A stretch of DNA of 64,000 nt from positions 1 through 64,000 of the forward strand of contig JAJQHZ010000124.1 of assembly GCA_021199475.1 (NCBI GenBank), given 5' to 3'. Within the stretch, counting starts at the first letter, position 1. Each line of letters starts with the position of its first letter. Origin of the DNA: Lachnospiraceae bacterium (GTDB taxonomy: Bacteria > Bacillota > Clostridia > Lachnospirales > Lachnospiraceae). The translations under genes were made by a program, and so were the position numbers. Of the stretch, positions 1-64,000 are shown in pieces. Under the pieces are notes generated by a model. That model was not told the DNA's origin and ran no database searches. It saw nothing but the letters and a program-made list of their open reading frames with translations.

Positions 1-28
1 GAAGAGGGCTGAATCACGCTTTTGAGAG

Positions 29-952
29 TTAAAAAGCGCGGGAAATTGACATAAAATGCGGACGATTTTTTGTCTCCATATAGATTTTAGAAATATATTG
101 TCCGATTATACCGAGACAAAATAGTTGTATTCCGCCAATAAAAATAATAATGCAAACGGTTGAGGCCCACCCGTTCACTGGATCTCCGAAAACCAGTTTT
201 CTAACTATGATAACAATCATTAAAAGGAAAGCTATAAAAGTCATCAATACTCCGCCCCACGATGAGATACTTAAGGGAGCCTGAGAAAAATTGATAATTC
301 CATCAATTGCATATTTAAACAAAGAGAAAAAATTCCATTTTGTTTTGCCAGCTACACGCTCCACATTTTCAAAAGGAAGCCAATAGGTTCGAAAACCAAC
401 CCAGCCGAAAATTCCTTTTGAAAAGCGATTGTATTCGGACATTTGAACAATTGAATCAACCATTTCTTTCTTCATTAACCGAAAATCTCTGGCTCCGTCA
501 ACAATGTCAGCGTCTGAGATTCGATTAATAATATTGTAGAATTTCTTCGCAAACCAACTTCTGACAGGAGACTCGCCTTTTCGATCCAGTCTACGTGTTG
601 CTACGCTATCATAATCACCATTATCAAGTATCTCTACCATTTTGGGAAGAAGCGATGGGGGATCTTGCATATCCGCATCCATTACAGCGATATAGTCACC
701 GTCTGCATTACAGAACCCGGCATACATAGCGGCCTCCTTTCCAAAATTTCTAGAAAAAGAAATCCAAGTAATATGAGAGTCTGATTCTGCCAGCTGTTTT
801 AAAATTGCAAGGGTGTCATCTTTCGAACCGTCATTTACAAAAATCAATTCATATCTGCATTGTATATCAGACAACACTTTACTTACCTCTTTGTAAAATA
901 GCGGAAGTGCTTCCTGTTCGTTATAACACGGAATAATTATGGTCAATTTCAT
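29..952 (-). CDS. GtrB/DPM1-like membrane glycosyltransferase (GT2)
   Basis: Family 2 glycosyltransferase of the polyprenyl-phosphate type, expected to move a sugar from a nucleotide donor to undecaprenyl phosphate on the inner membrane face. The GT-A fold fills about residues 1-215, with the start motif IIPCYNEQEALP, the acidic FVNDGSKDDT loop and the metal-binding VMDADMQDPP (DxD). Two membrane helices follow at about 230-255 and 265-290, normal for this type (300-330 aa). GGAGG lies 9 bases before the ATG. It is the last gene of the leftward operon visible here, 125 bases after a GtrA-type gene, so the two probably form a GtrA/GtrB pair. The donor sugar cannot be told. Confidence 0.9.
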   Translation of the reverse strand: MKLTIIIPCYNEQEALPLFYKEVSKVLSDIQCRYELIFVNDGSKDDTLAILKQLAESDSHITWISFSRNFGKEAAMYAGFCNADGDYIAVMDADMQDPPSLLPKMVEILDNGDYDSVATRRLDRKGESPVRSWFAKKFYNIINRISDADIVDGARDFRLMKKEMVDSIVQMSEYNRFSKGIFGWVGFRTYWLPFENVERVAGKTKWNFFSLFKYAIDGIINFSQAPLSISSWGGVLMTFIAFLLMIVIIVRKLVFGDPVNGWASTVCIIIFIGGIQLFCLGIIGQYISKIYMETKNRPHFMSISRAF

Positions 953-1077
953 CAGCCTATTCCTCCATTTACATCACACATCAATTCATAGAAATAGTTA
1001 TAACGTTTGTACTATTAATTATTGAAATTACAATCTGCACGATACATATAACCACAATACACTATGAATCTGTCTCT

Positions 1078-1488
1078 CTAATCATGAAATATAATCACTT
1101 TGCTTGCTATATAGTTCAAAATGACTACAATGATATTCGCACCCGCTTTAACAATTATATCATCCCATGAGAGTATGTTTACAAAAACAAACATACAAAA
1201 CCAGTCAACCATACCTGTCGCCAGCCTGCATCCAATAAATCGAAACATTTCATTAATTACTCCTGTTATGGTAGTTTCTTCACTGCAAAAAACCCACGTG
1301 CGATTGGTCAGATATGCAAAGAGTACCGCTACGCTCCACGCAATAATTGTTCCCGGCATTGTTCCAATATTAATAATATGGGCACACACATAATAGACAA
1401 TAATGTTAATGAGCGTAGTACATACCCCGAAAAACAAATACATAACAATCGACTTATGCTGACTTAGTACTTCTTTCAGTTTATCCAT
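1078..1488 (-). CDS. GtrA family membrane protein
   Basis: Small four-helix membrane protein of the GtrA family (136 aa, family usual 120-170), thought to flip undecaprenyl-phosphate-linked sugars to the outer face. Hydrophobic helices lie at about residues 14-34, 42-60, 80-103 and 110-130. The pattern YLFFGVCTTLINIIVYY near the start and YLTNRTWVF after helix two are typical of the family; the last helix ends IASKVIIF. It sits between two GT2 genes in the leftward operon. Together with the GtrB-type enzyme at 29-952 and a GT-C-like protein upstream it would make a three-part side-sugar system. The ribosome site is weak (AAAGGA far from the ATG). Confidence 0.88.
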   Translation of the reverse strand: MDKLKEVLSQHKSIVMYLFFGVCTTLINIIVYYVCAHIINIGTMPGTIIAWSVAVLFAYLTNRTWVFCSEETTITGVINEMFRFIGCRLATGMVDWFCMFVFVNILSWDDIIVKAGANIIVVILNYIASKVIIFHD

Positions 1489-1569
1489 TTTTCTTTATGT
1501 CCTTTTTGACCTATGAAAATTACTTCCGCATGCATTCTACTTAATCTTTAGAAATTAATTGAATTCTGA

Positions 1570-2376
1570 TTAAGGATTATATTTACCACATAAATTCTTA
1601 ACTAGAATTTTCATGAGTTCCATATTTCCCTTAAAAAAACTAATTTTCGTCGGCGTCTTCCCATGTCTTGGATAAGCCCTAATTACGGGGATCTCGCATG
1701 CTTTTAAGCCAATTTGTGTTGCTCGAACAGATAAATATGCCAACAGCTCATATGTCATAAAGATATCGCGCAGTGGCTTCACTCTGTCATCTCTAAGATA
1801 GCGCATTGAATATGCCCTATAAGCATTTGTAGTATCAGTAAATTTCTTCCTCGCTGTTATAGAAATAATCGGTGCATGAATCAGTTTCACAGACAACAAC
1901 CTAATAGTTGGGGTATTAATCGCCTCCCCGCCTTTCACAAACCTGGACCCTTGGACAAAATCGTATCCTTCCTCTAGTTTTTTTATAAACTGCGGGACAT
2001 CCTCTATACTATCTTTGTTATTTCCATCAATCGTGATAACCCCCTTATAACCGCGTTGCATCGCCCACCAAATACCCATGCGAAGCTGTGCTCCCTGCTT
2101 GCCGTCATCCTTTTTGACCAAGAGTGTATTTACTTCCAGCTTTCTAAGCTTTTCTTCGTCAGTGCATCCATCCGTAGAGCCGCCGTCGCAAATCACAATA
2201 TCTGCGCGAGAGGAAATCTGATACTTTTTTGCCCGTAGCAATTCCTTATGTATTCTATTTCCCTCATTAATGATAGGAATCAGCAAAACATAATCACACT
2301 GTTTTTCAAGATATTCTGTGCATTCAAATGCAGGTACACCCTTTTGCGCTTCATAAACTACCTTCCTGTCAACCAT
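1570..2376 (-). CDS. Cytosolic GT2 glycosyltransferase
   Basis: Family 2 glycosyltransferase of the dolichol-phosphate-sugar synthase subgroup without membrane helices (268 aa). The nucleotide-binding start is YVLLIPIINEGNRI at about residues 29-42, followed by IVICDGGSTDG and the metal-binding ITIDGNNKDS, where the usual DxD aspartates are partly replaced by Asp-Gly-Asn-Asn. A later RAYPRHGKTPTK basic stretch may bind the lipid phosphate. AAAGGTGAG sits 6 bases before the ATG. It starts 13 bases after the DUF6311-like gene ends, so the two are cotranscribed. Acceptor and donor are unknown; it may supply the lipid-linked sugar for the neighbouring large membrane protein. Confidence 0.85.
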   Translation of the reverse strand: MVDRKVVYEAQKGVPAFECTEYLEKQCDYVLLIPIINEGNRIHKELLRAKKYQISSRADIVICDGGSTDGCTDEEKLRKLEVNTLLVKKDDGKQGAQLRMGIWWAMQRGYKGVITIDGNNKDSIEDVPQFIKKLEEGYDFVQGSRFVKGGEAINTPTIRLLSVKLIHAPIISITARKKFTDTTNAYRAYSMRYLRDDRVKPLRDIFMTYELLAYLSVRATQIGLKACEIPVIRAYPRHGKTPTKISFFKGNMELMKILVKNLCGKYNP

Positions 2377-2389
2377 TCTTTTCTCACCT

Positions 2390-4396
2390 TTATTTCACCA
2401 AAATTGTTTCCGGATACATACAATCACTTGCGTCACTATTGAGTGTTACTCTTATCCAGATCTCGTCAAAGTCAATTTCTATAATTTCATATTCGTTATC
2501 TCCACATACCAGGCAAGTACTTTTATATAACTGTGTCAGCAAATTATCATTCCGGTCAAAAAGGACGATATTCTGATAATTACTATAGCCGTTCGTCCAG
2601 TTATCGTCCGTCAATTCCGCCAGTGTCCATGTAACGTCACTATTTAACGTTAATGCATCAGATGTCCCGTTAACAGGGATCAGAAAATAATACCCGCAAA
2701 CAACAATCAATGATACAGCATCATTCCCTTTAAATATCTCCTGCCAGTTTGCCCATTCGTCACTGTTCCCAGTTACATAAACAGTATCCGCATCATAATC
2801 CCCGCCAAGCAGCTGTTCTGAAGCATCAATCCAACTCTGTGCTGCATTTGGATAAGCTCCAGAATTTGCAATGCATATATTTGTTGTAAGATTCTGTTTC
2901 CCAGCAAGAACGGCCAGTGTCCTATCAATGCCTACTGAACTTTCAGTACACATTAATTTTGAATGAGTGTCTCCCAAGTGAGCGGTATTTTCTGAATTTA
3001 CGACACTCAATGTCGGTTCCTGTTGAAATTTAGTATGTTTCTCTACGATCACTGTCTGTAAATCCCATAGCTGCACACTTATTACAGCTATCATAAGTAT
3101 CACAGAAATAAACTGGTGATATTTTTTACTTCCATCACTCCCGGCCACCAGAATATTTGTATTTTTTCTTAAGGAATAAACACCATATACAAGCATACAA
3201 GCTGTTACCAAATAAAACATTCGACTACTTGCACGGAAAATTCCACAAAGATTTACAATAGCAGTTGGTAGCGATATTTCTACGCCTGACGTTCCAAAAT
3301 AGACACTATTACTAACTGCAAAACACGCAAGAAATACACATGCACAAAAAACAGTATAATTTCTATGCCACCATGTTCTAAGGTTTACCGAATCACTAAT
3401 TGCCTTTTTTACAGACCGGTCAAGAGAGGCTAGAAGCAGAATAATAATGCCCAGCCCCCAATAGTTAAATCCATCATATTGTCCTTTTGCTTGAGAAAGT
3501 ACAGGAAAAACTTTTGACCACGTATAACCGCCAGCGGAATATGGGTTAATCAAAGCATTTAAATTCATAGAAAACCACCCATACCCATCCCTTGACACAT
3601 TAACCCCGAATCCTAATGCTCCGCATATTATTCCCCCAATATAGGCTGCAACCAAACTTATACCAAACCAAATCAATGCTTTCTTCCAGCGCTTTCTATA
3701 TCGTCCGTAATCGACGGACAAGAGCAAAGCACACATCATAACCAATGGCATAAAATACGGATGAATTCCTACACTTATAAATGCCAGAAGTGGAATCTGC
3801 CACGCGAATTTATCTGAGCCTTTCTGGTATTTATACCTATATTCGAGATAAAAATAGAGTGCCAATAAAAACAACCATTGAGAAGCCAGTGCTGTATGTC
3901 TGAATGCGCGTTCCCATAATGTGGGCACACAAGCAAATAGTATACCTGAAAGAAATGCAAATATATCTCTGTATACACCACATGACATACCTCGCGTTCC
4001 CAGTAATGCGCCTGCGCATCCATGAAGTAAAAAGCAGGCAAATATATATAATCCGAACCATTGAAAAGTGTCAGGCAGAATGTTGCGGAATACTTTAAAC
4101 AAAATACTTATCCACGGAAGACTATCTGTAAATGAAATGATCGTTCCATCTGGCCATGCTAATGTATTGTTCATACCCAATGGAAAACTCCAGTCAGAAT
4201 TTCTAAATGTCACCCATCCCGCATAATGCTGAATAACATCACTTTCATCATATCCATTTAAAATCCAACTATCATTCATTGGATTCAATACAGAAACGCC
4301 ATATAATAGTATAAAAATCAGTCCTCCTGCTAACGCGCCTATTATGCATACCTCGTATTTTCTATTTGCATCCCGTTTATTCATGATGTTTTTCAT
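2390..4396 (-). CDS. DUF6311-like multi-membrane protein, probable GT-C
   Basis: Integral membrane protein of 668 aa that looks like the DUF6311 family. About a dozen hydrophobic helices run from residue 14 to about 447; the outside tail of about 220 residues follows. After the first helix comes a conserved-looking loop, NGYDESDVIQHYAGW, then FPLGMNNTLAWPDG; acidic residues in this first outside loop are the hallmark of GT-C glycosyltransferases. I infer transfer of a lipid-linked sugar onto the exported glycan outside the cell. It overlaps the upstream isomerase gene by 4 bases (ATGA), so translation is coupled. Family naming is from memory of the motif; the function is inferred. Confidence 0.75.
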   Translation of the reverse strand: MKNIMNKRDANRKYEVCIIGALAGGLIFILLYGVSVLNPMNDSWILNGYDESDVIQHYAGWVTFRNSDWSFPLGMNNTLAWPDGTIISFTDSLPWISILFKVFRNILPDTFQWFGLYIFACFLLHGCAGALLGTRGMSCGVYRDIFAFLSGILFACVPTLWERAFRHTALASQWLFLLALYFYLEYRYKYQKGSDKFAWQIPLLAFISVGIHPYFMPLVMMCALLLSVDYGRYRKRWKKALIWFGISLVAAYIGGIICGALGFGVNVSRDGYGWFSMNLNALINPYSAGGYTWSKVFPVLSQAKGQYDGFNYWGLGIIILLLASLDRSVKKAISDSVNLRTWWHRNYTVFCACVFLACFAVSNSVYFGTSGVEISLPTAIVNLCGIFRASSRMFYLVTACMLVYGVYSLRKNTNILVAGSDGSKKYHQFISVILMIAVISVQLWDLQTVIVEKHTKFQQEPTLSVVNSENTAHLGDTHSKLMCTESSVGIDRTLAVLAGKQNLTTNICIANSGAYPNAAQSWIDASEQLLGGDYDADTVYVTGNSDEWANWQEIFKGNDAVSLIVVCGYYFLIPVNGTSDALTLNSDVTWTLAELTDDNWTNGYSNYQNIVLFDRNDNLLTQLYKSTCLVCGDNEYEIIEIDFDEIWIRVTLNSDASDCMYPETILVK

Positions 4397-5199
4397 ACAT
4401 TTACCCTTCCAAGGAGTTTATTACTATAAATTAACACATTTTCTACTGTGTCAGTATTATTTGCTCTACCCATTTCGACTGACACGAATCCACCATATTG
4501 GTAAGCACATAGATATTCCATCAACTCTTCATGCAACAGCCTTTCTTCTGGAGGCTTCAGTCCAGGTTCACTGATATGGACGTGATTAATGTATTCTATA
4601 TTTCCATCCAGCACCGACACCTTCTCGCCGTTCTGAATCATTGTTCCAACATCCAGATTTAAGAGAAATCCTCTCGAACCCACCTGTTTAACCAGATTAA
4701 GCGCCGCCGCGGTGTCATTGATATAATTCGTATTGTAAATAGGGGGATTAGCCTCCATCGCCAGTACCGTGCCGTGTACCGCCGCGTAATCTCCCAGTTC
4801 CCTAAAAAATGGGATCGCGATACGTTCATCTTCACCACTTTGCAGAGATCGGTTACGCGGGCATCCAAAAACCAGATTATGGCACCCAATCCGCTCTGCA
4901 AAAAGGATCGCCTTCTTTGTATAATCAAGCAGTATTTCCCGTTCCTGTTCGCTTCCAAAAATTCGCTCCGTTTTGCCATACCATATTGACTGCATAGACG
5001 AAATCATGAAGCCGTATTCTTTTTTGAGCGAAGCGGCCCACTGAGCGGCCTCGTCCAGATGATCGTAGGGATTTTCGGGGAAAATCCTGGTTGGAGCAAT
5101 CTCAAGTCCGTCGAAGCCATATTTTTTCATAAGGGTATAAACGGTTTCATCAACATTCTCATCCCAGGCTATATTCGATATAGATAGTTTTATTGCCAT
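4393..5199 (-). CDS. Sugar phosphate isomerase/epimerase-like TIM barrel
   Basis: Protein of the xylose-isomerase-like TIM barrel family (268 aa, usual size). Candidate divalent-metal ligands are spread as in the family: Glu in AMEANPP, Asp in LNLDVGTM, His in NHVHISEPG and Glu in VSVEMGR. It is expected to isomerise or epimerise a ketose or an activated sugar in the cytosol. AGGGAGC precedes the ATG by about 10 bases. It is coupled to the DUF6311-like gene downstream by a 4-base overlap and follows the SDR gene by 32 bases, so these genes may make and place one special sugar. The substrate is not visible from sequence; IolE/IolI-type activity on inosose is an alternative. Confidence 0.8.
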   Translation of the reverse strand: MAIKLSISNIAWDENVDETVYTLMKKYGFDGLEIAPTRIFPENPYDHLDEAAQWAASLKKEYGFMISSMQSIWYGKTERIFGSEQEREILLDYTKKAILFAERIGCHNLVFGCPRNRSLQSGEDERIAIPFFRELGDYAAVHGTVLAMEANPPIYNTNYINDTAAALNLVKQVGSRGFLLNLDVGTMIQNGEKVSVLDGNIEYINHVHISEPGLKPPEERLLHEELMEYLCAYQYGGFVSVEMGRANNTDTVENVLIYSNKLLGRVNV

Positions 5200-5231
5200 A
5201 TGGTTTTTGCTCCCTTCATCAGCATATCGTT

Positions 5232-6164
5232 TTAACAGTTAGCAGTGCTGTTTTCTTCAACAAATCTTTTGATATCTGTGAGAACCATCTGTTTATCCAT
5301 AAGATATCCGTTAGAACCTCCAAATAGTTCTGCGTAGTTTGAGCGGTAATCATAATATGCCGGAGTCTCGGTTATCTTGTTCTCAAATTTCTTCCCTGTC
5401 AAATAAGTATATACCTCCGCTGCGGACACAGGCTCCGTGGCGGGATGCAATAATTGAAGGTTGTTCACCAGAGCGGTCTGTATATCGCCCCGCAAACGAG
5501 ACAACGGGTAGAACTGATATACATTCCTGCTGTCTGTAAAATTTAATGCCGTAAAATCCAAATCCATGAATAAGGCTTTCAATCGTTTTCTGTCTTCATC
5601 AGCCAGTTCCCCGTGTTTATAAAAGCCGTTCTCCTGTAATGCATAATACTCTCTGAGCTGCGGTTCTTTTTCGGCCAGCTCATCGAATTTATTTTCTGAC
5701 AAGGCGGAAGGGATCACATGAATAAAATCATAGATAAAATTCTTTTTTATATTCATGCCGAATAATCCCGGCAATCGAATAATGAGCGCGTCCGGATACT
5801 TTTCACGTGTCCATTGCTCAAACCGATATCGGTTCAGCCCATACGCCGACAGACCTTCTATATCAACCTCGGAACCTTCATTTTTACCTGCAGGCTGTTT
5901 AAAAACATCAATGGTCGAGATCAGTACCAGTTTTTTCGGAGAAATATTTTCAATATTCTTCATGGCCTGTCGAACTGTCTCCATATCGGCGTCCGGATTT
6001 TTGTTAGCCAGATATTTTTCTGCCCGAAGCCCGGCGTAAATCAGCAGGTCAGGCTTAGAGCCAAAAGCTTCTGAAATATTTTTAGAATTGTATGCCCTGT
6101 CTATTTTTCCTGCTGCATATATATTACTTCCTACGAATCCTGTATATCCTACCAGTGCATTCAT
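5232..6164 (-). CDS. SDR-like NAD-dependent epimerase/dehydratase, altered active site
   Basis: Extended short-chain dehydrogenase-like protein of about 310 aa. The nucleotide-binding start is MNALVGYTGFVGSN, close to the GxxGxxG of nucleotide-sugar epimerases, and VLISTIDVF matches the Ser/Thr strand. The expected YxxxK catalytic pair appears as AYGLNRYRFEQW, with Arg in place of Lys, so activity may be changed or lost. I chose the ATG at 6164, not the longer frame from 6194, because AGGAGG lies 7 bases before it; that site overlaps the stop codon of the upstream gene, which couples the two. The substrate is probably a nucleotide sugar. Confidence 0.8.
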   Translation of the reverse strand: MNALVGYTGFVGSNIYAAGKIDRAYNSKNISEAFGSKPDLLIYAGLRAEKYLANKNPDADMETVRQAMKNIENISPKKLVLISTIDVFKQPAGKNEGSEVDIEGLSAYGLNRYRFEQWTREKYPDALIIRLPGLFGMNIKKNFIYDFIHVIPSALSENKFDELAEKEPQLREYYALQENGFYKHGELADEDRKRLKALFMDLDFTALNFTDSRNVYQFYPLSRLRGDIQTALVNNLQLLHPATEPVSAAEVYTYLTGKKFENKITETPAYYDYRSNYAELFGGSNGYLMDKQMVLTDIKRFVEENSTANC

Positions 6165-6174
6165 TAAAAACCTC

Positions 6175-9100
6175 CTAATCTCCACAGAGAACACTCATAC
6201 TTATATTAGCAAGGGTCTCATCGCAATCCAATACAACTGTATCAATTTCGTCTGCATACCAGAAATAATCGCAGCTGATTCTGATCAGATATTGATGTGT
6301 ACCTTCCTCAACAGTCATTGTATATCTGTATTTTTCAATGAACGTGCCGTTTTCCGTCACTCCCAGGCAGACTGTTGCCGTTACGCTTTCATCATCTTCC
6401 TTTGTATAACCGACAGCATCCTTTCCGTAATAAGCGGCATTGATCAAAAGATAATTTCCATTCTCCTTATCTATCTGGCTGACATTCTGAATAAAATACT
6501 GGTCTCCCTGCTTGTCCACTGTCGCTGCAACTTCATTACTGGCTGCCTCTTCCGTATCCAGCTCACCCCAGATTTTTGCCAGCTGATCCAGACTATAAAC
6601 ATGAAGAGACTTAGATGAATCCACATAATATGCCCCATTATCTGCGCTTACAAAGCGGTCATACCCATAATCAATCAATTCTATAGGGGAACATAACTTC
6701 ACCGATGTCAGCTTTACCTGGCTCTGTTCTGGGATATCTAACCTGATTCGGGTATATTCTGTAATGGGCACGGTAAATTCCACTGTTCCTCCCTCCGATG
6801 AAAGAGCAACTGAAATACTTTTACCTTCCGAAAAGTTTTCATCGGAATCCTCTGTATAAAACAGCTGCATAGCGCCGTCCGTGTCAGATTCATATTCAAT
6901 AACAATCCTTACAGATGCACCAACGAATTCCGTAATTTCCAGATAATCATTGAAATTATCCAGATACGGATCAATTCCGGTATAGGATAAAAGGATGCCT
7001 GTTTCGTCTGCTTTTATGTCCATATTGAAAGCATTGAAAGTCTGAATTCCATCTTTTAACACGTCTATATATTCAACTTCTTCTGAGCCCAAACTTTCAA
7101 TCATCTCATCATATCTATCGGAAAGACACCAGACCGCATATTCCCCATAATGGCAGAGAGGAACATAATTTTGGTATATATATTCAGCCACCTTATAGTA
7201 CCGGACAACATTGGCAATGCCATCTAAAGAAAGTGAATGCCTGCATTCCTCATTATCGTATGGCATAACTATGATCGGATTGCTATCTTTATTATGCGAG
7301 ATTTCCGAAATGAACTGTTCCTGCGTATATTCGCCGGAAAGCTGCAGGGGAGACTGTGAAACATATACCGGATTCTCCTTCTGCAAATAAGAATAGGATA
7401 ACGTATGATTGATAAAATCTACATAAGTTTCATCATCTTTCAACAAAATATCTGTCAGATACTCTAATGGTTTTAGGTGTTCAACAAGAGTTTCGTCAAT
7501 CACAACGCGTTGAACTGCCTCCCCGTCGGCTTTAGCCAGTGCCCAATAGGATTTATATTTATTTTCAGAATCCTCCTTTTCAATTCGGTCAATCTGGCAA
7601 GAATCCAATTCATAAAGATTTAATGTAATTTTGGTACCAGCGGTATCTGCCAGTGATACCGAACTGAAGTTTGCATCAGACTCAAAAAGCTGGGTCATCA
7701 GTATCAGAATCGTAAATATTGGTAAAAATGATTTTTGCTTAAATTGCGCCGAAGCAAACACAGCCAGATAAAGGGATGCAGTCCATAGGGTATATGTTAA
7801 ACTTGTCTCCACAAGAGAATGCCGGACAAGGCCGCGGGAAAAATTAACAAAATACGATACCCCAAGGACAATCAGGATATACCAGACCATTCCAGCCTTG
7901 TTTTTAAATCTTTTGGAAAAAATCACGTATAGTAGACTGCCTTCTACCAGAAGCGGCATCAATATATAACACCAAAAATACATCGTATACGTACTATTTC
8001 CAATATTGTTGTACGCCCAATTTTGATTAGAAGCGCTTAATTCTAAGAACTCCAGAAGCCTGCTGATTGGATTGACATCGGCTCTCATGCATAACAATAC
8101 CCATGCCGTCAACCCAACAATACCGCACGCAGCTAATGTCGTCAGTAACGGCTTTATGGCCTTCCATTTTTTTTCAACCACTATGTAGCATACCAATACA
8201 ACAAGGCACGCAATATCAAACGCATATCCCATATCCAAACGGTATAGAGAACACCAGATACAGGCAAGCCATATTAGCAATGCGCGCGCATAAGAGTTCT
8301 TTTTTATAAAAGCAACGACAGCCAGAATAATTAAAATTCCCTGCCCATAATAGCTGACAGAACTATAAAATGGGAAGAAAAGCGTGATTAACAGGGCTTC
8401 CTTTTCCCCGCAAATCTTTTTTGCCAGAAAATAAAACAGTACAGCTATCACTGGCGTAATGTAACTGCTATATGGTGAAAAGGCAGCGCCGATATAGTCT
8501 TGATTGACTAAGCCGTACAGAACTCCCTCCCATACTTCGGTCATCATATGTCCACCATAATGGCTGACAAGCGGGATATCCCCAAAATTAAGGAAATCCG
8601 ATATTAATATACTGGAGTTTGCTCCTTCAACAATATCTGCTGTATACGTACCGGTTAACTGCACCTGCACGGATAACGCAGATACACCGAAAACTAACAA
8701 TGGAAAAGCGATCTTATTTTCGTCCGGTAGTTTCTTCCGGTTTACCAATACCTTTATTAAGACAAGACATACCACCATCACTGCAAGCGTAAGCAACGCA
8801 TAACACTGTCTGATCGTAATAAAATAAATACCCTGTCCTGCCAGAACATTAATAAATTCTATGCACAGTGACAGAAGCAGTGGAAGAGAACTTGCAGTTA
8901 TAACGACGGCACATAATATTGTCTGACGATGCGGGATTTCGAAATCTTTACGCGTAAATGCAACTAACAGTATTAAGGCCAGTAAAAGCAAAATCACCTG
9001 TATTCCTAAAAGGAGTCTGCCGTCTGCCCATTCTGCTTTCACCATTACAGCCGCGGGATACCCCACCGCTAAAGCAGCTACAAACACGGAAAAGCAGGAA

Positions 9101-10299
9101 GAAAAGTCAATCCACCTGCTTAATTTCCCGATGATATAAACCAACGTAAATACGATGACAATGCTAATTATGTAGGAAGAATAATAAAAGACATCGTCGC
9201 CGGTGGATTCATCTGCAAAAAAGGTTATTGCCCGAAGCACCAGATTGACAAATGCCAATATCATAAACTTATCAAGAAAAGACCAAGCCTCCTGCTCGCG
9301 TTCTGTATATGTCAATTTCCCGGAGTAATTAACTCTCTCTGACGTTGCGACTCTGGCAAGGGTATACTTTTGATTTTTTATAAATGAGAAAAAGAGCAGC
9401 ATAGCAACCATTAGCAGAGCGAATGCAAGAAACCAATTGTTAAAATTTCCAATCACATTCGATACATCATAGCCAGATAATACCCCTGAGCCGATTACTC
9501 TGCTAAACTTCTGGATTTCTGTCTTCACGGAATCCATCGGATTAAATATCATCAGCACACTTACACTGAATACAATTGCGTAGAGCCAACATTCTTTGCA
9601 TTTATACTGTTTGGCTGCTGCAACACACGTTTCTATATTAAAGATGGTATAGAGAATACAAAACAGAAACGCAAAGAGGAGTAAAGCATCTATGCCCATC
9701 CATAATGCATACGGCAAAGTAATATATCTGCACACCTGATGTATCCCAACTGCCAGGCAGCCGGAAATCTCGCTGTCATTCACACGACACGAAGTCAGAT
9801 AATTCCCATCATCTGTATTTTCCGCCGTTCCGGATATGACTCCTGTATCACCATTTTCAGTGCATATTTTTATTATATAGGTACTGCCGCGATCCAACCC
9901 ACTAATATTCATTTCAATGGTATTCCATTGATCCGCGCTCAGTTCACTTGTGTGGACTGATGAATCGGCAATTTCTATCTTGCTGCTGTTCATCAGTACT
10001 ACATTCAAATTTGTATCTGTATTTTGCAAGTCCGATATATAAATCCGAATGCTTGTCAGACTCTGACCTTTTGACAGAAACTCCTGCAGGACGGGTTCGG
10101 ATAAGTCTATAACAGAACTCTCTTTGTTTGTCAGATCATTTTGATAATCATAGATTTTTTCTGTGTAATATGAATCCAGTCCATTCCCATAAAAAGTGCG
10201 TGCGACACACATCACAGCGATAATACTGGCAATTAATTTTATCACTGCAATAATGATTTTCTTGTTTTCTTTCAAGAACTTTGCGTATTGCATCTCCAC
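6175..10299 (-). CDS. Giant membrane protein (1374 aa) with outside domains, possible GT-C
   Basis: I do not recognise a named family. A membrane helix at residues 14-34 is followed by an outside beta-type domain to about residue 190, then many hydrophobic helices to about residue 870, then an outside tail of about 500 residues rich in short beta strands. In the middle, a loop with SHYGGHMMTEVWEG and further acidic loops resembles large GT-C or YfhO-like proteins that decorate glycans outside the cell. GTG at 10299 has GGAGA 5-6 bases before it; the ATG two codons later is an alternative. It lies between a GT2 gene (14-base gap) and the SDR gene, so it probably uses the sugar they prepare. 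Confidence 0.65.
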   Translation of the reverse strand: MEMQYAKFLKENKKIIIAVIKLIASIIAVMCVARTFYGNGLDSYYTEKIYDYQNDLTNKESSVIDLSEPVLQEFLSKGQSLTSIRIYISDLQNTDTNLNVVLMNSSKIEIADSSVHTSELSADQWNTIEMNISGLDRGSTYIIKICTENGDTGVISGTAENTDDGNYLTSCRVNDSEISGCLAVGIHQVCRYITLPYALWMGIDALLLFAFLFCILYTIFNIETCVAAAKQYKCKECWLYAIVFSVSVLMIFNPMDSVKTEIQKFSRVIGSGVLSGYDVSNVIGNFNNWFLAFALLMVAMLLFFSFIKNQKYTLARVATSERVNYSGKLTYTEREQEAWSFLDKFMILAFVNLVLRAITFFADESTGDDVFYYSSYIISIVIVFTLVYIIGKLSRWIDFSSCFSVFVAALAVGYPAAVMVKAEWADGRLLLGIQVILLLLALILLVAFTRKDFEIPHRQTILCAVVITASSLPLLLSLCIEFINVLAGQGIYFITIRQCYALLTLAVMVVCLVLIKVLVNRKKLPDENKIAFPLLVFGVSALSVQVQLTGTYTADIVEGANSSILISDFLNFGDIPLVSHYGGHMMTEVWEGVLYGLVNQDYIGAAFSPYSSYITPVIAVLFYFLAKKICGEKEALLITLFFPFYSSVSYYGQGILIILAVVAFIKKNSYARALLIWLACIWCSLYRLDMGYAFDIACLVVLVCYIVVEKKWKAIKPLLTTLAACGIVGLTAWVLLCMRADVNPISRLLEFLELSASNQNWAYNNIGNSTYTMYFWCYILMPLLVEGSLLYVIFSKRFKNKAGMVWYILIVLGVSYFVNFSRGLVRHSLVETSLTYTLWTASLYLAVFASAQFKQKSFLPIFTILILMTQLFESDANFSSVSLADTAGTKITLNLYELDSCQIDRIEKEDSENKYKSYWALAKADGEAVQRVVIDETLVEHLKPLEYLTDILLKDDETYVDFINHTLSYSYLQKENPVYVSQSPLQLSGEYTQEQFISEISHNKDSNPIIVMPYDNEECRHSLSLDGIANVVRYYKVAEYIYQNYVPLCHYGEYAVWCLSDRYDEMIESLGSEEVEYIDVLKDGIQTFNAFNMDIKADETGILLSYTGIDPYLDNFNDYLEITEFVGASVRIVIEYESDTDGAMQLFYTEDSDENFSEGKSISVALSSEGGTVEFTVPITEYTRIRLDIPEQSQVKLTSVKLCSPIELIDYGYDRFVSADNGAYYVDSSKSLHVYSLDQLAKIWGELDTEEAASNEVAATVDKQGDQYFIQNVSQIDKENGNYLLINAAYYGKDAVGYTKEDDESVTATVCLGVTENGTFIEKYRYTMTVEEGTHQYLIRISCDYFWYADEIDTVVLDCDETLANISMSVLCGD

Positions 10300-10313
10300 T
10301 TTTTCTCCACTAT

Positions 10314-11258
10314 TTACTTCGTCAACTTTTCTATACTTTCAAAGCTGTATTTTTTTCTTCGGAAATTCAATCTTAGAATAAGCTGTAAGTACTTTACGAT
10401 GACCATCAATATCGCGAAGAGTCCGCAAAAAGCCACTGACAGAAACATAATTGTTGTCGTCCAGCCTGCCACCGGATTGGAACTCACATAAATAACAATT
10501 GTGTAAAGCATCATAACAATCGAAAACAGAAGCATTATTGTTGTCATAAATCTGGCTATAATATATCCCATGTCAGTGAACATAATCAGAGAATCTACAG
10601 CAAGACTTCTCCTGTACCTTCGGTTTTGCGTATCATCTCCTTCAGGTTTCTTGCACGGATTCGTTTTATACGTCACACGCATCGTCCTGAGACCACAGTT
10701 TTCATAAAGAGTTTTTCTGTATAAAACGATACGATTCATCGCATCAATTCGATTAACTGCCCGTCTGCTCAGTATCCGGAAGGATTCTGTCTGCATTTTT
10801 GTATGTCCCTGCTCATTTGTAAATTTATGAAATAACCAGTAGAAAACTCTGGATGACAGCTTCTGCTTTATTTCCGGCGATGCAGAGACAATGTCATATC
10901 CCTCCAACACTTTCCGGTAAACATCCATAATCGTATCAATCGGATAATCCGGGATTGCTGAATCAATTTCCAGCAAATAATCTCCGATTGCTAACTCGTC
11001 ACCCGCATTCATAGCGACCTCCAGTCCATGGAAATTGCTCATGTTTAACACAGTCATCGCGACGTTTCCTGCATCAGAACTTGCTCTCTTTATTTCCGAA
11101 ACACTGTTATCGGTTGAAAAATCATTGACACAAATAATTTCTGAATTTTCAAAATTCGCATCAAGCAAGCAAATAAGATCAGATATAAAATTATAAATGC
11201 TATTTTCGTTGTTATGCACATACACAACGGCCGATATAAAACTTTTCTCTTTATTCAT
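10314..11258 (-). CDS. GtrB-like GT2 glycosyltransferase with two C-terminal helices
   Basis: Family 2 glycosyltransferase of 314 aa. The start SAVVYVHNNENSI, the acidic ICVNDFSTDNS loop and LLEIDSAIPDY stand where GtrB-type enzymes carry their nucleotide and metal motifs; the last is an altered DxD (Glu-Ile-Asp). Two membrane helices lie at about residues 230-255 and 265-295, ending with a basic tail. It overlaps the upstream FAD protein gene by 8 bases and is followed after 14 bases by the giant membrane protein, which suggests it loads undecaprenyl phosphate with the sugar that protein transfers. The altered metal motif leaves activity uncertain. Confidence 0.82.
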   Translation of the reverse strand: MNKEKSFISAVVYVHNNENSIYNFISDLICLLDANFENSEIICVNDFSTDNSVSEIKRASSDAGNVAMTVLNMSNFHGLEVAMNAGDELAIGDYLLEIDSAIPDYPIDTIMDVYRKVLEGYDIVSASPEIKQKLSSRVFYWLFHKFTNEQGHTKMQTESFRILSRRAVNRIDAMNRIVLYRKTLYENCGLRTMRVTYKTNPCKKPEGDDTQNRRYRRSLAVDSLIMFTDMGYIIARFMTTIMLLFSIVMMLYTIVIYVSSNPVAGWTTTIMFLSVAFCGLFAILMVIVKYLQLILRLNFRRKKYSFESIEKLTK

Positions 11259-12384
11259 CTATGAGCACCTCGTCTAAATCGTAAACAGTATTGATCTTCC
11301 CGGATAGAACACTAATAAAGGTGGGCTTCTTTGAAAACACTTTCACAACTGTTGGCCTGGAATCATCCACTTCGGAACTTACCAAAATAGGCTTCATAGA
11401 AAACAGTGAGCTGTCATATTGAAAAGAGTATTCATCCTTCAGGTATTTCCTTGCAAGATTTGCCATATAAGGGAACGCGCTTTTGGGCTTGGCCGGACAT
11501 AGGTTGCAATTTCCCAAATGTACCCGGCTGCAATATCCTTCGCTATTCTTTTGGCACACGAAATCTGGAACTTCCTCATAACTGGTGCTGTGTGGCGTAA
11601 ATGTTACAGAAGTCAGAGAGTGGAAACCGGTCTTTCCGAAAGGCATTATAGAAAAGAAAGGTCCATCCATTACAGTAAATCCATAATCATTCAACGCTCC
11701 ATTCACATGACAGAGTATAATTTCACAAAGCTCATATTTGATTTTAAAAGGTTCAAAGCCAGCCATACGAGAGATCTGGTTTGTAGACGCATAGGTTGCA
11801 TTCAACAAGAAAGAAGAACGGAACTTTTCACCATTACTCAGAATTATTTCGTAATAATCTCCGTTTCTTTCAATCCCTGCTATCGTCACCGCATACTTAA
11901 TCTCCACATTTTTCATGCCATCAATCCTCTGTGTATAGTAATTCCTGAGAATTCTGGCATCGTACGTGTATTCCCTTGTTAAAAACGCACCGTCACACAT
12001 ATCTTTTTTAAAGAATCTTTCCGGATATACTTCTGTACATGGGATATCTGCCGCATCGCAGAATTTTTTAAATTGATCGGCATTTGACCATGAATATTCA
12101 GAGGAAGTGGCATAAACCTGCTCAAACTCCCTGTTAATGCAAAATCCATAATCATCATTAAATCGTTTAAAATAATGCGCGGATTTGAGTGCTGTAGACA
12201 ATGACCTTGGATAATGATATCCTTGATGAACTCTTGCCTGATTAATATATGTTGCCCTCTCGAACGGTTTTTTTTCACATTCCAATACCAGAACAGATTG
12301 ACCTCTATCTCCGCAAAAAACTGCGGAATATAAGCCATAGAGCCCTGCTCCAATGATAATTCTGTCGTATTTCATATAATTCAC
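11251..12384 (-). CDS. FAD-dependent oxidoreductase (DAO-like)
   Basis: Flavoprotein of 377 aa with an N-terminal FAD-binding Rossmann motif, IIIGAGLYGLYSAVFC, and an acidic end to the second strand (VLVLECEKKPF). A histidine-rich stretch, ARVHQGYHYPRS, follows at about residue 50 and is likely near the flavin. The rest resembles the DAO/amino-acid oxidase fold; UDP-galactopyranose mutase is a more distant possibility. As first gene of the leftward operon it presumably oxidises or rearranges a sugar or sugar-linked amine of the glycan. Start is GTG 12384 or ATG 12375: AAGGAG lies 3 bases before the first and 12 before the second. Substrate unknown. Confidence 0.78.
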   Translation of the reverse strand: MNYMKYDRIIIGAGLYGLYSAVFCGDRGQSVLVLECEKKPFERATYINQARVHQGYHYPRSLSTALKSAHYFKRFNDDYGFCINREFEQVYATSSEYSWSNADQFKKFCDAADIPCTEVYPERFFKKDMCDGAFLTREYTYDARILRNYYTQRIDGMKNVEIKYAVTIAGIERNGDYYEIILSNGEKFRSSFLLNATYASTNQISRMAGFEPFKIKYELCEIILCHVNGALNDYGFTVMDGPFFSIMPFGKTGFHSLTSVTFTPHSTSYEEVPDFVCQKNSEGYCSRVHLGNCNLCPAKPKSAFPYMANLARKYLKDEYSFQYDSSLFSMKPILVSSEVDDSRPTVVKVFSKKPTFISVLSGKINTVYDLDEVLIDE

Positions 12385-12708
12385 ATTCTCCTTATTTCTT
12401 TACATAAGGGGCGCTTGTTCTCCGTGAAATAGATAGAGGAAAGCATGCTGCAAGCCTGTCCAATGGGGACACACGCAGTTACAATAAAGTGTACTTTCTT
12501 GTAACTTCCTTTTCCACATTCCTTCATGATGGCAGTATGCTCACTTGCAAGTGAATTGTTTGCTTTTCATCTGCCCGATGGAATCGGATCGAATGCTGCG
12601 AGCGACCATCATTGCATGATAGAAGTGTTAGTATGATGGGCGTGTCAGGTAAACTCTGTAAATCTGACCACATTGTGGCCTAACATCGGTAGAAACGCGG
12701 GTGAAGCC
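12385..12708. other. Divergent control region, left part
   Basis: Gene-free stretch between the FAD protein gene and the recombinase. It should hold the promoter of the leftward operon, but I could not find a convincing -35/-10 pair. It contains a perfect 12-base palindrome, CACTTGCAAGTG, at 12542-12553, directly followed by a 28-base element (12554-12581) that is repeated on the other side of the recombinase. No open reading frame with a ribosome site is visible. Confidence 0.5.
12554..12581 (+). repeat. Direct repeat copy A flanking the recombinase
   Basis: Matches 13461-13488 at 23 of 28 positions in the same orientation; both contain TTTCATCTG and end ATGG. The two copies bracket the serine recombinase gene. 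Copy A is the most diverged of three related sites; the third lies inside rfbF. Confidence 0.55.
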
Positions 12709-13441
<733 letters not shown>

Positions 13442-13457
13442 TTATACTTGTTTACAA

Positions 13458-13496
13458 ATAAATTGCTTGCATTTCATCTGTCTCATGGTAAAATAG
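13458..13496 (+). repeat. 39-base copy of an internal rfbF segment; possible promoter
   Basis: Identical to 40160-40198 inside rfbF at 36 of 39 positions and in the same orientation. Read in the rfbF frame it gives KLLAFHLSHGKI against KLLAFHQSHGKI in the gene. The same bases contain TTGCAT, 16 bases, TAAAAT, which could act as a promoter toward wzt. It is either a relic of an earlier rfbF copy or a shared recombination site. Confidence 0.65.
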
Positions 13497-13511
13497 TTTC
13501 ATAGAAGGCAT

Positions 13512-13525
13512 CAGGTGCCTGACAC
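13512..13525. repeat. 14-base repeat CAGGTGCCTGACAC, copy 1
   Basis: Contains the near-palindrome CAGG-TG-CCTG. An exact second copy lies at 13675-13688 in the same orientation. Both are between the recombinase and wzt, so they may be recombinase subsites or operators. Confidence 0.5.
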
Positions 13526-13674
13526 ATCTATGAAGGCAGATGACCTGACCCGGAGAATCCATCTATAACAGAAATGAAGACAACGCTAGAACTGGAACTG
13601 CTGGGATTGGAGGACTGAAATGATTCTTTTTAAAAAGGGAAGAGAGCCTCATTCACTTACAGACATAAAAACAG

Positions 13675-13688
13675 CAGGTGCCTGACAC
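13675..13688. repeat. 14-base repeat CAGGTGCCTGACAC, copy 2
   Basis: Exact copy of 13512-13525, 163 bases further on and 27 bases before the -35 box of the wzt promoter, a position from which a bound protein could affect transcription. Confidence 0.5.
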
Positions 13689-13714
13689 CTTCCAGAACGT
13701 GTTTTTGTTTTATA

Positions 13715-13743
13715 TTGTGTTTTTGGTCATTTGGTGCTAAAAT
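13715..13743 (+). promoter_or_regulatory. Probable sigma-A promoter of the rightward polysaccharide operon
   Basis: TTGTGT at 13715-13720, 17 bases, TAAAAT at 13738-13743. The start of transcription would be near 13750, about 60 bases before the wzt ATG. It is the best pair in this region and is followed by the run of rightward genes. Confidence 0.6.
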
Positions 13744-13810
13744 GCCGTAGTGACTGATGACATTGTGTGAATTATCAAAGTACTGAATTTTATGCACTGG
13801 GAGGCTATTT

Positions 13811-15049
13811 ATGAGCAATGCCGTTGAAATTGAGCATTTGTCTAAGGTATATAAGCTGTATGCAAAGCCGGCGGATCGCGTGAAGGAGACATTCCACGTT
13901 GGGAAGAAGGAGAACTATTATCAGGAATTTTATGCGCTGAATGACATGACGGTCGAGATACCGAAGGGTACTACCCTTGGAATTGTCGGGCGGAATGGAT
14001 CGGGCAAATCCACGCTGCTGAAGATTCTGACGGGGGTATTGCAGCCAACGTCGGGCAGTATGCGTGTGAATGGTACGGTTTCGGCTCTGCTGGAGTTGGG
14101 AGCCGGTTTTAATATGGAGTTTACCGGGCGGAAGAATATCTATCTGAACGCGACCATCCTGCGGATTCCGAAGGAGGAGATGGATAAGCGCGTGGATGAT
14201 ATCCTGAAGTTCGCAGATATCGGTGATTTTATTGATCAGCCGGTGAAGACGTATTCGAGCGGTATGTTTGTACGGCTCGCGTTTGCGGTGGCAATCAATG
14301 TAGACCCGGATATTTTGATTGTGGATGAGGCTTTGGCGGTGGGAGATACACGCTTTCAACTGAAATGTATGGATAAGTTTCTGGAGTTCCAGAAGGCAGG
14401 GAAGACGATTCTGTTTGTCAGCCATGATGTGAATTCGATTAAGCGGTTCTGTGAACGGACGATCTGGATTAATCAGGGAAAGCTGATTATGGACGGGGAT
14501 ACGGACAGTGTGACGGATCAATATACCGATTTCCTGAAAAGTGAATTATCCATTGAAGAATTTATGTCGAATGTCGCCGCGAAGCAGCAGCAACAGGAAG
14601 AGGAGCACGCGAAGCTGACGGAGGAGATGCTGGATCATGTAGACCTTGCCGAAGTGGTCGATGTGCGTATGTATGACAGTGACGGGAAGGAAATCAGCGA
14701 TATTGAGCATGGGGAGACCGTGCGTCTGGTGATCCATTACCTGGTCAGTGATACATCCGTGGAGAAGCCGGTGCTCGGGGTGGCGATACGGAGCATTGAT
14801 AATAAGTATATCTGTGGAATTAATACACTGCTGGATAAGAAAAAAATCCCCTGGGAGAAGGGAATGAATACGTTTGAGCTTGTTTATGATGGATTTAACC
14901 TGATTGGGGGAAACTATTATTTTGATGTGGCTCTGATGGACAGTACGGCGACGGTCAATCTGGACTATAAGACAAGAGCAAAGGTGTTTTTTGTGAAGAT
15001 GGAATACATCGCTGAGGGCGTGGTGGTTCTCAACCACCACTGGAAATGA
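13811..15049 (+). CDS. wzt: Polysaccharide ABC exporter ATPase with carbohydrate-binding tail
   Basis: ATP-binding subunit of a Wzm/Wzt-type polysaccharide exporter (412 aa). The ATPase domain (about 1-240) has Walker A GRNGSGKST, signature YSSGMFVRLA, Walker B DILIVDEALAVGD and the switch histidine in LFVSHD. A linker rich in Gln and Glu follows, then a beta-sandwich tail at about 270-405 of the type that in E. coli O9a Wzt recognises the capped end of the finished chain. GGGAGG lies 7 bases before the ATG. The permease gene follows after 48 bases. The tail fits well with the capping-type methyltransferase at 18604. Confidence 0.95.
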   Translation: MSNAVEIEHLSKVYKLYAKPADRVKETFHVGKKENYYQEFYALNDMTVEIPKGTTLGIVGRNGSGKSTLLKILTGVLQPTSGSMRVNGTVSALLELGAGFNMEFTGRKNIYLNATILRIPKEEMDKRVDDILKFADIGDFIDQPVKTYSSGMFVRLAFAVAINVDPDILIVDEALAVGDTRFQLKCMDKFLEFQKAGKTILFVSHDVNSIKRFCERTIWINQGKLIMDGDTDSVTDQYTDFLKSELSIEEFMSNVAAKQQQQEEEHAKLTEEMLDHVDLAEVVDVRMYDSDGKEISDIEHGETVRLVIHYLVSDTSVEKPVLGVAIRSIDNKYICGINTLLDKKKIPWEKGMNTFELVYDGFNLIGGNYYFDVALMDSTATVNLDYKTRAKVFFVKMEYIAEGVVVLNHHWK

Positions 15050-15097
15050 TAGAAATAGCGAAAAGACTTGAAATGGCTGACGGAAAGGGTTTTTGAA

Positions 15098-16450
15098 ATG
15101 AAAAGTAAGAGAATTTTACTGAGCGTGCTTGCGGCTCTGTTCAGCTTTGTAATCTTATTTTTGTTAAATATTTTGCCAGGGTTCAGTGTGAAGCTGAGGG
15201 TAGTATACGAACAGGAGGAGGACTGTCAGATATTCTGGGGAGATGATATTGGAACCCTGAGTGAGGAAGACTCGCTGACGGATACATTTTCAGCGGATGA
15301 GCTGCATGAGAAGATAAAGGGATGGAGCAGTGAGGACTCCATTATCCGGATCGATTTTGGCATGACGGAGCAGACCGTTTATCTGGAGAAGATCAGCCTG
15401 CAGAACCGTTTTGCTGAGGTCGATATACCGATTACAGAGGATACAATTTGCCTTTTTAATGATATTACAATGGAAACCCTGAAAGATGGCGGATATGAGT
15501 TCACCGTGACCGGCGAGGATCCCTATATTGGTCTCGATCTCTCCGATAGCATTCGGGAGATTCGATTGGCTTCGCAAATGAAGATGCGCATTGTTTATGC
15601 ATTAGCAGCGGTGCTGGTCGGCGCGCTGATTTTCTGGCAGTACCGCAGGATCTGTATTTTGATTCTCTGGGCAAAGGATATTTTTGACAGCAGAGGACTG
15701 ATTATGGATCTGGCTGTGACGGATTTCCGGACCAAATATGCGTCCTCCTATCTGGGGGCGGTCTGGGCGTTCGTTCAGCCGATTGTTACGGTTCTGATTT
15801 ATGTTATGGTCTTTGGCTTCGGTCTGAAAAGCTCAGCAGTGGATGGATATGAGTTTCCAATCTGGCTGACAGCGGGTATTATTCCATGGTTCTATTTTCA
15901 GGATGGCATTAATATGGCGACCACCAGCCTGTTGGAATACAGCTATCTGGTGAAAAAGATGGTCTTTCAGGTGAAAATATTGCCGGTTGTAAAGGTGATG
16001 GCAGCTTTGCTGATTCATCTGGCATTTATTGTGCTGGCTGTGATTATTCATGGCGGATACGGCGTCTATCCGGATCTTTATTACCTGCAGCTGATTTATT
16101 ACTGCTTCTGTACGACAGTGCTGGCACTTGGGATCGGGTATCTCACGGCTGCGCTGAATGTCTTTTTTACCGATTTGCAGCAGATTATCAACATTATTTT
16201 GCAGTTTGGCATCTGGCTGACGCCGATCATGTGGAATATATCAATACTGGGAGAAAAGGTCGAACACATTCTGTGGTTTAATCCGATGTATTATGTGGTG
16301 AGCGGCTACCGTGATTGTTTTTATAACAAAGTGCTGTTCTGGGAAAAGCCGGCACAGACCCTGTATTTTTGGGTGCTCTCGATTTGCTTCCTGATGCTGG
16401 GGACGTATGTGTTCAAAAAGCTGGAGCGGCACTTCGCGGATGTGCTGTAA
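15098..16450 (+). CDS. wzm: Polysaccharide ABC exporter permease with extra outside domain
   Basis: Membrane subunit of the exporter (450 aa). The ABC-2 type permease part, about residues 190-450, has the family start (FRTKYASSYLGAVWAF) and about six helices, ending in a short basic tail. Unusually it is preceded by a helix at about 5-25, a polar outside domain of about 135 residues, and a second helix at about 170-190; plain Wzm proteins are 250-270 aa. I prefer ATG 15098 (AAAGGG 8 bases before) over TTG 15068. The added domain may touch the emerging glycan or a wall partner; this is inference. Pairs with Wzt just upstream. Confidence 0.92.
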   Translation: MKSKRILLSVLAALFSFVILFLLNILPGFSVKLRVVYEQEEDCQIFWGDDIGTLSEEDSLTDTFSADELHEKIKGWSSEDSIIRIDFGMTEQTVYLEKISLQNRFAEVDIPITEDTICLFNDITMETLKDGGYEFTVTGEDPYIGLDLSDSIREIRLASQMKMRIVYALAAVLVGALIFWQYRRICILILWAKDIFDSRGLIMDLAVTDFRTKYASSYLGAVWAFVQPIVTVLIYVMVFGFGLKSSAVDGYEFPIWLTAGIIPWFYFQDGINMATTSLLEYSYLVKKMVFQVKILPVVKVMAALLIHLAFIVLAVIIHGGYGVYPDLYYLQLIYYCFCTTVLALGIGYLTAALNVFFTDLQQIINIILQFGIWLTPIMWNISILGEKVEHILWFNPMYYVVSGYRDCFYNKVLFWEKPAQTLYFWVLSICFLMLGTYVFKKLERHFADVL

Positions 16451-16466
16451 AGCAGGGGGTATAGTA

Positions 16467-17723
16467 ATGATTAAGAAATTTAGCTGCAGCAATTTCAAAA
16501 ATGTCAGCGTACAGAATCTGGAGTTTTCCAGAATTAATGTGCTGATCGGCCCCAATAATTCCGGAAAGACGAATTTTATTCGTGCTTTATCATTTTGCGC
16601 TGATATGGTGAACCGGTCTGAGCAGTTGATTGGAAATTCGGCATTCCAGGCTTTGGTCAGCGATTATGGAGTGGGAGATGTATACAATAAATTTGCGGAG
16701 GGTTTATCTCGAGAGATTGCTTTACAATGGGAAATTGAACTTGAAAGCGGAAAAAGTGTTGAGTATGATTTGAATTTTCATACAGGAAATCAGATGCATG
16801 ATTTTTTTATTACACATGAAAGCCTGGATAACAGATATCGGTCCATGAATCGGGAAAACGAATTTAATTATTTCACATGCCATGAAAAAGCAGGAGAGGG
16901 CTATATTTCGAAGGTTTCAGATGAGGGGGAAGAAAACTGCCGGATAAAATTTGAGATACCGATGAATGATACTGTGCTGCGGCAGTTCGATCAAATCAGG
17001 CTGACTAACAGGAACATATATGAGAATGCAGATAAACAGGTCGATATGATTCATGCACTGCAGAAATATTTTGGAAACTATTATTCCTATTCCAGTGCAC
17101 AATTCGATTTAGGTAAGATTAGAGAGCCGCAGAACATACAGGCGAATGGTGTTACTTTGGAAAAGACCGGTGAAAATTTTGCTAATGTATTTAATTTTTA
17201 TAAGAGCAAAGATATTTATATGGTACGTACTTTCCTGGGGAAAATCCGGGAATTAATGCCGACAATTGATTCTGCTGACACGGTTACAGAATTTAACAAG
17301 CTTGCGTTTAAAATTGGTTATGAAGGAAAACAATTCAGTCTGAATGATTTGTCTGATGGAACCATCAAAGCGCTTTTGCTGACTATGCTGATTTTCGTTC
17401 CGATTAATGAAGGCTTTTCCATGCTGGCAATTGATGAGCCGGAAATGAATATCCATCCGGCCTGGCAGCAGATTATCGGCAGGTGGCTGCAATATTCTGA
17501 TAATTTTGAGCAGTGTTTTATCAGCACGCATTCGCCGGACTTTCTGGACACATTTACGGAAGGGTTTAAACGTGGCGAGGTCAGCGTGATCGTGTTTGAT
17601 CCGAGAGAGAAAAAGCAAATTAAGAAGCTGCAATATTCGGACATGGCGCAGGATCTGGAAGATTGGGAGTTGGGTGACTTGTACAGAGTAAATGATCCAT
17701 CGATAGGAGGCTGGCCATGGTAA
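16467..17723 (+). CDS. AAA ATPase of OLD/ABC-type, defence-like
   Basis: ATPase of about 419 aa from the group found in OLD, PARIS and AbiL-type defence pairs. Walker A is GPNNSGKTN near residue 30, the signature-like LNDLSDGTIKALL lies near 290, Walker B is MLAIDEPEMNIHP and the switch histidine is in ISTHSPDFLDTF. Long helical insertions lie between the halves, as in SMC/RecF-like ATPases. I start at ATG 16467, where the fold begins. It overlaps the next gene by 7 bases, and together they look like an ATPase plus nuclease module. It has no obvious role in sugar export although it sits inside that operon, 16 bases after wzm. Confidence 0.85.
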   Translation: MIKKFSCSNFKNVSVQNLEFSRINVLIGPNNSGKTNFIRALSFCADMVNRSEQLIGNSAFQALVSDYGVGDVYNKFAEGLSREIALQWEIELESGKSVEYDLNFHTGNQMHDFFITHESLDNRYRSMNRENEFNYFTCHEKAGEGYISKVSDEGEENCRIKFEIPMNDTVLRQFDQIRLTNRNIYENADKQVDMIHALQKYFGNYYSYSSAQFDLGKIREPQNIQANGVTLEKTGENFANVFNFYKSKDIYMVRTFLGKIRELMPTIDSADTVTEFNKLAFKIGYEGKQFSLNDLSDGTIKALLLTMLIFVPINEGFSMLAIDEPEMNIHPAWQQIIGRWLQYSDNFEQCFISTHSPDFLDTFTEGFKRGEVSVIVFDPREKKQIKKLQYSDMAQDLEDWELGDLYRVNDPSIGGWPW

Positions 17724-18541
17724 AACCGAGGATTGCTTGTTATATAACCGGAGGATGGACCGAGTGCGGGTATATGACACATTTTTTAAATGAGATTAAC
17801 GATAAGTATGACTATAGGCAGCGTTTTCCGCAAAAAAGTATTGGAAAGAAAGGGAAGAAAAGAAAATTTGTTCATATAGAGGGAACCACTGGAGAAGATT
17901 TAATTAAGGCAGTATATTCAGATTTGAGAGAACACAAGAAAGAATTGGTGGATTTTGAAGCTATATTAATAGAAGATGATGTGGATGATAATTATTTTTT
18001 GGTTGATGGTTATGGAAGAGATTATGAGAAAATTGAGAAGAGAAAAACAGAAATAGAAACGGAGATTCAATCTATTTTGGGGAAAGACAGTATGCCAATT
18101 TTCTTTCTCTATGCCATTCCGGAGATAGAAGCTTGGTTTTTAGCGGACTGGGATCATACGTTTGGTGAAGAATATTTCCATCTTTTGAAAAAAATGAATT
18201 CTTATTTTAGCACGACATTTCGAAAATTCATAATGAAGCAGGTGTTAACGAATACATATCCGCTTTCCGAAATTGAAAATTATGGTATGTTCGATGGTGC
18301 CTACAGGAAATTAAGCGATGAACTGATTCAGGCGTTTCAGGAGTACTCTTATCTTGAAACAGAAGATAAAAACAACGAGGAATATGATAAAATTATAAAT
18401 GGGATGATAAGCAACAATAGGCTTTGTTATTCGAAGAAAGAACAGGGAAGGAATATGCTTGCACGGTTGAGACCAGATAAAGTTGCAAGCGTTTGCGGAC
18501 ATTATTTTGCAAAGACATATGCGGAACTGAATAACTTTTGA
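17717..18541 (+). CDS. TOPRIM/DUF4276-like partner of the ATPase
   Basis: Protein of 274 aa, clearly AT-richer than its neighbours. The N-terminal GGWTECGYMTHFL corresponds to the glutamate-bearing start of TOPRIM-like domains, IEDDVDDNYF is an acidic metal-site candidate, and PEIEAWFLAD is a motif I associate with the DUF4276/RloB group, which is often coupled to an AAA ATPase. AGGAGG lies 6 bases before the ATG and the frame overlaps the ATPase gene by 7 bases, so translation is coupled. I infer a nuclease or effector activated by the ATPase, as in PARIS or AbiL. The exact family needs a profile search. Confidence 0.7.
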   Translation: MVKPRIACYITGGWTECGYMTHFLNEINDKYDYRQRFPQKSIGKKGKKRKFVHIEGTTGEDLIKAVYSDLREHKKELVDFEAILIEDDVDDNYFLVDGYGRDYEKIEKRKTEIETEIQSILGKDSMPIFFLYAIPEIEAWFLADWDHTFGEEYFHLLKKMNSYFSTTFRKFIMKQVLTNTYPLSEIENYGMFDGAYRKLSDELIQAFQEYSYLETEDKNNEEYDKIINGMISNNRLCYSKKEQGRNMLARLRPDKVASVCGHYFAKTYAELNNF

Positions 18542-18603
18542 GTAGTACCTATATAGTTTCCGACACATGGGAGCGTATGCAACATACATGAAAGGGACAA
18601 TAT

Positions 18604-20304
18604 ATGACGAAATATGATTTTGAAATAGATTTGGCGGAGGGCACATCGACAGGGGCGCTTTTAAAAAAGATACAGCCAGGAAGCACAGTCATGGAATTTG
18701 GCTGTGCGGCGGGCAGGATGACACGCTACATGAAAGAAAAACTGAATTGCAAAGTGTATATTGTCGAATATGATCGTCCTGCCTTTGAAGAGGCAATACA
18801 GTATGCTGAGGATGGTATCTGTGATGATATCTTGTCGTTGTCATGGGTGGAGCAATTTTCAGATATTAAATTTGATGTGGCCTTGTTTGCCGATGTACTG
18901 GAACATCTTTCAAATCCGGAACTTGCAATGAGCAATGTAAAGAAGATTTTGAAGGATGAAGGAAAGGTTTATGCATCCATTCCTAATGTTACGCATAATG
19001 ATATTTTGCTGAAAGCATTTGCTGACCATTTTGACTATACGAAGATAGGGCTTTTGGATGACACACATATTCATTTCTGGGGGTACGAGAATCTTGCTCC
19101 TTTCGCGAATGCTTGTGGATTGTCATTGTTAAACGTAGAAGCGACTTATTGTATTACCGGTCGTACGGAACAATATGAAAAAGAGGTATTGCAGGCTTCT
19201 CCAATATTGCTTAATTATTTTAATGAACGCAGATGTGGAGAGATTTATCAATTTATTGTAACATTTGGAAATACTTATAAAGATGATTTTGCATTTGAAA
19301 CACCATTTGTTACACCATGTATAAAAAGCTATGTTTATTATGATGATGGCTCAGATTTTAATGAACGGAACGTGTATGAACTTCATTCTGAGATGGTAGC
19401 TCCCGGGCAGTATCTTGCACATTATACAATAAAAGATGCTGACAATATCAAACGCCTGCGTTTTGATCCGGTGGAGCTGCAGGGCTGTATTCTGCAGTAT
19501 CTTTCGATTCGCCAGTCAGGCAGGGAACTGGAGCCTGCATTTAACGAAAATGTAGAAATTGAAAATGGCAGACTGCTTCTTTCAAATGATCCGATGGCGA
19601 TTGTTGAGACGGATCCGGATGGCGGAATGATTGTGATTGAAGCGGATATCATTATAGCGGGAGAAGAGTATGAAAAAAGGGTGAAGGAAGCCTGTGCGAA
19701 AAAACAGGCGGAAATTGTGAATCTAAATGGACAGGTAGCTTTCGAACAGGCCATGCGGCAACAGGAGATACAGCGGCTGCAGGAGGATTTTGCTGCAGAA
19801 CGCGCTCGCCTCTGCCAGGAGACGGAGAACCTGCGGGTGGAATTTGCTGCAGAGCGGGAACGTTTGCTGGGTGAGTTCGCCACTGAACGAGAGCAAATGT
19901 ACCAGGAAACGGAGCGCATGCAGGGAGAGTTTGCGGCGGAAAAGGCTCATCTGCAGCGGGAAACGGAACGCTTGCAAGAGGAGTTGGCGGCGGGACGGAG
20001 TCAGCTAAAGAGTGAAACCGAACGCTTACAGCAGGAAAATGCGCGTCTGCAGGCGGAGAATGGCAGCTTGAGCCTGGATTTGGATAGTTATATAAAGCTT
20101 GCAAATAATAAGGATCTGCAGCTGATTGAGTGCGATGGTGCTGTCAGTGAAGCGAACAGGCGCGTGGAAGAGCAGGAACATAAAATACAGGAATTAGAAC
20201 AGCGCGTGACCCGTTATCAGAACCGTTTACCGATAAAAATATGCGACATCATCTATGTCTGGCTCTGGAAGCTAAAGAATAAATTGTTAGGGAGAAATGA
20301 GTGA
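18604..20304 (+). CDS. Methyltransferase with repeat-built coiled coil, WbdD-like
   Basis: Protein of 566 aa. Residues 1-200 are a class I SAM methyltransferase with motif I MEFGCAAGRMTRYM and DVALFADVLEHLSNP. A beta-rich domain follows at about 220-350, then a coiled coil at about 355-535, largely made of 18-residue repeats (EFAAER..L..ETERLQ). The end, KICDIIYVWLWKLKNKLLGR, looks like an amphipathic membrane anchor. Enzyme, long coiled coil and membrane-binding tail match the plan of WbdD, which caps ABC-exported O-antigen and measures its length, but no kinase domain is seen. Together with wzt/wzm this suggests methyl capping of the chain end. AAAGGG lies about 7 bases before the ATG. Confidence 0.85.
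   Translation: MTKYDFEIDLAEGTSTGALLKKIQPGSTVMEFGCAAGRMTRYMKEKLNCKVYIVEYDRPAFEEAIQYAEDGICDDILSLSWVEQFSDIKFDVALFADVLEHLSNPELAMSNVKKILKDEGKVYASIPNVTHNDILLKAFADHFDYTKIGLLDDTHIHFWGYENLAPFANACGLSLLNVEATYCITGRTEQYEKEVLQASPILLNYFNERRCGEIYQFIVTFGNTYKDDFAFETPFVTPCIKSYVYYDDGSDFNERNVYELHSEMVAPGQYLAHYTIKDADNIKRLRFDPVELQGCILQYLSIRQSGRELEPAFNENVEIENGRLLLSNDPMAIVETDPDGGMIVIEADIIIAGEEYEKRVKEACAKKQAEIVNLNGQVAFEQAMRQQEIQRLQEDFAAERARLCQETENLRVEFAAERERLLGEFATEREQMYQETERMQGEFAAEKAHLQRETERLQEELAAGRSQLKSETERLQQENARLQAENGSLSLDLDSYIKLANNKDLQLIECDGAVSEANRRVEEQEHKIQELEQRVTRYQNRLPIKICDIIYVWLWKLKNKLLGRNE
19786..20034 (+). repeat. Tandem 54-base repeats coding the coiled coil
   Basis: Four 54-base units (19786-19839, 19873-19926, 19927-19980, 19981-20034) plus one short 33-base unit (19840-19872), all in frame and each beginning with a GA(T/G/A)TT(T/C/G)GC-type codon run for D/E-F-A-A-E-R. 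Unit number would set coiled-coil length. Confidence 0.7.
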
Positions 20305-23300
20305 TGGATACTGCAAAGATAAGAAAATTAAAGGACAGGATAGACGGCGCATCAGTGATATCTTTTGATGTGTTTGATACTCTGCTCTTTCGAAAGGTGA
20401 ATGAGCCGGAGACGATATTTGAACTGACGGGGAAACAGTTTGGAATTCATGGATTTCGGAAGCTTCGTCTTAGCTGCCAGAAGGAAGCGGATAAACGCAT
20501 TTGCGCGCGGAGTCAGTATCAGCATGCGAAGATTGATGAGATTTATGAAGTCCTGGCGGAGCATACTGAGCTCGGTGTCGATTGGGATGAAGTGAAAAAT
20601 TACGAAATTCAGATGGAGCGTGATGCGCTGACGGCCAATCGGGAAATGCTCGATATATTCCAATATGCCAGGAATGCGGGAAAACGTGTGATTGCTGTTT
20701 GTGATACGTATCTTCCCACATCTTTTGTTATGGAAGTATTGGAAGCAAATGGCTTTGCAGGGATTGGCGGCATTTACAGCTTTGCGGATGAACGCACAGC
20801 TGCTTCTGTTAATGAGCTGCTCCTGATTGCAGCCAAGAGAGAAGAGATATCCTCAGAGAACATGCTTCATATCGGATTTCTGGAAAAAGGCGGGAACGAG
20901 GATGGCGACTATGCGGATTTCGCGGATCGCTCTGGTGTGAAAACCTTTGCTTATCAAAGCGAAGCGGATTTATCCAAAATAGAGAATGCAGCGAGCTCTG
21001 ACATTGACCGGGGGCTGTATCGGATTCTTTATGATGAGGAACGCGGATTCTGGCACCATCTTGGTGTGGAGGTCGGCGGACCGCTGTATCTTGCCCTGTT
21101 CCGCTGGTTTTCCGAAAAGGTAAAGAATACGGAACAGAAGATTTTTTTCCTCTCTGAGGGTGGATATTATTTATATCGTATTTTCAAAAACCTTGGATAT
21201 GAGAACGTCGAGTATCTGTCTGTATCGCAGAAAACATTGCTGATGGCTTCTGTTATAGAGTTGGATGCGGAAACGCAGGAGCTGTTGGCTGTCTATAATG
21301 TGGAGTATCATTCCCAGGAGGAACTTTTGGCTCAGTGTGCGCAGGAACGGGAGGCGCTTCAGGAGTATTTTGCAAAAACCGGATTTCTGTCTGAAGACAC
21401 GACTGTTTTTGACTGTGGATGGGAAGGAGCCGCCCAGCGGTTGATTGAGCGCTGCAAAGCGGCAATCCATTGTGAATGCCGGCAGATGTTTTATTATGCG
21501 GGAATTCGAAATACTCCTAAGAGCAGGAAGCAGCTTCACGGACTGCATTACGACACGTTTCTTTTCGACTTTTATAAGAATTATGAGCTGCAGGCGGGAA
21601 TACGGCAGGCGGAGATTCTGTACAGGCTGTTTTTTTCTGCGACGGATGTGAACGAGAATAAAAGAGAGTTTTCCGGCGGCTTGGATAAGGATAATAACTA
21701 TCTTGAAAATGGCTGCGGGTGTTACGAAAAGAAGGATGTGCTGGATGGCATCCTGGATTATGTGAAAATGGGGCTGCCTTTTGCTGTGAAATATGATACA
21801 GATGCTTCGCCAGAGAGCGCAATTGGCCATCTGGAGCGGCTGATTCATTTCCCGACGGAGGAGGAAATAACAAAAATCAAGAATCTGTATCATTTAAGCA
21901 CACATGAATGGACGTCTGCTGAGGTGGAGCGCGCAGATCATGAGCTGCAGGTATGGAATTGGGACAATCGTGTGACAGGTACCGGCTATCATTTGGAAGA
22001 TGGACAGAATATACGAAACTATCACCGCTGGATTCACTATCAGGACAAACATCCCGGAAAAAAGAAAGTGCTTTCTTATCGGCCGGGATTTTCAGTGGTG
22101 ATTCCGGTCTATAACACAGTGACAGAGCAGCTTCGGGAATGCTTTGATTCGGTACTGGGACAGACCTATGAAAACTTTGAACTGGTTCTGGTGGATGACA
22201 ATTCCTCGTGGAAGAATGTGGTCCCGGTTCTGCGGGAGTATGAAGCAAACGCGAAGGTTCGTGTGATTTACCGTACAGAAAATGGAAACATTTCGGTGGC
22301 TACGAATGACGGTATAGCCGCATCGGATGGAGAGTTTATTGTTTTTATGGATTGCGACGACGTGTTAGCACCGGACGCGCTGTACGAGTTAGCCGCAAAG
22401 CTGAATGAGAATCCACAGCTGGATTTTATCTATACGGATGAGGATAAGATTACGGAGGATGGAAAAATCCGGCATATGCCGTTTTTCAAGCCGGACTGGT
22501 CCCCGGATTTGTTTTTGTGCATGAATTATACCAACCATCTGTCGGCATATCGGGCATCAATCGTAAAAAAAACCGGAGGGCTCCGGACGGCTTACAATGG
22601 AAGTCAGGACTATGATTTTATGCTGCGGTTTATGGAACGGTCGGATCATACGCGTGTGGGTCATATTCCGAAGATCCTGTATCACTGGAGAGAGCGAAAA
22701 GAATCGGTAGCGTATGCGATTTCCTCCAAAAATTACGCGTCGGAGGCTGCAAAGTGGGAGAAGGAGGATTATATTCGCAGGAATGCGCTTCCGGCTCATC
22801 TGGAGTACATCCCGGGGATTTCTCAGTATCGAATGGTTTATGAGGTGGTTGGGAATCCTTTGGTGAGTATTATTATACCATCCAAGGATCATCCGGATAT
22901 TCTGCGGCAGTGTATTGATTCCATTTATGAGTTTACCAGATATAAAAATTTTGAAATTATAGTTGTGGATAATGGGAGCAGTGAAGACAATCGCAGCAGG
23001 ATTGAAGCGTATTTATCCGCATGCGGCGCATCCTATTTGTATGGGAGCTATGACTTTAATTTTTCTAAAATGTGCAATTTAGGAGCAAGACGGGCAAAGG
23101 GAGAATATCTGCTGTTCTTGAATGATGATATCGAACTCTTTCAGCCGGAATGGCTGGAGCGGATGCTGGGGCAGGCTTCCCAAAAGCATGTGGGGGCAGT
23201 GGGTGCTAAGCTGTTTTACCCGGAGTCGACGATTATTCAGCATGATGGGGTTGAGAACAAATGGAGCGGACCGGCTCATCGCTTTGTTGGGTGCGATGAT

Positions 23301-24554
23301 GAATCACCATATTATTTTGCGTGGAATCGGATCGATTCTGACATCATCGCGGTGACAGCAGCCTGCCTGATGGTTTCGGCTGGAAAATTCAGGGATATCG
23401 GCGGTTTCGATGAAAAGTTGTCGGTTTCATATAATGATATCAAGCTTTGCTTCTCTTTGCATGAGCATGGATACTATAATGTAATCAGAAATGATGTATT
23501 TGCTTTCCACCATGAGTCGCTGAGCCGGGGCATTGATACATTAGACGAGAATAAACTGATTCGATTGAGCCGGGAACGCACATACCTGTATTCAGAGTTC
23601 CGTGATTTAAGCGGGCAGGAACCGTTCCTGAATGGAAATTTGGAAACAATGTCTTCCCAACTGGCTTTAAAGGTATATTTTGATGGACTTGAACCCGTTC
23701 GAATTGAGAAGGAGGAAGAAGGCGGACTCTTTTATGTCGATTCTGTTAGTGTCGCAGATCATATCCGAATCACTGGCTGGTCCTTTCTGGAAGAGATGAG
23801 TCAAGTGGAGGATTTGTCGGCAGAAGAGGCATCGACCGGGGATTCCCAGAAACGCCCAACTGAGAATGTTTCGGTATCACCGTCACGCTACCTTGTTTTC
23901 CGCGACCCCTACGGGAAAACCTGGTCAGCTCCGGTGCTGCCGATGGAGCGGCAGGATGTGGTGGACTGCTTTGGCGGGGATGAGCGGTATCGATATGCTG
24001 GATTTGAGTGCATATTGAGAAAAGCAGACCTTCGCGTGGATCTTATGCCGTATGAGATTGGGATGCTGACGACTGCGAAGGATGGCAGAAGGTTTGTGAA
24101 ATGGGGCGGCAGGACGAATGTTGTCCGCAACCCGAAGCACTGGCTGTATATTTTGGACAGCCATCAGCTGGAACAATTTGAACCGCATACGGAAAATACA
24201 AACATCCAGTGGAGCCTGGATGAGAATACGCACCAGGATGGGTATCATAAGCTTCGCGGGTATGCGTATGTCCGCGGGAATGACCATTACCTGTATCAGA
24301 AAAGTATTGTTTTGGCGGACAGCGAGGGTCGGGCTGTTGAGTTTGAGATCCATGAGGAGGAGCGGCTGGATGTGGCGTTTACGTTTCCTCATGAACATTT
24401 TCTTTACTATACGGGATTTCTCTGCTATATTTATGACTGTGTGCTGGAGCCCGGGCATGAGTATGAGGTAATCATTCGCCTGCGCAGCCAGTTTGACGAA
24501 TCCGATGTCAGAGATGTGCGGACAGGGCAGAAGGTGAGGGCGGCGAAATGCTGA
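20304..24554 (+). CDS. HAD-like domain fused to two GT2 glycosyltransferase domains
   Basis: Very large cytosolic protein (1416 aa). Residues 15-220 are HAD-like, with the aspartate motif ISFDVFDTLLFRK. Residues 230-575 are a less defined region often joined to this type of HAD domain. Two GT2 domains start at about 591 (FSVVIPVYNTV, then FMDCDDV) and 849 (VSIIIPSKDHP, then FLNDDIEL). A beta-type domain lies at about 1132-1416. It probably builds part of the polysaccharide backbone, each GT domain adding one linkage. ATG 20304 overlaps the upstream stop (TGATG) with AGGGAG in front; the next gene overlaps by 7 bases. An A8 run at 22565-22572 lies between the GT start and its end. Confidence 0.88.
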   Translation: MDTAKIRKLKDRIDGASVISFDVFDTLLFRKVNEPETIFELTGKQFGIHGFRKLRLSCQKEADKRICARSQYQHAKIDEIYEVLAEHTELGVDWDEVKNYEIQMERDALTANREMLDIFQYARNAGKRVIAVCDTYLPTSFVMEVLEANGFAGIGGIYSFADERTAASVNELLLIAAKREEISSENMLHIGFLEKGGNEDGDYADFADRSGVKTFAYQSEADLSKIENAASSDIDRGLYRILYDEERGFWHHLGVEVGGPLYLALFRWFSEKVKNTEQKIFFLSEGGYYLYRIFKNLGYENVEYLSVSQKTLLMASVIELDAETQELLAVYNVEYHSQEELLAQCAQEREALQEYFAKTGFLSEDTTVFDCGWEGAAQRLIERCKAAIHCECRQMFYYAGIRNTPKSRKQLHGLHYDTFLFDFYKNYELQAGIRQAEILYRLFFSATDVNENKREFSGGLDKDNNYLENGCGCYEKKDVLDGILDYVKMGLPFAVKYDTDASPESAIGHLERLIHFPTEEEITKIKNLYHLSTHEWTSAEVERADHELQVWNWDNRVTGTGYHLEDGQNIRNYHRWIHYQDKHPGKKKVLSYRPGFSVVIPVYNTVTEQLRECFDSVLGQTYENFELVLVDDNSSWKNVVPVLREYEANAKVRVIYRTENGNISVATNDGIAASDGEFIVFMDCDDVLAPDALYELAAKLNENPQLDFIYTDEDKITEDGKIRHMPFFKPDWSPDLFLCMNYTNHLSAYRASIVKKTGGLRTAYNGSQDYDFMLRFMERSDHTRVGHIPKILYHWRERKESVAYAISSKNYASEAAKWEKEDYIRRNALPAHLEYIPGISQYRMVYEVVGNPLVSIIIPSKDHPDILRQCIDSIYEFTRYKNFEIIVVDNGSSEDNRSRIEAYLSACGASYLYGSYDFNFSKMCNLGARRAKGEYLLFLNDDIELFQPEWLERMLGQASQKHVGAVGAKLFYPESTIIQHDGVENKWSGPAHRFVGCDDESPYYFAWNRIDSDIIAVTAACLMVSAGKFRDIGGFDEKLSVSYNDIKLCFSLHEHGYYNVIRNDVFAFHHESLSRGIDTLDENKLIRLSRERTYLYSEFRDLSGQEPFLNGNLETMSSQLALKVYFDGLEPVRIEKEEEGGLFYVDSVSVADHIRITGWSFLEEMSQVEDLSAEEASTGDSQKRPTENVSVSPSRYLVFRDPYGKTWSAPVLPMERQDVVDCFGGDERYRYAGFECILRKADLRVDLMPYEIGMLTTAKDGRRFVKWGGRTNVVRNPKHWLYILDSHQLEQFEPHTENTNIQWSLDENTHQDGYHKLRGYAYVRGNDHYLYQKSIVLADSEGRAVEFEIHEEERLDVAFTFPHEHFLYYTGFLCYIYDCVLEPGHEYEVIIRLRSQFDESDVRDVRTGQKVRAAKC

Positions 24555-26620
24555 CGGACAATGAAACAAATCTTCAGAGGCGGCTGCTGGCGGAGAAAAC
24601 GGCGGAGGCAAAGCGGTATCGCGAGACGACACGGAAATGTCAGGAAGAACTGAAAAAGTCCTCGGAAGAGAGCAAACGATATCGCAGGGAGGCGGACTTT
24701 TATAAGGAACGGTACGAGGCAGTGACTAATTCCCTGTCCTGGAAGCTTACGTTTCCGCTGCGATGGATCAGTGACCTGTTTGCAAAGAATTTCATTGGCA
24801 GGGCGATTCAGTGTGTGAAGGACCATGGATTTGCCTATACGGTGAATCTCTATAGAACCGGGGGATATGACAAAGGCGAGCCGGAGTTTGAGACGATTGG
24901 GCTGACGCAGAAGGTGGAATATGTGACGCCGCGGGATTTTTTCCGGGAGACGATGGAAAATTCCAGATGGCAGAGCGAGTTTGAATTTTCTTCAAACATA
25001 CGGTTCAGCATTCTGGTTCCTCTTTATAATACAGACGAGACATTTCTGCGCGAAATGATCGAATCGGTTCAGTGGCAGACGTATGGGAACTGGGAGCTTT
25101 GCCTGGCAGACGGGAGCGACGAAGAGCATAGAGAAGTGGAGACCATCTGCCGGGAATACGCCGGGGAGGATGGCAGAATTCGTTACCAAAAATTAGAGAA
25201 GAATCTTGGCATTTCCGGGAATACGAATGCCTGTATCGACATGGCTTCCGGCAGCTATATTTCCTTGTTTGACCACGATGACATCCTGCATCCGTGTGCT
25301 CTGTTTGAGACGATGTGCGCGATTACAGAAAAGGGAGCGGATTACATTTATACGGATGAGGCGACGTTCCGCGGCGAAAATATCAGTGACATTATCACCA
25401 GACACTGCAAGCCGGACTTTGCAATTGACAATCTGAGGGCCAACAATTATATCTGCCATTTTTCTTCGTTTAAACGGGAGCTTCTGGAACGGTCCGGAAG
25501 ATTCCGGAGCGAATATGACGGCAGCCAGGATCACGATCTGATTTTACGGCTCACGGAAGCGGCGGAATGCATTTGTCATATTCCGAAGATTTTGTATTAC
25601 TGGCGTTCTCATCCGCAGTCGGTTGCACAGGATATTGATGCGAAGACCTATGCGATTGACGCAGCGAAGCGGGCAGTTTACTCTCATCTGGAACGAGTCG
25701 GGCTGGAGGCAGAGATTCTGAGCACAAGGGCGTTCCCGACCATTTTCCAGATTAATTATAAAATCATGGGGCATCCGAAGATTTCCATCCTCATTCCGAA
25801 CAAGGATCATGTGGAGGATCTCTCCAGATGCATCGATTCGATACTGACGAAATCGACTTATGATAATTATGAGATTATTGTGATCGAAAATAACAGCAGA
25901 GAAAGCGATACCGCTTCCTATTATAAAAAGCTTCAGAGAAATGAAAAAATCAGGGTTGTTACCTGGCCGGATCGCTTCAATTACTCTGCAATCAATAATT
26001 TTGGAAGAGGCTATGCGAATGGAGAATACCTGCTGCTTCTGAACAATGACACGGAAGTGATATCGGCGGACTGGATGGAGCAGCTTCTGATGTATGCCCA
26101 GCGTGAGGACGTTGGGGCGGTGGGAAGCAAGCTGTATTTTCCGGATGAATCGATTCAGCATGCGGGAATCGTGCTTGGACTGGGAGCCGATCACACAGCC
26201 GGGCACATTCATTACGGAGAAGAAAAACAGAACCTTGGTTATATGGGGAAACTGTGTTACTCGCAGAATTTCAGTGCGGTCACAGCGGCCTGCATGATGG
26301 TTTCCGCGAAGAAATATGATGAGGTGAATGGCTTTTCCGAGGAGCTGGCGGTCGCCCTGAATGATGTCGACTTCTGCCTGAAGCTGCGCGAAAAAGGATA
26401 TCTGAATGTATTCAACGCATTTTCGGAGCTGTACCATTACGAGTCGAAATCCCGGGGTCTCGACCGCGAAAAGACCGGGGAGGAGAAGCTTCGGTATGAG
26501 GGAGAGGTTGCTCTGTTTCAAGAGCGGTGGAGTGAAGTGTTAGCATCCGGAGACCCATTTTACAATCCAAACTTCTCACTGGAGAGAGCGGATTACTATT
26601 TTGTGGGGGAAGACCAGTAG
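24548..26620 (+). CDS. Tandem GT2 glycosyltransferase with N-terminal coiled coil
   Basis: Protein of 690 aa with two GT2 domains. Residues 1-65 are a charged coiled coil (EKTAEAKRYRETTRKCQEEL and on). A short amphipathic stretch, SWKLTFPLRWISDLF, may contact the membrane. GT domain one starts near 151 (FSILVPLYNTDE, metal motif FDHDDILHP), domain two near 408 (ISILIPNKDH, metal motif LNNDTEV). This architecture is common in bacterial O-antigen and S-layer glycan polymerising enzymes. It overlaps the preceding giant glycosyltransferase by 7 bases. Its coiled coil may dock on the methyltransferase ruler two genes upstream, as WbdA docks on WbdD; that is inference. Confidence 0.9.
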   Translation: MLTDNETNLQRRLLAEKTAEAKRYRETTRKCQEELKKSSEESKRYRREADFYKERYEAVTNSLSWKLTFPLRWISDLFAKNFIGRAIQCVKDHGFAYTVNLYRTGGYDKGEPEFETIGLTQKVEYVTPRDFFRETMENSRWQSEFEFSSNIRFSILVPLYNTDETFLREMIESVQWQTYGNWELCLADGSDEEHREVETICREYAGEDGRIRYQKLEKNLGISGNTNACIDMASGSYISLFDHDDILHPCALFETMCAITEKGADYIYTDEATFRGENISDIITRHCKPDFAIDNLRANNYICHFSSFKRELLERSGRFRSEYDGSQDHDLILRLTEAAECICHIPKILYYWRSHPQSVAQDIDAKTYAIDAAKRAVYSHLERVGLEAEILSTRAFPTIFQINYKIMGHPKISILIPNKDHVEDLSRCIDSILTKSTYDNYEIIVIENNSRESDTASYYKKLQRNEKIRVVTWPDRFNYSAINNFGRGYANGEYLLLLNNDTEVISADWMEQLLMYAQREDVGAVGSKLYFPDESIQHAGIVLGLGADHTAGHIHYGEEKQNLGYMGKLCYSQNFSAVTAACMMVSAKKYDEVNGFSEELAVALNDVDFCLKLREKGYLNVFNAFSELYHYESKSRGLDREKTGEEKLRYEGEVALFQERWSEVLASGDPFYNPNFSLERADYYFVGEDQ

Positions 26621-26673
26621 TTTCGATTCGCATTTTTTGAATTACAGGAATGGAACCAGGCAGAGGTGAGAGG

Positions 26674-29421
26674 ATGAACCGATTAAAAAGGATTGATTTT
26701 AAAGGAGCAGTAAGTGAAAATAAGGGATTTATTCTGGGGATTATTTTGATTTCCCTGTTTCTGTTTAGTGACTGTTTGTTCGGGGAATACAAGCTTTCTT
26801 TTTCAAGTCTTATGTACAACTCGGTTCCTTTTAGCTCTTTGTCAGTCGAGACAGATGGACCATGGACTTCGGATATCGCAGACAGTGAATATCCATCCAT
26901 ATATGACACTTATTATAGTGATGACTCTCTAAGCCTGTGGAATAATAAAATTGTATTGGGAATGCCCACCGGAACGGTGGAGAATCTTTTGAATCCGTTT
27001 AACTGGTTTTATCTGCTGCCAATGGAAATTGCCATTGTATGTATCGTATTGGCAAAATATTTGTGCGCGTTTTTCTCGATGTATCTGTTTATGCGCGCGA
27101 TTGGAACGGAGAAATTTTCTGCTTCTATTGCAGGCATTGTCTACACCTTTTCCGCTGTCCTTGTCGTCTGGCTTGGCTGGGCACACAGTACGGTAGCAGC
27201 TCTGGCACCTTTGCTTTTTTATGCCATAGAAAAACTGATTCAGACAATAAAAGTGAAATATGTGCTGCTGATTTCATTGACTGTTTATGTGATGCTGGTT
27301 GCGGGGATGCCTACGTACGCCGCTTATTTTTTATATCTTGCGGGATTATATATTGTCATTTTTACAATTAAAAGATACTGGAAAGACTGGCATAAGATCA
27401 TTCTGGTAGGGGTTTTGTTTGCAGTTGGGATATTGTTAGCAGCGCTTCTTAGCCTGCCTTATACGTATAGTTTGCTGGGGAGTGTTGGAACGAATGGCTA
27501 TTCGGAATCCAGAGGGTCCTATGCGGAGGCCAGACTGGATTTGGAATATCTCAGAACGATGCTGTTTCCGAATATCAGAGAGGGGTTCTCAGCGAATGTC
27601 ATTGAATCTACGGTATATGCTGGCTTGCTGCCGATTGTGATGCTGCCGTTTACTCTGATAAACAGAAAGGGAAAGAAAAAAAATCTGTTTTTTCTGCTCG
27701 CATCCGTAGTGATCTTTCTCCTGATTTTTACAGACTATTTAACTCCATTTTTCAAGCTTCTTCCTTTGGTAAATACATCGCTGAAGGTGAGAGTCATTAC
27801 TCTTCTGATGTTTACTTTGGCAGTGCTGGCCGGAATCAGTGTGAATGATATTATCGTGAACCGTCCGTATTATCGGGAACGAAAATGGCTCTTTACGGTT
27901 CCGGTTCTCTGGTGCGGTGTGATATTGGGGTATTCTGCTTTTTATATGAAAAAAGAGGGATTATTGTCTGCGAATCTTGAGGATTGTCTGCATACCGCGG
28001 GGATTGTCCTGATTATCGCGGTTTGTCTGATCGCTCTTATGCGCAAGCAGACGAGGCTCGCAGCAACGGTACTGATCGCTGTAGTAGCGTTTGATGGTTC
28101 CAGCTTTGCGAAAGAGTATTTTCCACTGATTTCAAAAGAGGCAGATGTGATTCCGGAGGCCACGGATTCTGTGCAGTATATGTCTGATAATACAGAGGAT
28201 AATGAGCGGGTCGTTGGTCTGGGAAACTGGCTGTTATTTCCAAACACTCCTTCTTACTATGGGTTATCGGATATCAGGGGCCATTGCTTTACTGTGACGA
28301 ACGGGGATATAGAGACGTATTATCAAATGATCGATGCGGATTGTTATGCTTCGAGCACCAGGGTGGAATTTTATGAGATTGATAATTATGAGTTACTCAA
28401 ATATCTGGGAATAAAATATGTTTACGGCTCTGCTGTCGGGGAAAAGACGACGATTGCATCCTATTCGGAGGAAAAACATACATTAGGAGTCATTGAAAAT
28501 GGAACGGTTATCCGGCAGGAAATTTCTGTGGGAGAAGAGGGACTTCCAGATGCGATACAGCTTGTATTTGCGACCTATACCACGGCACCGGACAGTGATA
28601 AAACCATTGTGATGACTCTTTATGACAGCGAAACAGGAGAAATGGTCGCTCACTCCAGTTTGCCGATTTCAAGACTGGTAGACAATGGGTCTGTTTGCTT
28701 TTCGCTTGATACAGAGGAGCAGGCAGGTGCAGGCAATTATATTGTAGAAGTGTCTATTGAGGATACGGACGGTGAGACGTTCACGCTTTGGATTGCGGAC
28801 CGTGAGGAGGAGACAATTACAGTAAATGGGGAGACGCATTCAGGAAGTCTTATCATGGATCTGATTTATAATTCGGATGAGGTTACTGTGGTCTATGAGG
28901 GAGAGGATTCTCTTGTAGTAGGAGAGCTGTCGGAGTATGCGGATAAGGCGGAGCTGATCGAAACGGTTCTGGTTTATGGATCGGATGAGGAGGTTTTAAA
29001 TGCGATGGCGGAGGACTACGAGGCGAATACGATCCATGTGACAGAGGATACCGGCATAGAAGGGTATGATCAGCCGCTCGAAGATGGAGAATCCGTTGAG
29101 GTGCTTGAGTATTCAGATGATTATGTGAAAATTTCATGCAATACCGCGTATGACCGCTATCTCTCGCTGAATGATTATGATCAGTCCGGCTGGCATGCAT
29201 ATGTGAATGGGGAGGAAGTCGGGATTGAGACGGTGAACTACCTCATGCGCGGTGTGCTTGTGCCCGCAGGAGAAAACGTTATAATCGAATTCAAATACGA
29301 GCCGACAGAGGTCTATGTGACGCTGGTGATTTTTTCTGCCACAGGAGTTTTGATGATTGCTCTGTTCTTTTTGAGAAAGCGACTGCAGAAATTGATTGAA
29401 GGAACGAGAGTAGCTGCCTGA
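26674..29421 (+). CDS. YfhO family membrane protein
   Basis: Large membrane protein (about 915 aa) of the YfhO type. A first helix at about 15-38 is followed by an outside loop holding SDSEYPSIYDT-like acidic residues and LNPFNWFYLLPM, a family feature, and then about eleven helices to residue 500. A 370-residue outside beta-rich part and a last helix (YVTLVIFSATGVLMIALFFL) with a basic tail complete it. In Gram-positive bacteria YfhO-like proteins help glycosylate lipoteichoic or wall polymers with lipid-linked sugars outside the cell. I prefer ATG 26674 (GAGG upstream) to 26650. It comes after the backbone glycosyltransferases, so side-chain decoration is likely. Confidence 0.85.
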   Translation: MNRLKRIDFKGAVSENKGFILGIILISLFLFSDCLFGEYKLSFSSLMYNSVPFSSLSVETDGPWTSDIADSEYPSIYDTYYSDDSLSLWNNKIVLGMPTGTVENLLNPFNWFYLLPMEIAIVCIVLAKYLCAFFSMYLFMRAIGTEKFSASIAGIVYTFSAVLVVWLGWAHSTVAALAPLLFYAIEKLIQTIKVKYVLLISLTVYVMLVAGMPTYAAYFLYLAGLYIVIFTIKRYWKDWHKIILVGVLFAVGILLAALLSLPYTYSLLGSVGTNGYSESRGSYAEARLDLEYLRTMLFPNIREGFSANVIESTVYAGLLPIVMLPFTLINRKGKKKNLFFLLASVVIFLLIFTDYLTPFFKLLPLVNTSLKVRVITLLMFTLAVLAGISVNDIIVNRPYYRERKWLFTVPVLWCGVILGYSAFYMKKEGLLSANLEDCLHTAGIVLIIAVCLIALMRKQTRLAATVLIAVVAFDGSSFAKEYFPLISKEADVIPEATDSVQYMSDNTEDNERVVGLGNWLLFPNTPSYYGLSDIRGHCFTVTNGDIETYYQMIDADCYASSTRVEFYEIDNYELLKYLGIKYVYGSAVGEKTTIASYSEEKHTLGVIENGTVIRQEISVGEEGLPDAIQLVFATYTTAPDSDKTIVMTLYDSETGEMVAHSSLPISRLVDNGSVCFSLDTEEQAGAGNYIVEVSIEDTDGETFTLWIADREEETITVNGETHSGSLIMDLIYNSDEVTVVYEGEDSLVVGELSEYADKAELIETVLVYGSDEEVLNAMAEDYEANTIHVTEDTGIEGYDQPLEDGESVEVLEYSDDYVKISCNTAYDRYLSLNDYDQSGWHAYVNGEEVGIETVNYLMRGVLVPAGENVIIEFKYEPTEVYVTLVIFSATGVLMIALFFLRKRLQKLIEGTRVAA

Positions 29422-29493
29422 GAATTATAGATTACGAAGGCGGTATTTTGCCGGGCAAAACAGGCAGTAGAAGAAGCGGAAAGGATTACAGAT

Positions 29494-31194
29494 ATGACAG
29501 AACAAATCCGACAGGAGTATGAACGGTGGCTTCGGCTGGCAAATGAGGATGCGGATCTTTCGGCGGAGCTGCGGATGATTGCCGGGGAGGATGCGAAGAT
29601 TGAGGATGCTTTTTACCGGAATCTGGCGTTTGGTACCGGAGGCTTAAGGGGAGTGATTGGAGCCGGGACGAACCGGATGAATGTATATACTGTGGCGAAG
29701 GCTTCTCAGGGACTGGCGAATTATGTGAAGAAAAATTTTCCGAAAGAAGCCTGGAAGATTGCGGTGAGCCGGGACTCCCGCATCAAATCAGAGCTGTTTG
29801 CGCGGACCGCATCGGGGGTGTTTGCTGCTAATGAGATTCGTGTGGTGATTTATGAGGAACTGATGCCGACACCGTGTCTTTCCTACGCGGTGCGTAAGCT
29901 GTCCTGCGCGGCGGGGATTATGGTGACGGCCTCTCATAATCCGGCGAAGTACAATGGGTATAAGGTTTACGGGAAGGACGGCTGCCAGATTACCACGGAG
30001 GCGGCTGCTGAGATTTTGTCGGAGATCGAGAGCCTGGATATTTTTGATGATGTCAAGAGGATGGAATATTCGGAAGGAGTGATTTCCGGAAGAATTTCAT
30101 TGATTTCGGAGGAGGTTTATACGGCTTTTGTCGAGGAGGTAAGAGGACAGTCGGTTTTGTTTGGAGACAGGATGGAGAAGAATGTTTCGATTGTCTATTC
30201 GCCTTTGAATGGGACAGGCCGGAAGCCGGTGCTGCGCACACTGAAGGAAAGCGGCTTTACGAATATTACGGTGGTAAAAGAGCAGGAACAGCCGGATGGG
30301 AACTTTCCGACCTGCCCGTATCCGAATCCGGAGATCAGGGAAGCGATGGCGCTCGGCATGGAATATGCCGCAAAGGTTGATGCGGATCTTTTGTTGGCTA
30401 CGGATCCGGACTGCGACCGGGTCGGGATTTCGGTAAAGGATGAGGCGGGAAATTACGTCCTGCTTTCCGGCAATGAGACGGGAATGCTGCTGCTTGATTA
30501 TATCTGCAGCCAGCGGATACGGCACGGGAAGATGCCCGAGCAGCCGGTTCTGGTGAAAACCATCGTCACTACAGATATGGCGGAGCGGATTGCGGAGAAA
30601 TATGGAGTTCGAACGGTCAATGTTCTGACCGGTTTTAAGTATATTGGGGAACAGATTGGTCTGCTGGAAGCGCAGGGCAGGGCGGATTCTTATATACTTG
30701 GCTTTGAGGAGAGCTATGGCTATTTGAGCGGAACCTATGTGCGCGATAAGGATGCGGTAAATGCTGCGTTTTTGATCTGTGAGATGTTTGCATATTATAA
30801 AACAAGAGGGATTTCGCTGACAGAACAATTGAAGAAATTGTATCACGAGTTCGGTTATTCGCTGAATACCCTTCATTCATTTACCTTCGAGGGTGCGGCC
30901 GGCTTTGAGAAGATGCGGATGATTATGGCTGAATTTCGAAATGAAGTCATCCGGTTTGGCGCTAAGAATGTGAAACAGATACTGGATTACGGGGAAGGAC
31001 TGGACGGCCTTCCGAAGTCGGATGTGGTAAAGTTTTTCCTGGAGGACGACTGCTCGATGGTCGTGCGTCCTTCCGGCACGGAGCCGAAGCTGAAGGTGTA
31101 TGTTTCCGTCAGCGCGGCGGACCGGGAGACGGCAAAAACGGTGGAAAAAGAGATGATGGAGACAGTGGATGAAATAATCTGCAGATACAGGTAA
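29494..31194 (+). CDS. Phosphohexomutase (phosphoglucomutase/phosphomannomutase)
   Basis: Alpha-D-phosphohexomutase of 566 aa, the long Firmicutes type. The phosphoserine loop is TASHNPAKYNGYK, the magnesium loop ATDPDCDRVG, the sugar-binding loop GFEESYGYL and the phosphate-binding loop RPSGTEPKLK; all four are intact. It interconverts hexose 6- and 1-phosphates. Followed at once by manC and manA, it most likely makes mannose 1-phosphate for GDP-mannose, and may also make glucose 1-phosphate for rfbF and UDP-glucose. AAAGGA lies 8 bases before the ATG. Confidence 0.93.
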   Translation: MTEQIRQEYERWLRLANEDADLSAELRMIAGEDAKIEDAFYRNLAFGTGGLRGVIGAGTNRMNVYTVAKASQGLANYVKKNFPKEAWKIAVSRDSRIKSELFARTASGVFAANEIRVVIYEELMPTPCLSYAVRKLSCAAGIMVTASHNPAKYNGYKVYGKDGCQITTEAAAEILSEIESLDIFDDVKRMEYSEGVISGRISLISEEVYTAFVEEVRGQSVLFGDRMEKNVSIVYSPLNGTGRKPVLRTLKESGFTNITVVKEQEQPDGNFPTCPYPNPEIREAMALGMEYAAKVDADLLLATDPDCDRVGISVKDEAGNYVLLSGNETGMLLLDYICSQRIRHGKMPEQPVLVKTIVTTDMAERIAEKYGVRTVNVLTGFKYIGEQIGLLEAQGRADSYILGFEESYGYLSGTYVRDKDAVNAAFLICEMFAYYKTRGISLTEQLKKLYHEFGYSLNTLHSFTFEGAAGFEKMRMIMAEFRNEVIRFGAKNVKQILDYGEGLDGLPKSDVVKFFLEDDCSMVVRPSGTEPKLKVYVSVSAADRETAKTVEKEMMETVDEIICRYR

Positions 31195-31253
31195 CCTTCG
31201 TTTTTACAATAAGAAATTAATTCAAATATGGATGAAATGAGAAGGAAGTTCTT

Positions 31254-32573
31254 ATGAATATTATTTTACTTTCCGGCGGAAGTGGCAAACGGCTCTGGCC
31301 GCTTTCCAATGATATCCGAAGCAAGCAGTTTATCAAGCTTTTTAAAGACGATGCGGGGAATTATGAGTCGATGGTGCAGCGGGTGTACCGCCAGATTGCT
31401 TCGGTTGACCCATCTGCCAAAGTGACGATTGCGACCAGTAAGTCGCAGGCGAGCGCCATCCATAATCAGCTTGGGGAGAAGGTATCCGTGTGCGTGGAAC
31501 CGTGCAGGAGGGACACCTTTCCGGCAATTCTGCTTGCTGCCGCGTATCTGCACGATGAACTGGGCGTTTCCGAAGAGGAGAGCGTAGCAGTTTGCCCGGT
31601 AGATCCTTATGTGGATGACAGCTATTACAGTTGCGTTGAGGAGCTGGGAGAAATTGTGCAGCGGAATCAGGCAAATCTCACCCTGATGGGGATTGAACCG
31701 ACGTATCCGAGCGAAAAATACGGGTATATTATCCCGGAGAGCAGTGAGAGAATCAGCAGAGTAAAAGAATTTAAAGAAAAACCGGACAGGGAGACTGCAC
31801 AGAAGTATTTGGAGCGGAATGCTCTTTGGAATGCCGGTGTTTTTGCGTTTCGCCTTGGGTACCTGATAGAAAAAGCGCATAGCCTGTTTTCATTTACGGA
31901 TTATCGCGATTTATATGCAAAGTATGAGACACTGACAAAGATCAGCTTTGATTATGCGGTTGTGGAAAAAGAGTCTTCGATTCAGGTAGTGCGCTATCAT
32001 GGTGACTGGAAGGATGTTGGTACCTGGAATATGATGGCGGAGGTTATGGCGGATTCGATCAAGGGCAGGGCAGTGATGGATGATGCCTGTGAGAATACGC
32101 ATATTGTCAATGAACTCAATATTCCGATTATCTGTATGGGATGTAAGGATATGGTGATTGCCGCCAGCGGGGATGGTATTCTGGTTTCGGATAAAGAGCG
32201 GAGCGGCTATATGAAGCCTTATGTGGAGCAGGTCAGCGCAGATGCCATGTACGCGGAAAAGTCCTGGGGAACCTACACGGTGATGGATGTCCAGTCCGGC
32301 TCGATGACAGTAAAGCTTTCGATGAGAGCCGGAGAGCGGATGACCTACCACAGCCATGATTACCGGGAGGAAGTGTGGACGGTCGTTTCCGGCACCGGCA
32401 AGGCGGTCGTAGATGGGATGGAACAGATATTAAGAACCGGGGATGTTGTCACGGTTGCAGCCGGCTGCAGGCATATGATACTGGCGGAGACGAATCTGGA
32501 TATAGTTGAAGTTCAAATTGGTGAAAACATCAGTGTCGCTGATAAGAAAAAATATTCGCTGGAAGAGGAGTAG
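31254..32573 (+). CDS. manC: Mannose-1-phosphate guanylyltransferase with cupin domain
   Basis: Makes GDP-mannose from GTP and mannose 1-phosphate (439 aa). The nucleotidyltransferase signature is LSGGSGKRLWPLS at residues 6-18; FKEKPD is the second active-site motif. The C-terminal cupin (about 335-430), with MTYHSHDYREEVWTVVSG, is the type II mannose-6-phosphate isomerase domain, here somewhat shorter than in 470-480-residue enterobacterial ManC. A separate manA follows after 15 bases, so the cupin may no longer be needed for isomerase activity. AAGGAAG precedes the ATG by 5 bases. Confidence 0.93.
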   Translation: MNIILLSGGSGKRLWPLSNDIRSKQFIKLFKDDAGNYESMVQRVYRQIASVDPSAKVTIATSKSQASAIHNQLGEKVSVCVEPCRRDTFPAILLAAAYLHDELGVSEEESVAVCPVDPYVDDSYYSCVEELGEIVQRNQANLTLMGIEPTYPSEKYGYIIPESSERISRVKEFKEKPDRETAQKYLERNALWNAGVFAFRLGYLIEKAHSLFSFTDYRDLYAKYETLTKISFDYAVVEKESSIQVVRYHGDWKDVGTWNMMAEVMADSIKGRAVMDDACENTHIVNELNIPIICMGCKDMVIAASGDGILVSDKERSGYMKPYVEQVSADAMYAEKSWGTYTVMDVQSGSMTVKLSMRAGERMTYHSHDYREEVWTVVSGTGKAVVDGMEQILRTGDVVTVAAGCRHMILAETNLDIVEVQIGENISVADKKKYSLEEE

Positions 32574-32588
32574 TGCGGGAGGCCCGTC

Positions 32589-33551
32589 ATGGAAATAATG
32601 AAATTAATACCGGCGGGGAAGGATTATATCTGGGGAGGTACCCGGCTTCGGGACGAGTTTGGGAAAAAGTGTGGTCTGACGCCGTTGGCCGAGACGTGGG
32701 AATGCTCGGTTCACCCGGATGGTCCAAGCATTGTGGCAGAGGGCGCGTTTGCAGGCAGGACGCTTTCGGAAGTGCTGAAGGTTCACCCGGAATACCTTGG
32801 AACAAAGGTCGGCGAAAAAAAAGAGCTGCCGATTCTGGTGAAGTTCATTGATGCAAAGGAAGATCTGTCGATTCAGGTACACCCGGATGATGAGTATGCG
32901 AGACTGCATGAAGGGCAGAATGGGAAAACGGAGCTGTGGTATGTGATGGATGCGGCCAGGGACGCCGGCCTGATTTACGGTTTTGCGCATCCGGTGACGG
33001 CGGAAATCCTGGAGAAGGCAATCGCGGAAGGAACTCTGGATAAGCATCTTCAGAAGGTGAAGGTGAAAAAGGGAGATGTGTATTATGTCCCGGCCGGAAC
33101 CGTGCATGGAATTGGCGCGGGCACTTTGATTGCGGAGATTCAGGAGAGCTCGAATGTAACCTACCGGGTATTTGATTATAACCGGTTGGATCAATACGGG
33201 AATCCCAGGCCGCTTCATTTTGAGAAGGCTGTGGATGTGATGGACAGGAGCGTGGCGCCGGATATCCGGCAAAAATCCAGACTGGTGCATTATTACCCGG
33301 GGTGTTCCCGCGAACTTATTTGCAGATGTCAGTATTTTGAGGTGGAAAAAGTTCGTGTGAGAAAGGAGTTTTCTTTTTCGGTCAGAGAAGAATCGTTTCA
33401 AGTCTTGCTTTGCATGGATGGAAATGGTATACTGTCGGATATGTTCGACAGGTCGGTTGATTTTGCAAAAGGAGAATGTTTGTTTATTCCGGCCGACATT
33501 GGGCGTTGTTCTCTAATCGGAAATGCAGAGCTTTTAAAGGTGCGGTGCTAA
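32589..33551 (+). CDS. manA: Mannose-6-phosphate isomerase, class I
   Basis: Zinc-dependent isomerase (320 aa, Bacillus-type length) linking fructose 6-phosphate to mannose 6-phosphate. The zinc ligands are seen in SIQVHPDDEYA (His), GKTELWY (Glu) and VPAGTVHGIGAG (His). GGGAGG lies 5 bases before the ATG. With the mutase and manC it gives a complete three-gene route to GDP-mannose inside the locus, so mannose, or a sugar made from GDP-mannose, should be part of the glycan. An A8 run at about 32815 lies early in the gene. Confidence 0.93.
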   Translation: MEIMKLIPAGKDYIWGGTRLRDEFGKKCGLTPLAETWECSVHPDGPSIVAEGAFAGRTLSEVLKVHPEYLGTKVGEKKELPILVKFIDAKEDLSIQVHPDDEYARLHEGQNGKTELWYVMDAARDAGLIYGFAHPVTAEILEKAIAEGTLDKHLQKVKVKKGDVYYVPAGTVHGIGAGTLIAEIQESSNVTYRVFDYNRLDQYGNPRPLHFEKAVDVMDRSVAPDIRQKSRLVHYYPGCSRELICRCQYFEVEKVRVRKEFSFSVREESFQVLLCMDGNGILSDMFDRSVDFAKGECLFIPADIGRCSLIGNAELLKVRC

Positions 33552-33581
33552 GCTTCGGGATACGGTTATATTTGTATTTAC

Positions 33582-34862
33582 GTGGCACGGAGAGGAGTGG
33601 GCAGGTTGCTGCGCAGGTTTTTCCTGAATGATAAAAACGTAGAGAGACAGGCGGTTGTGTGGAATATTCTTGCCACAACAACAACTTCTTTTCAGTCAAT
33701 GCTTTTGATGATGGTGCTGACACGCAACAATGACTTTACGGCGTCCAGCATTATCGCAATTTCATATTCAATTGCAAATCTGGCTATGACCGTTGGAAAA
33801 TATGGAATTCGCAATTTTCAGGTTTCGGATGTTAAAGAAAAATACAGCTACGAAACTTATGCACGGGCACGAAATGTAACGGTACTGTTAATGGCGCTGT
33901 TCAGTGTCCTGTATCTTGTCCGGGGAACTGTTTTTGATCAGTACACGACGGAAAAGTCAGCCTGCATTTTGCTGGTTTGTGCTTTTAAGGGCATTGAGAC
34001 GATGGAAGATGTTCGTCACGGCCGGATGCAGCAGCTAAACCGTCTGGACATCGGCATGCGGATTCTGTCCGTTCGAAATATAGTATATATTATAGAGTTT
34101 TTTGTGGTCTATTGTCTCACAGAGAATGTATTGCTGACGCTTTTGGTATCAGTGATGACTTCTGCAGTGCTGTCCTTCGCTTTGAACCGGCTGCCGGAGG
34201 AAATCGTATATTTTAGAAGCAGCGGGAGCGGGACGGGGACCGTGCGTGATTTACTGTTGGAATGTCTTCCGGTTGCATTAATTACGTTTCTTCTTATGTA
34301 TATAGGAAATGCACCCAAATATATTATAGACTCAGTGGTGTCAGAGGAGGAACAGACCTGCTTTAATATTATCTTTATGGTTATTTTTGCAGTCAGCCTG
34401 ATGAGTACGTTTATCTTTAATCCGCTGCTCCGGAGGCTGTCGGTATTATGGAGTGAACGGGAACGGAACAAATTGCTGAAGCTCATAGCAAAGTGTATTT
34501 TATATATTACGGGGGTTGTCCTTTTTGGGATGGTCTTTGCGAACGTTATCGGACGAAAGCTTTTGGGATGGATTTATGGTGTTTCTCTGGAAAATTATAA
34601 AAATGAGGTGCTCATTATGCTGGCGAGCGGCGGCTGTATTGCAGTCCTGAATTTAATGAATCTTTTATTCGTTCTGATAAGGCAGCAGACATTTATGATG
34701 GTATTGTGTTCCGTTGTCAGTTTGGTATTGCTGTTCTTCGGGCGTGCATGTCTTGGACTTTGGGGAATGACTGGCCTGATGATCGCTTACACATTGTTAC
34801 TTGGTTTTTTAAATCTGGTTTTGCTTTTGTATTTGGTCAGGAAAGTCCGGCATTCGGCTTAG
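33582..34862 (+). CDS. Wzx-like polysaccharide flippase
   Basis: Membrane protein of about 426 aa with some twelve helices, of the MATE/Wzx-type polysaccharide transporter group. Early charged helix ends (NDKNVERQAVVWN, then VGKYGIRNFQVSD) match that group. It is expected to flip undecaprenyl-diphosphate-linked oligosaccharides. No ATG start is visible: GTG 33582, GTG 33597 and TTG 33606 are all possible; GGAGAGGAG at about 33589-33597 would best serve the TTG. Its presence beside the Wzm/Wzt exporter suggests a second, flippase-dependent glycan or lipid intermediate. The following gene begins directly after the stop. Confidence 0.82.
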   Translation: MARRGVGRLLRRFFLNDKNVERQAVVWNILATTTTSFQSMLLMMVLTRNNDFTASSIIAISYSIANLAMTVGKYGIRNFQVSDVKEKYSYETYARARNVTVLLMALFSVLYLVRGTVFDQYTTEKSACILLVCAFKGIETMEDVRHGRMQQLNRLDIGMRILSVRNIVYIIEFFVVYCLTENVLLTLLVSVMTSAVLSFALNRLPEEIVYFRSSGSGTGTVRDLLLECLPVALITFLLMYIGNAPKYIIDSVVSEEEQTCFNIIFMVIFAVSLMSTFIFNPLLRRLSVLWSERERNKLLKLIAKCILYITGVVLFGMVFANVIGRKLLGWIYGVSLENYKNEVLIMLASGGCIAVLNLMNLLFVLIRQQTFMMVLCSVVSLVLLFFGRACLGLWGMTGLMIAYTLLLGFLNLVLLLYLVRKVRHSA

Positions 34863-34916
34863 ATGGAGAACGCTGGCTTTTGGCTTAAAACAGATAAAGA
34901 AATGGAAGATTGTGAG

Positions 34917-36074
34917 ATGAAACAGGAACATCTAAAAGAAATTGTGATGATTGGACCGGTTTATCCTTATAAGGGAGGAATTGCTCACTACACGGCATTG
35001 CTGTGCAGAGCACTGAGAAATAAATACCATGTGGAGATGATTTCTTATAAAATGCAGTATCCGAAGATCCTTTTTAAAAAGGAACAAAAGGATTTCAGTA
35101 ATGATGCATTTAAATTGGAGAATACGGAATACCTGATTCACACCGCGAATCCCTTTAACTGCATTGCAGTTGCCAGGAAAATAAGAAAAAAGAAACCAGA
35201 TCTGGTGATTGTTCAATGGTGGCATCCTTATTTTGCACCATGCTACTGGATCATGGAAAAGGTGTTGGGAAAGAAGACAAAAATTCTGTTTGTCTGCCAT
35301 AATGTGTTTCCGCATGAACGATTTCCAATGGATAAAGCCCTGACGAGGCTGGTGTTGAAGAATGGAGACTGCTTTATCACGCAGTCGGGGATGGATTCCG
35401 ATGATTTACAGACTATAAAGAGAGATGCCCGTTATTGCCAGACGGTTCATCCTACTTATAACGCGTTTAAACTGAAGAATCTGACAAAATCAGAGGGGAG
35501 AGATCTGCTTTCGATTGCTTCTGAAGAGAAAATCCTTCTTTTCTTTGGGTTTGTCAGAGAGTATAAAGGCCTGAGCCATATCATTAAGGCGCTTCCTGAA
35601 ATTGTCGAGAAGGTTCCGGGGGCGAGACTGTTTATAGTGGGAGATTTTGATGGCGATAAAGAAAAATATCTTCAAATGATTCAGGAAAATCAGGTTGAAA
35701 AGAATGTCAGCATTTTTGATGGATACATTCCGGATAATGAAGTAGAGAAGTTCTTTGCCGCCTGTGATCTGGTTGTATTGCCGTATGAATCAGCTACGCA
35801 GAGTGGAATCGTCCAGATTGCCTATGGGTTTGAAAAACCGGTGGTTGTTACGAATGTTGGTGGTTTGCCTGAGGTGGTAGAGGACGGAAAGACGGGTTAC
35901 GTCGTGGAGCCTCGGAATGAAGGACAGCTTGCGGATGCGGTTGTGCGCTTTTTTAATGAGAAAAAAGCAGATGGATTTCAGGAAAACATCCAGAAAGAGG
36001 CTTACAGGTACTCATGGGACCGGATGGTGGAAGTGGTTGAACGTTTGTATCAGGATAGTTCGGAAAATGAGTAA
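34917..36074 (+). CDS. GT4 family glycosyltransferase
   Basis: Retaining glycosyltransferase with the GT-B fold (about 385 aa). The N-terminal loop VYPYKGGIAHYTALL binds the acceptor side; the C-terminal half has FFGFVREYKGLSHIIKALPEI and the donor site ESATQSGIVQIAYGFEKPV followed by TNVGGLPEVV. Mannosyl, glucosyl and galactosyl transferases share these patterns, so the sugar is unknown; mannose is plausible given the GDP-mannose genes just upstream. I prefer ATG 34917 (GGAAG 9 bases before) over 34863, which directly abuts the previous stop and lacks a ribosome site. Confidence 0.9.
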   Translation: MKQEHLKEIVMIGPVYPYKGGIAHYTALLCRALRNKYHVEMISYKMQYPKILFKKEQKDFSNDAFKLENTEYLIHTANPFNCIAVARKIRKKKPDLVIVQWWHPYFAPCYWIMEKVLGKKTKILFVCHNVFPHERFPMDKALTRLVLKNGDCFITQSGMDSDDLQTIKRDARYCQTVHPTYNAFKLKNLTKSEGRDLLSIASEEKILLFFGFVREYKGLSHIIKALPEIVEKVPGARLFIVGDFDGDKEKYLQMIQENQVEKNVSIFDGYIPDNEVEKFFAACDLVVLPYESATQSGIVQIAYGFEKPVVVTNVGGLPEVVEDGKTGYVVEPRNEGQLADAVVRFFNEKKADGFQENIQKEAYRYSWDRMVEVVERLYQDSSENE

Positions 36075-36115
36075 TTAGACTATGATTTGCGCAGTATGGA
36101 GAGGAACGTGGCAGC

Positions 36116-36970
36116 ATGGAAACAAAGGCGGTTCTGGTTATTCTGAATTATAATGATTCCGAGACGACCCTGACGCTTTGCAAAAAGATTAAGGACTATC
36201 AGGTTTTTGAAAAAATCATTCTGGTCGATAACTGTTCTTCGGACGATTCTTATGATCGATTAAAGGAGTTCGAAGTAGCAAATGACCGAATTATTTTGAT
36301 TCAAACGCAGGAAAATGGCGGATATGCAAAAGGAAATAATTTCGGGATAAGGTTTGCCATCGAAATGTGCAATCCTGAAGTTGTCTTTGTGGCGAATCCG
36401 GATGTCTTTTTTGAAGAAATGGTGGCTGTCCGTATGCTAGAGGCTCTGGAGAAGAACCAGGATGCGGGTGTCATTGCCCCCATTGTAAACCAGGGTTATA
36501 ATGTCTGGAATCAGCCCGGCTACTGGGGAATGATTGAAGAATTGTTTTTGGTTTGGTTTAATATAGATAAATTATTGATTAAGAGAAAGCTGCTGAAAAA
36601 CACTTCCATAGAAGAAGTGGGAGTGGTGGAAGGCTCCTTTTTTGCTATGCCTGCAGCAGCCTGGAGTAAGGTTGGCGGATTTGATGAGAGAACCTTTCTT
36701 TATTGTGAGGAGATCATTCTCGGAAAACGAATGAAGACCAATGGTTATCGGACTCTTGTTCTGACTGGAGAACGATATGATCATCTGCATTCTCAGAGTA
36801 TCCGAAAACAGTATCAATCGAAAGCGAAAGCTTTTGTAAACTTTTATGACAGCTTTTATCTTTATCTAAAGGAATATCTTGGAGCAAATAAGGCTCAGAT
36901 TTGGTTTTATAGAGTTTGCTATCAACTGGCCTATTTGGAAAGAAAGGTGTATGATTTGATAAAAAGGTAA
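36116..36970 (+). CDS. Rhamnosyltransferase-like GT2
   Basis: Cytosolic family 2 glycosyltransferase (284 aa) of the WbbL-like subgroup. The start VILNYNDSETT, the acidic ILVDNCSSDDS, the glycine loop NGGYAKGNNFGI and the metal motif VANPDVFFE are all present; VGGFDERTFLYCEE is the usual acceptor-site motif. This subgroup often transfers rhamnose from dTDP-rhamnose, and an rfbD gene lies at 55844, but the donor is not certain. AGAGG lies about 11 bases before the ATG. A G8 run follows the stop codon after four bases. Confidence 0.88.
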   Translation: METKAVLVILNYNDSETTLTLCKKIKDYQVFEKIILVDNCSSDDSYDRLKEFEVANDRIILIQTQENGGYAKGNNFGIRFAIEMCNPEVVFVANPDVFFEEMVAVRMLEALEKNQDAGVIAPIVNQGYNVWNQPGYWGMIEELFLVWFNIDKLLIKRKLLKNTSIEEVGVVEGSFFAMPAAAWSKVGGFDERTFLYCEEIILGKRMKTNGYRTLVLTGERYDHLHSQSIRKQYQSKAKAFVNFYDSFYLYLKEYLGANKAQIWFYRVCYQLAYLERKVYDLIKR

Positions 36971-36973
36971 AAA

Positions 36974-36981
36974 GGGGGGGG
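36974..36981 (+). repeat. G8 homopolymer
   Basis: Eight G residues just after the stop of the GT2 gene and directly before an ATG that opens a 10-codon frame. Runs of this length can slip during replication; here only spacing or a leader peptide would be affected. Confidence 0.6.
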
Positions 36982-37045
36982 ATGTCCGAATCTGTTGCAG
37001 TCAGCCAGATAGAATAGAGCTAAGAGTAAAGGAGAATTAATACAA

Positions 37046-38068
37046 ATGAAGCTGATTATTCAGATACCCTGTTATAATGAGGCGGAAACATTGGAGATCG
37101 CATTGAACGATTTGCCGCGACATATAGATGGGATTGATAAGATTGAGTATTTAATTATTAATGACGGCAGCAAGGATGATACGGTTAAGGTTGCCCGGGA
37201 GTGGGGCGTGAATTATGTTGTGAACTTTAAGCGAAACAAAGGTCTGGCTTATGGTTTTATGGCCGGACTGGACGCGTGCCTTCGCAACGGTGCGGATATT
37301 ATCGTGAATACGGATGCGGACAATCAGTATGCCGGTGAGGACATCGAGAAGCTGGTGCGCCCGATTTTAGACGGGAAATCGGATATTGTGATCGGAGAAC
37401 GACCGATTGATCAGACAGAGCATTTTTCACCATTGAAGAAAAAACTGCAGCATTTGGGAAGCTGGGTGGTTCAGAAAGCTTCAAATTCAGATATCCCGGA
37501 TGCTCCGAGCGGATTTCGTGCGTTCAGCAGGGATGCGGCGATGCGCCTGAACGTGATGAATGAGTACACGTATACATTGGAGACAATTGTGCAGGCAGGA
37601 CGGCAGAAAATTGCACAGACCTCTGTGCCGATCCGAACCAATGCGGAGCTGAGACCGTCCAGACTGTTTAGCAGTATGGGAAGCTATATCAAAAAATCAA
37701 TGCTTACGATTATCAGAGCTTATATTATGTATTCTCCGATGAAGACATTTTCGATTATCTCGGTTATTCCGTTTTTATGCGGTCTGATTCTTGGAATCCG
37801 GTATTTATTCTTCGTCTCTGTCGGACAGGGGACGGGGCATACGCAGTCTTTAATCCTTTGCAGCCTTCTGCTGATGATGGGCTTTATGACGTTTGTGATT
37901 GGATTGCAGGCAGATGTTATTGCAAAGAACCGGCGGCTGCTGGAGGATATTCAGTATCATGTCAGACATATGGATTATGATAAGATGCCGGAATCTGATG
38001 TTGAAAGCGAAGACAGGGAAAGAGGCGAAAATGAGGAAAACAGTGATGACAGGAAAGTTGGAGAATAA
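37046..38068 (+). CDS. GtrB/DPM1-like membrane glycosyltransferase (GT2)
   Basis: Polyprenyl-phosphate glycosyltransferase of 340 aa. The GT-A part has IIQIPCYNEAETL, LIINDGSKDDT and the metal motif VNTDADNQYAGED; GFRAFSRDAA marks the acceptor region. Two membrane helices at about 235-258 and 268-293 are followed by an acidic tail. This is the shape of enzymes that load undecaprenyl phosphate. AAAGGAG lies 11 bases before the ATG. The downstream GT-C-like gene begins inside its last 38 bases, which ties the two proteins together: one would charge the lipid, the other use it outside the cell. Confidence 0.9.
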   Translation: MKLIIQIPCYNEAETLEIALNDLPRHIDGIDKIEYLIINDGSKDDTVKVAREWGVNYVVNFKRNKGLAYGFMAGLDACLRNGADIIVNTDADNQYAGEDIEKLVRPILDGKSDIVIGERPIDQTEHFSPLKKKLQHLGSWVVQKASNSDIPDAPSGFRAFSRDAAMRLNVMNEYTYTLETIVQAGRQKIAQTSVPIRTNAELRPSRLFSSMGSYIKKSMLTIIRAYIMYSPMKTFSIISVIPFLCGLILGIRYLFFVSVGQGTGHTQSLILCSLLLMMGFMTFVIGLQADVIAKNRRLLEDIQYHVRHMDYDKMPESDVESEDRERGENEENSDDRKVGE

Positions 38069-39653
38069 GGAAACGGTTTGCAATCGTCAGCATGATAAAA
38101 TTACATGTGTTCTGATTTGTATTTGCCTTTTTCTTTTGCTTTTTTTGATGCAGCTGAAATTTCTGAATGCGGAATACTTTATCAGCGATGAGGAAGATAT
38201 GATGCTGGGTGGTAAAAGCATTGTGAAAGGGTTTTTACTGTACAAAGACTATTTTTCGCAGCACATGCCGACAGGTTATTATATCAGTGCTTTATTTGAG
38301 CTTCTTGGTGCACGTACAATTACGCTTCAGCGTATTTATTATTATGTTTTCTTCGCATTTATGTGGACTTTTATGTATAAAAGATATCGAGTATATGTAG
38401 CGGGAAAGGTTCTGATTCTATATCCGATTATGTTTTTGTCAATTATAGGGACTTACCAATATGGTACGACAATTTTGTCTGAAAATATTGCCGGAATCGG
38501 GTTGATGCTTTTATTTCTGGAGTTTATTAAGTTTACCAATTTGCGTGAACTTGATTGGAAAAGCTGTGCGTTGATTTCATTATCTGTGATTTTGTCTTTT
38601 GGAGCGCTTTTTATTGCGATTTATCCTCTGTTTTTCATTGGACTGTGCGTTTTTGCTCAGGAGATTGTATGGGCATGGGAAAAAAGAAATAAAATTGATA
38701 GTTTTTTAAAAAACTTTTTTAAAAGGTACATGCCTCTTGCAGTCTGGGTGGGTATTCCCTGGTTGATTTATTTTATATATTTGAAGGTTACGGGAACTTT
38801 ATATTTGTTTTATTATTCAGCTTACGTGATTAACAGAACGATTTATCCGCAATATTTAGAGGATGGGCTTGGAGGAAGCATTGTTGGATCTTTTTTGAAT
38901 CTTCCGGCCATGTTTTCACAGACTTTGCAGAGCCTTCTGTTTCCCGACGAAGGATTTACTTATGCTGTGGCTGTACAGCTCATCGTTCTATTGCTGGCTA
39001 TTCTGTTTGTTATCTGGGTTTTTTATAAAAGAAAGCGATTATTTGGGGTAACCTTGGTATTGTTCACATTGGCATGTGGAATCCGCGAATATTTTGGTTA
39101 TCATGGTACACATTGTGAGGAAATTCTTTGCTTTTGCGCGGCTGGCGCAGTTTGCACCATTTATAGAGAAGCAAGGAATGATATTTGGGAATTCTGGCAT
39201 CAGGCAGTGTTCATATTGCCGGTGATTATCGTGATCGGTGCATATACGAGTGATTTAGGGAGCTTTGACAGCTTAGAATTTAAAGAGAATACCAGTACTA
39301 CTTCTTTGCAGATAGCGGCAACAACAGATGAGGACGAAGGTGTATGGAATTTTACTCTTTCCAATGATATCTTGATGCAGGCGGACAGGGCTTCTGTATA
39401 TAGTGGGTTGATTTGTCCGTGGGGATCGGAAGCATTTGAAGCTTACATTTTATCAGAAGTGGAAAAGGATTTGCCAAGGGTTGTTTTGTTGAATAAGGAT
39501 TTGACGGTCTGGGGATATGATATAAAGGTTTACGATGCAGCTGCACTAGAATACATTGACGCCAATTATACTCAGTATGGTGATTCATGGGTGTATATAT
39601 GTAATGATTATTATCTGGAGGCCGTAACAAAATTAGAAGAGGCTGGCCTTTGA
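38031..39653 (+). CDS. GT-C-like membrane glycosyltransferase
   Basis: Membrane protein of about 540 aa with ten or more helices and a 110-residue outside tail. The loop after the first helix, ISDEEDMMLGGKSIVKG, and then LLYKDYFSQHMPTGYY are typical of ArnT/PMT-like GT-C enzymes, in which an acidic residue there is catalytic. It would take a sugar from undecaprenyl phosphate and add it to the glycan outside. I start at ATG 38031 (AGAGG 7 bases before), inside the end of the preceding GtrB-type gene; the longer frame from 37899 would overlap far more. ATG 38046 is an alternative. Confidence 0.8.
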   Translation: MRKTVMTGKLENKETVCNRQHDKITCVLICICLFLLLFLMQLKFLNAEYFISDEEDMMLGGKSIVKGFLLYKDYFSQHMPTGYYISALFELLGARTITLQRIYYYVFFAFMWTFMYKRYRVYVAGKVLILYPIMFLSIIGTYQYGTTILSENIAGIGLMLLFLEFIKFTNLRELDWKSCALISLSVILSFGALFIAIYPLFFIGLCVFAQEIVWAWEKRNKIDSFLKNFFKRYMPLAVWVGIPWLIYFIYLKVTGTLYLFYYSAYVINRTIYPQYLEDGLGGSIVGSFLNLPAMFSQTLQSLLFPDEGFTYAVAVQLIVLLLAILFVIWVFYKRKRLFGVTLVLFTLACGIREYFGYHGTHCEEILCFCAAGAVCTIYREARNDIWEFWHQAVFILPVIIVIGAYTSDLGSFDSLEFKENTSTTSLQIAATTDEDEGVWNFTLSNDILMQADRASVYSGLICPWGSEAFEAYILSEVEKDLPRVVLLNKDLTVWGYDIKVYDAAALEYIDANYTQYGDSWVYICNDYYLEAVTKLEEAGL

Positions 39654-39750
39654 GACAAAAAACATCTGACAGAGTATCATATATTTATTCGGATCGGAGT
39701 TTGTTTACTGCGCTTTAGCAGAGGGTTAACATCAGGGAGGAAAGGGAAAG

Positions 39751-40530
39751 ATGAAAACGGTGATACTAGCCGGCGGTTTTGGCACCAGATTTTCAGAAGA
39801 ATCCGGGTACAAGCCCAAGCCGATGATTGAGATTGGCGGGATGCCGATTCTCTGGCATATTATGAAGGAATATTCCTATTATGGATTTAACGAGTTCGTA
39901 ATCTGTGCAGGATACAAACAGCATGTCATTAAGGAGTGGTTTGCGGACTACTTTTTACATACGTCGGATATTACGTTTGATTTTACACAGGGCAATAAAA
40001 TGATTGTTCATAACCAACACTCAGAGCCGTGGAAGGTGACGGTGGTGGATACGGGGCTTACTACGATGACAGGCGGCCGGATCAAACGTGTGCAGCCTTA
40101 TATTGGAAATGAGCCGTTTATGATGACTTACGGAGACGGTGTGTGTGATGTGGATATCCATAAACTGCTTGCATTTCATCAGTCTCACGGTAAAATAGCG
40201 ACGTTGACATCCGTGTTTCTGGAGCAGCAAAAAGGAATCTTAGACATTGGCGGCGACAATGAGGTGCATTCGTTTCGGGAAAAGAGCGTGTTGGACGGAT
40301 CTCCGATCAATGCCGGGTACATGGTGCTGAATCCTGAGATTTTTGACTACATCGAGGGAGATGATACGGTCTTCGAGAAGCAGCCTCTGCAGCGGCTGGC
40401 GGAAAGCGGCGAGCTGATGTCGTATTCTCACACGGGCTACTGGCAGTGCATGGATACCAGGAGAGAGAAGGACATTCTGGAGAATCTCTGGAGCAGCGGG
40501 CAGGCACCCTGGAAGAAGTGGATGGACTGA
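39751..40530 (+). CDS. rfbF: Glucose-1-phosphate cytidylyltransferase
   Basis: First enzyme of CDP-deoxyhexose synthesis: CTP plus glucose 1-phosphate to CDP-glucose (259 aa, exact family size). The signature is LAGGFGTRFSEES, followed by KPKPMIEIGGMPILWH; TYGDGVCDVD carries the metal aspartates. GGGAGG lies shortly before the ATG. rfbH follows after 143 bases and rfbG lies about 9.6 kb further on. A 39-base internal segment (40160-40198) recurs beside the recombinase at 13458. Confidence 0.95.
   Translation: MKTVILAGGFGTRFSEESGYKPKPMIEIGGMPILWHIMKEYSYYGFNEFVICAGYKQHVIKEWFADYFLHTSDITFDFTQGNKMIVHNQHSEPWKVTVVDTGLTTMTGGRIKRVQPYIGNEPFMMTYGDGVCDVDIHKLLAFHQSHGKIATLTSVFLEQQKGILDIGGDNEVHSFREKSVLDGSPINAGYMVLNPEIFDYIEGDDTVFEKQPLQRLAESGELMSYSHTGYWQCMDTRREKDILENLWSSGQAPWKKWMD
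40160..40198 (+). repeat. Second copy of the 39-base repeat (inside rfbF)
   Basis: Matches 13458-13496 at 36 of 39 positions in the same orientation, 26.7 kb apart. Here it codes for part of the KLLAFHQSHGKI stretch of RfbF, so this copy is held by protein function and is probably the original. Confidence 0.65.
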
Positions 40531-40592
40531 CTTGATACGCTGAAGGGATAGGATGATTTCAGCAGTGTTTTTGGGTGGGCAGATGATCGAAA

Positions 40593-40635
40593 CTATAAAT
40601 GTAAAAAAAGCAAGCTATAAATGTAAAAAAGCAAG
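40593..40635 (+). repeat. Tandem duplication of a 21-22 base unit
   Basis: Two copies of CTATAAATGTAAAAAA(A)GCAAG side by side (40593-40614 and 40615-40635), differing by one A. They lie between rfbF and rfbH; no promoter is apparent. Confidence 0.75.
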
Positions 40636-40673
40636 CATGTGAAAGTGAAAAGCAGTTGGAAAGGACTACAGGA

Positions 40674-42011
40674 ATGTTTGAGAACCAGACGGAGCAGCAG
40701 GCGAGAGAACAGATTTTAAATATGGTGGCGGAGTACTGCGATACCTTCCACAATCAGGCGAAGCCGTTTGAGGAGGGAGACCGGATTCCGTATGCGTCCA
40801 GAGTGTATGATCATAATGAGATGGTGAATCTGGTGGACAGCTCGCTGGAGTTCTGGCTGACGTCCGGCCGTTATACGGTGCAGTTTGAGAAGCAGCTGGC
40901 GGAATATCTGAATGTGAAGTATTGCTCGCTGGTGAATTCGGGTTCATCGGCGAATCTCTGTGCGTTTATGGCGCTGACTTCCCCGCTGCTGGGGGAGAGA
41001 AGAGTGCGGCGCGGCGATGAGATTATCACGGTGGCTGCGGGGTTCCCGACGACGGTGGCTCCGGTGATCCAGTATGGTGCGGTGCCGGTGTTTGTGGATG
41101 TGACGATTCCGCAGTACAATATCGATGTGACGAAGCTGGAGGAGGCATATTCGGAGAAAACGAAGGCCGTGATGATTGCACATACGCTGGGCAATCCGTT
41201 TGATCTGGGGGCGGTGAAGGCGTTCTGCGACCGGCACAATCTGTGGCTGGTGGAGGATAATTGCGATGCGCTGGGCTCCCGTTACACGATCGATGGAGAG
41301 ACGAAGGCGACTGGTACGATTGGCGATATCGGTACCTCGAGCTTTTATCCGCCGCACCATATGACGATGGGCGAGGGTGGCGCGGTCTATACGGATAACG
41401 CGCTGCTGAATAAGATTATCCGCTCCTTCCGTGACTGGGGCCGGGACTGCGTGTGCCCGTCCGGCCGGGACAATCTGTGTGGCCATCGCTTTGACCGGCA
41501 GTATGGTGAGCTGCCGCTCGGGTATGATCATAAGTATGTTTATTCTCATTTTGGATACAATTTAAAGGCGACGGATATGCAGGCGGCCATTGGCTGCGCG
41601 CAGCTTGAGAAGTTCCCGTCCTTTGTAGAGAGAAGAAAAGCGAATTTCGCCCGTCTGAAGGAGAAGCTTGCCGGTACGGAGGAGAAGCTGATCTTGCCGG
41701 TGCCCTGTGAGAATTCAGATCCGAGCTGGTTCGGTTTCCTGATTACCTGTAAAGAGGGCGTTGACCGGAATGCAGTGGTGCGTTATGTGGAGAGCAAGGG
41801 CGTGCAGACGCGGATGTTGTTTGCCGGGAATCTGACGAAGCATCCCTGCTTTGATGAGATGCGCGCGACAGGGGAGGGATACCGGATTGTCGGCTCGCTG
41901 GAGAACACGGACCGCATTATGCGCGATACATTCTGGGTGGGCGTGTACCCGGGCATGACGGACGAAAAGATCGACTATATGGCGAAAACCATTCGTGCTG
42001 CTATTGAGTAA
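40674..42011 (+). CDS. rfbH: CDP-4-keto-6-deoxy-D-glucose 3-dehydratase (E1)
   Basis: PMP- and iron-sulphur-dependent enzyme that removes the C3 hydroxyl of CDP-4-keto-6-deoxyglucose on the way to 3,6-dideoxyhexoses (445 aa). The motif SFYPPHHMTMGEGG shows the His that replaces the usual PLP lysine in this subfamily, and CVCPSGRDNLCGH holds cysteines of the [2Fe-2S] cluster. I use ATG 40674, with AAAGGA upstream, rather than TTG 40656. The partner reductase (E3, AscD/RfbI) is not seen in this window. The product would be CDP-3,6-dideoxy-4-ketoglucose, the branching point for abequose, tyvelose or yersiniose. Confidence 0.95.
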   Translation: MFENQTEQQAREQILNMVAEYCDTFHNQAKPFEEGDRIPYASRVYDHNEMVNLVDSSLEFWLTSGRYTVQFEKQLAEYLNVKYCSLVNSGSSANLCAFMALTSPLLGERRVRRGDEIITVAAGFPTTVAPVIQYGAVPVFVDVTIPQYNIDVTKLEEAYSEKTKAVMIAHTLGNPFDLGAVKAFCDRHNLWLVEDNCDALGSRYTIDGETKATGTIGDIGTSSFYPPHHMTMGEGGAVYTDNALLNKIIRSFRDWGRDCVCPSGRDNLCGHRFDRQYGELPLGYDHKYVYSHFGYNLKATDMQAAIGCAQLEKFPSFVERRKANFARLKEKLAGTEEKLILPVPCENSDPSWFGFLITCKEGVDRNAVVRYVESKGVQTRMLFAGNLTKHPCFDEMRATGEGYRIVGSLENTDRIMRDTFWVGVYPGMTDEKIDYMAKTIRAAIE

Positions 42012-42185
42012 TGAATGGGTTATGCATGCGCGATGCGGCCGGATGATGGAAGAGGAAGCTACTGCTAAGTGATTCTATGGGCAGATGACTTATAGTGATT
42101 GTTGATGAGCCGGATCTTAAAGTGGAGAATTGGCTCAGGCAGATGTTTCGATATAGTAAGAATAGTAAGAGAATATGGAGGTGCC

Positions 42186-43814
42186 ATGGGCACAATTAAA
42201 TTGTTGGATTGTACCCTCAGGGACGGCGGATATGTGAATGACTGGAAGTTTGGGCAGAAGAACCTGATTTCTGTGTTTGAGCGTCTGACGGATGCGGGGG
42301 TCGATATTATTGAGATTGGATTCCTGGATGAGCGGCGGCCATTTGATATTGACCGGAGCATTATGCCGGATACGGCCTGCGTGAATCAGATTTTTGGATC
42401 ACTGGATAAAAAACAGGCGATGGTCGTCGGCATGATTGATTATGGTACATGTGGGATTAAGAATCTGCAGCCCTGCGAGGATTGCTTCCTGGACGGGATC
42501 CGGGTGATTTTTAAAAAGCATCTGATGGTGCCGGCGATGGAGTTCTGCCGTCAGGTGAAGGCGCTGGGATATCGGGTGTTTGCCCAGTTGGTGTCGATTA
42601 CGAGCTATAACGATGAAGAGCTGTCCGCACTGGCGGATCTGGTGAATGATGTGAAGCCGTATGCGGTGTCGATGGTGGATACGTACGGGCTTCTTCACCC
42701 GGAGGATCTGCTGCATTATTATGAGATTCTGGATCGTCAGGTGTGCCCGGAGGTGCAGATTGGTTTTCATGCGCACAACAATTTCCAGCTTGCCTATGCG
42801 AATGCGCTGGCATTTCTCGGAAAGGAGGCGCGGCATGATATTGTCGTAGACGGTACGCTTTACGGCATGGGCAAAAGCGCCGGGAATGCGCCGCTCGAGC
42901 TTCTGGGGATGCGGCTGAATGACAGGTTCGGCGGGCACTATCGGATTGATCCGATGCTGGAAGCCATTAAAGAGAGTGTGATGGATTTTTATGAGACCTC
43001 TCCGTGGGGCTATAAGACGTTCTTTTACCTGTGCGGACGGAATAATTGCCATCCGAATTATGTGACGTATCTGGAGGCGAAGAAGAATCTTTCCGTCTCG
43101 AAGATTGACGCGCTGCTGGCGCAGATTGAGCCGGAGGAGAAGAAGCTGCTGTATGATAAGCTCGTCGCGGAAAAGCTTTATGACGACTATCTGTCCGGCG
43201 AGGGGAATGACGCGGATGCGAAAGAGGCTTTCAGAGAGGAATTGAGCGGACGGACCGTTTTGACTGTCGGTCCGGGAAAAAATATTCTTTTGCAGCAAAA
43301 AGCGGTGAAACAGTTTTGCGAAAAAAACAGGCCTTATGTGATATCCATCAATTACATTCCTGAGTTTATGGATGTGGATTGCGTGTTTGTGACAAACGGA
43401 AAGCGTTATCACGATATGGTTTTATCTCTGAAACAGGAGAAAAATCAGAATGTAAAGCTTCTGGCGACCAGCAATGTGGAGTGCCGCAACGGTCAGTTTG
43501 ACTTCGTAATGAACCGGGCGCCGCTGTTGGAAAACGAAGAGAGGATTACGGATAATTCCTTCCTGATGCTGTTGAAATTCTTCCGGATGCTGAAAATCGA
43601 TGAAGTGTATTGTGCCGGGTTTGACGGCTATTCGGATAAAGAGGACAATTACTGCAACCCCGCGATGGAATATTCATTTGTTAAAAGGGAAGCATTGCAC
43701 CTGAATTATCATATGAAAAAAAGGATTACGGAACTCCGGGAGAATATGAAGATTCATTTTATCACGTATTCGGCGTATGACGTGGTGGAGGATATCAATG
43801 GAGCAGCCATATGA
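42186..43814 (+). CDS. HMGL/DmpG-like aldolase with extra C-terminal domain
   Basis: Residues 1-290 are a DRE-TIM (HMG-CoA lyase type) barrel: LLDCTLRDGGYVND carries the catalytic Arg-Asp, GFHAHNNFQLA the metal histidines. This family makes or breaks C-C bonds with pyruvate or acetyl groups; 4-hydroxy-2-oxovalerate aldolase is the nearest known activity. Residues 345-542 form a second domain (VLTVGPGKNILLQQ, then VDCVFVTNGKRYHDM) that I cannot name with confidence; it recalls DUF115/MptE-like folds. GGAGG lies 5 bases before ATG 42186. Such two-domain aldolases occur in polysaccharide loci. It opens a six-gene cassette placed between rfbH and rfbG. Confidence 0.82.
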   Translation: MGTIKLLDCTLRDGGYVNDWKFGQKNLISVFERLTDAGVDIIEIGFLDERRPFDIDRSIMPDTACVNQIFGSLDKKQAMVVGMIDYGTCGIKNLQPCEDCFLDGIRVIFKKHLMVPAMEFCRQVKALGYRVFAQLVSITSYNDEELSALADLVNDVKPYAVSMVDTYGLLHPEDLLHYYEILDRQVCPEVQIGFHAHNNFQLAYANALAFLGKEARHDIVVDGTLYGMGKSAGNAPLELLGMRLNDRFGGHYRIDPMLEAIKESVMDFYETSPWGYKTFFYLCGRNNCHPNYVTYLEAKKNLSVSKIDALLAQIEPEEKKLLYDKLVAEKLYDDYLSGEGNDADAKEAFREELSGRTVLTVGPGKNILLQQKAVKQFCEKNRPYVISINYIPEFMDVDCVFVTNGKRYHDMVLSLKQEKNQNVKLLATSNVECRNGQFDFVMNRAPLLENEERITDNSFLMLLKFFRMLKIDEVYCAGFDGYSDKEDNYCNPAMEYSFVKREALHLNYHMKKRITELRENMKIHFITYSAYDVVEDINGAAI

Positions 43815-43961
43815 TGATAAAAAATAAGACACGGAGCAATTCGCAGTATTATCATAATGCTTCATAATTTGGTGATTCTGTCACTGACCCGTCAAGAAAA
43901 GTCCGCAAGCGCACGATTCTTCGGACAGGTCACATTATAATAAAGAAAGGACGGCCATACT

Positions 43962-44879
43962 ATGAAGCGCGCAGTAATTACCGGTCCAACCGGTGCGGTG
44001 GGCACTGCTCTGGCGCAATGTCTGATTGACCGGGAAATTGAAGTGCTGGCTGTGTGCCGGCGCGGCTCAAAGCGAATCGGGAATCTGCCGAAGTCGCCTT
44101 ATTTGCGTGTGGTGGAGTGCAGTCTGGACGAGCTGAACCGTCTGCCGTCACTTGCAGAGGGGACGTATGACGCGTTTTATCATTTCGGATGGGACGGTAC
44201 GTTTGGCAACGCCAGAAATAATATGCCGGGTCAGCTGAAGAACATTCAATATACGCTTGATGCGGTGGAGGCGGCCGCGCAGCTTGGCTGCACCGTGTTT
44301 GTCGGGGCAGGCTCGCAGGCGGAGTATGGCCGGGTGGAGGGTGACCTTCGGGAAGATACGCCGGCGTTCCCGGAAAACGGCTATGGAATTGCGAAGCTGT
44401 GTGCCGGGCAGATGAGCCGGATTCTGTGTGAGCAGAAAGGAATCCGCCATGTCTGGACGCGAATTCTGAGCGTGTATGGTCCCAATGACGGGGAAAAGAC
44501 CATGATCATGGCGACGATTCAGAAGCTTCTTGCAGGAGAAAAACCGGCGCTGACAAAAGGGGAACAGCAGTGGGATTATCTGTATTCGAAGGACGCCGCG
44601 GCTGCCTTGTATTTATTGGGCAAGAAGGGGAAGAACGGAAGAATCTATTGCCTGGGCAGTGGAAAGGCACGTCCGCTTCTGGATTATATAGAATGGATGC
44701 GGGATGAGATTGATACGGCACTTCCGCTGGGCATAGGAGAGATTCCTTATGCGCCGAAGCAGGTGATGTATTTGTGCGCGGATATTTCCGCGCTGCGTGA
44801 GGACACCGGGTTTGAGCCGCAGTATACGTTTCAGGAAGGAATCCGAGAGACGATTGAATGGGTGAGGGAAGAACCATGA
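43962..44879 (+). CDS. NAD(P)-dependent sugar epimerase/reductase (extended SDR)
   Basis: Extended SDR of 305 aa. The nucleotide site is ITGPTGAVGTALAQ, the Ser strand is VGAGSQAEYG and the catalytic pair is intact in GYGIAKLCAG (YxxxK). It should epimerise or reduce a nucleotide sugar, perhaps the 4-keto group of the CDP-deoxysugar made by RfbG/RfbH. AAAGGAC lies 10 bases before the ATG; TATAAT at 43936-43941 is a possible internal promoter -10 without a good -35. Its stop overlaps the start of the thiamine-diphosphate enzyme gene (ATGA), so the two are coupled. Confidence 0.88.
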   Translation: MKRAVITGPTGAVGTALAQCLIDREIEVLAVCRRGSKRIGNLPKSPYLRVVECSLDELNRLPSLAEGTYDAFYHFGWDGTFGNARNNMPGQLKNIQYTLDAVEAAAQLGCTVFVGAGSQAEYGRVEGDLREDTPAFPENGYGIAKLCAGQMSRILCEQKGIRHVWTRILSVYGPNDGEKTMIMATIQKLLAGEKPALTKGEQQWDYLYSKDAAAALYLLGKKGKNGRIYCLGSGKARPLLDYIEWMRDEIDTALPLGIGEIPYAPKQVMYLCADISALREDTGFEPQYTFQEGIRETIEWVREEP

Positions 44880-46681
44880 AGAAAAAAATAGCAAATTACA
44901 TTGCGGATTTTCTGGTGGAACAGGGGATCCGGCATAATTTTACGGTGACGGGCGGCGGCGCAATGCATCTGAATGACGCGCTCGGCCATAAGGAAGGGCT
45001 GACCAGCATTTTTAACCATCATGAGCAGGCCTGCGCGATTGCCGCAGAAGCGTATTCGCGTCTGACCGGGAATCTTGCTTGTCTGTGTGTGACGAGCGGT
45101 CCGGGCGGGACGAACGCTCTGACGGGAGTTCTGGGAAGCTGGCTGGATTCGATTCCGATGCTGATTCTCTCGGGCCAGGTGAAGCGGGAGATGACGATCT
45201 GGAGTTGTCCGGATCTGAATCTGCGCCAGCTGGGGGATCAGGAATTTAACATTGCGGATACCGTGCAGCACATGACGAAATATGCTGTGATGGTAACGGA
45301 CCCGTATATGGTATCGTATCATCTGGAAAAAGCACTCTACCTTTGTAAAAAAGGAAAGGGAGGTCCGGTCTGGCTGGACATCCCGCTGGATATCCAGGGT
45401 GCCCGGGTCGACGTGGATAAGATGGTACATTTTGTCCCGGAGCAGGAATACGGTGAGAGAAAACCAGAGTTTACATCCGGCGACGCCGCTCGGCTGATGG
45501 AGAAAATCAAGGCGGCAAAGGCTCCGCTTCTGCTCGCGGGAAGCAGCATCCGATACAGCAAATCAGAGGAAACATTTCTGCAGCTGGTAGAGAAACTGAA
45601 CATCCCGGTGGTGACTGCCTGGGCGGCCAATGATACGCTCTCAGGCGATCATCCGTGTTTTATGGGGGTGCCAGGTACGCTCGGGACACGGGCGGCGAAT
45701 TTTGCGGTGCAGCAGTGTGACCTGCTGCTTACACTGGGCTGCCGTATGAACGTTCGCATGGTAGGGTATAACAAAGGTGATTTTGCGTCAAACGCATACA
45801 AGGTTATGGTGGATATCTGCGAGGCAGAGCTTCACAAGCCGACCTATGAACCGGACTGGGCCATCTGCGCGGATGTGAAGGATGTGCTGGAAGGCCTGGT
45901 TTCCTGTGATTATGACAGGCCGAAGGAGCATGACCGCTGGCTGCGCTGGTGTCAGGATGTGAGAGAAAAATATCCGGTGGTTCCGGCATCGTATCACCAT
46001 GCAGATGGGGCAATCAACCCATATGTATTTACGGAAAAGATGTTTGAGCATCTCGACGCGGAGGACACCATTGTTTCCAGTAATGGCAGCTCCTGCGTTA
46101 TGCCGATTCAGGTCAGCGGGATCAAACAGGGGCAGCGGTATTTCTGCAATTCCGGCTGTGCGGCAATGGGCTATGGCCTGCCTGCCGCACTCGGAGCAGC
46201 GGTGGCGCTTGGAGGGAAGCGGGTGATCTGCCTGGAAGGCGACGGCAGCATCATGATGAATCTGCAGGAGCTGCCGACGGTCCGTTATTACGGGCTGAAC
46301 ATGAAGATTTTCATTTATAATAACAAAGGCTATCATTCGATTCGCCAGACACAGAGAAATAATTTCGGGGAGCCGCTTGTGGGTGTGAACAATGAGAGCG
46401 GCGTCGCAATTCCGGATTTTGAGAAGGTGGCGGCTGCTTTTGATATTCCGTATTTTGCAATTCATACGGAGAGTGAGGCGGACGGAATACTGCAGCAAGT
46501 GCTGGAGACGGAAGGCGCAGTCATCTGTGAGGCATTTGTGGACCCCGAACAGAATTTTGCACCGAAATCATCATCAAAGGTTCTTCCGGATGGGAAAATC
46601 ATTTCTCCGTCGATTGACGAGATGGCGCCGTTCCTGCCGCAGGAGGAGTATCGTGCAGTGAAGGAGAGCTGGCAAAAATAG
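44876..46681 (+). CDS. Thiamine-diphosphate enzyme of the acetolactate synthase type, YerE-like candidate
   Basis: Protein of 601 aa with the three-domain acetolactate synthase plan. The cofactor glutamate is in NHHEQACAIAAEAY, and the diphosphate/metal motif is LEGDGSIMMN with IYNNKGYHS. Enzymes of this group decarboxylate pyruvate and add the two-carbon unit to a carbonyl. In CDP-yersiniose synthesis, YerE does this to CDP-3,6-dideoxy-4-ketoglucose, exactly the product expected from RfbF/G/H here. Ordinary acetolactate synthase or an IolD-like hydrolase are alternatives. ATG 44876 has GAGGGAAG upstream and overlaps the SDR stop; the longer frame from 44858 is less likely. Confidence 0.85.
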   Translation: MKKKIANYIADFLVEQGIRHNFTVTGGGAMHLNDALGHKEGLTSIFNHHEQACAIAAEAYSRLTGNLACLCVTSGPGGTNALTGVLGSWLDSIPMLILSGQVKREMTIWSCPDLNLRQLGDQEFNIADTVQHMTKYAVMVTDPYMVSYHLEKALYLCKKGKGGPVWLDIPLDIQGARVDVDKMVHFVPEQEYGERKPEFTSGDAARLMEKIKAAKAPLLLAGSSIRYSKSEETFLQLVEKLNIPVVTAWAANDTLSGDHPCFMGVPGTLGTRAANFAVQQCDLLLTLGCRMNVRMVGYNKGDFASNAYKVMVDICEAELHKPTYEPDWAICADVKDVLEGLVSCDYDRPKEHDRWLRWCQDVREKYPVVPASYHHADGAINPYVFTEKMFEHLDAEDTIVSSNGSSCVMPIQVSGIKQGQRYFCNSGCAAMGYGLPAALGAAVALGGKRVICLEGDGSIMMNLQELPTVRYYGLNMKIFIYNNKGYHSIRQTQRNNFGEPLVGVNNESGVAIPDFEKVAAAFDIPYFAIHTESEADGILQQVLETEGAVICEAFVDPEQNFAPKSSSKVLPDGKIISPSIDEMAPFLPQEEYRAVKESWQK

Positions 46682-46814
46682 AGGCTTTAAGAGAAACGCT
46701 TTATGATAATTTTTGCGGAGAAACGATGTGCTGTGTCACCCAGATGTGATTCGCGTTGAGCGGAAGCGGGAATACGCAGAATCAGTTGGATGAGAGGAAG
46801 GAGAAGCCTGGAAA

Positions 46815-47333
46815 GTGGGCAGATGGGAATCAATAAAGCTGCTGGTGATCGATGTGGACGGCACGATGACCGACGGCGGCATTTATTATGATGAAAATGG
46901 CAATGAGACAAAAAAATTCTGTACGAAGGACGCGGCGGGATTTTTTACGGCTCATCAGGTCGGGATTGAGATTATGGTGCTGACCGGGAGTGAGTGCCGG
47001 GCTACGACCCGGCGGATGACGGAAATGAGCGTCGAATATTTGTGCCAGAATGTGAAGGACAAGTACCGGTTTCTGAAGCAATTTATGGACGAGCACCGGC
47101 TTTCAAAAGAAAATATCGGCTACATCGGTGATGACCTGAATGATCTGCATCCGATGTCTCTGGCGGGGTTTGTCGGATGTCCATGTGATTCCTGTGAGGA
47201 AATTGTCCGGATTGCGGATTATGTGTCAGACATCAAAGGCGGATACGGGGCAGTGCGCGACGTGATTGCTTTTCTTTTGAAAGAAAGGGGAGAGTGGGAG
47301 CGGGCATACCATACCGTTTACGGTATTGAATAA
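46815..47333 (+). CDS. KdsC-like HAD phosphatase
   Basis: Small HAD phosphatase (172 aa, the size of KdsC and of NeuA-linked phosphatases). The nucleophile motif is LVIDVDGTMTDGGIYY, motif two VLTGSECR, and the metal motif GYIGDDLNDLHP. This group removes phosphate from 8- or 9-carbon sugar acids such as KDO 8-phosphate. No cytidylyltransferase for such acids is seen, so the substrate may be another sugar phosphate made by the cassette. GTG 46815 is the likely start, with AAGGAG 11 bases before; no in-frame ATG exists upstream of the motif. Confidence 0.88.
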   Translation: MGRWESIKLLVIDVDGTMTDGGIYYDENGNETKKFCTKDAAGFFTAHQVGIEIMVLTGSECRATTRRMTEMSVEYLCQNVKDKYRFLKQFMDEHRLSKENIGYIGDDLNDLHPMSLAGFVGCPCDSCEEIVRIADYVSDIKGGYGAVRDVIAFLLKERGEWERAYHTVYGIE

Positions 47334-47354
47334 AACTAAGTGAGAGGAAATGAA

Positions 47355-48023
47355 ATGAGCAGAAAAGCACTGGTAACGGGAGGAAGCAGGGGAATCGGAA
47401 AAGCAATTGCCACGCAGCTGCGTCAGGAAGGGTATGAGGTGTTCACTCCGACAAGGCAGGAGCTGAACCTGCTGTCAGCGGAATCCATTGATCAGTATGT
47501 GCGGGAGAATCGGGGGATCACCTTTGATGTGATTGTCAACGATGCCGGCATTAATGACATTAACGATATCGATCAGATTACTGATGACGAGATTGAACGC
47601 GCCATGAAGACGAATCTGATTGCGCCGATGAAACTTCTGCGCGGATTTGTGCCCGCAATGAAAGAGAATCATTATGGAAGAATCGTAAACATTGGCTCGA
47701 TCTGGAGTGTCGTTTCCAAGCGCGGCCGGGTGGTTTACAGTGCGACGAAGCATGGAATTCATGGGATTACGAAGACGCTTGCGGTGGAGCTTGCGGAGTA
47801 TAACATTCTGGTCAATACAGTTTGCCCGGGCTTTACTTTGACGGAGCTGACGAGCAAAAATAATACCCCGGAGCAGATTGAGGAAATTTCGAAAGAGATT
47901 CCGATGGGCCGTATGGCACAGCCGGAGGAAATCGCAAACGCAGTCTGCTATCTGGTCAGCGAAAGCAATACGTATCTGACGGGACAACTGATTGCGGTAG
48001 ATGGAGGATATACGTCAAAATGA
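47355..48023 (+). CDS. Short-chain dehydrogenase/reductase (classical SDR)
   Basis: Classical SDR (222 aa) similar in motifs to FabG: TGGSRGIGKAIA cofactor loop, NDAGIND, catalytic Ser in VNIGSIWSV and YSATKHGIHG (YxxxK). It probably reduces a keto group with NADPH, for example the one left after a YerE-type two-carbon addition (the job of YerF in Yersinia). ATG 47355 has GAGAGGAA 7 bases before, better than GTG 47340. It overlaps the AroB-like gene by 4 bases (ATGA). Confidence 0.88.
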   Translation: MSRKALVTGGSRGIGKAIATQLRQEGYEVFTPTRQELNLLSAESIDQYVRENRGITFDVIVNDAGINDINDIDQITDDEIERAMKTNLIAPMKLLRGFVPAMKENHYGRIVNIGSIWSVVSKRGRVVYSATKHGIHGITKTLAVELAEYNILVNTVCPGFTLTELTSKNNTPEQIEEISKEIPMGRMAQPEEIANAVCYLVSESNTYLTGQLIAVDGGYTSK

Positions 48024-49093
48024 TCATTCATTCGAAATTCAAGGATTATGAAGTGAAAATTGAGCAGAATCTGGACTTCCTGGAGGTACTTTCACAGGAG
48101 GAAAACACGGAATTTGTGATTGATCAGAAGGTTTATGACCTGTATCAGGAGCATTTTCAGGCGATTCCTGCCAATCGGTTGATTCTGATTGAGGCGACCG
48201 AGCAGAATAAGGTCATCCAGACGGCGCTGGATATCTGTGAAAAGATGACGGAAATCCCGGCAAAGCGGAATGCGCAGCTGGTCTCTGTCGGCGGAGGGAT
48301 TATTCAGGACATTACGGGGTTCGTGGCAAATATTCTTTACCGCGGGATTCGCTGGATATTTGTGCCGACGACGCTGCTGGCTTCGTGTGACAGCTGCATC
48401 GGCGGAAAGACTTCATTGAATTATAAAAAGTATAAAAACCTTCTGGGAACCTTCTATCCCCCGGATCAACTGCATATTTGCTCTGCTTTTTTCAAAACAC
48501 TCACGGAGCGGGATTACAAAAGCGGTTTGTGCGAGGTCGTGAAATTCAATATCATGGCGGGCGAAGACCGCCTGGCACAGATTACAGAGGATATGGACGG
48601 ACTTCTCGTCAGGGAATCCGGCTGCGTGAACCGCTATGTGGAAAGCAGTCTTTTGTTCAAAAAGTCCTTTATCGAGGTGGACGAGTTCGACCGGGGCGAG
48701 CGGATTAAGCTGAATTTTGCGCACACCTTTGGTCATGCGATTGAGGTCGTGACCAATTATGAGATTCCGCATGGGACGGCTGTGGCCATTGGTATGATCA
48801 TGGCAGACAGCATTTCGCTGAAACGCCAGCTCCTTTCCGCAGAGCTCGTAACCGGCAGCGAAAACGTTTTACTGAAGGTGATTGATATCAATCCGGAGCT
48901 TCTGGATGTGCCGCAGGAGCAGGTGCTCGATGCCATGCGCAAGGACAAGAAGCAGACCAGTCAGTCTCTGACAGCAGTATTGCTCACGGAAAATGGACTG
49001 GAACTGATTCATGATATGGAAACCGAAGAGGTTGCGTATGCATTTGACTATTTCAGAAGCTTGTATGCGGATTACTGCAGTGTAAGCAGATGA
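48020..49093 (+). CDS. AroB-related sugar phosphate cyclase
   Basis: Protein of 357 aa from the dehydroquinate synthase superfamily. Recognisable motifs are VSVGGGIIQDITGF, VPTTLLASCDSCIGGKTSLN, GLCEVVKFNIM, NFAHTFGHAIE and PHGTAVAIGM, with zinc histidines in place. Several residues differ from true AroB (for example DITGF for DLAGF, LCEVVKFN for LAEVIKYG), as in the AroB-related phospholyases of O-antigen loci. Such enzymes turn a phosphorylated ketose into a cyclitol or an altered sugar. It is coupled to the upstream SDR. A housekeeping shikimate role is unlikely in this context. Confidence 0.85.
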   Translation: MIIHSKFKDYEVKIEQNLDFLEVLSQEENTEFVIDQKVYDLYQEHFQAIPANRLILIEATEQNKVIQTALDICEKMTEIPAKRNAQLVSVGGGIIQDITGFVANILYRGIRWIFVPTTLLASCDSCIGGKTSLNYKKYKNLLGTFYPPDQLHICSAFFKTLTERDYKSGLCEVVKFNIMAGEDRLAQITEDMDGLLVRESGCVNRYVESSLLFKKSFIEVDEFDRGERIKLNFAHTFGHAIEVVTNYEIPHGTAVAIGMIMADSISLKRQLLSAELVTGSENVLLKVIDINPELLDVPQEQVLDAMRKDKKQTSQSLTAVLLTENGLELIHDMETEEVAYAFDYFRSLYADYCSVSR

Positions 49094-49204
49094 ATTTGAA
49101 GGATTATTTACGTTCCGGTTTATCCGGGCCAGGCGCTTAGGAACGATTCCCTGCGCAAAATGGAAAAATTTTGGCTTCGGATTATCCGTGTTAAGGTGAA
49201 ACAA

Positions 49205-50149
49205 ATGAAAAAAATCAGTGTGATGATTCCCTGCTATAATGAGGAAGAAAATGTAAAACCTATGAGTGAGGCGGTTGTGCATATATTGGAGTCAGAGTTA
49301 GCGCAATATGACTATGAGCTTTTGTTTATTGATAACTGCTCGACTGACCGAACCAGAGAATACCTGCGTGAAATCTGTGCAGGGAATCCGAAAATTAAAG
49401 AAATCTTTAACGCAAAGAATTTCGGACAGTTCAATTCTCCTTACTATGGAATGCTTCAGACGACCGGCGACTGTACGATTACGATGTGTTGTGATTTCCA
49501 GGATCCGGTGGAACTCATTCCGGTCTTTGTAAAGGAATGGGAGAATGGCTACAAGATCGTTTCCGGTATCAAAACCAGCAGCAAAGAAAACAGAATCATG
49601 CGTTCTCTTCGTACCTGCTATTACAAGCTGATCAAAAAGATGTCCGATGTCGAGCAGATTGAGCATTTTACGGGCTTTGGATTGTATGACAAGGGTTTTA
49701 TTGAAGTACTTCGTAAGCTGGACGACCCGACTCCGTTTTTGCGTGGAATTGTGGCGGAGCTTGGCTATAAGAGAAAGAACATCCCCTATGAGCAGCAAAA
49801 GCGTGCGGCCGGGAAGACACACAACAATTGGTATACTTTGTATGATGCCGCGATGCTGAGCTTTACGTCTTATACGAAGGTTGGACTGCGGATTGCGACC
49901 ATCAGCGGGTTTGTCATGTCCATACTGGCGATGTTGGTTGCATTCGTTTATTTAATTATGAAGCTGGTTTACTGGGATCGGTTTGACGCTGGCACAGCAC
50001 CGATTCTGATCGGCGTCTTCCTGATGGGGGCAGTGCAGCTTTTCTTTATCGGACTGATTGGGGAATATGTGCTGAGTATTAATAAGAGAGTGATGCATCG
50101 GCCGCTTGTGGTGGAGGAAGAGCGGATCAATTTTCAGGATAAGGAATGA
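49205..50149 (+). CDS. GtrB/DPM1-like membrane glycosyltransferase (GT2)
   Basis: Polyprenyl-phosphate glycosyltransferase of 314 aa. SVMIPCYNEEENV, FIDNCSTDRT and the metal-site variant CCDFQDPVELIP stand at the family positions; GFGLYDKGF marks the acceptor loop. Helices at about 228-252 and 262-288 end the protein. I start at ATG 49205 (AAGGTG 7 bases before) rather than 49160. Its stop overlaps the rfbG start by 4 bases. With the GtrA gene at 51365 and the GT-C-like gene at 51984 it could form a complete side-sugar module, perhaps using the CDP-derived deoxysugar. Confidence 0.9.
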   Translation: MKKISVMIPCYNEEENVKPMSEAVVHILESELAQYDYELLFIDNCSTDRTREYLREICAGNPKIKEIFNAKNFGQFNSPYYGMLQTTGDCTITMCCDFQDPVELIPVFVKEWENGYKIVSGIKTSSKENRIMRSLRTCYYKLIKKMSDVEQIEHFTGFGLYDKGFIEVLRKLDDPTPFLRGIVAELGYKRKNIPYEQQKRAAGKTHNNWYTLYDAAMLSFTSYTKVGLRIATISGFVMSILAMLVAFVYLIMKLVYWDRFDAGTAPILIGVFLMGAVQLFFIGLIGEYVLSINKRVMHRPLVVEEERINFQDKE

Positions 50150-51219
50150 AAATAATGAGAATGGATATGACTTTTTTTAAAAACAAACGCATTTTGATTA
50201 CCGGCCACACCGGCTTTAAGGGCTCCTGGATGTGTCGGCTGCTGGCAAATGCGGGCGCTTCTGTGACGGGATATGCGCTGGAGCCGCCGACGGATCCGAG
50301 CCTGTTTGCGCTCTGCCATCTGGATGAGGCGGTGCGCTCGATTGTGGGTGATGTCCGGGATCTGGAGCATCTGAAGCGCGTGTTTGAGGAGACGCAGCCG
50401 GAGATTGTGATTCATATGGCGGCGCAGCCGCTGGTGCGTGAGTCTTACCAGAATCCGGTCTATACGTATGATGTCAATGTGATGGGCACGGTCAATGTGC
50501 TGGAGTGCGTCCGGCTGACGAAAAGTGTGCGCTCGTTCCTGAATGTGACGACGGACAAGGTATATCGGAACCGGGAATGGGAGTGGGGGTACCGTGAGAA
50601 TGAGGAATTGAACGGATACGATCCGTATTCGAATTCGAAATCCTGCTCAGAACTGGTGACCGGCAGCTATAAGAATTCGTTTTTTGGCGATTCAGATACG
50701 GCGATTTCAACGGCCAGGGCCGGCAATGTGATCGGAGGCGGGGATTTTGCCGCAGACCGGATCATACCGGACTGCATCCGCGCCGCACAGGCGGGAAACG
50801 ATATCATTGTGCGCACTCCGTTTTCTACCAGACCATATCAGCATGTGCTGGAGCCGATAGCCGCTTATCTGATGATTGTGAAGGCACAGTATGAGGATCC
50901 GAAATTCGCCGGTAATTACAACGTGGGGCCTGACGAGACGGATTGCTGGACGACGGGAAATCTGGTGACATTGTTCTGTAAAAAGTGGAATGGGCGAACT
51001 GACGCGAAGGTGAAATGGATCGACCGCTATGACGGCGGTCCGCACGAAGCGAGCTTCCTGAAGCTGGACTGCTCAAAAATCAAGCGGATTTTTGGCTGGA
51101 CACCGCGGTGGAATGTGGAGACTGCCATGGAGAAGATTGTCGAGTGGTCGAAGGCGTATTTTGAAGGCGGAGATATTGTGGCAGTGATGGACCGGCAGAT
51201 CGAAGAGTTTCTTGGATAA
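50146..51219 (+). CDS. rfbG: CDP-glucose 4,6-dehydratase
   Basis: Extended SDR (357 aa, family size) converting CDP-glucose to CDP-4-keto-6-deoxyglucose. ITGHTGFKGSWM is the typical RfbG cofactor loop, VTTDKVYRN holds the catalytic Thr and Asp, and YSNSKSCSEL the YxxxK pair. ARAGNVIGGGDFAADRIIPD is the expected family stretch. It acts between RfbF (39751) and RfbH (40674) but lies about 8 kb downstream of them, after the six-gene cassette. Alternative ATGs a few codons inside are possible. Confidence 0.95.
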   Translation: MKIMRMDMTFFKNKRILITGHTGFKGSWMCRLLANAGASVTGYALEPPTDPSLFALCHLDEAVRSIVGDVRDLEHLKRVFEETQPEIVIHMAAQPLVRESYQNPVYTYDVNVMGTVNVLECVRLTKSVRSFLNVTTDKVYRNREWEWGYRENEELNGYDPYSNSKSCSELVTGSYKNSFFGDSDTAISTARAGNVIGGGDFAADRIIPDCIRAAQAGNDIIVRTPFSTRPYQHVLEPIAAYLMIVKAQYEDPKFAGNYNVGPDETDCWTTGNLVTLFCKKWNGRTDAKVKWIDRYDGGPHEASFLKLDCSKIKRIFGWTPRWNVETAMEKIVEWSKAYFEGGDIVAVMDRQIEEFLG

Positions 51220-51364
51220 CAGTGAGCGGGTCTTGCTCTTAAGTGGGATTCGAATCTCTGGTGATTTCGTCGGCGAATGCATTAGAAGTATGGATAAATG
51301 ACAGGACAATGTTTATCTGCAGAAAGAACAAATGTGCAGGAATAGGAGAAACGGGGAATGAACC

Positions 51365-51877
51365 ATGGAGAAATTCCTGAGAGCAGGCTGGAATTTTCTT
51401 GAAAAGATGATTTATTTTTTCGGGGTCAAGGTATTTCGGATCAGGCTACTAGAGAATAACTGGGACAGTATTATTCAATTTGTGAAGTTCGGAGTCGTCG
51501 GATTGAGCAATACGGTTGTTTCTTATGTGATTTATCTGATATCGCTTCTGCTATTGCAGAACTATGCTTTGATACCGAATTTCGATTATCTGGTGGCGCA
51601 GTTTATTGGGTTTCTGATCAGCGTTTTGTGGTCCTTTTACTGGAACCGAAAATATGTTTTTAAGGCGGATAATGATCAGGTGCCCTGGCCGCAGGCACTT
51701 TTGAAAACCTATATCTCATATGGCTTTACGGGCATTTTCCTGAACAGCATCTTGTCCATTCTTTGGGTGCAGATGCTGGGGGTCTCCAAGCTGATTGCCC
51801 CGATCTTTAACCTGATCATCAGTGTACCGCTGAATTTTATTCTGAATAAATTCTGGGCGTTCCGGAAAGGAAAATAA
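51365..51877 (+). CDS. GtrA family membrane protein
   Basis: GtrA-type four-helix flippase candidate (170 aa). After a 35-residue N-terminal part comes FVKFGVVGLSNTVVSYVIYL (helix one), then a second helix ending FYWNRKYVF, the family signature before a short loop, and two further helices ending LNKFWAFRK. It would flip a lipid-linked sugar made by a GtrB-type enzyme. The nearest GtrB-type gene is at 49205 and a GT-C-like gene follows after 106 bases. GGGG lies 8 bases before the ATG. Confidence 0.9.
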   Translation: MEKFLRAGWNFLEKMIYFFGVKVFRIRLLENNWDSIIQFVKFGVVGLSNTVVSYVIYLISLLLLQNYALIPNFDYLVAQFIGFLISVLWSFYWNRKYVFKADNDQVPWPQALLKTYISYGFTGIFLNSILSILWVQMLGVSKLIAPIFNLIISVPLNFILNKFWAFRKGK

Positions 51878-51983
51878 TCAAAAGATTGGATCATACGGAT
51901 GTTTGTGTCTGTGATTTGCAGGTAAGGTTTTTCAGGTAAGGAAAGCTGAGATTCGTAAAATCAGGGAATAAGGAGGAGTGACG

Positions 51984-54068
51984 ATGTATTTTTTACAGAT
52001 GCTGGCTGCGTTTTTGGTTTTGGCTGGTATGGCGCTGCTGATGCGGAGTCTTATGAAAGTAAACATTGGCGAGGGATTCCTATTTGGAACGGCGGGATGT
52101 CTTCTTGTCCTTTTTGTCAGCGGTGTGGCCGGGTCATTTACGGTTGGAATTTATATACTTCTAGCTCTTTCTGCTGCCGGAGTGGTACTGTGGCTGATAC
52201 GCGTGGTGAAGAATGGAAAAAAAGAGCTGAAAAATACATTTTCGCCAGTAACGGTTTTTTTGATTTGCTGGTTTTGTCTTTCGCTTGTGCTTTTATACAA
52301 TGATTTTATCCAGCATATAGACGAATTTCATTACTGGGCGAAAGTGGTTCGTGTCATGGAAGATGCGGATCGGATCACGTCCGGATTCAGTCTCTCCGAA
52401 AACTCGTATGTGACCAGTTTGTTTATTCTGTTTTTTCAAAAATTTACCGGCTACAGCGAGCAGGGAATGTACGCGGCGGAAATACTTTTTGTGTGGATCG
52501 GATTCCTTCTCCCATTTTCCTCCTATGGATGGAAGGATTGGAAAAAAATAGCGGTTTATGTAGTGATTATTTATTTGTCAATGTTTTCACTGTATTCTTA
52601 TGGCATCAAAAGCCTGTATGTTGATGTTCCTCTGGCGGCATGGTCCGGCGGTCTTTGCGGATGGTGGGTGAATCGAGGTACGAAAAAAACCAATCTTGCT
52701 GCGGCAATATCAGGATTAATCCTGATTGCATTCATTAAGCCTTATACGGGGCTGTTGATGGCAGCATTTGTACTGCTGTTTATGCTGATTCATGCCTTTA
52801 TCCTGGATAAGCAGCCAATTAAAAAAGACCGGATTCGAGGTGCTCGTATCACCGCGGGAATTCTGTGCGGGCTGATTCTTCTGGTGAGCGCAGCTCTGAT
52901 CGGGGCAGTAATGAAATTGACTCCTTATGAGGCTTCAGCAACGATTGCAGAGGAAACCGTCGTGAATGATGAAAGTGCAGAGAGTGCGGATGCAAAAGCA
53001 GAGGAAGCCGAGGCTGAGGATGTTGAAGCCGGGGATGCTGACGAGGGGGATTCTGTTGACGGTGATACAGAAATCAGTGTATCGGCTAATACGGACACTG
53101 GGGAACAGGCGTGGATGATTGCAGGTATCAGGCTGCCTGAACAATTGTCGGCGTTTGTGAATTCTCTGAAAATATCAGGTGAGAAAGTCATAAAGACATT
53201 TGGCTCATTTGCGACAGCATGCATGGGTTCAGCTCTGGCATCAAAATCGAACTGGACAATCGGATTTTTGCCATTTGTTTTTATTTTACTGATTTTAATG
53301 AAGCTGACGGGGGATATTTTCGGACAGCAGGATAAAATGCAGGTCTATATGCTATATGCGGGTTTTGTCACGTTTAGCTACTCCGTTGTGCTGTTTTTTT
53401 CTTATGTATTTATGTTTGAGTACAGTCTGAGCACGACGGTGCGTTCGATCACCAGATATTTTTCTGTCTGCGCGATTTTTCTGTTTGTTTTGCTGTTGGT
53501 GCAGCTGCTGCAGAGGACTTCAGAAAAGAAAGAAAAATTGTGCCAGTATGTCGTATTGGGAATAGCAGCGTTTTTTGCACTTGGATTAAATGGAAAATTC
53601 ATTCCAAATGCGACCGCCCTTGACAAGGAGGAAATATCTGGATATGAAAACCTGTCGAATATCAAAGTGAAAATTGCTCAGGTCGATGCAATCCTTGAAG
53701 ATTCGGATCGTGTGTATTATATTTGTCAGTATTCTTCAGGCGGGCAAAATGCGGCTGACTTGTATACGGCTGCAGTATCTTACTATCTGGATACGCAGGT
53801 GAGTGATTATCAGAGCGATCCATGGAAGTTTACCAAATCTGGTTGTATTATCCGGTTGGAGGAGTACGATATGACGATAGCGGATCTCCCGGATATGCTA
53901 GAGGAGGGCGGATATACTTACCTGTGGATTGAGAAAACGAATTCGTATCTGACAGAGAATCTTCCATTTGTGCTGGAAGGGGCCAATATAGAGGACTCCA
54001 GTCTTTATAAAATTGTTTATATAAATGGCGAGGCGAGGGAACTTGAATTTGTGACAACCCTTGGATGA
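51984..54068 (+). CDS. GT-C-like membrane protein with acidic outside loop
   Basis: Membrane protein of about 694 aa with ten or more helices and a 140-residue outside tail. The loop IDEFHYWAKVVRVMED after the third to fourth helix has the acidic and aromatic residues common in GT-C enzymes. An unusual feature at about residues 318-375 (52936-53110) is a very acidic, Ala-, Glu- and Asp-rich stretch between helices, probably outside the cell. AGGAGG lies 7 bases before ATG 51984; GTG 51978 is an alternative. With the GtrA gene just upstream it probably adds a lipid-linked sugar outside. No named family recognised. Confidence 0.72.
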   Translation: MYFLQMLAAFLVLAGMALLMRSLMKVNIGEGFLFGTAGCLLVLFVSGVAGSFTVGIYILLALSAAGVVLWLIRVVKNGKKELKNTFSPVTVFLICWFCLSLVLLYNDFIQHIDEFHYWAKVVRVMEDADRITSGFSLSENSYVTSLFILFFQKFTGYSEQGMYAAEILFVWIGFLLPFSSYGWKDWKKIAVYVVIIYLSMFSLYSYGIKSLYVDVPLAAWSGGLCGWWVNRGTKKTNLAAAISGLILIAFIKPYTGLLMAAFVLLFMLIHAFILDKQPIKKDRIRGARITAGILCGLILLVSAALIGAVMKLTPYEASATIAEETVVNDESAESADAKAEEAEAEDVEAGDADEGDSVDGDTEISVSANTDTGEQAWMIAGIRLPEQLSAFVNSLKISGEKVIKTFGSFATACMGSALASKSNWTIGFLPFVFILLILMKLTGDIFGQQDKMQVYMLYAGFVTFSYSVVLFFSYVFMFEYSLSTTVRSITRYFSVCAIFLFVLLLVQLLQRTSEKKEKLCQYVVLGIAAFFALGLNGKFIPNATALDKEEISGYENLSNIKVKIAQVDAILEDSDRVYYICQYSSGGQNAADLYTAAVSYYLDTQVSDYQSDPWKFTKSGCIIRLEEYDMTIADLPDMLEEGGYTYLWIEKTNSYLTENLPFVLEGANIEDSSLYKIVYINGEARELEFVTTLG

Positions 54069-54199
54069 GAGGCAGCTGTTAGTACTTGCTGTTTGTTCGA
54101 AAAGATTGACTTTAAGATTGTTTTGCATGAGTTGTATCTGTGAAGGCGGGTGCACGTGCGGAATACGAAAGAATCAGTTGAGGAGGAGAGATATATTAT

Positions 54200-55447
54200 A
54201 TGAGTGATGTAAAAATCGCAGTTGCAGGCACTGGCTATGTGGGCCTGAGCCTTGCGGTTCTGCTCGCGCAGAAGAATCAGGTGACAGCGGTGGACATCGT
54301 GCCGGAGAAGGTGGAGATGATCAATAACAGAAGGTCGCCGATTCAGGATGATTACATTGAAACATATCTGGCGGAGAAGGAATTGGAGCTGACGGCTACG
54401 CTGGATGCGAAGTCGGCTTATGAGGGTGCGGAATTTGTAGTAATCTGCGCTCCGACGAATTATGATTCGCACACACAGAAGTTTGATACGTCCGCGGTGG
54501 AAGCAGTGATTGACCTGGTGATGGAGTACAATCCGGACGCGATTATGGTGATTAAATCAACGATTCCGGTGGGTTATACGCAGTCGATCCGCGAAAAGAC
54601 CGGCAGCCGGAATATTCTGTTCAGCCCGGAGTTTTTACGCGAGTCGAAGGCACTGTATGATAATCTGTATCCGTCGCGTATCATTGTCGGCACGGATCCG
54701 GAGGATGAGCGGCTTGTGGAGGCAGCGCACACGTTTGCAGGACTGCTCTCTGAGGGAGCGATAAAGGAAGACATTGATACGTTGTTTATGGGATTTACGG
54801 AGGCGGAGGCGGTCAAGCTGTTCGCGAATACTTATCTGGCGCTGCGTGTCGCGTATTTTAATGAGCTGGATACCTACGCGGAGATGAAGGGGCTGAATAC
54901 GGAGCAGATTATCAAAGGAGTCTGCCTCGATCCGCGGATTGGCACGCACTATAACAACCCGAGCTTTGGCTATGGCGGCTACTGTCTGCCGAAGGATACA
55001 AAGCAGCTTCTGGCAAATTATGTGGATGTGCCGGAGAATCTGATCGAGGCGATTGTGGAGAGCAATCGTACACGGAAAGATTTTATCGCGGATCGTGTGC
55101 TGAAGCAGGCCGGATATTATGATTATTATAATCGTGGCGATTATAGTGCCGCAGAGGAGAAGAAGTGCGTGATCGGCGTTTACCGGCTGACGATGAAGAG
55201 CAATTCGGATAATTTCCGGCAGAGCAGCATCCAGGGGGTGATGAAGCGCGTCAAGGCGAAGGGTGCGACCGTTATCATATACGAGCCGACACTTGAGGAT
55301 GGCAGTACTTTCTTCGGAAGTGTCGTGGTCAATGACCTGAATGCATTTAAAGCACAGTGCGATGCGGTAATTGCGAACCGCTATGACGCATGCCTGGATG
55401 ATGTGAAGGAGAAAGTGTATACGAGGGATATTTTCGCCAGGGATTAG
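54200..55447 (+). CDS. ugd: Nucleotide sugar dehydrogenase (UDP-glucose 6-dehydrogenase type)
   Basis: Oxidises a UDP-hexose to the UDP-uronic acid using NAD (415 aa). The cofactor loop is [16 protein letters not shown], the central helix has [21 protein letters not shown]-type residues and the catalytic cysteine lies in [14 protein letters not shown]. It follows the short 388-430-residue enterococcal/streptococcal type. UDP-glucuronic acid is the likely product, adding negative charge to the glycan. AGGAGG precedes the ATG by about 12 bases. A 390-base gap follows. Confidence 0.93.
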
Positions 55448-55843
55448 CGCTTCTTAGCACATCATTCGCTAAGAGCCCGGGCTGGTTATTTACACGATAT
55501 CTGCATTTTCCCGGCAGGTATTTACGAAAATTGAAACGAAAAACGCGTCCGGCGGCTGAGGCGGGAAGCTTTGGATGGCAGGGCGACAGCTGCCGGTTCC
55601 TATGCGCAGGGGCGGATGAAGAAAAGATTGACACCTGCGCGGCGCATATATTACAATATCCGCAGCAGTTCAGAACCAAAGAAGCAAAGCAGTAAAGAAG
55701 CGAAGCGGGGTGCAGACCTGCCGCCGGAAGCTCTGAATAACGATCAATACCTGTATTTGCTTCGAACAGTTACGGTCGTTGGTGTTCAGATAACCGGATA
55801 TGGTTTCTGGCAGATATAGAAAAAAGATGGAGGAATGATCAGA
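55448..55843 (+). other. Intergenic region between ugd and rfbD
   Basis: Gene-free stretch with a partial inverted repeat around 55449-55475 (TTCTTAGC with GCTAAGAG) and a short palindrome AGCCCGGGCT; neither has a T-run, so termination after ugd is uncertain. A promoter for rfbD lies at 55628-55657. No coding signal with a ribosome site is visible before 55829. Confidence 0.5.
55628..55657 (+). promoter_or_regulatory. Probable sigma-A promoter of rfbD
   Basis: TTGACA at 55628-55633, 18 bases, TACAAT at 55652-55657. The -35 is a consensus match. It would give rfbD its own transcript with a leader of about 180 bases. Confidence 0.65.
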
Positions 55844-56791
55844 ATGAAGGTTTTGGTGACTGGCGTCGGCGGCCAGCTGGGACATGATGTGATGAATGAG
55901 CTGGCAGCGCGCGGCCATGAGGGAATCGGCTCGGATATTGCGCCGAAGTATAGCGGGATCGCGGATGGCACGGCGGTGACCGGTATGCCGTATGTACAGA
56001 TGGATATCACGGACGCGGAAACGGTAAAGCAGATTTTGTCTGAGGTACATCCGGATGCAGTGGTTCACTGCGCGGCATGGACGGCCGTGGATCTGGCGGA
56101 GGATGATGACAAGGTGGCGAAGGTGCGCCTGGTCAATGCGGGCGGTACGCAGAATATTGCAGATGCGTGCGCTCTGGTGGGCGCAAAGATGCTGTATCTT
56201 TCTACGGATTATGTGTTTGACGGGATGGGGGAGACCCCGTGGGACCCGGACTGCAAGGCGTACAAGCCGCTGAATGTCTATGGTCAGACGAAGCTGGAGG
56301 GCGAGCTTGCGGTGTCGGGCACATTGGAGAAGTATTTCATTGTGCGGATTGCGTGGGTGTTTGGCGTGAATGGAAAGAATTTCATCCGGACGATGCTGAA
56401 TATCGGAAAGAATCATGATACGCTGCGGGTGGTGAACGATCAGATCGGCACACCGACCTATACGTATGACCTGGCGCGTCTCCTGGTTGATATGATTGAG
56501 ACGGAAAAATATGGCTATTATCACGCGACGAATGAGGGCGGATACATCAGCTGGTATGAATTTGCAGCAGAGATTTTCCGCCAGGCGGCCGCACTTGGGA
56601 GGACCGAGTACGATGCAGAGCATCTGACGCTGCTTCCGGTGACGACGGCGGAGTATGGCGAGTCGAAGGCGAAACGCCCGTTTAATTCCCGCCTGGATAA
56701 GAGTAAGCTGTTGGCGAACGGGTTTGAGCCGCTGCCGACCTGGCAGGACGCGCTTGCGCGCTATTTACGGGCAATCGACGCGGACTTCTGA
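55844..56791 (+). CDS. rfbD: dTDP-4-dehydrorhamnose reductase
   Basis: Last enzyme of dTDP-L-rhamnose synthesis (about 315 aa). VTGVGGQLGHDVMN is the cofactor loop, YLSTDYVFDG holds the catalytic Ser/Thr, and YGQTKLEGE the YxxxK pair; VNDQIGTPTYTYDLA is the usual family stretch. I start at ATG 55844, since GGAGG at 55829-55833 is 10 bases before it but only one base before ATG 55835. The other rhamnose genes (rfbA, rfbB, rfbC) are not in this window and must lie elsewhere. Own promoter likely. Confidence 0.93.
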   Translation: MKVLVTGVGGQLGHDVMNELAARGHEGIGSDIAPKYSGIADGTAVTGMPYVQMDITDAETVKQILSEVHPDAVVHCAAWTAVDLAEDDDKVAKVRLVNAGGTQNIADACALVGAKMLYLSTDYVFDGMGETPWDPDCKAYKPLNVYGQTKLEGELAVSGTLEKYFIVRIAWVFGVNGKNFIRTMLNIGKNHDTLRVVNDQIGTPTYTYDLARLLVDMIETEKYGYYHATNEGGYISWYEFAAEIFRQAAALGRTEYDAEHLTLLPVTTAEYGESKAKRPFNSRLDKSKLLANGFEPLPTWQDALARYLRAIDADF

Positions 56792-56832
56792 GGTTTTGTG
56801 TATTTTGGCACGGGAACTGGCGGGGAGGTGTA

Positions 56833-56933
56833 TCTTTAAGGCAGGCTTAAGCGCAGGAGAGTACTATTTCCAAGGCGGGCTTAAGCGCAGGAGAGTCACA
56901 TTTCCAAGGCAGGTTTATGCGCAGGAACGAGGA
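56833..56933 (+). repeat. Three tandem repeats of 34 bases
   Basis: Units near 56833-56866, 56867-56900 and 56901-56933 share AAGGC(A/G)GG(C/T)TTA(A/T)GCGCAGGA. They fill most of the gap between rfbD and dacF. Repeats touch each other with no spacers, so this is a minisatellite and not a CRISPR. Confidence 0.75.
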
Positions 56934-57007
56934 ATCGCTTCTTAGACATATCCTCATGCGCATCCGAATAGAATGGTTTATACCAATTGTGTAGGGAGAG
57001 CCTTGTC

Positions 57008-58306
57008 ATGATGAAGTTGCGCTGCCGCGCAAAGACGCAGCCCGGGTCCGCGATCGGCTCTGTTTTACATGGGAAGCTGTGCTGCCGCGCAAGGACGCAG
57101 CCTGGGTCCGCGATCGGCTCTGTTTTATCTGTGATTTTATGCGTTATGATGGCTTTTTATCCGATGTGTGCCTGTGCGGAGACGTCGGAGAACCTTGAAT
57201 TGTACGCCCGCAGCGCGGTCCTGATGGATGGCGGCAGCGGGCGTGTTCTCTATGATAAGGATGGTGATACGCCGCTTCCGATGGCGAGCACGACGAAAAT
57301 CATGACCTGCATCCTGGCGCTGGAAGCGATGGCAGATGGCACGGATATCATCTGCACGGTCTCCGGGAATGCGTCCGCGCAGCCGCAGGTGAAGCTTGGT
57401 ATGGTGGAGGGCGATACATTTTATCTGAGCGATCTGCTGTATTCCCTGATGCTTGAATCACACAATGATACGGCTGTCTGTGTCGCGGAGGCGGTTGCTG
57501 GCAGTGTTGAGGATTTTGCCGCTCTGATGAATGAGAAGGCTGTGGAAATCGGCTGTACACAGACCTGGTATATCACGCCGAATGGTCTGGATGCGGAGGA
57601 TGAAAATGGGGTGCATCATACAACTGCGCATGACCTGGCGCTGGTCATGCGCTATTGCCTGAGGACGTCGCCCCAGAAGGAGGAATTTCTGGCCGTGACC
57701 CGCACGGCCTCTTATACGTTCACCAATCTCTCCGGCACCCGCACGTACAGCTGTACGAATCACAACGCATTTCTGAATCTGATGGACGGCGCGCTCTCCG
57801 GCAAGACCGGCTACACCGCCCAGGCCGGTTACTGCTACGTGGGTGCGCTCGAACGCGATGGGAAGCTGCTGATCGTGGCGCTTCTGGCCTGCGGCTGGCC
57901 GAACAATAAGGGGTATAAATGGTCCGATACGAAAAAACTGATGAATTACGGATTATCGGCATTCGAACTGCGCGATATTACGAATTTGACTGCCTCAGAG
58001 GCGAACTTAGATGTGCGGACGGAGGACATTGCTGTCACGAACGGGCAGCAGGAATCGGTGACGACGGTACTTGATGAACCGGATCCAACACCGGTATTGA
58101 TGCGCGCGGAGGAGGAGATTGAGATTCGGATGGAGATGCTCCGGACGCTGGAGGCTCCGGTGCAGGACGGCACACAGGTTGGGCTGGTGCACTATCTGGT
58201 GGATGGAGAGGAGTATGCGGTCACATCCATATTGACTGCCGGAGCGGTAAAAGAACGGACGTGGCTGTATTGCCTGAGAAAACTGACAGAACAATATTTT
58301 CTGTGA
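57008..58306 (+). CDS. D-alanyl-D-alanine carboxypeptidase, DacF type
   Basis: Penicillin-binding protein that trims peptidoglycan stem peptides (432 aa). After the signal peptide (core SVILCVMMAFYPMCACAE) come the active-site motifs MASTTKIM (SxxK), ESHNDTA (SxN) and SGKTGYTAQ (KTG). A C-terminal beta domain begins near residue 300. The N-terminal region is odd: a 20-residue block (AKTQPGSAIGSVL with flanks) is duplicated, making a long positive stretch before the hydrophobic core. AGGGAGAG 7 bases before ATG 57008 supports this start over TTG 56987. The stop codon lies in another tandem repeat. A PrsW- or membrane-anchor helix at the end is not seen. Confidence 0.92.
   Translation: MMKLRCRAKTQPGSAIGSVLHGKLCCRARTQPGSAIGSVLSVILCVMMAFYPMCACAETSENLELYARSAVLMDGGSGRVLYDKDGDTPLPMASTTKIMTCILALEAMADGTDIICTVSGNASAQPQVKLGMVEGDTFYLSDLLYSLMLESHNDTAVCVAEAVAGSVEDFAALMNEKAVEIGCTQTWYITPNGLDAEDENGVHHTTAHDLALVMRYCLRTSPQKEEFLAVTRTASYTFTNLSGTRTYSCTNHNAFLNLMDGALSGKTGYTAQAGYCYVGALERDGKLLIVALLACGWPNNKGYKWSDTKKLMNYGLSAFELRDITNLTASEANLDVRTEDIAVTNGQQESVTTVLDEPDPTPVLMRAEEEIEIRMEMLRTLEAPVQDGTQVGLVHYLVDGEEYAVTSILTAGAVKERTWLYCLRKLTEQYFL
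57013..57127 (+). repeat. 60-base in-frame duplication in the dacF signal region
   Basis: 57013-57067 and 57073-57127 match at 51 of 55 positions, exactly 60 bases apart. It duplicates 20 residues before the hydrophobic core of the signal peptide. Confidence 0.85.
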
Positions 58307-58367
58307 ATGCATGACAGAACGGTATTTTCAGTGAGCGCATGGCGGAACAGTATTTTCTGTGAGAGCA
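58284..58367 (+). repeat. Three tandem 28-base repeats across the dacF stop codon
   Basis: Units 58284-58311, 58312-58339 and 58340-58367 share TG(A/G)C(A/G)GAAC..TATTTTC(T/A)GTGA. The dacF stop is in unit one; the array fills the gap to the convergent AraC-type gene. Confidence 0.8.
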
Positions 58368-58371
58368 GGAG

Positions 58372-59358
58372 CTACAATCTCACCTGCCCGGTTTCCCGGT
58401 TCTTGACACGGAACGCGCGCGGTGTCATGTGGTAGCGCTCCTTGAATACGCGGTGAAAATAGCTGTTGTTTTCATAGCCCACCGAGGCGATGATGTCGTT
58501 GACGGACAGGTCGGTATCGCAGAGCAGCTGCACGGATTTATTCAGGCGCTTTCGCTGCAGGAGTTCCTTAAAGTTGTGGCCGGTGCATTTTTTGATCAGG
58601 CGGCTGAGCACATGCAGAGGCAGATGCAGCTGCTCACTGAGCTCGGTGAGAGTGGCGGTGCGGTATTTTTGCTCAATGTAGTTCAGCGTCGTCATGGAAA
58701 TCATGTTCTCATACTGGTCGGGAAGACGCATCTCCACACACTGGATCGAATCGACCAGATACATGAAAATCAGCCCCATCGTCGTCTGATTGATGCGGCT
58801 CTCGTCATTCTGTCCGGTTACCAGAGAGTAGATCATATTTTCCAGAAGGTTCTGAATCTGCAGATTGTCCGCCACCTTGAAATGCAGGTACTCCCCGCGC
58901 TCCTCATTGCGGCGCAGAATATTAGCAAGAAAATCCTCTAGGACGTTATTCCTGCCGGTCATGGTGTAGGCCACATCAAAGAATTCCGGAAGCATGATAA
59001 AGTTGATCGCGATGTCATTTTCGCCCGCCGGAAGGATTTCATGCCGTGTGAACTGGTTCAAAAACAGCAGCTCGCCCTTGCGGATGACGACCTGCTTCTC
59101 ATTGATGACGTTGGTCAACTCTCCCTCACAGACATAGAGTGCTTCGATGTAATTGTGGCGATGCAGCGGAAAATGCACAAAGCGGGTATGTGTCCGCACG
59201 GCAATCAGCTGTCCCTCTTCGAGTATCTTCGCACTGTCAACGGTAAAATCATTTCCGTCTGACGCATAAAGGCCGCGGTCTACATATTTTTCACCGTCAA
59301 GGATGCGCTGCTCCTCATCTGTGATTTTTTGAAGCTGTTCCAAAAGTTCTTTGCGCAT
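58372..59358 (-). CDS. AraC family regulator with cupin sensor domain
   Basis: Transcription regulator of 328 aa. An N-terminal helical part is followed by a cupin-type sensor domain at about 60-150 (FPLHRHNYIEALYVCEGEL, then RKGELLFLNQFTRHEI), and the C-terminal 100 residues form two helix-turn-helix units of the AraC kind (LTELSEQLHLPLHVLSRLIKK and DIIASVGYENNSYFHRVFK). This type usually senses a sugar and controls sugar-use genes. I start at ATG 59358 with AGGGAA upstream; the frame can be read back to 59463 without support. It points toward dacF and away from the tRNA gene. Targets unknown. Confidence 0.9.
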   Translation of the reverse strand: MRKELLEQLQKITDEEQRILDGEKYVDRGLYASDGNDFTVDSAKILEEGQLIAVRTHTRFVHFPLHRHNYIEALYVCEGELTNVINEKQVVIRKGELLFLNQFTRHEILPAGENDIAINFIMLPEFFDVAYTMTGRNNVLEDFLANILRRNEERGEYLHFKVADNLQIQNLLENMIYSLVTGQNDESRINQTTMGLIFMYLVDSIQCVEMRLPDQYENMISMTTLNYIEQKYRTATLTELSEQLHLPLHVLSRLIKKCTGHNFKELLQRKRLNKSVQLLCDTDLSVNDIIASVGYENNSYFHRVFKERYHMTPRAFRVKNRETGQVRL

Positions 59359-59470
59359 AACATTCCCTGTTTTTATCGTTTGGCTGCTTCCTCTATCTCG
59401 CATCGCTGGCAAATGGAGAGCGCTGGCGATTACTGCCAGAATGAAATACAGATATTTGGGCAAGAAAAAA

Positions 59471-59542
59471 TAGTCCCTAGGGGAATCGAACCCCTGTTTC
59501 CGCCGTGAGAGGGCGGCGTCTTAACCGCTTGACCAAGGAACC
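59471..59542 (-). tRNA. tRNA-Glu (anticodon CTC)
   Basis: 72-base cloverleaf. The anticodon stem CCGCC/GGCGG closes the loop CTCTCAC with anticodon CTC; the T arm is CAGGGG-TTCGATT-CCCCT and the D arm carries GGTCAAGCGGTTAAGAC. The acceptor stem GGTTCCT pairs with AGGGACT through several G-U pairs. CCA is not encoded; a T6 run follows directly and can end transcription. Confidence 0.93.
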
Positions 59543-59552
59543 ATGCTTGAGT

Positions 59553-59581
59553 ATTATAACCCGGACCCTTGAAAAATGCAA
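59553..59581 (-). promoter_or_regulatory. tRNA-Glu promoter
   Basis: On the minus strand TTGCAT (59581-59576), 17 bases, TATAAT (59558-59553). Transcription would begin only a few bases before the mature tRNA end at 59542. Confidence 0.75.
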
Positions 59582-59716
59582 GCATTTTTTTTGAAAAAAT
59601 TGAAAAAATTTTAAAAATGAAAAATGTACACATATAAGTTACAAAAGTACACAATAGCGCCGCTAAATGGGCAAAGGCTGAAATAATATAGTACCATTGC
59701 CTGATGGACAGAGAGC

Positions 59717-59749
59717 AAAAAAAATCGGCGTGAGAAGGAATCACGCCGA
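59717..59749 (-). terminator. Rho-independent terminator of the M32 carboxypeptidase gene
   Basis: On the minus strand a 9-bp stem (TCGGCGTGA/TCACGCCGA) with a 7-base loop is followed by eight T. It lies 10 bases after the stop of the carboxypeptidase gene. Confidence 0.9.
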
Positions 59750-59758
59750 ATATCCGTA

Positions 59759-61264
59759 TTACCGGTCAAACCCGTATAGCTTCGCGTATTTTTTATTGAA
59801 GTAATCCAGCAATGGCCGGGCGGTCAGCTTCTGTCCGCAAACGCGCTGAAGTACCTCGGAGGAGTTGTAGAAGCTGCCATTGCGATGGATGTTCTCATTT
59901 AACCATGCAGTGATATCGCGAATGCGGCCGTCCGAGAGGATTTCATCGACATCCCCCAGCTCTTTCTCCAGCGCTTCAAGGAACATACCGTCATACATCG
60001 AGCCGAGCAGGTAGGACGGGAAATAGCCGAAGGAGCCATCGGACCAGTGCATATCCTGAAGGATTCCCTCTGCATCGTTCTGCGGGCGAATGCCAAGCAG
60101 CTCTTCCATCTTGTCATTCCAGAGCGCAGGCAGGTCGTCGACCGGTACGTTGTCGCGGAAGATGGCTTTTTCCATTTCATAGCGCAGAATGATGTGCAGG
60201 CAGTAGGTCACCTCATCCGCTTCGGTGCGGATCATGCTCGGGTGCACGTCATTGATGGCGCGGCAGAAGGTGTCCAGCGGAATCTGTTTGAACTGCGGAA
60301 GCAGACTGCTCAGCTTGTCATAGATCGGCTCCCAGAAGCTTCTGCGGCGGCCGAGAATGTTTTCGAAAAAGCGGGACTGGCTCTCATGAAGCCCCATCAT
60401 GTTTACCTGTTCGACGGCAGTATCCTCATATGCGGGATCAATATTCTGCCCGAAGATCGCGTGCCCGCCCTCGTGGATGGCACTGAACATCGCGGAGATC
60501 GGGTCATCTTCGTTGTAATGGTTGGTCACACGTACATCGCCGATGCACAGGTCCGTCGTAAATGGGTGCTCGCTTTCCGCTGTGGTGCCGGCATCCGCGT
60601 CAAATCCGATGTAGTCGAGCAGCATGGACTGAACCTCCTTCTGCGCGGCAATGTCATAGTGTCCCTCGAGTGCGGACAGGTTCGGACGCCCGGCTGCCTC
60701 AATTTTGCCAAGCAAAGGAAGCAGCCCTTCCTTGAGCTCCTCGAACACGCGGTCAATGGTTGCACTGTCCATTCCCTCTTCGTACAGGTCCAACAGCACT
60801 TCATAGGGATCCTGGTCCGGTTCCATATAGTGTACATATTCCTTTGTCATGGAAATCACTTTTTCCAGATACGGCGAAAATTCGGAAAAATCGGAATTGC
60901 GCTTTGCTTTTTCCCAGATGCGCTCCGAGCGGGTCTTTGCCTCTGTGTAGGCGGTGTAGAAGTCCTCCGGAATCCGTTTGAAGCGCTCGTAGTCGCGCAG
61001 ATTGCGCTTTACGGTAAGCTGCATTGCCGGGTCAAGGGAATCGAACTGAGCCGGCTGGGAAAGTTCATGCAGCATTTTTCCATATTCGTCTGCGGTAGAA
61101 AGCCGAAAGGCTTCTGTCGAAAAATAGTTGATTGCGCGCATGCGTGCCTCGACGCCTTTTTCCGGAGCCGCGGTTGATAGATCCCAGTAGAGCAGCGTCA
61201 GAACATGATCGTACTGGCGCATAGTGTGGAGATAATCTTTGAATTGCTTTAACGTGTCACTCAT
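59759..61264 (-). CDS. Carboxypeptidase M32 (Taq type)
   Basis: Zinc metallocarboxypeptidase of 501 aa, the family's usual length. The zinc motif is AIHEGGHAIFGQN (HExxH), with the third ligand Glu in MMGLHESQSRFFEN; ADEVTYCLHIILRYEMEKA is the conserved later helix. DLSTAAPEKGVEARM near the start is typical as well. It removes C-terminal residues from peptides in the cytosol. ATG 61264 has AGGAGG 6 bases before, so I prefer it to the frame from 61279. Ends at a clear terminator. Not connected to the glycan locus. Confidence 0.94.
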   Translation of the reverse strand: MSDTLKQFKDYLHTMRQYDHVLTLLYWDLSTAAPEKGVEARMRAINYFSTEAFRLSTADEYGKMLHELSQPAQFDSLDPAMQLTVKRNLRDYERFKRIPEDFYTAYTEAKTRSERIWEKAKRNSDFSEFSPYLEKVISMTKEYVHYMEPDQDPYEVLLDLYEEGMDSATIDRVFEELKEGLLPLLGKIEAAGRPNLSALEGHYDIAAQKEVQSMLLDYIGFDADAGTTAESEHPFTTDLCIGDVRVTNHYNEDDPISAMFSAIHEGGHAIFGQNIDPAYEDTAVEQVNMMGLHESQSRFFENILGRRRSFWEPIYDKLSSLLPQFKQIPLDTFCRAINDVHPSMIRTEADEVTYCLHIILRYEMEKAIFRDNVPVDDLPALWNDKMEELLGIRPQNDAEGILQDMHWSDGSFGYFPSYLLGSMYDGMFLEALEKELGDVDEILSDGRIRDITAWLNENIHRNGSFYNSSEVLQRVCGQKLTARPLLDYFNKKYAKLYGFDR

Positions 61265-61666
61265 GTGTGTCCTCCTCATTCCATATCATATCCCGCATTG
61301 ATATTTGATGCGGGATGCAGGCCGCATCGTATGATATCATAAATTAGCTATAATAGGTATAGTGTTCATAAAAATGAATCGTTTTATTCTTCATACGTCC
61401 GCATTTTGATAAATCCCAGTATAATCCGGATCAACGTGGAGTGCAAGGCCAAATTAGAACGCCTCGCAGGAGCCATCCTGCGAATGTGTGATGGCATACC
61501 CCTGCCTGCGCCGCGCGGTCGGAGGAGCGAATGCACGGCATTTCGTGGAGAAAATATTTGAATGAATAGTTGCGTGATAAGAGGATTCGGTGATATACTG
61601 TAAAAGCGCAGATTTTTAATATCGGATGAGGTGGCGCAGCGAAATTTGCTGCGGGATGAATTTATA
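61265..61666. promoter_or_regulatory. Divergent upstream region of the M32 and DUF5717-like genes
   Basis: Gene-free stretch between divergent genes. It contains a 9-bp inverted repeat (61290-61298 with 61308-61316) in the leader of the M32 gene, a 12-base palindrome TATGATATCATA at 61330-61341, a TATAAT at 61359-61364 on the plus strand without a good -35, and a hairpin with 8-bp arms TCGCAGGA/TCCTGCGA at 61464-61483. These are candidate promoter and operator parts, not proven. Confidence 0.45.
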
Positions 61667-64000
61667 ATGACAGGGCTGTCCCTGAAATGGGTGGATCGAT
61701 TGAAAAGAAGAATTGAACAGTTATTGAATGGAATATTTGAATATGAGCAGATGCGTCTGGTGCTTCGGCCGGAGGAGCTTAGCCTGAAGGGCGCTTCCGG
61801 GGATGTGCTCCATGGGAAGTTCTTTGTGGAGGGCATGGCCGGGGAGCGGGTGCACGGGTTTCTCTACCCTTCGGATGCGCGGATGATCTGCGATCCGGTC
61901 GAGTTTCATGGCATTTCGAATGAGATTCACTGTCAGTTTGACTGCAGCGGCCTGAAAAAGGGCTCGGACTGCGGGGGGAAAATTGTCGTTTGCAGTGACC
62001 ATGGAGAATATGAGATTCCTTATACGGTAAGCATTGCAGCCGCACCGGAAGCCGAGGAGCTCCCATTTGCGGACCTGGAGGAGTTTGTCAGACTGGCGAG
62101 GGCGGATTACCGGAAAGCGTATCGCTATTTTCTGACGCCGGGATTTTCAAATTTGCTGAAGGAGAGGGCGGAGCTTCTCAGTCTCTATGAGGGATTGCTT
62201 TCTTCGAATGTGACCGGTCAGGGCAGGGAGCGCACCTGGCAGAGTCTCTCTGCGATGGAGGAATTTCTGACCGGAGCGGGATGGAAGGAGCCGGTGGTCC
62301 TGAAGCTTGCAGGGACGGAGAATCCGCGCCTGGTTTTGGCAGCGGGTGAAAGCGGAGCGGCCGCGATTGATTCAGCTGCGGAGAAAGCGGCGTCGGATGC
62401 CGACAATTCCGTAAAGCAGGAGACGGTATTGAATGCCGGAGATTCTGCAAAGCAGGAGACGGCATTGGATACCGGAGATTCTGCAAAGCAGGAGCTGACA
62501 TTGGACACCGGTAATTCTGCAAAGCAGGAGGCGACACAGGATGTCGACGGATATTCTGCCGGGCAGATGCCGGATGCGTCTCTGCCATCGGACGAAGCCA
62601 CAGGGAACCTTTGCTTTGCGTGGGATTATGGCGAGATCGGGGAGCCGGAGCAGGTCACGCTGCACCTTCGGAAAAATACGTGGGGCTTTCGGACCATCTC
62701 AGTGAGCTCGGATGCTCTTTTTGTGCGCCCGGAGCGGGCATCCTTTACAACGGATGAGTTTGCGGGCAGCACCTTTGATCTGAATCTGATCCTTGACACG
62801 AACCTGATGCATGCGGGGAACAATTTTGCACGGCTGACCTTAAGCACAGGCAGCCAGACTCTGCAGATTGAGATGACCGCGAAAAAGAAGCCGCTTTATC
62901 CCAGGGACCGCCAGGCGCGGATTCGCCGGATTATGACGAAAAAGCTGGAGAATCTGTATGTTGAATTCCGGCTGCAAAAGATGAATCTGCCGACCTGGAT
63001 TGAGAATTCGGTCAGTGTGCTGAACAGCTACCGGCGCGCGGGGGGAGACGATCCGTTCGCGGATCTGCTGCTGGTGCAGATGTATTACGCGGATGATAAA
63101 AAGCATCGGGCGAAAAAGCTTTTGGAGCAGGTGGAGGCGCAAAAGGAGCGTCTTGACACTCAGGAACGCTATTGCTTTTATCTGTATATTACTACCTTTT
63201 TTTACCGGGAGGCGTCTTATGTAGACCGTGTGGAGGAGGAGGTTGTCCGGCAGTTTTACCGCAACCAGGAGAGCTGGCAGCTGCAGTGGATTCTTCTCTA
63301 TCTGCAGGAGAGCTATCTGAATGATCCGGAAGCGCGCTATGAGGCCGTGGCTGCGCAGTTTCAAAGCGGCTGCCGCAGCAGAATTCTTTATGTAGAAGCC
63401 TGGCAGGCACTGAAGGGCAACCCGTTCCTGATGCGTCATCTGGGCGAGTTTGAGCTTCATTTGCTTCGCTTTGCATGCCGGGAGAAGGTGCTGACTGCGG
63501 AAATTCTTCGTCAGACGGCGAACCTTGCCATGCACCATACGGGATTTGACCGTCGGCTTTATGAGGCGCTCTCGGATGGCTGCCGGATGTATCCGTCTGA
63601 GGATCTGGTGAGGGCAATCTGTCAGATCCTGATCCGCGGGGAAAAGAAGGAGCGGGAATATTTTGAATGGTATGAAAAAGGAGTGGAAAACGGCCTGCGC
63701 ATGAATGGCCTGTATGAGGCTTATATGCAGACCATGGAGTGCTCGGAATTTCGTGAGCTTCCTCAGATTATCCGTATGTATTTTCCATATGACACCTCCC
63801 TGGATTACCGCAAGCGGGCAGCGATTTACCGCAGCATTGCTGACAATCGCGAACACGATCCGCAGACCTGGCTCAATTACCGTCCCGCGATGGAACGGTT
63901 TGTGATGGAGCAGCTGGAAGCGCTGCATCTTTCTTCGGATCTGGCGGTTCTTTACAGCTGTTTTCTGCGGGAGGGTATGTTGACGGAGGCGCTTGCGAAA
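61667..64000 (+). CDS. DUF5717-like giant protein, N-terminal part (cut by window edge)
   Basis: Open frame of at least 778 codons running off the window. It begins with a basic helix (RRIEQLLNGIFEYEQ), continues with beta-type domains to about residue 420, including a repeat block at about 247-294, and then long helical stretches with TPR-like spacing (LVQMYYADDKKHRAKKLLEQ). The opening and layout recall DUF5717 proteins of Lachnospiraceae, which exceed 1100 residues and have no known function. ATG 61667 has no strong ribosome site; GTG 61691 or TTG 61700 may be the true start. High GC, like other core genes here. Confidence 0.75.
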   Translation, partial: MTGLSLKWVDRLKRRIEQLLNGIFEYEQMRLVLRPEELSLKGASGDVLHGKFFVEGMAGERVHGFLYPSDARMICDPVEFHGISNEIHCQFDCSGLKKGSDCGGKIVVCSDHGEYEIPYTVSIAAAPEAEELPFADLEEFVRLARADYRKAYRYFLTPGFSNLLKERAELLSLYEGLLSSNVTGQGRERTWQSLSAMEEFLTGAGWKEPVVLKLAGTENPRLVLAAGESGAAAIDSAAEKAASDADNSVKQETVLNAGDSAKQETALDTGDSAKQELTLDTGNSAKQEATQDVDGYSAGQMPDASLPSDEATGNLCFAWDYGEIGEPEQVTLHLRKNTWGFRTISVSSDALFVRPERASFTTDEFAGSTFDLNLILDTNLMHAGNNFARLTLSTGSQTLQIEMTAKKKPLYPRDRQARIRRIMTKKLENLYVEFRLQKMNLPTWIENSVSVLNSYRRAGGDDPFADLLLVQMYYADDKKHRAKKLLEQVEAQKERLDTQERYCFYLYITTFFYREASYVDRVEEEVVRQFYRNQESWQLQWILLYLQESYLNDPEARYEAVAAQFQSGCRSRILYVEAWQALKGNPFLMRHLGEFELHLLRFACREKVLTAEILRQTANLAMHHTGFDRRLYEALSDGCRMYPSEDLVRAICQILIRGEKKEREYFEWYEKGVENGLRMNGLYEAYMQTMECSEFRELPQIIRMYFPYDTSLDYRKRAAIYRSIADNREHDPQTWLNYRPAMERFVMEQLEALHLSSDLAVLYSCFLREGMLTEALAK
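62405..62548 (+). repeat. Four tandem 36-base repeats in the DUF5717-like gene
   Basis: Units 62405-62440, 62441-62476, 62477-62512 and 62513-62548 each code for a 12-residue block like DSAKQETALDTG. They form a polar linker between two beta-type domains. Confidence 0.85.

Follow-up and report, generated by a model that had tools for sequence, protein, structure and literature searches.

The cassette and its setting

The window analysed here is a DNA stretch of 64,000 nt, and all positions given below are those of the window. Its plus strand carries genes for RfbF, a glucose-1-phosphate cytidylyltransferase (39751..40530; TIGR02623, 373 bits, cut-off 300), for RfbH, a CDP-4-keto-6-deoxyglucose 3-dehydrase (40656..42011; NF011936, 731 bits, cut-off 423), and for RfbG, a CDP-glucose 4,6-dehydratase (50146..51219; TIGR02622, 437 bits, cut-off 278). 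An earlier, sequence-only reading had placed a cassette of six genes (42186-49093) between rfbH and rfbG, and we found this arrangement to be correct: all six frames are open on the plus strand, with RfbH before them and RfbG after. Its description of the genes as "mostly coupled" applies to three of the five junctions (-4, +6 and -4 nt), but not to the other two, which measure 147 and 133 nt. A scan for promoters and terminators gave no usable signal.

The first gene of the cassette (42186..43814) encodes a pyruvate (4-hydroxy-2-oxo acid) aldolase in residues 1-340, followed by a CstII/DUF115-like domain in residues ~348-535. Next are SDR1, an NAD-dependent epimerase-type reductase (43962..44879; PF01370, 120 bits), and, overlapping it by 4 nt, a YerE-like thiamine-diphosphate (ThDP) enzyme (44876..46681; PF02776/PF00205/PF02775). 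A KdsC-like phosphatase of the HAD type (46815..47333; TIGR01670, 126 bits, cut-off 107) precedes SDR2, a FabG-type reductase (47340..48023, with an in-frame ATG at 47355; PF13561, 163 bits), and its partner AroB2, an AroB-related putative sugar phosphate phospholyase (48020..49093; TIGR04425, 431.4 bits, cut-off 400). Between the cassette and rfbG there is also a gene for a GT2 glycosyltransferase of the undecaprenyl-phosphate type (49160..50149; PgfS/ArnC-like, NF047588 at 180 bits against a cut-off of 500), and rfbG is followed by one for a GtrA-like membrane protein (51365..51877; PF04138, 78 bits). These genes are likewise on the plus strand.

The ThDP enzyme and its aldolase

The ThDP enzyme has the three Pfam domains of a ThDP decarboxylase, and its closest solved relative is the YerE-like JanthE (PDB 8rph; 403 bits, E 1e-119), the next PDB match lying at 1e-66; the sequences of YerE and ErwE were outside this comparison. 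E50, which we take to be the catalytic glutamate, and G455-D456-G457 are invariant across the three aligned rows of the enzyme. The corresponding motif is CDG in JanthE, as opposed to GDG in the window. JanthE accepts 4-hydroxy-2-oxovalerate with benzaldehyde, according to the excerpted text of PMC12188165. By analogy, the window enzyme is predicted to couple a 2-keto acid to the C4 ketone of a CDP-keto sugar. This kinship, together with the position of the cassette among rfbF, rfbH and rfbG, bears out the proposal of the sequence-only reading that a branched CDP-deoxysugar is made, which we regard as very probable.

The nearest functional parallels differ in the length of the branch that they make. 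The yersiniose pathway resembles the window in its CDP-sugar acceptor and its ThDP enzyme (YerE), but it attaches a two-carbon branch from pyruvate, whereas the window adds an aldolase, KdsC and AroB2/SDR2. The erwiniose pathway of Pectobacterium atrosepticum is closer: its YerE-like enzyme, ErwE, joins a 4-hydroxy-2-oxo acid donor to the same acceptor, CDP-4-keto-3,6-dideoxyglucose, although neither AroB2 nor SDR2 is mentioned in the excerpted description with which we compared it (PMC12247030; by description only, not by sequence). Since the window aldolase fits this ErwE/caryophyllose route as that excerpt presents it, a branch of more than two carbons is supported. The sequence-only reading had pointed to the AroB-like enzyme and the phosphatase as the steps beyond yersiniose; it is on the aldolase, rather, that the longer branch rests.

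The aldolase has the fold and the metal and catalytic residues of DmpG (4-hydroxy-2-oxovalerate aldolase), and it falls short of the TIGR03217 equivalog cut-off (89 versus 286 bits). We surveyed 85 loci with the ThDP enzyme (the window and 84 others), 52 of them complete. One or the other of two unrelated pyruvate aldolases, and never both, accompanies the ThDP enzyme in 80 of the 85, among them all 52 complete loci. Four of the five aldolase-free loci are truncated at no more than 4.2 kb on one side. The fifth, L107, has 10 kb of sequence ahead of the ThDP gene and 3.2 kb behind it, and contains rfbF, rfbG and rfbH with no recognisable aldolase. It looks like a true exception, and thus some relatives may manage without an aldolase. 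For the window, it is probable that the branch is built from the aldolase product. The pattern as a whole offers a genomic predictor of a long branch. The excerpted part of PMC12247030 describes YerE-like enzymes as sources of chiral tertiary alcohols and states that most predicted ones have no known sugar product.

The SDR2-AroB2 pair and its possible part in phosphate removal

AroB2 scores above the cut-off of its own NCBIfam family, TIGR04425, and below that of the aroB equivalog (272.8 bits, cut-off 305); against the 2-epi-5-epi-valiolone and 2-deoxy-scyllo-inosose synthases, the PDB entries 2d2x and 4p53 scored lower. NCBIfam names TIGR04425 "cyclizing" and lists its function as putative. 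AroB2 is paired with SDR2; in 9 of 13 loci the two genes share 4 nt. Its signature is of the DSCIG[GS]K type (DSCMGSK in L129), versus DSS[IV]GGK in 9 of the 10 dehydroquinate synthases compared. It nevertheless shares with these enzymes the fold family and all 14 of the positions that we take, in role and numbering, to be the catalytic ones. Across 16 AroB2 proteins, 3 spirochaete relatives and the 10 dehydroquinate synthases these positions are identical save one lysine, which is histidine in three AroB2 (L139, L140 and L143). In the AroB2 of ThDP loci every presumed zinc-ligand and substrate position is kept, those for the substrate carboxylate included. The excerpted text of PMC4426668 does not give the residue positions.

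In 12 loci AroB2 is no more than 6 kb away from the ThDP gene; the gene order varies among them, and they are spread over separate branches in the ThDP tree. The ThDP enzyme and AroB2 occur together in 11 loci besides the window, and none of these showed the exact six-gene set of the window, which the sequence-only reading had proposed to seek in other genomes. Conversely, the pair is found without a ThDP gene in L139, L140 and L143, and is thus not bound to the branched-sugar pathway.

The distribution of phosphatases suggests a role for the pair. Among loci found regardless of AroB2, none of the 4 with AroB2 has a HAD phosphatase, compared with 55 of 73 others (p=0.005); among complete loci alone, the counts are 2 of 6 and 35 of 46 (p 0.05). 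The loci are related, so both p-values overstate the case. Further, the exclusion is not strict, because the window holds both KdsC and AroB2, and L034 both a HAD phosphatase and AroB2. Clusters with neither a HAD phosphatase nor AroB2 occur in 18 genomes (7 of the 18 clusters are incomplete). Only in Sporofaciens is AroB2 encoded elsewhere, so the other such genomes either have some other means of phosphate removal or do not require it. The KdsC-like gene of the window is the only one in its genome to match TIGR01670 above the cut-off, and a gene of this type lies near the ThDP gene in none of the 84 other loci. The best solved matches of its product are phosphatases of the KDN-9-P/KDO-8-P type, and it does not reach the cut-off of NF058599 (KDN-9-phosphate phosphatase; 135 versus 180 bits).

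A predicted route and its alternatives

These observations can be assembled into a route. RfbF, RfbG and RfbH, whose family functions are established, would supply CDP-4-keto-3,6-dideoxyglucose. The aldolase would condense pyruvate with an aldose phosphate to form a 4-hydroxy-2-oxo acid phosphate. In what is the weakest step, the phosphate would be removed with the 2-keto acid end kept, either by hydrolysis (KdsC) or by AroB2 and SDR2, through elimination to a methyl ketone and its reduction. By analogy with ErwE, the ThDP enzyme would decarboxylate the 4-hydroxy-2-oxo acid and transfer the acyl group to the C4 ketone, and SDR1 is the predicted reductase of the new branch ketone. GT2 and GtrA suggest transfer via undecaprenyl phosphate; in 32 of the 52 complete loci, a GT2 match above 300 bits is found no further than 6 kb from the ThDP gene. 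The likely product is a 4-C-branched CDP-3,6-dideoxyhexose of the erwiniose/caryophyllose class, whose branch is long and polyhydroxylated, destined for the surface polysaccharide encoded around the cassette. Through these genes, a surface sugar of this gut-type bacterium probably receives a side chain of unusual length, which the SDR2-AroB2 pair may trim in a manner so far undescribed.

That AroB2 and SDR2 carry out a non-cyclising deoxygenation is possible. AroB geometry requires a heptulosonate 7-phosphate. In a tentative scheme of somewhat lower standing, AroB2 would act on an aldolase-made 3-deoxy-heptulosonate 7-phosphate and eliminate its phosphate, SDR2 would reduce the methyl ketone, and the resulting 3,7-dideoxyheptulosonate would feed the ThDP enzyme. 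The pair and a phosphatase would then be interchangeable, the pair setting a CH3 rather than a CH2OH branch end and being a candidate source of caryophyllose-type branches; the KdsC phosphatase of the window is unneeded under such an elimination. With a heptulosonate 7-phosphate as the acid, the AroB2/SDR2 route would give a 1,3,4,5-tetrahydroxyhexyl branch (C12H24O8, 296.15), and hydrolysis by KdsC would lead to a pentahydroxyhexyl one (C12H24O9, 312.14). The former has the constitution of caryophyllose, the 3,6-dideoxy-4-C-(1,3,4,5-tetrahydroxyhexyl) hexose of Mycobacterium marinum LOS (MMAR_2332), as given in the excerpt of PMC5706390. The word "dehydroquinate" is absent from the excerpted texts of PMC4403928, PMC4703794, PMC5706390 and PMC12507525 on M. 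marinum caryophyllose, which says little, as the full gene list of the cluster is not among them. Caryose, in which every ring carbon carries oxygen, was considered as a product and set aside, such a ring being at odds with phosphate elimination.

To our knowledge, every characterised AroB relative closes a ring, and this counts against a non-cyclising AroB2. A cyclising enzyme, with SDR2 reducing the ring ketone and the carbocycle forming part of, or being added to, the sugar, would accord with the retained dehydroquinate synthase positions and with the NCBIfam name. A bicyclic sugar, bradyrhizose, is moreover known from bacterial glycans, its genes being unknown or only suggested in the excerpt of PMC4743980. 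We nonetheless find a cyclitol rather doubtful, because both the ThDP enzyme and a cytidylyltransferase like the one in L143 would depend on a 2-keto acid that is lost once the ring closes at C2; nor did we recognise a gene for activating a free cyclitol in the cassette. Of the longer side chain or cyclitol foreseen by the sequence-only reading, it is the side chain that has gained support. The pair might instead act in a different small-molecule pathway, be it for an ulosonate or a second dehydroquinate/quinate route, and merely neighbour the branched-sugar genes. Its occurrence alone in Sporofaciens (L128) and in the three ThDP-free loci speaks for this, as do the genes adjoining it in L143 (CTP_transf_3, SIS, 2-hydroxyacid dehydrogenase and HpcH). 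Its recurrence near the ThDP gene in varied gene orders on separate branches, and the absence of phosphatases that accompanies AroB2, make mere proximity unlikely.

YerE is known to use pyruvate on the same CDP-sugar (PMC12247030, excerpted), SDR1 could serve as the branch reductase, and L107 seemingly lacks an aldolase. A plain yersiniose-type product, with two carbons added from pyruvate and an incidental aldolase, is still very improbable in view of the aldolase of every complete locus, and we rejected it for the window, where an aldolase is present. A role in shikimate or branched amino acid synthesis has the family names in its favour (AroB, acetolactate synthase) and is scarcely credible. 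The genome encodes elsewhere a better-scoring dehydroquinate synthase and an acetolactate synthase of 740 bits, and the AroB-like and ThDP enzymes are thus extra paralogues. The latter misses the acetolactate synthase equivalog (333 versus 538 bits), as AroB2 misses that of aroB, and the neighbours are sugar genes. This reading, which would have overturned the original proposal, was rejected on account of the housekeeping copies.

The original claim that the product is not yet described holds in part: the long-branch route is already known in kind, and what is new is the SDR2-AroB2 pair. The presence of a phosphatase or of AroB2 offers a possible predictor of the branch end. If AroB2 is non-cyclising, a family central to aromatic synthesis would have a second chemistry; if it cyclises, there may be a carbocyclic surface sugar that is new. 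A testable substrate is now proposed for TIGR04425, so far putatively named. Neither this accession nor "sugar phosphate phospholyase" or "AroB-related" was found among the literature matches listed, which does not show absence from print, and a search on the combined features of the cassette found no literature.

Plasmid matches were distant: all 115 records matching AroB2 were below 60% identity (the best among those listed, 33%), as was every match to the ThDP enzyme and the aldolase. A Rhizobium plasmid region (H17) was discarded as an AroB2 relative, being a housekeeping aroB beside shikimate kinase. Among 246 Actinomycetota genomes scanned for YerE-like relatives, 4 had a match at E<=1e-130, the centre included. 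Finally, the C-terminal domain of the window aldolase gave no Pfam match and, with Foldseek alone, no match at E<=0.001, yet has a CstII-type sialyltransferase fold; its fusion to an aldolase is an unusual combination.

Cassette genes and their setting

The six genes that the sequence-only reading placed between rfbH and rfbG (42186-49093, forward strand) are real and correctly positioned, and their reading frames and family matches agree with that account. An aldolase (42186-43814; PF00682, 89 bits) is followed by SDR1 (PF01370, 120 bits), a YerE-like ThDP enzyme in which all three TPP_enzyme domains are matched, a KdsC-like phosphatase (TIGR01670, 126 bits; cut-off 107), the FabG-type SDR2 and an AroB-like protein, AroB2 (TIGR04425, 431 bits; cut-off 400), which falls outside the aroB equivalog. 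The successive junctions measure 147, -4, 133, 6 and -4 nt, and a polysaccharide locus with a Wzt/Wzm-type ABC exporter surrounds the cassette. Elsewhere in the genome, contig C79 carries another AroB gene, scoring higher than AroB2, and contigs C75 and C141 carry acetolactate synthase genes scoring above the ThDP enzyme. The latter two score equally (740.5 bits each) and are perhaps a duplicated stretch or an assembly copy.

Three other features of the window deserve mention. Just downstream (49160-51877) lie a PgfS/ArnC-like GT2, RfbG and GtrA, which suggests that the sugar is transferred through undecaprenyl-phosphate. An AAA_21 ATPase (PF13304) with a 274-residue frame after it (16467-18541) separates polysaccharide export genes from glycan genes; the two possibly form a defence-type pair. 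A recombinase-like frame, recognized by eye on the reverse strand (12722-13429), coincides with a sign change in GC skew.

The ThDP enzyme and its aldolases

The best solved match of the ThDP enzyme is 8rph (1e-119), with acetolactate synthases next, from 1e-66. This structure is JanthE, a YerE-like enzyme (PMC12188165). Long-branched sugars from the YerE-like route are already known in kind, and the cassette is predicted from its genes to be mostly a variant of known long-branched CDP-deoxysugar synthesis. What merits testing in it is the SDR2-AroB2 module.

To gather related loci, a ThDP alignment of three rows (the window, L034 and L035) was searched once against genome_contigs, giving at least 573 relatives; the best 80 were taken. 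Counts refer to 85 loci in which a ThDP frame was called. They consist of 77 from those 80 (the frame caller missed the ThDP frame in L087, L106 and L111), the window, and L034, L035, L138, L141, L142, L144 and L145. These last seven were found through AroB2 and thus bias the set, and some counts are given without them. Loci bearing AroB2 without a ThDP frame (L128, L129, L139, L140 and L143) stand outside the count. At least 5 kb could be fetched on each side of the ThDP gene in 52 of the 85, termed complete.

In eleven loci (L084, L092, L098, L099, L104, L110, L138, L141, L142, L144 and L145) an HpcH-type protein replaces the HMGL-type aldolase beside the same ThDP enzyme. The window's aldolase ends in a domain (residues about 348-535) with a CstII/Maf/DUF115-like fold, seen among the fetched loci only on the HMGL type; a Pfam search with it gave no match. 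A Treponema locus (L107, 1-15055) has rfbF/G/H, the ThDP enzyme, SDR1 and GT2, with no aldolase recognized in that stretch, and is possibly a two-carbon, yersiniose-type version. This locus weakens the general link between the ThDP enzyme and an aldolase, but the aldolase-based reading of the window keeps its odds, because the window itself has an aldolase.

HAD phosphatases and AroB2 in the related loci

Of the 73 loci that lack AroB2, 55 have a HAD phosphatase close to the ThDP gene. Only 2 of the 12 loci with AroB2 do (Fisher p 1.7e-4): the window, with KdsC, and L034, with HAD_2. The figures are 55/73 versus 0/4 in the 77 genome_contigs loci (p 0.0054) and 35/46 versus 2/6 in complete loci alone (p 0.05); as loci share ancestry, all these p-values are a guide only. 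The AroB2 label takes four changes on the ThDP tree, which places L069 among HAD-type loci (support 93). No AroB2 was found at E ≤ 1e-92 in 50 genomes of HAD-type loci (50 of 55 covered), by a search that did give matches in other genome sets. The alternation of phosphatase and AroB2 beside an aldolase and a decarboxylating ligase suggests a shared role, the removal of phosphate from the aldol product.

The window's sister on the tree (support 100) is a Sporofaciens locus, L036, whose cluster has neither gene; that genome carries an SDR2-AroB2 pair far away, at L128, whose members share 67 and 68% identity with their counterparts in the window. The pair (9587-11325; Sporofaciens musculi) sits among genes unlike a glycan cluster. 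Eighteen genomes, this one included, lack both genes beside their ThDP gene, in clusters of which 7 are truncated. The other 17 gave no match to AroB2 at E ≤ 1e-92, which counts against a pair elsewhere in the genome as the general pattern. Among the 85 loci, the window alone has a KdsC close to its ThDP gene.

The SDR2-AroB2 pair and its predicted chemistry

TIGR04425 members are rare. The window's own is the only one over cut-off among 299 genomes of its family and 398 of its phylum, and Desulfosporosinus has the only one among 82 of its class. The phylum of an Alistipes genome gave 7 of 296 (9 at E ≤ 1e-92), a spirochaete sample 0 of 149 (two matches at E ≤ 1e-92), and genomes picked from the loci set 4 of 12. 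SDR2 directly precedes AroB2 in all 13 loci with both frames labelled, overlapping it by 4 nt in nine, 10 nt in two, and 23 and 26 nt in one each. L143 is arranged likewise, with an overlap of 23 nt by coordinates, but its SDR was assigned to another profile.

We compared 14 positions that are catalytic in dehydroquinate synthase, two of them presumably holding the substrate carboxylate. All are identical in 16 AroB2, three spirochaete relatives and ten dehydroquinate synthases, save one conserved Lys that is His in the AroB2 of L139, L140 and L143. This conservation points to a 3-deoxy-2-ulosonate phosphate as the probable AroB2 substrate. AroB chemistry calls for a pyranose bearing an exocyclic CH2OP group, which here means a heptulosonate 7-phosphate, formed from pyruvate and a tetrose 4-phosphate. 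AroB2 would eliminate phosphate from this compound without ring closure, SDR2 would reduce the product to 3,7-dideoxyheptulosonate, and the ThDP step would then yield a 1,3,4,5-tetrahydroxyhexyl branch. Caryophyllose, given in PMC5706390 as 3,6-dideoxy-4-C-(D-altro-1,3,4,5-tetrahydroxyhexyl)-D-xylo-hexopyranose, has a branch like the predicted one in constitution only. The elimination route leaves the window's KdsC unexplained; this enzyme may make a CH2OH-ended branch or work on another phosphate.

The pair also occurs without a ThDP gene, in L139, L140 and L143. Near it, L143 has a PF02348 cytidylyltransferase, a SIS protein (GmhA-like, under the GmhA cut-off), Gfo/Idh/MocA, a 2-hydroxyacid dehydrogenase, PF03328 HpcH, PF04199 and PF04074; judged by eye from frames, L139 and L140 have genes resembling these neighbours. 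Such a setting indirectly favours non-cyclising AroB2 chemistry, because cytidylyl transfer would again need a 2-keto acid end. L034 and L035 lack this SDR2; their AroB2 is accompanied by an FGGY-type kinase, and they are possibly a kinase-fed variant. There AroB2 adjoins the kinase and an aldolase, and radical SAM-like and VOC-like frames are recognizable by eye.
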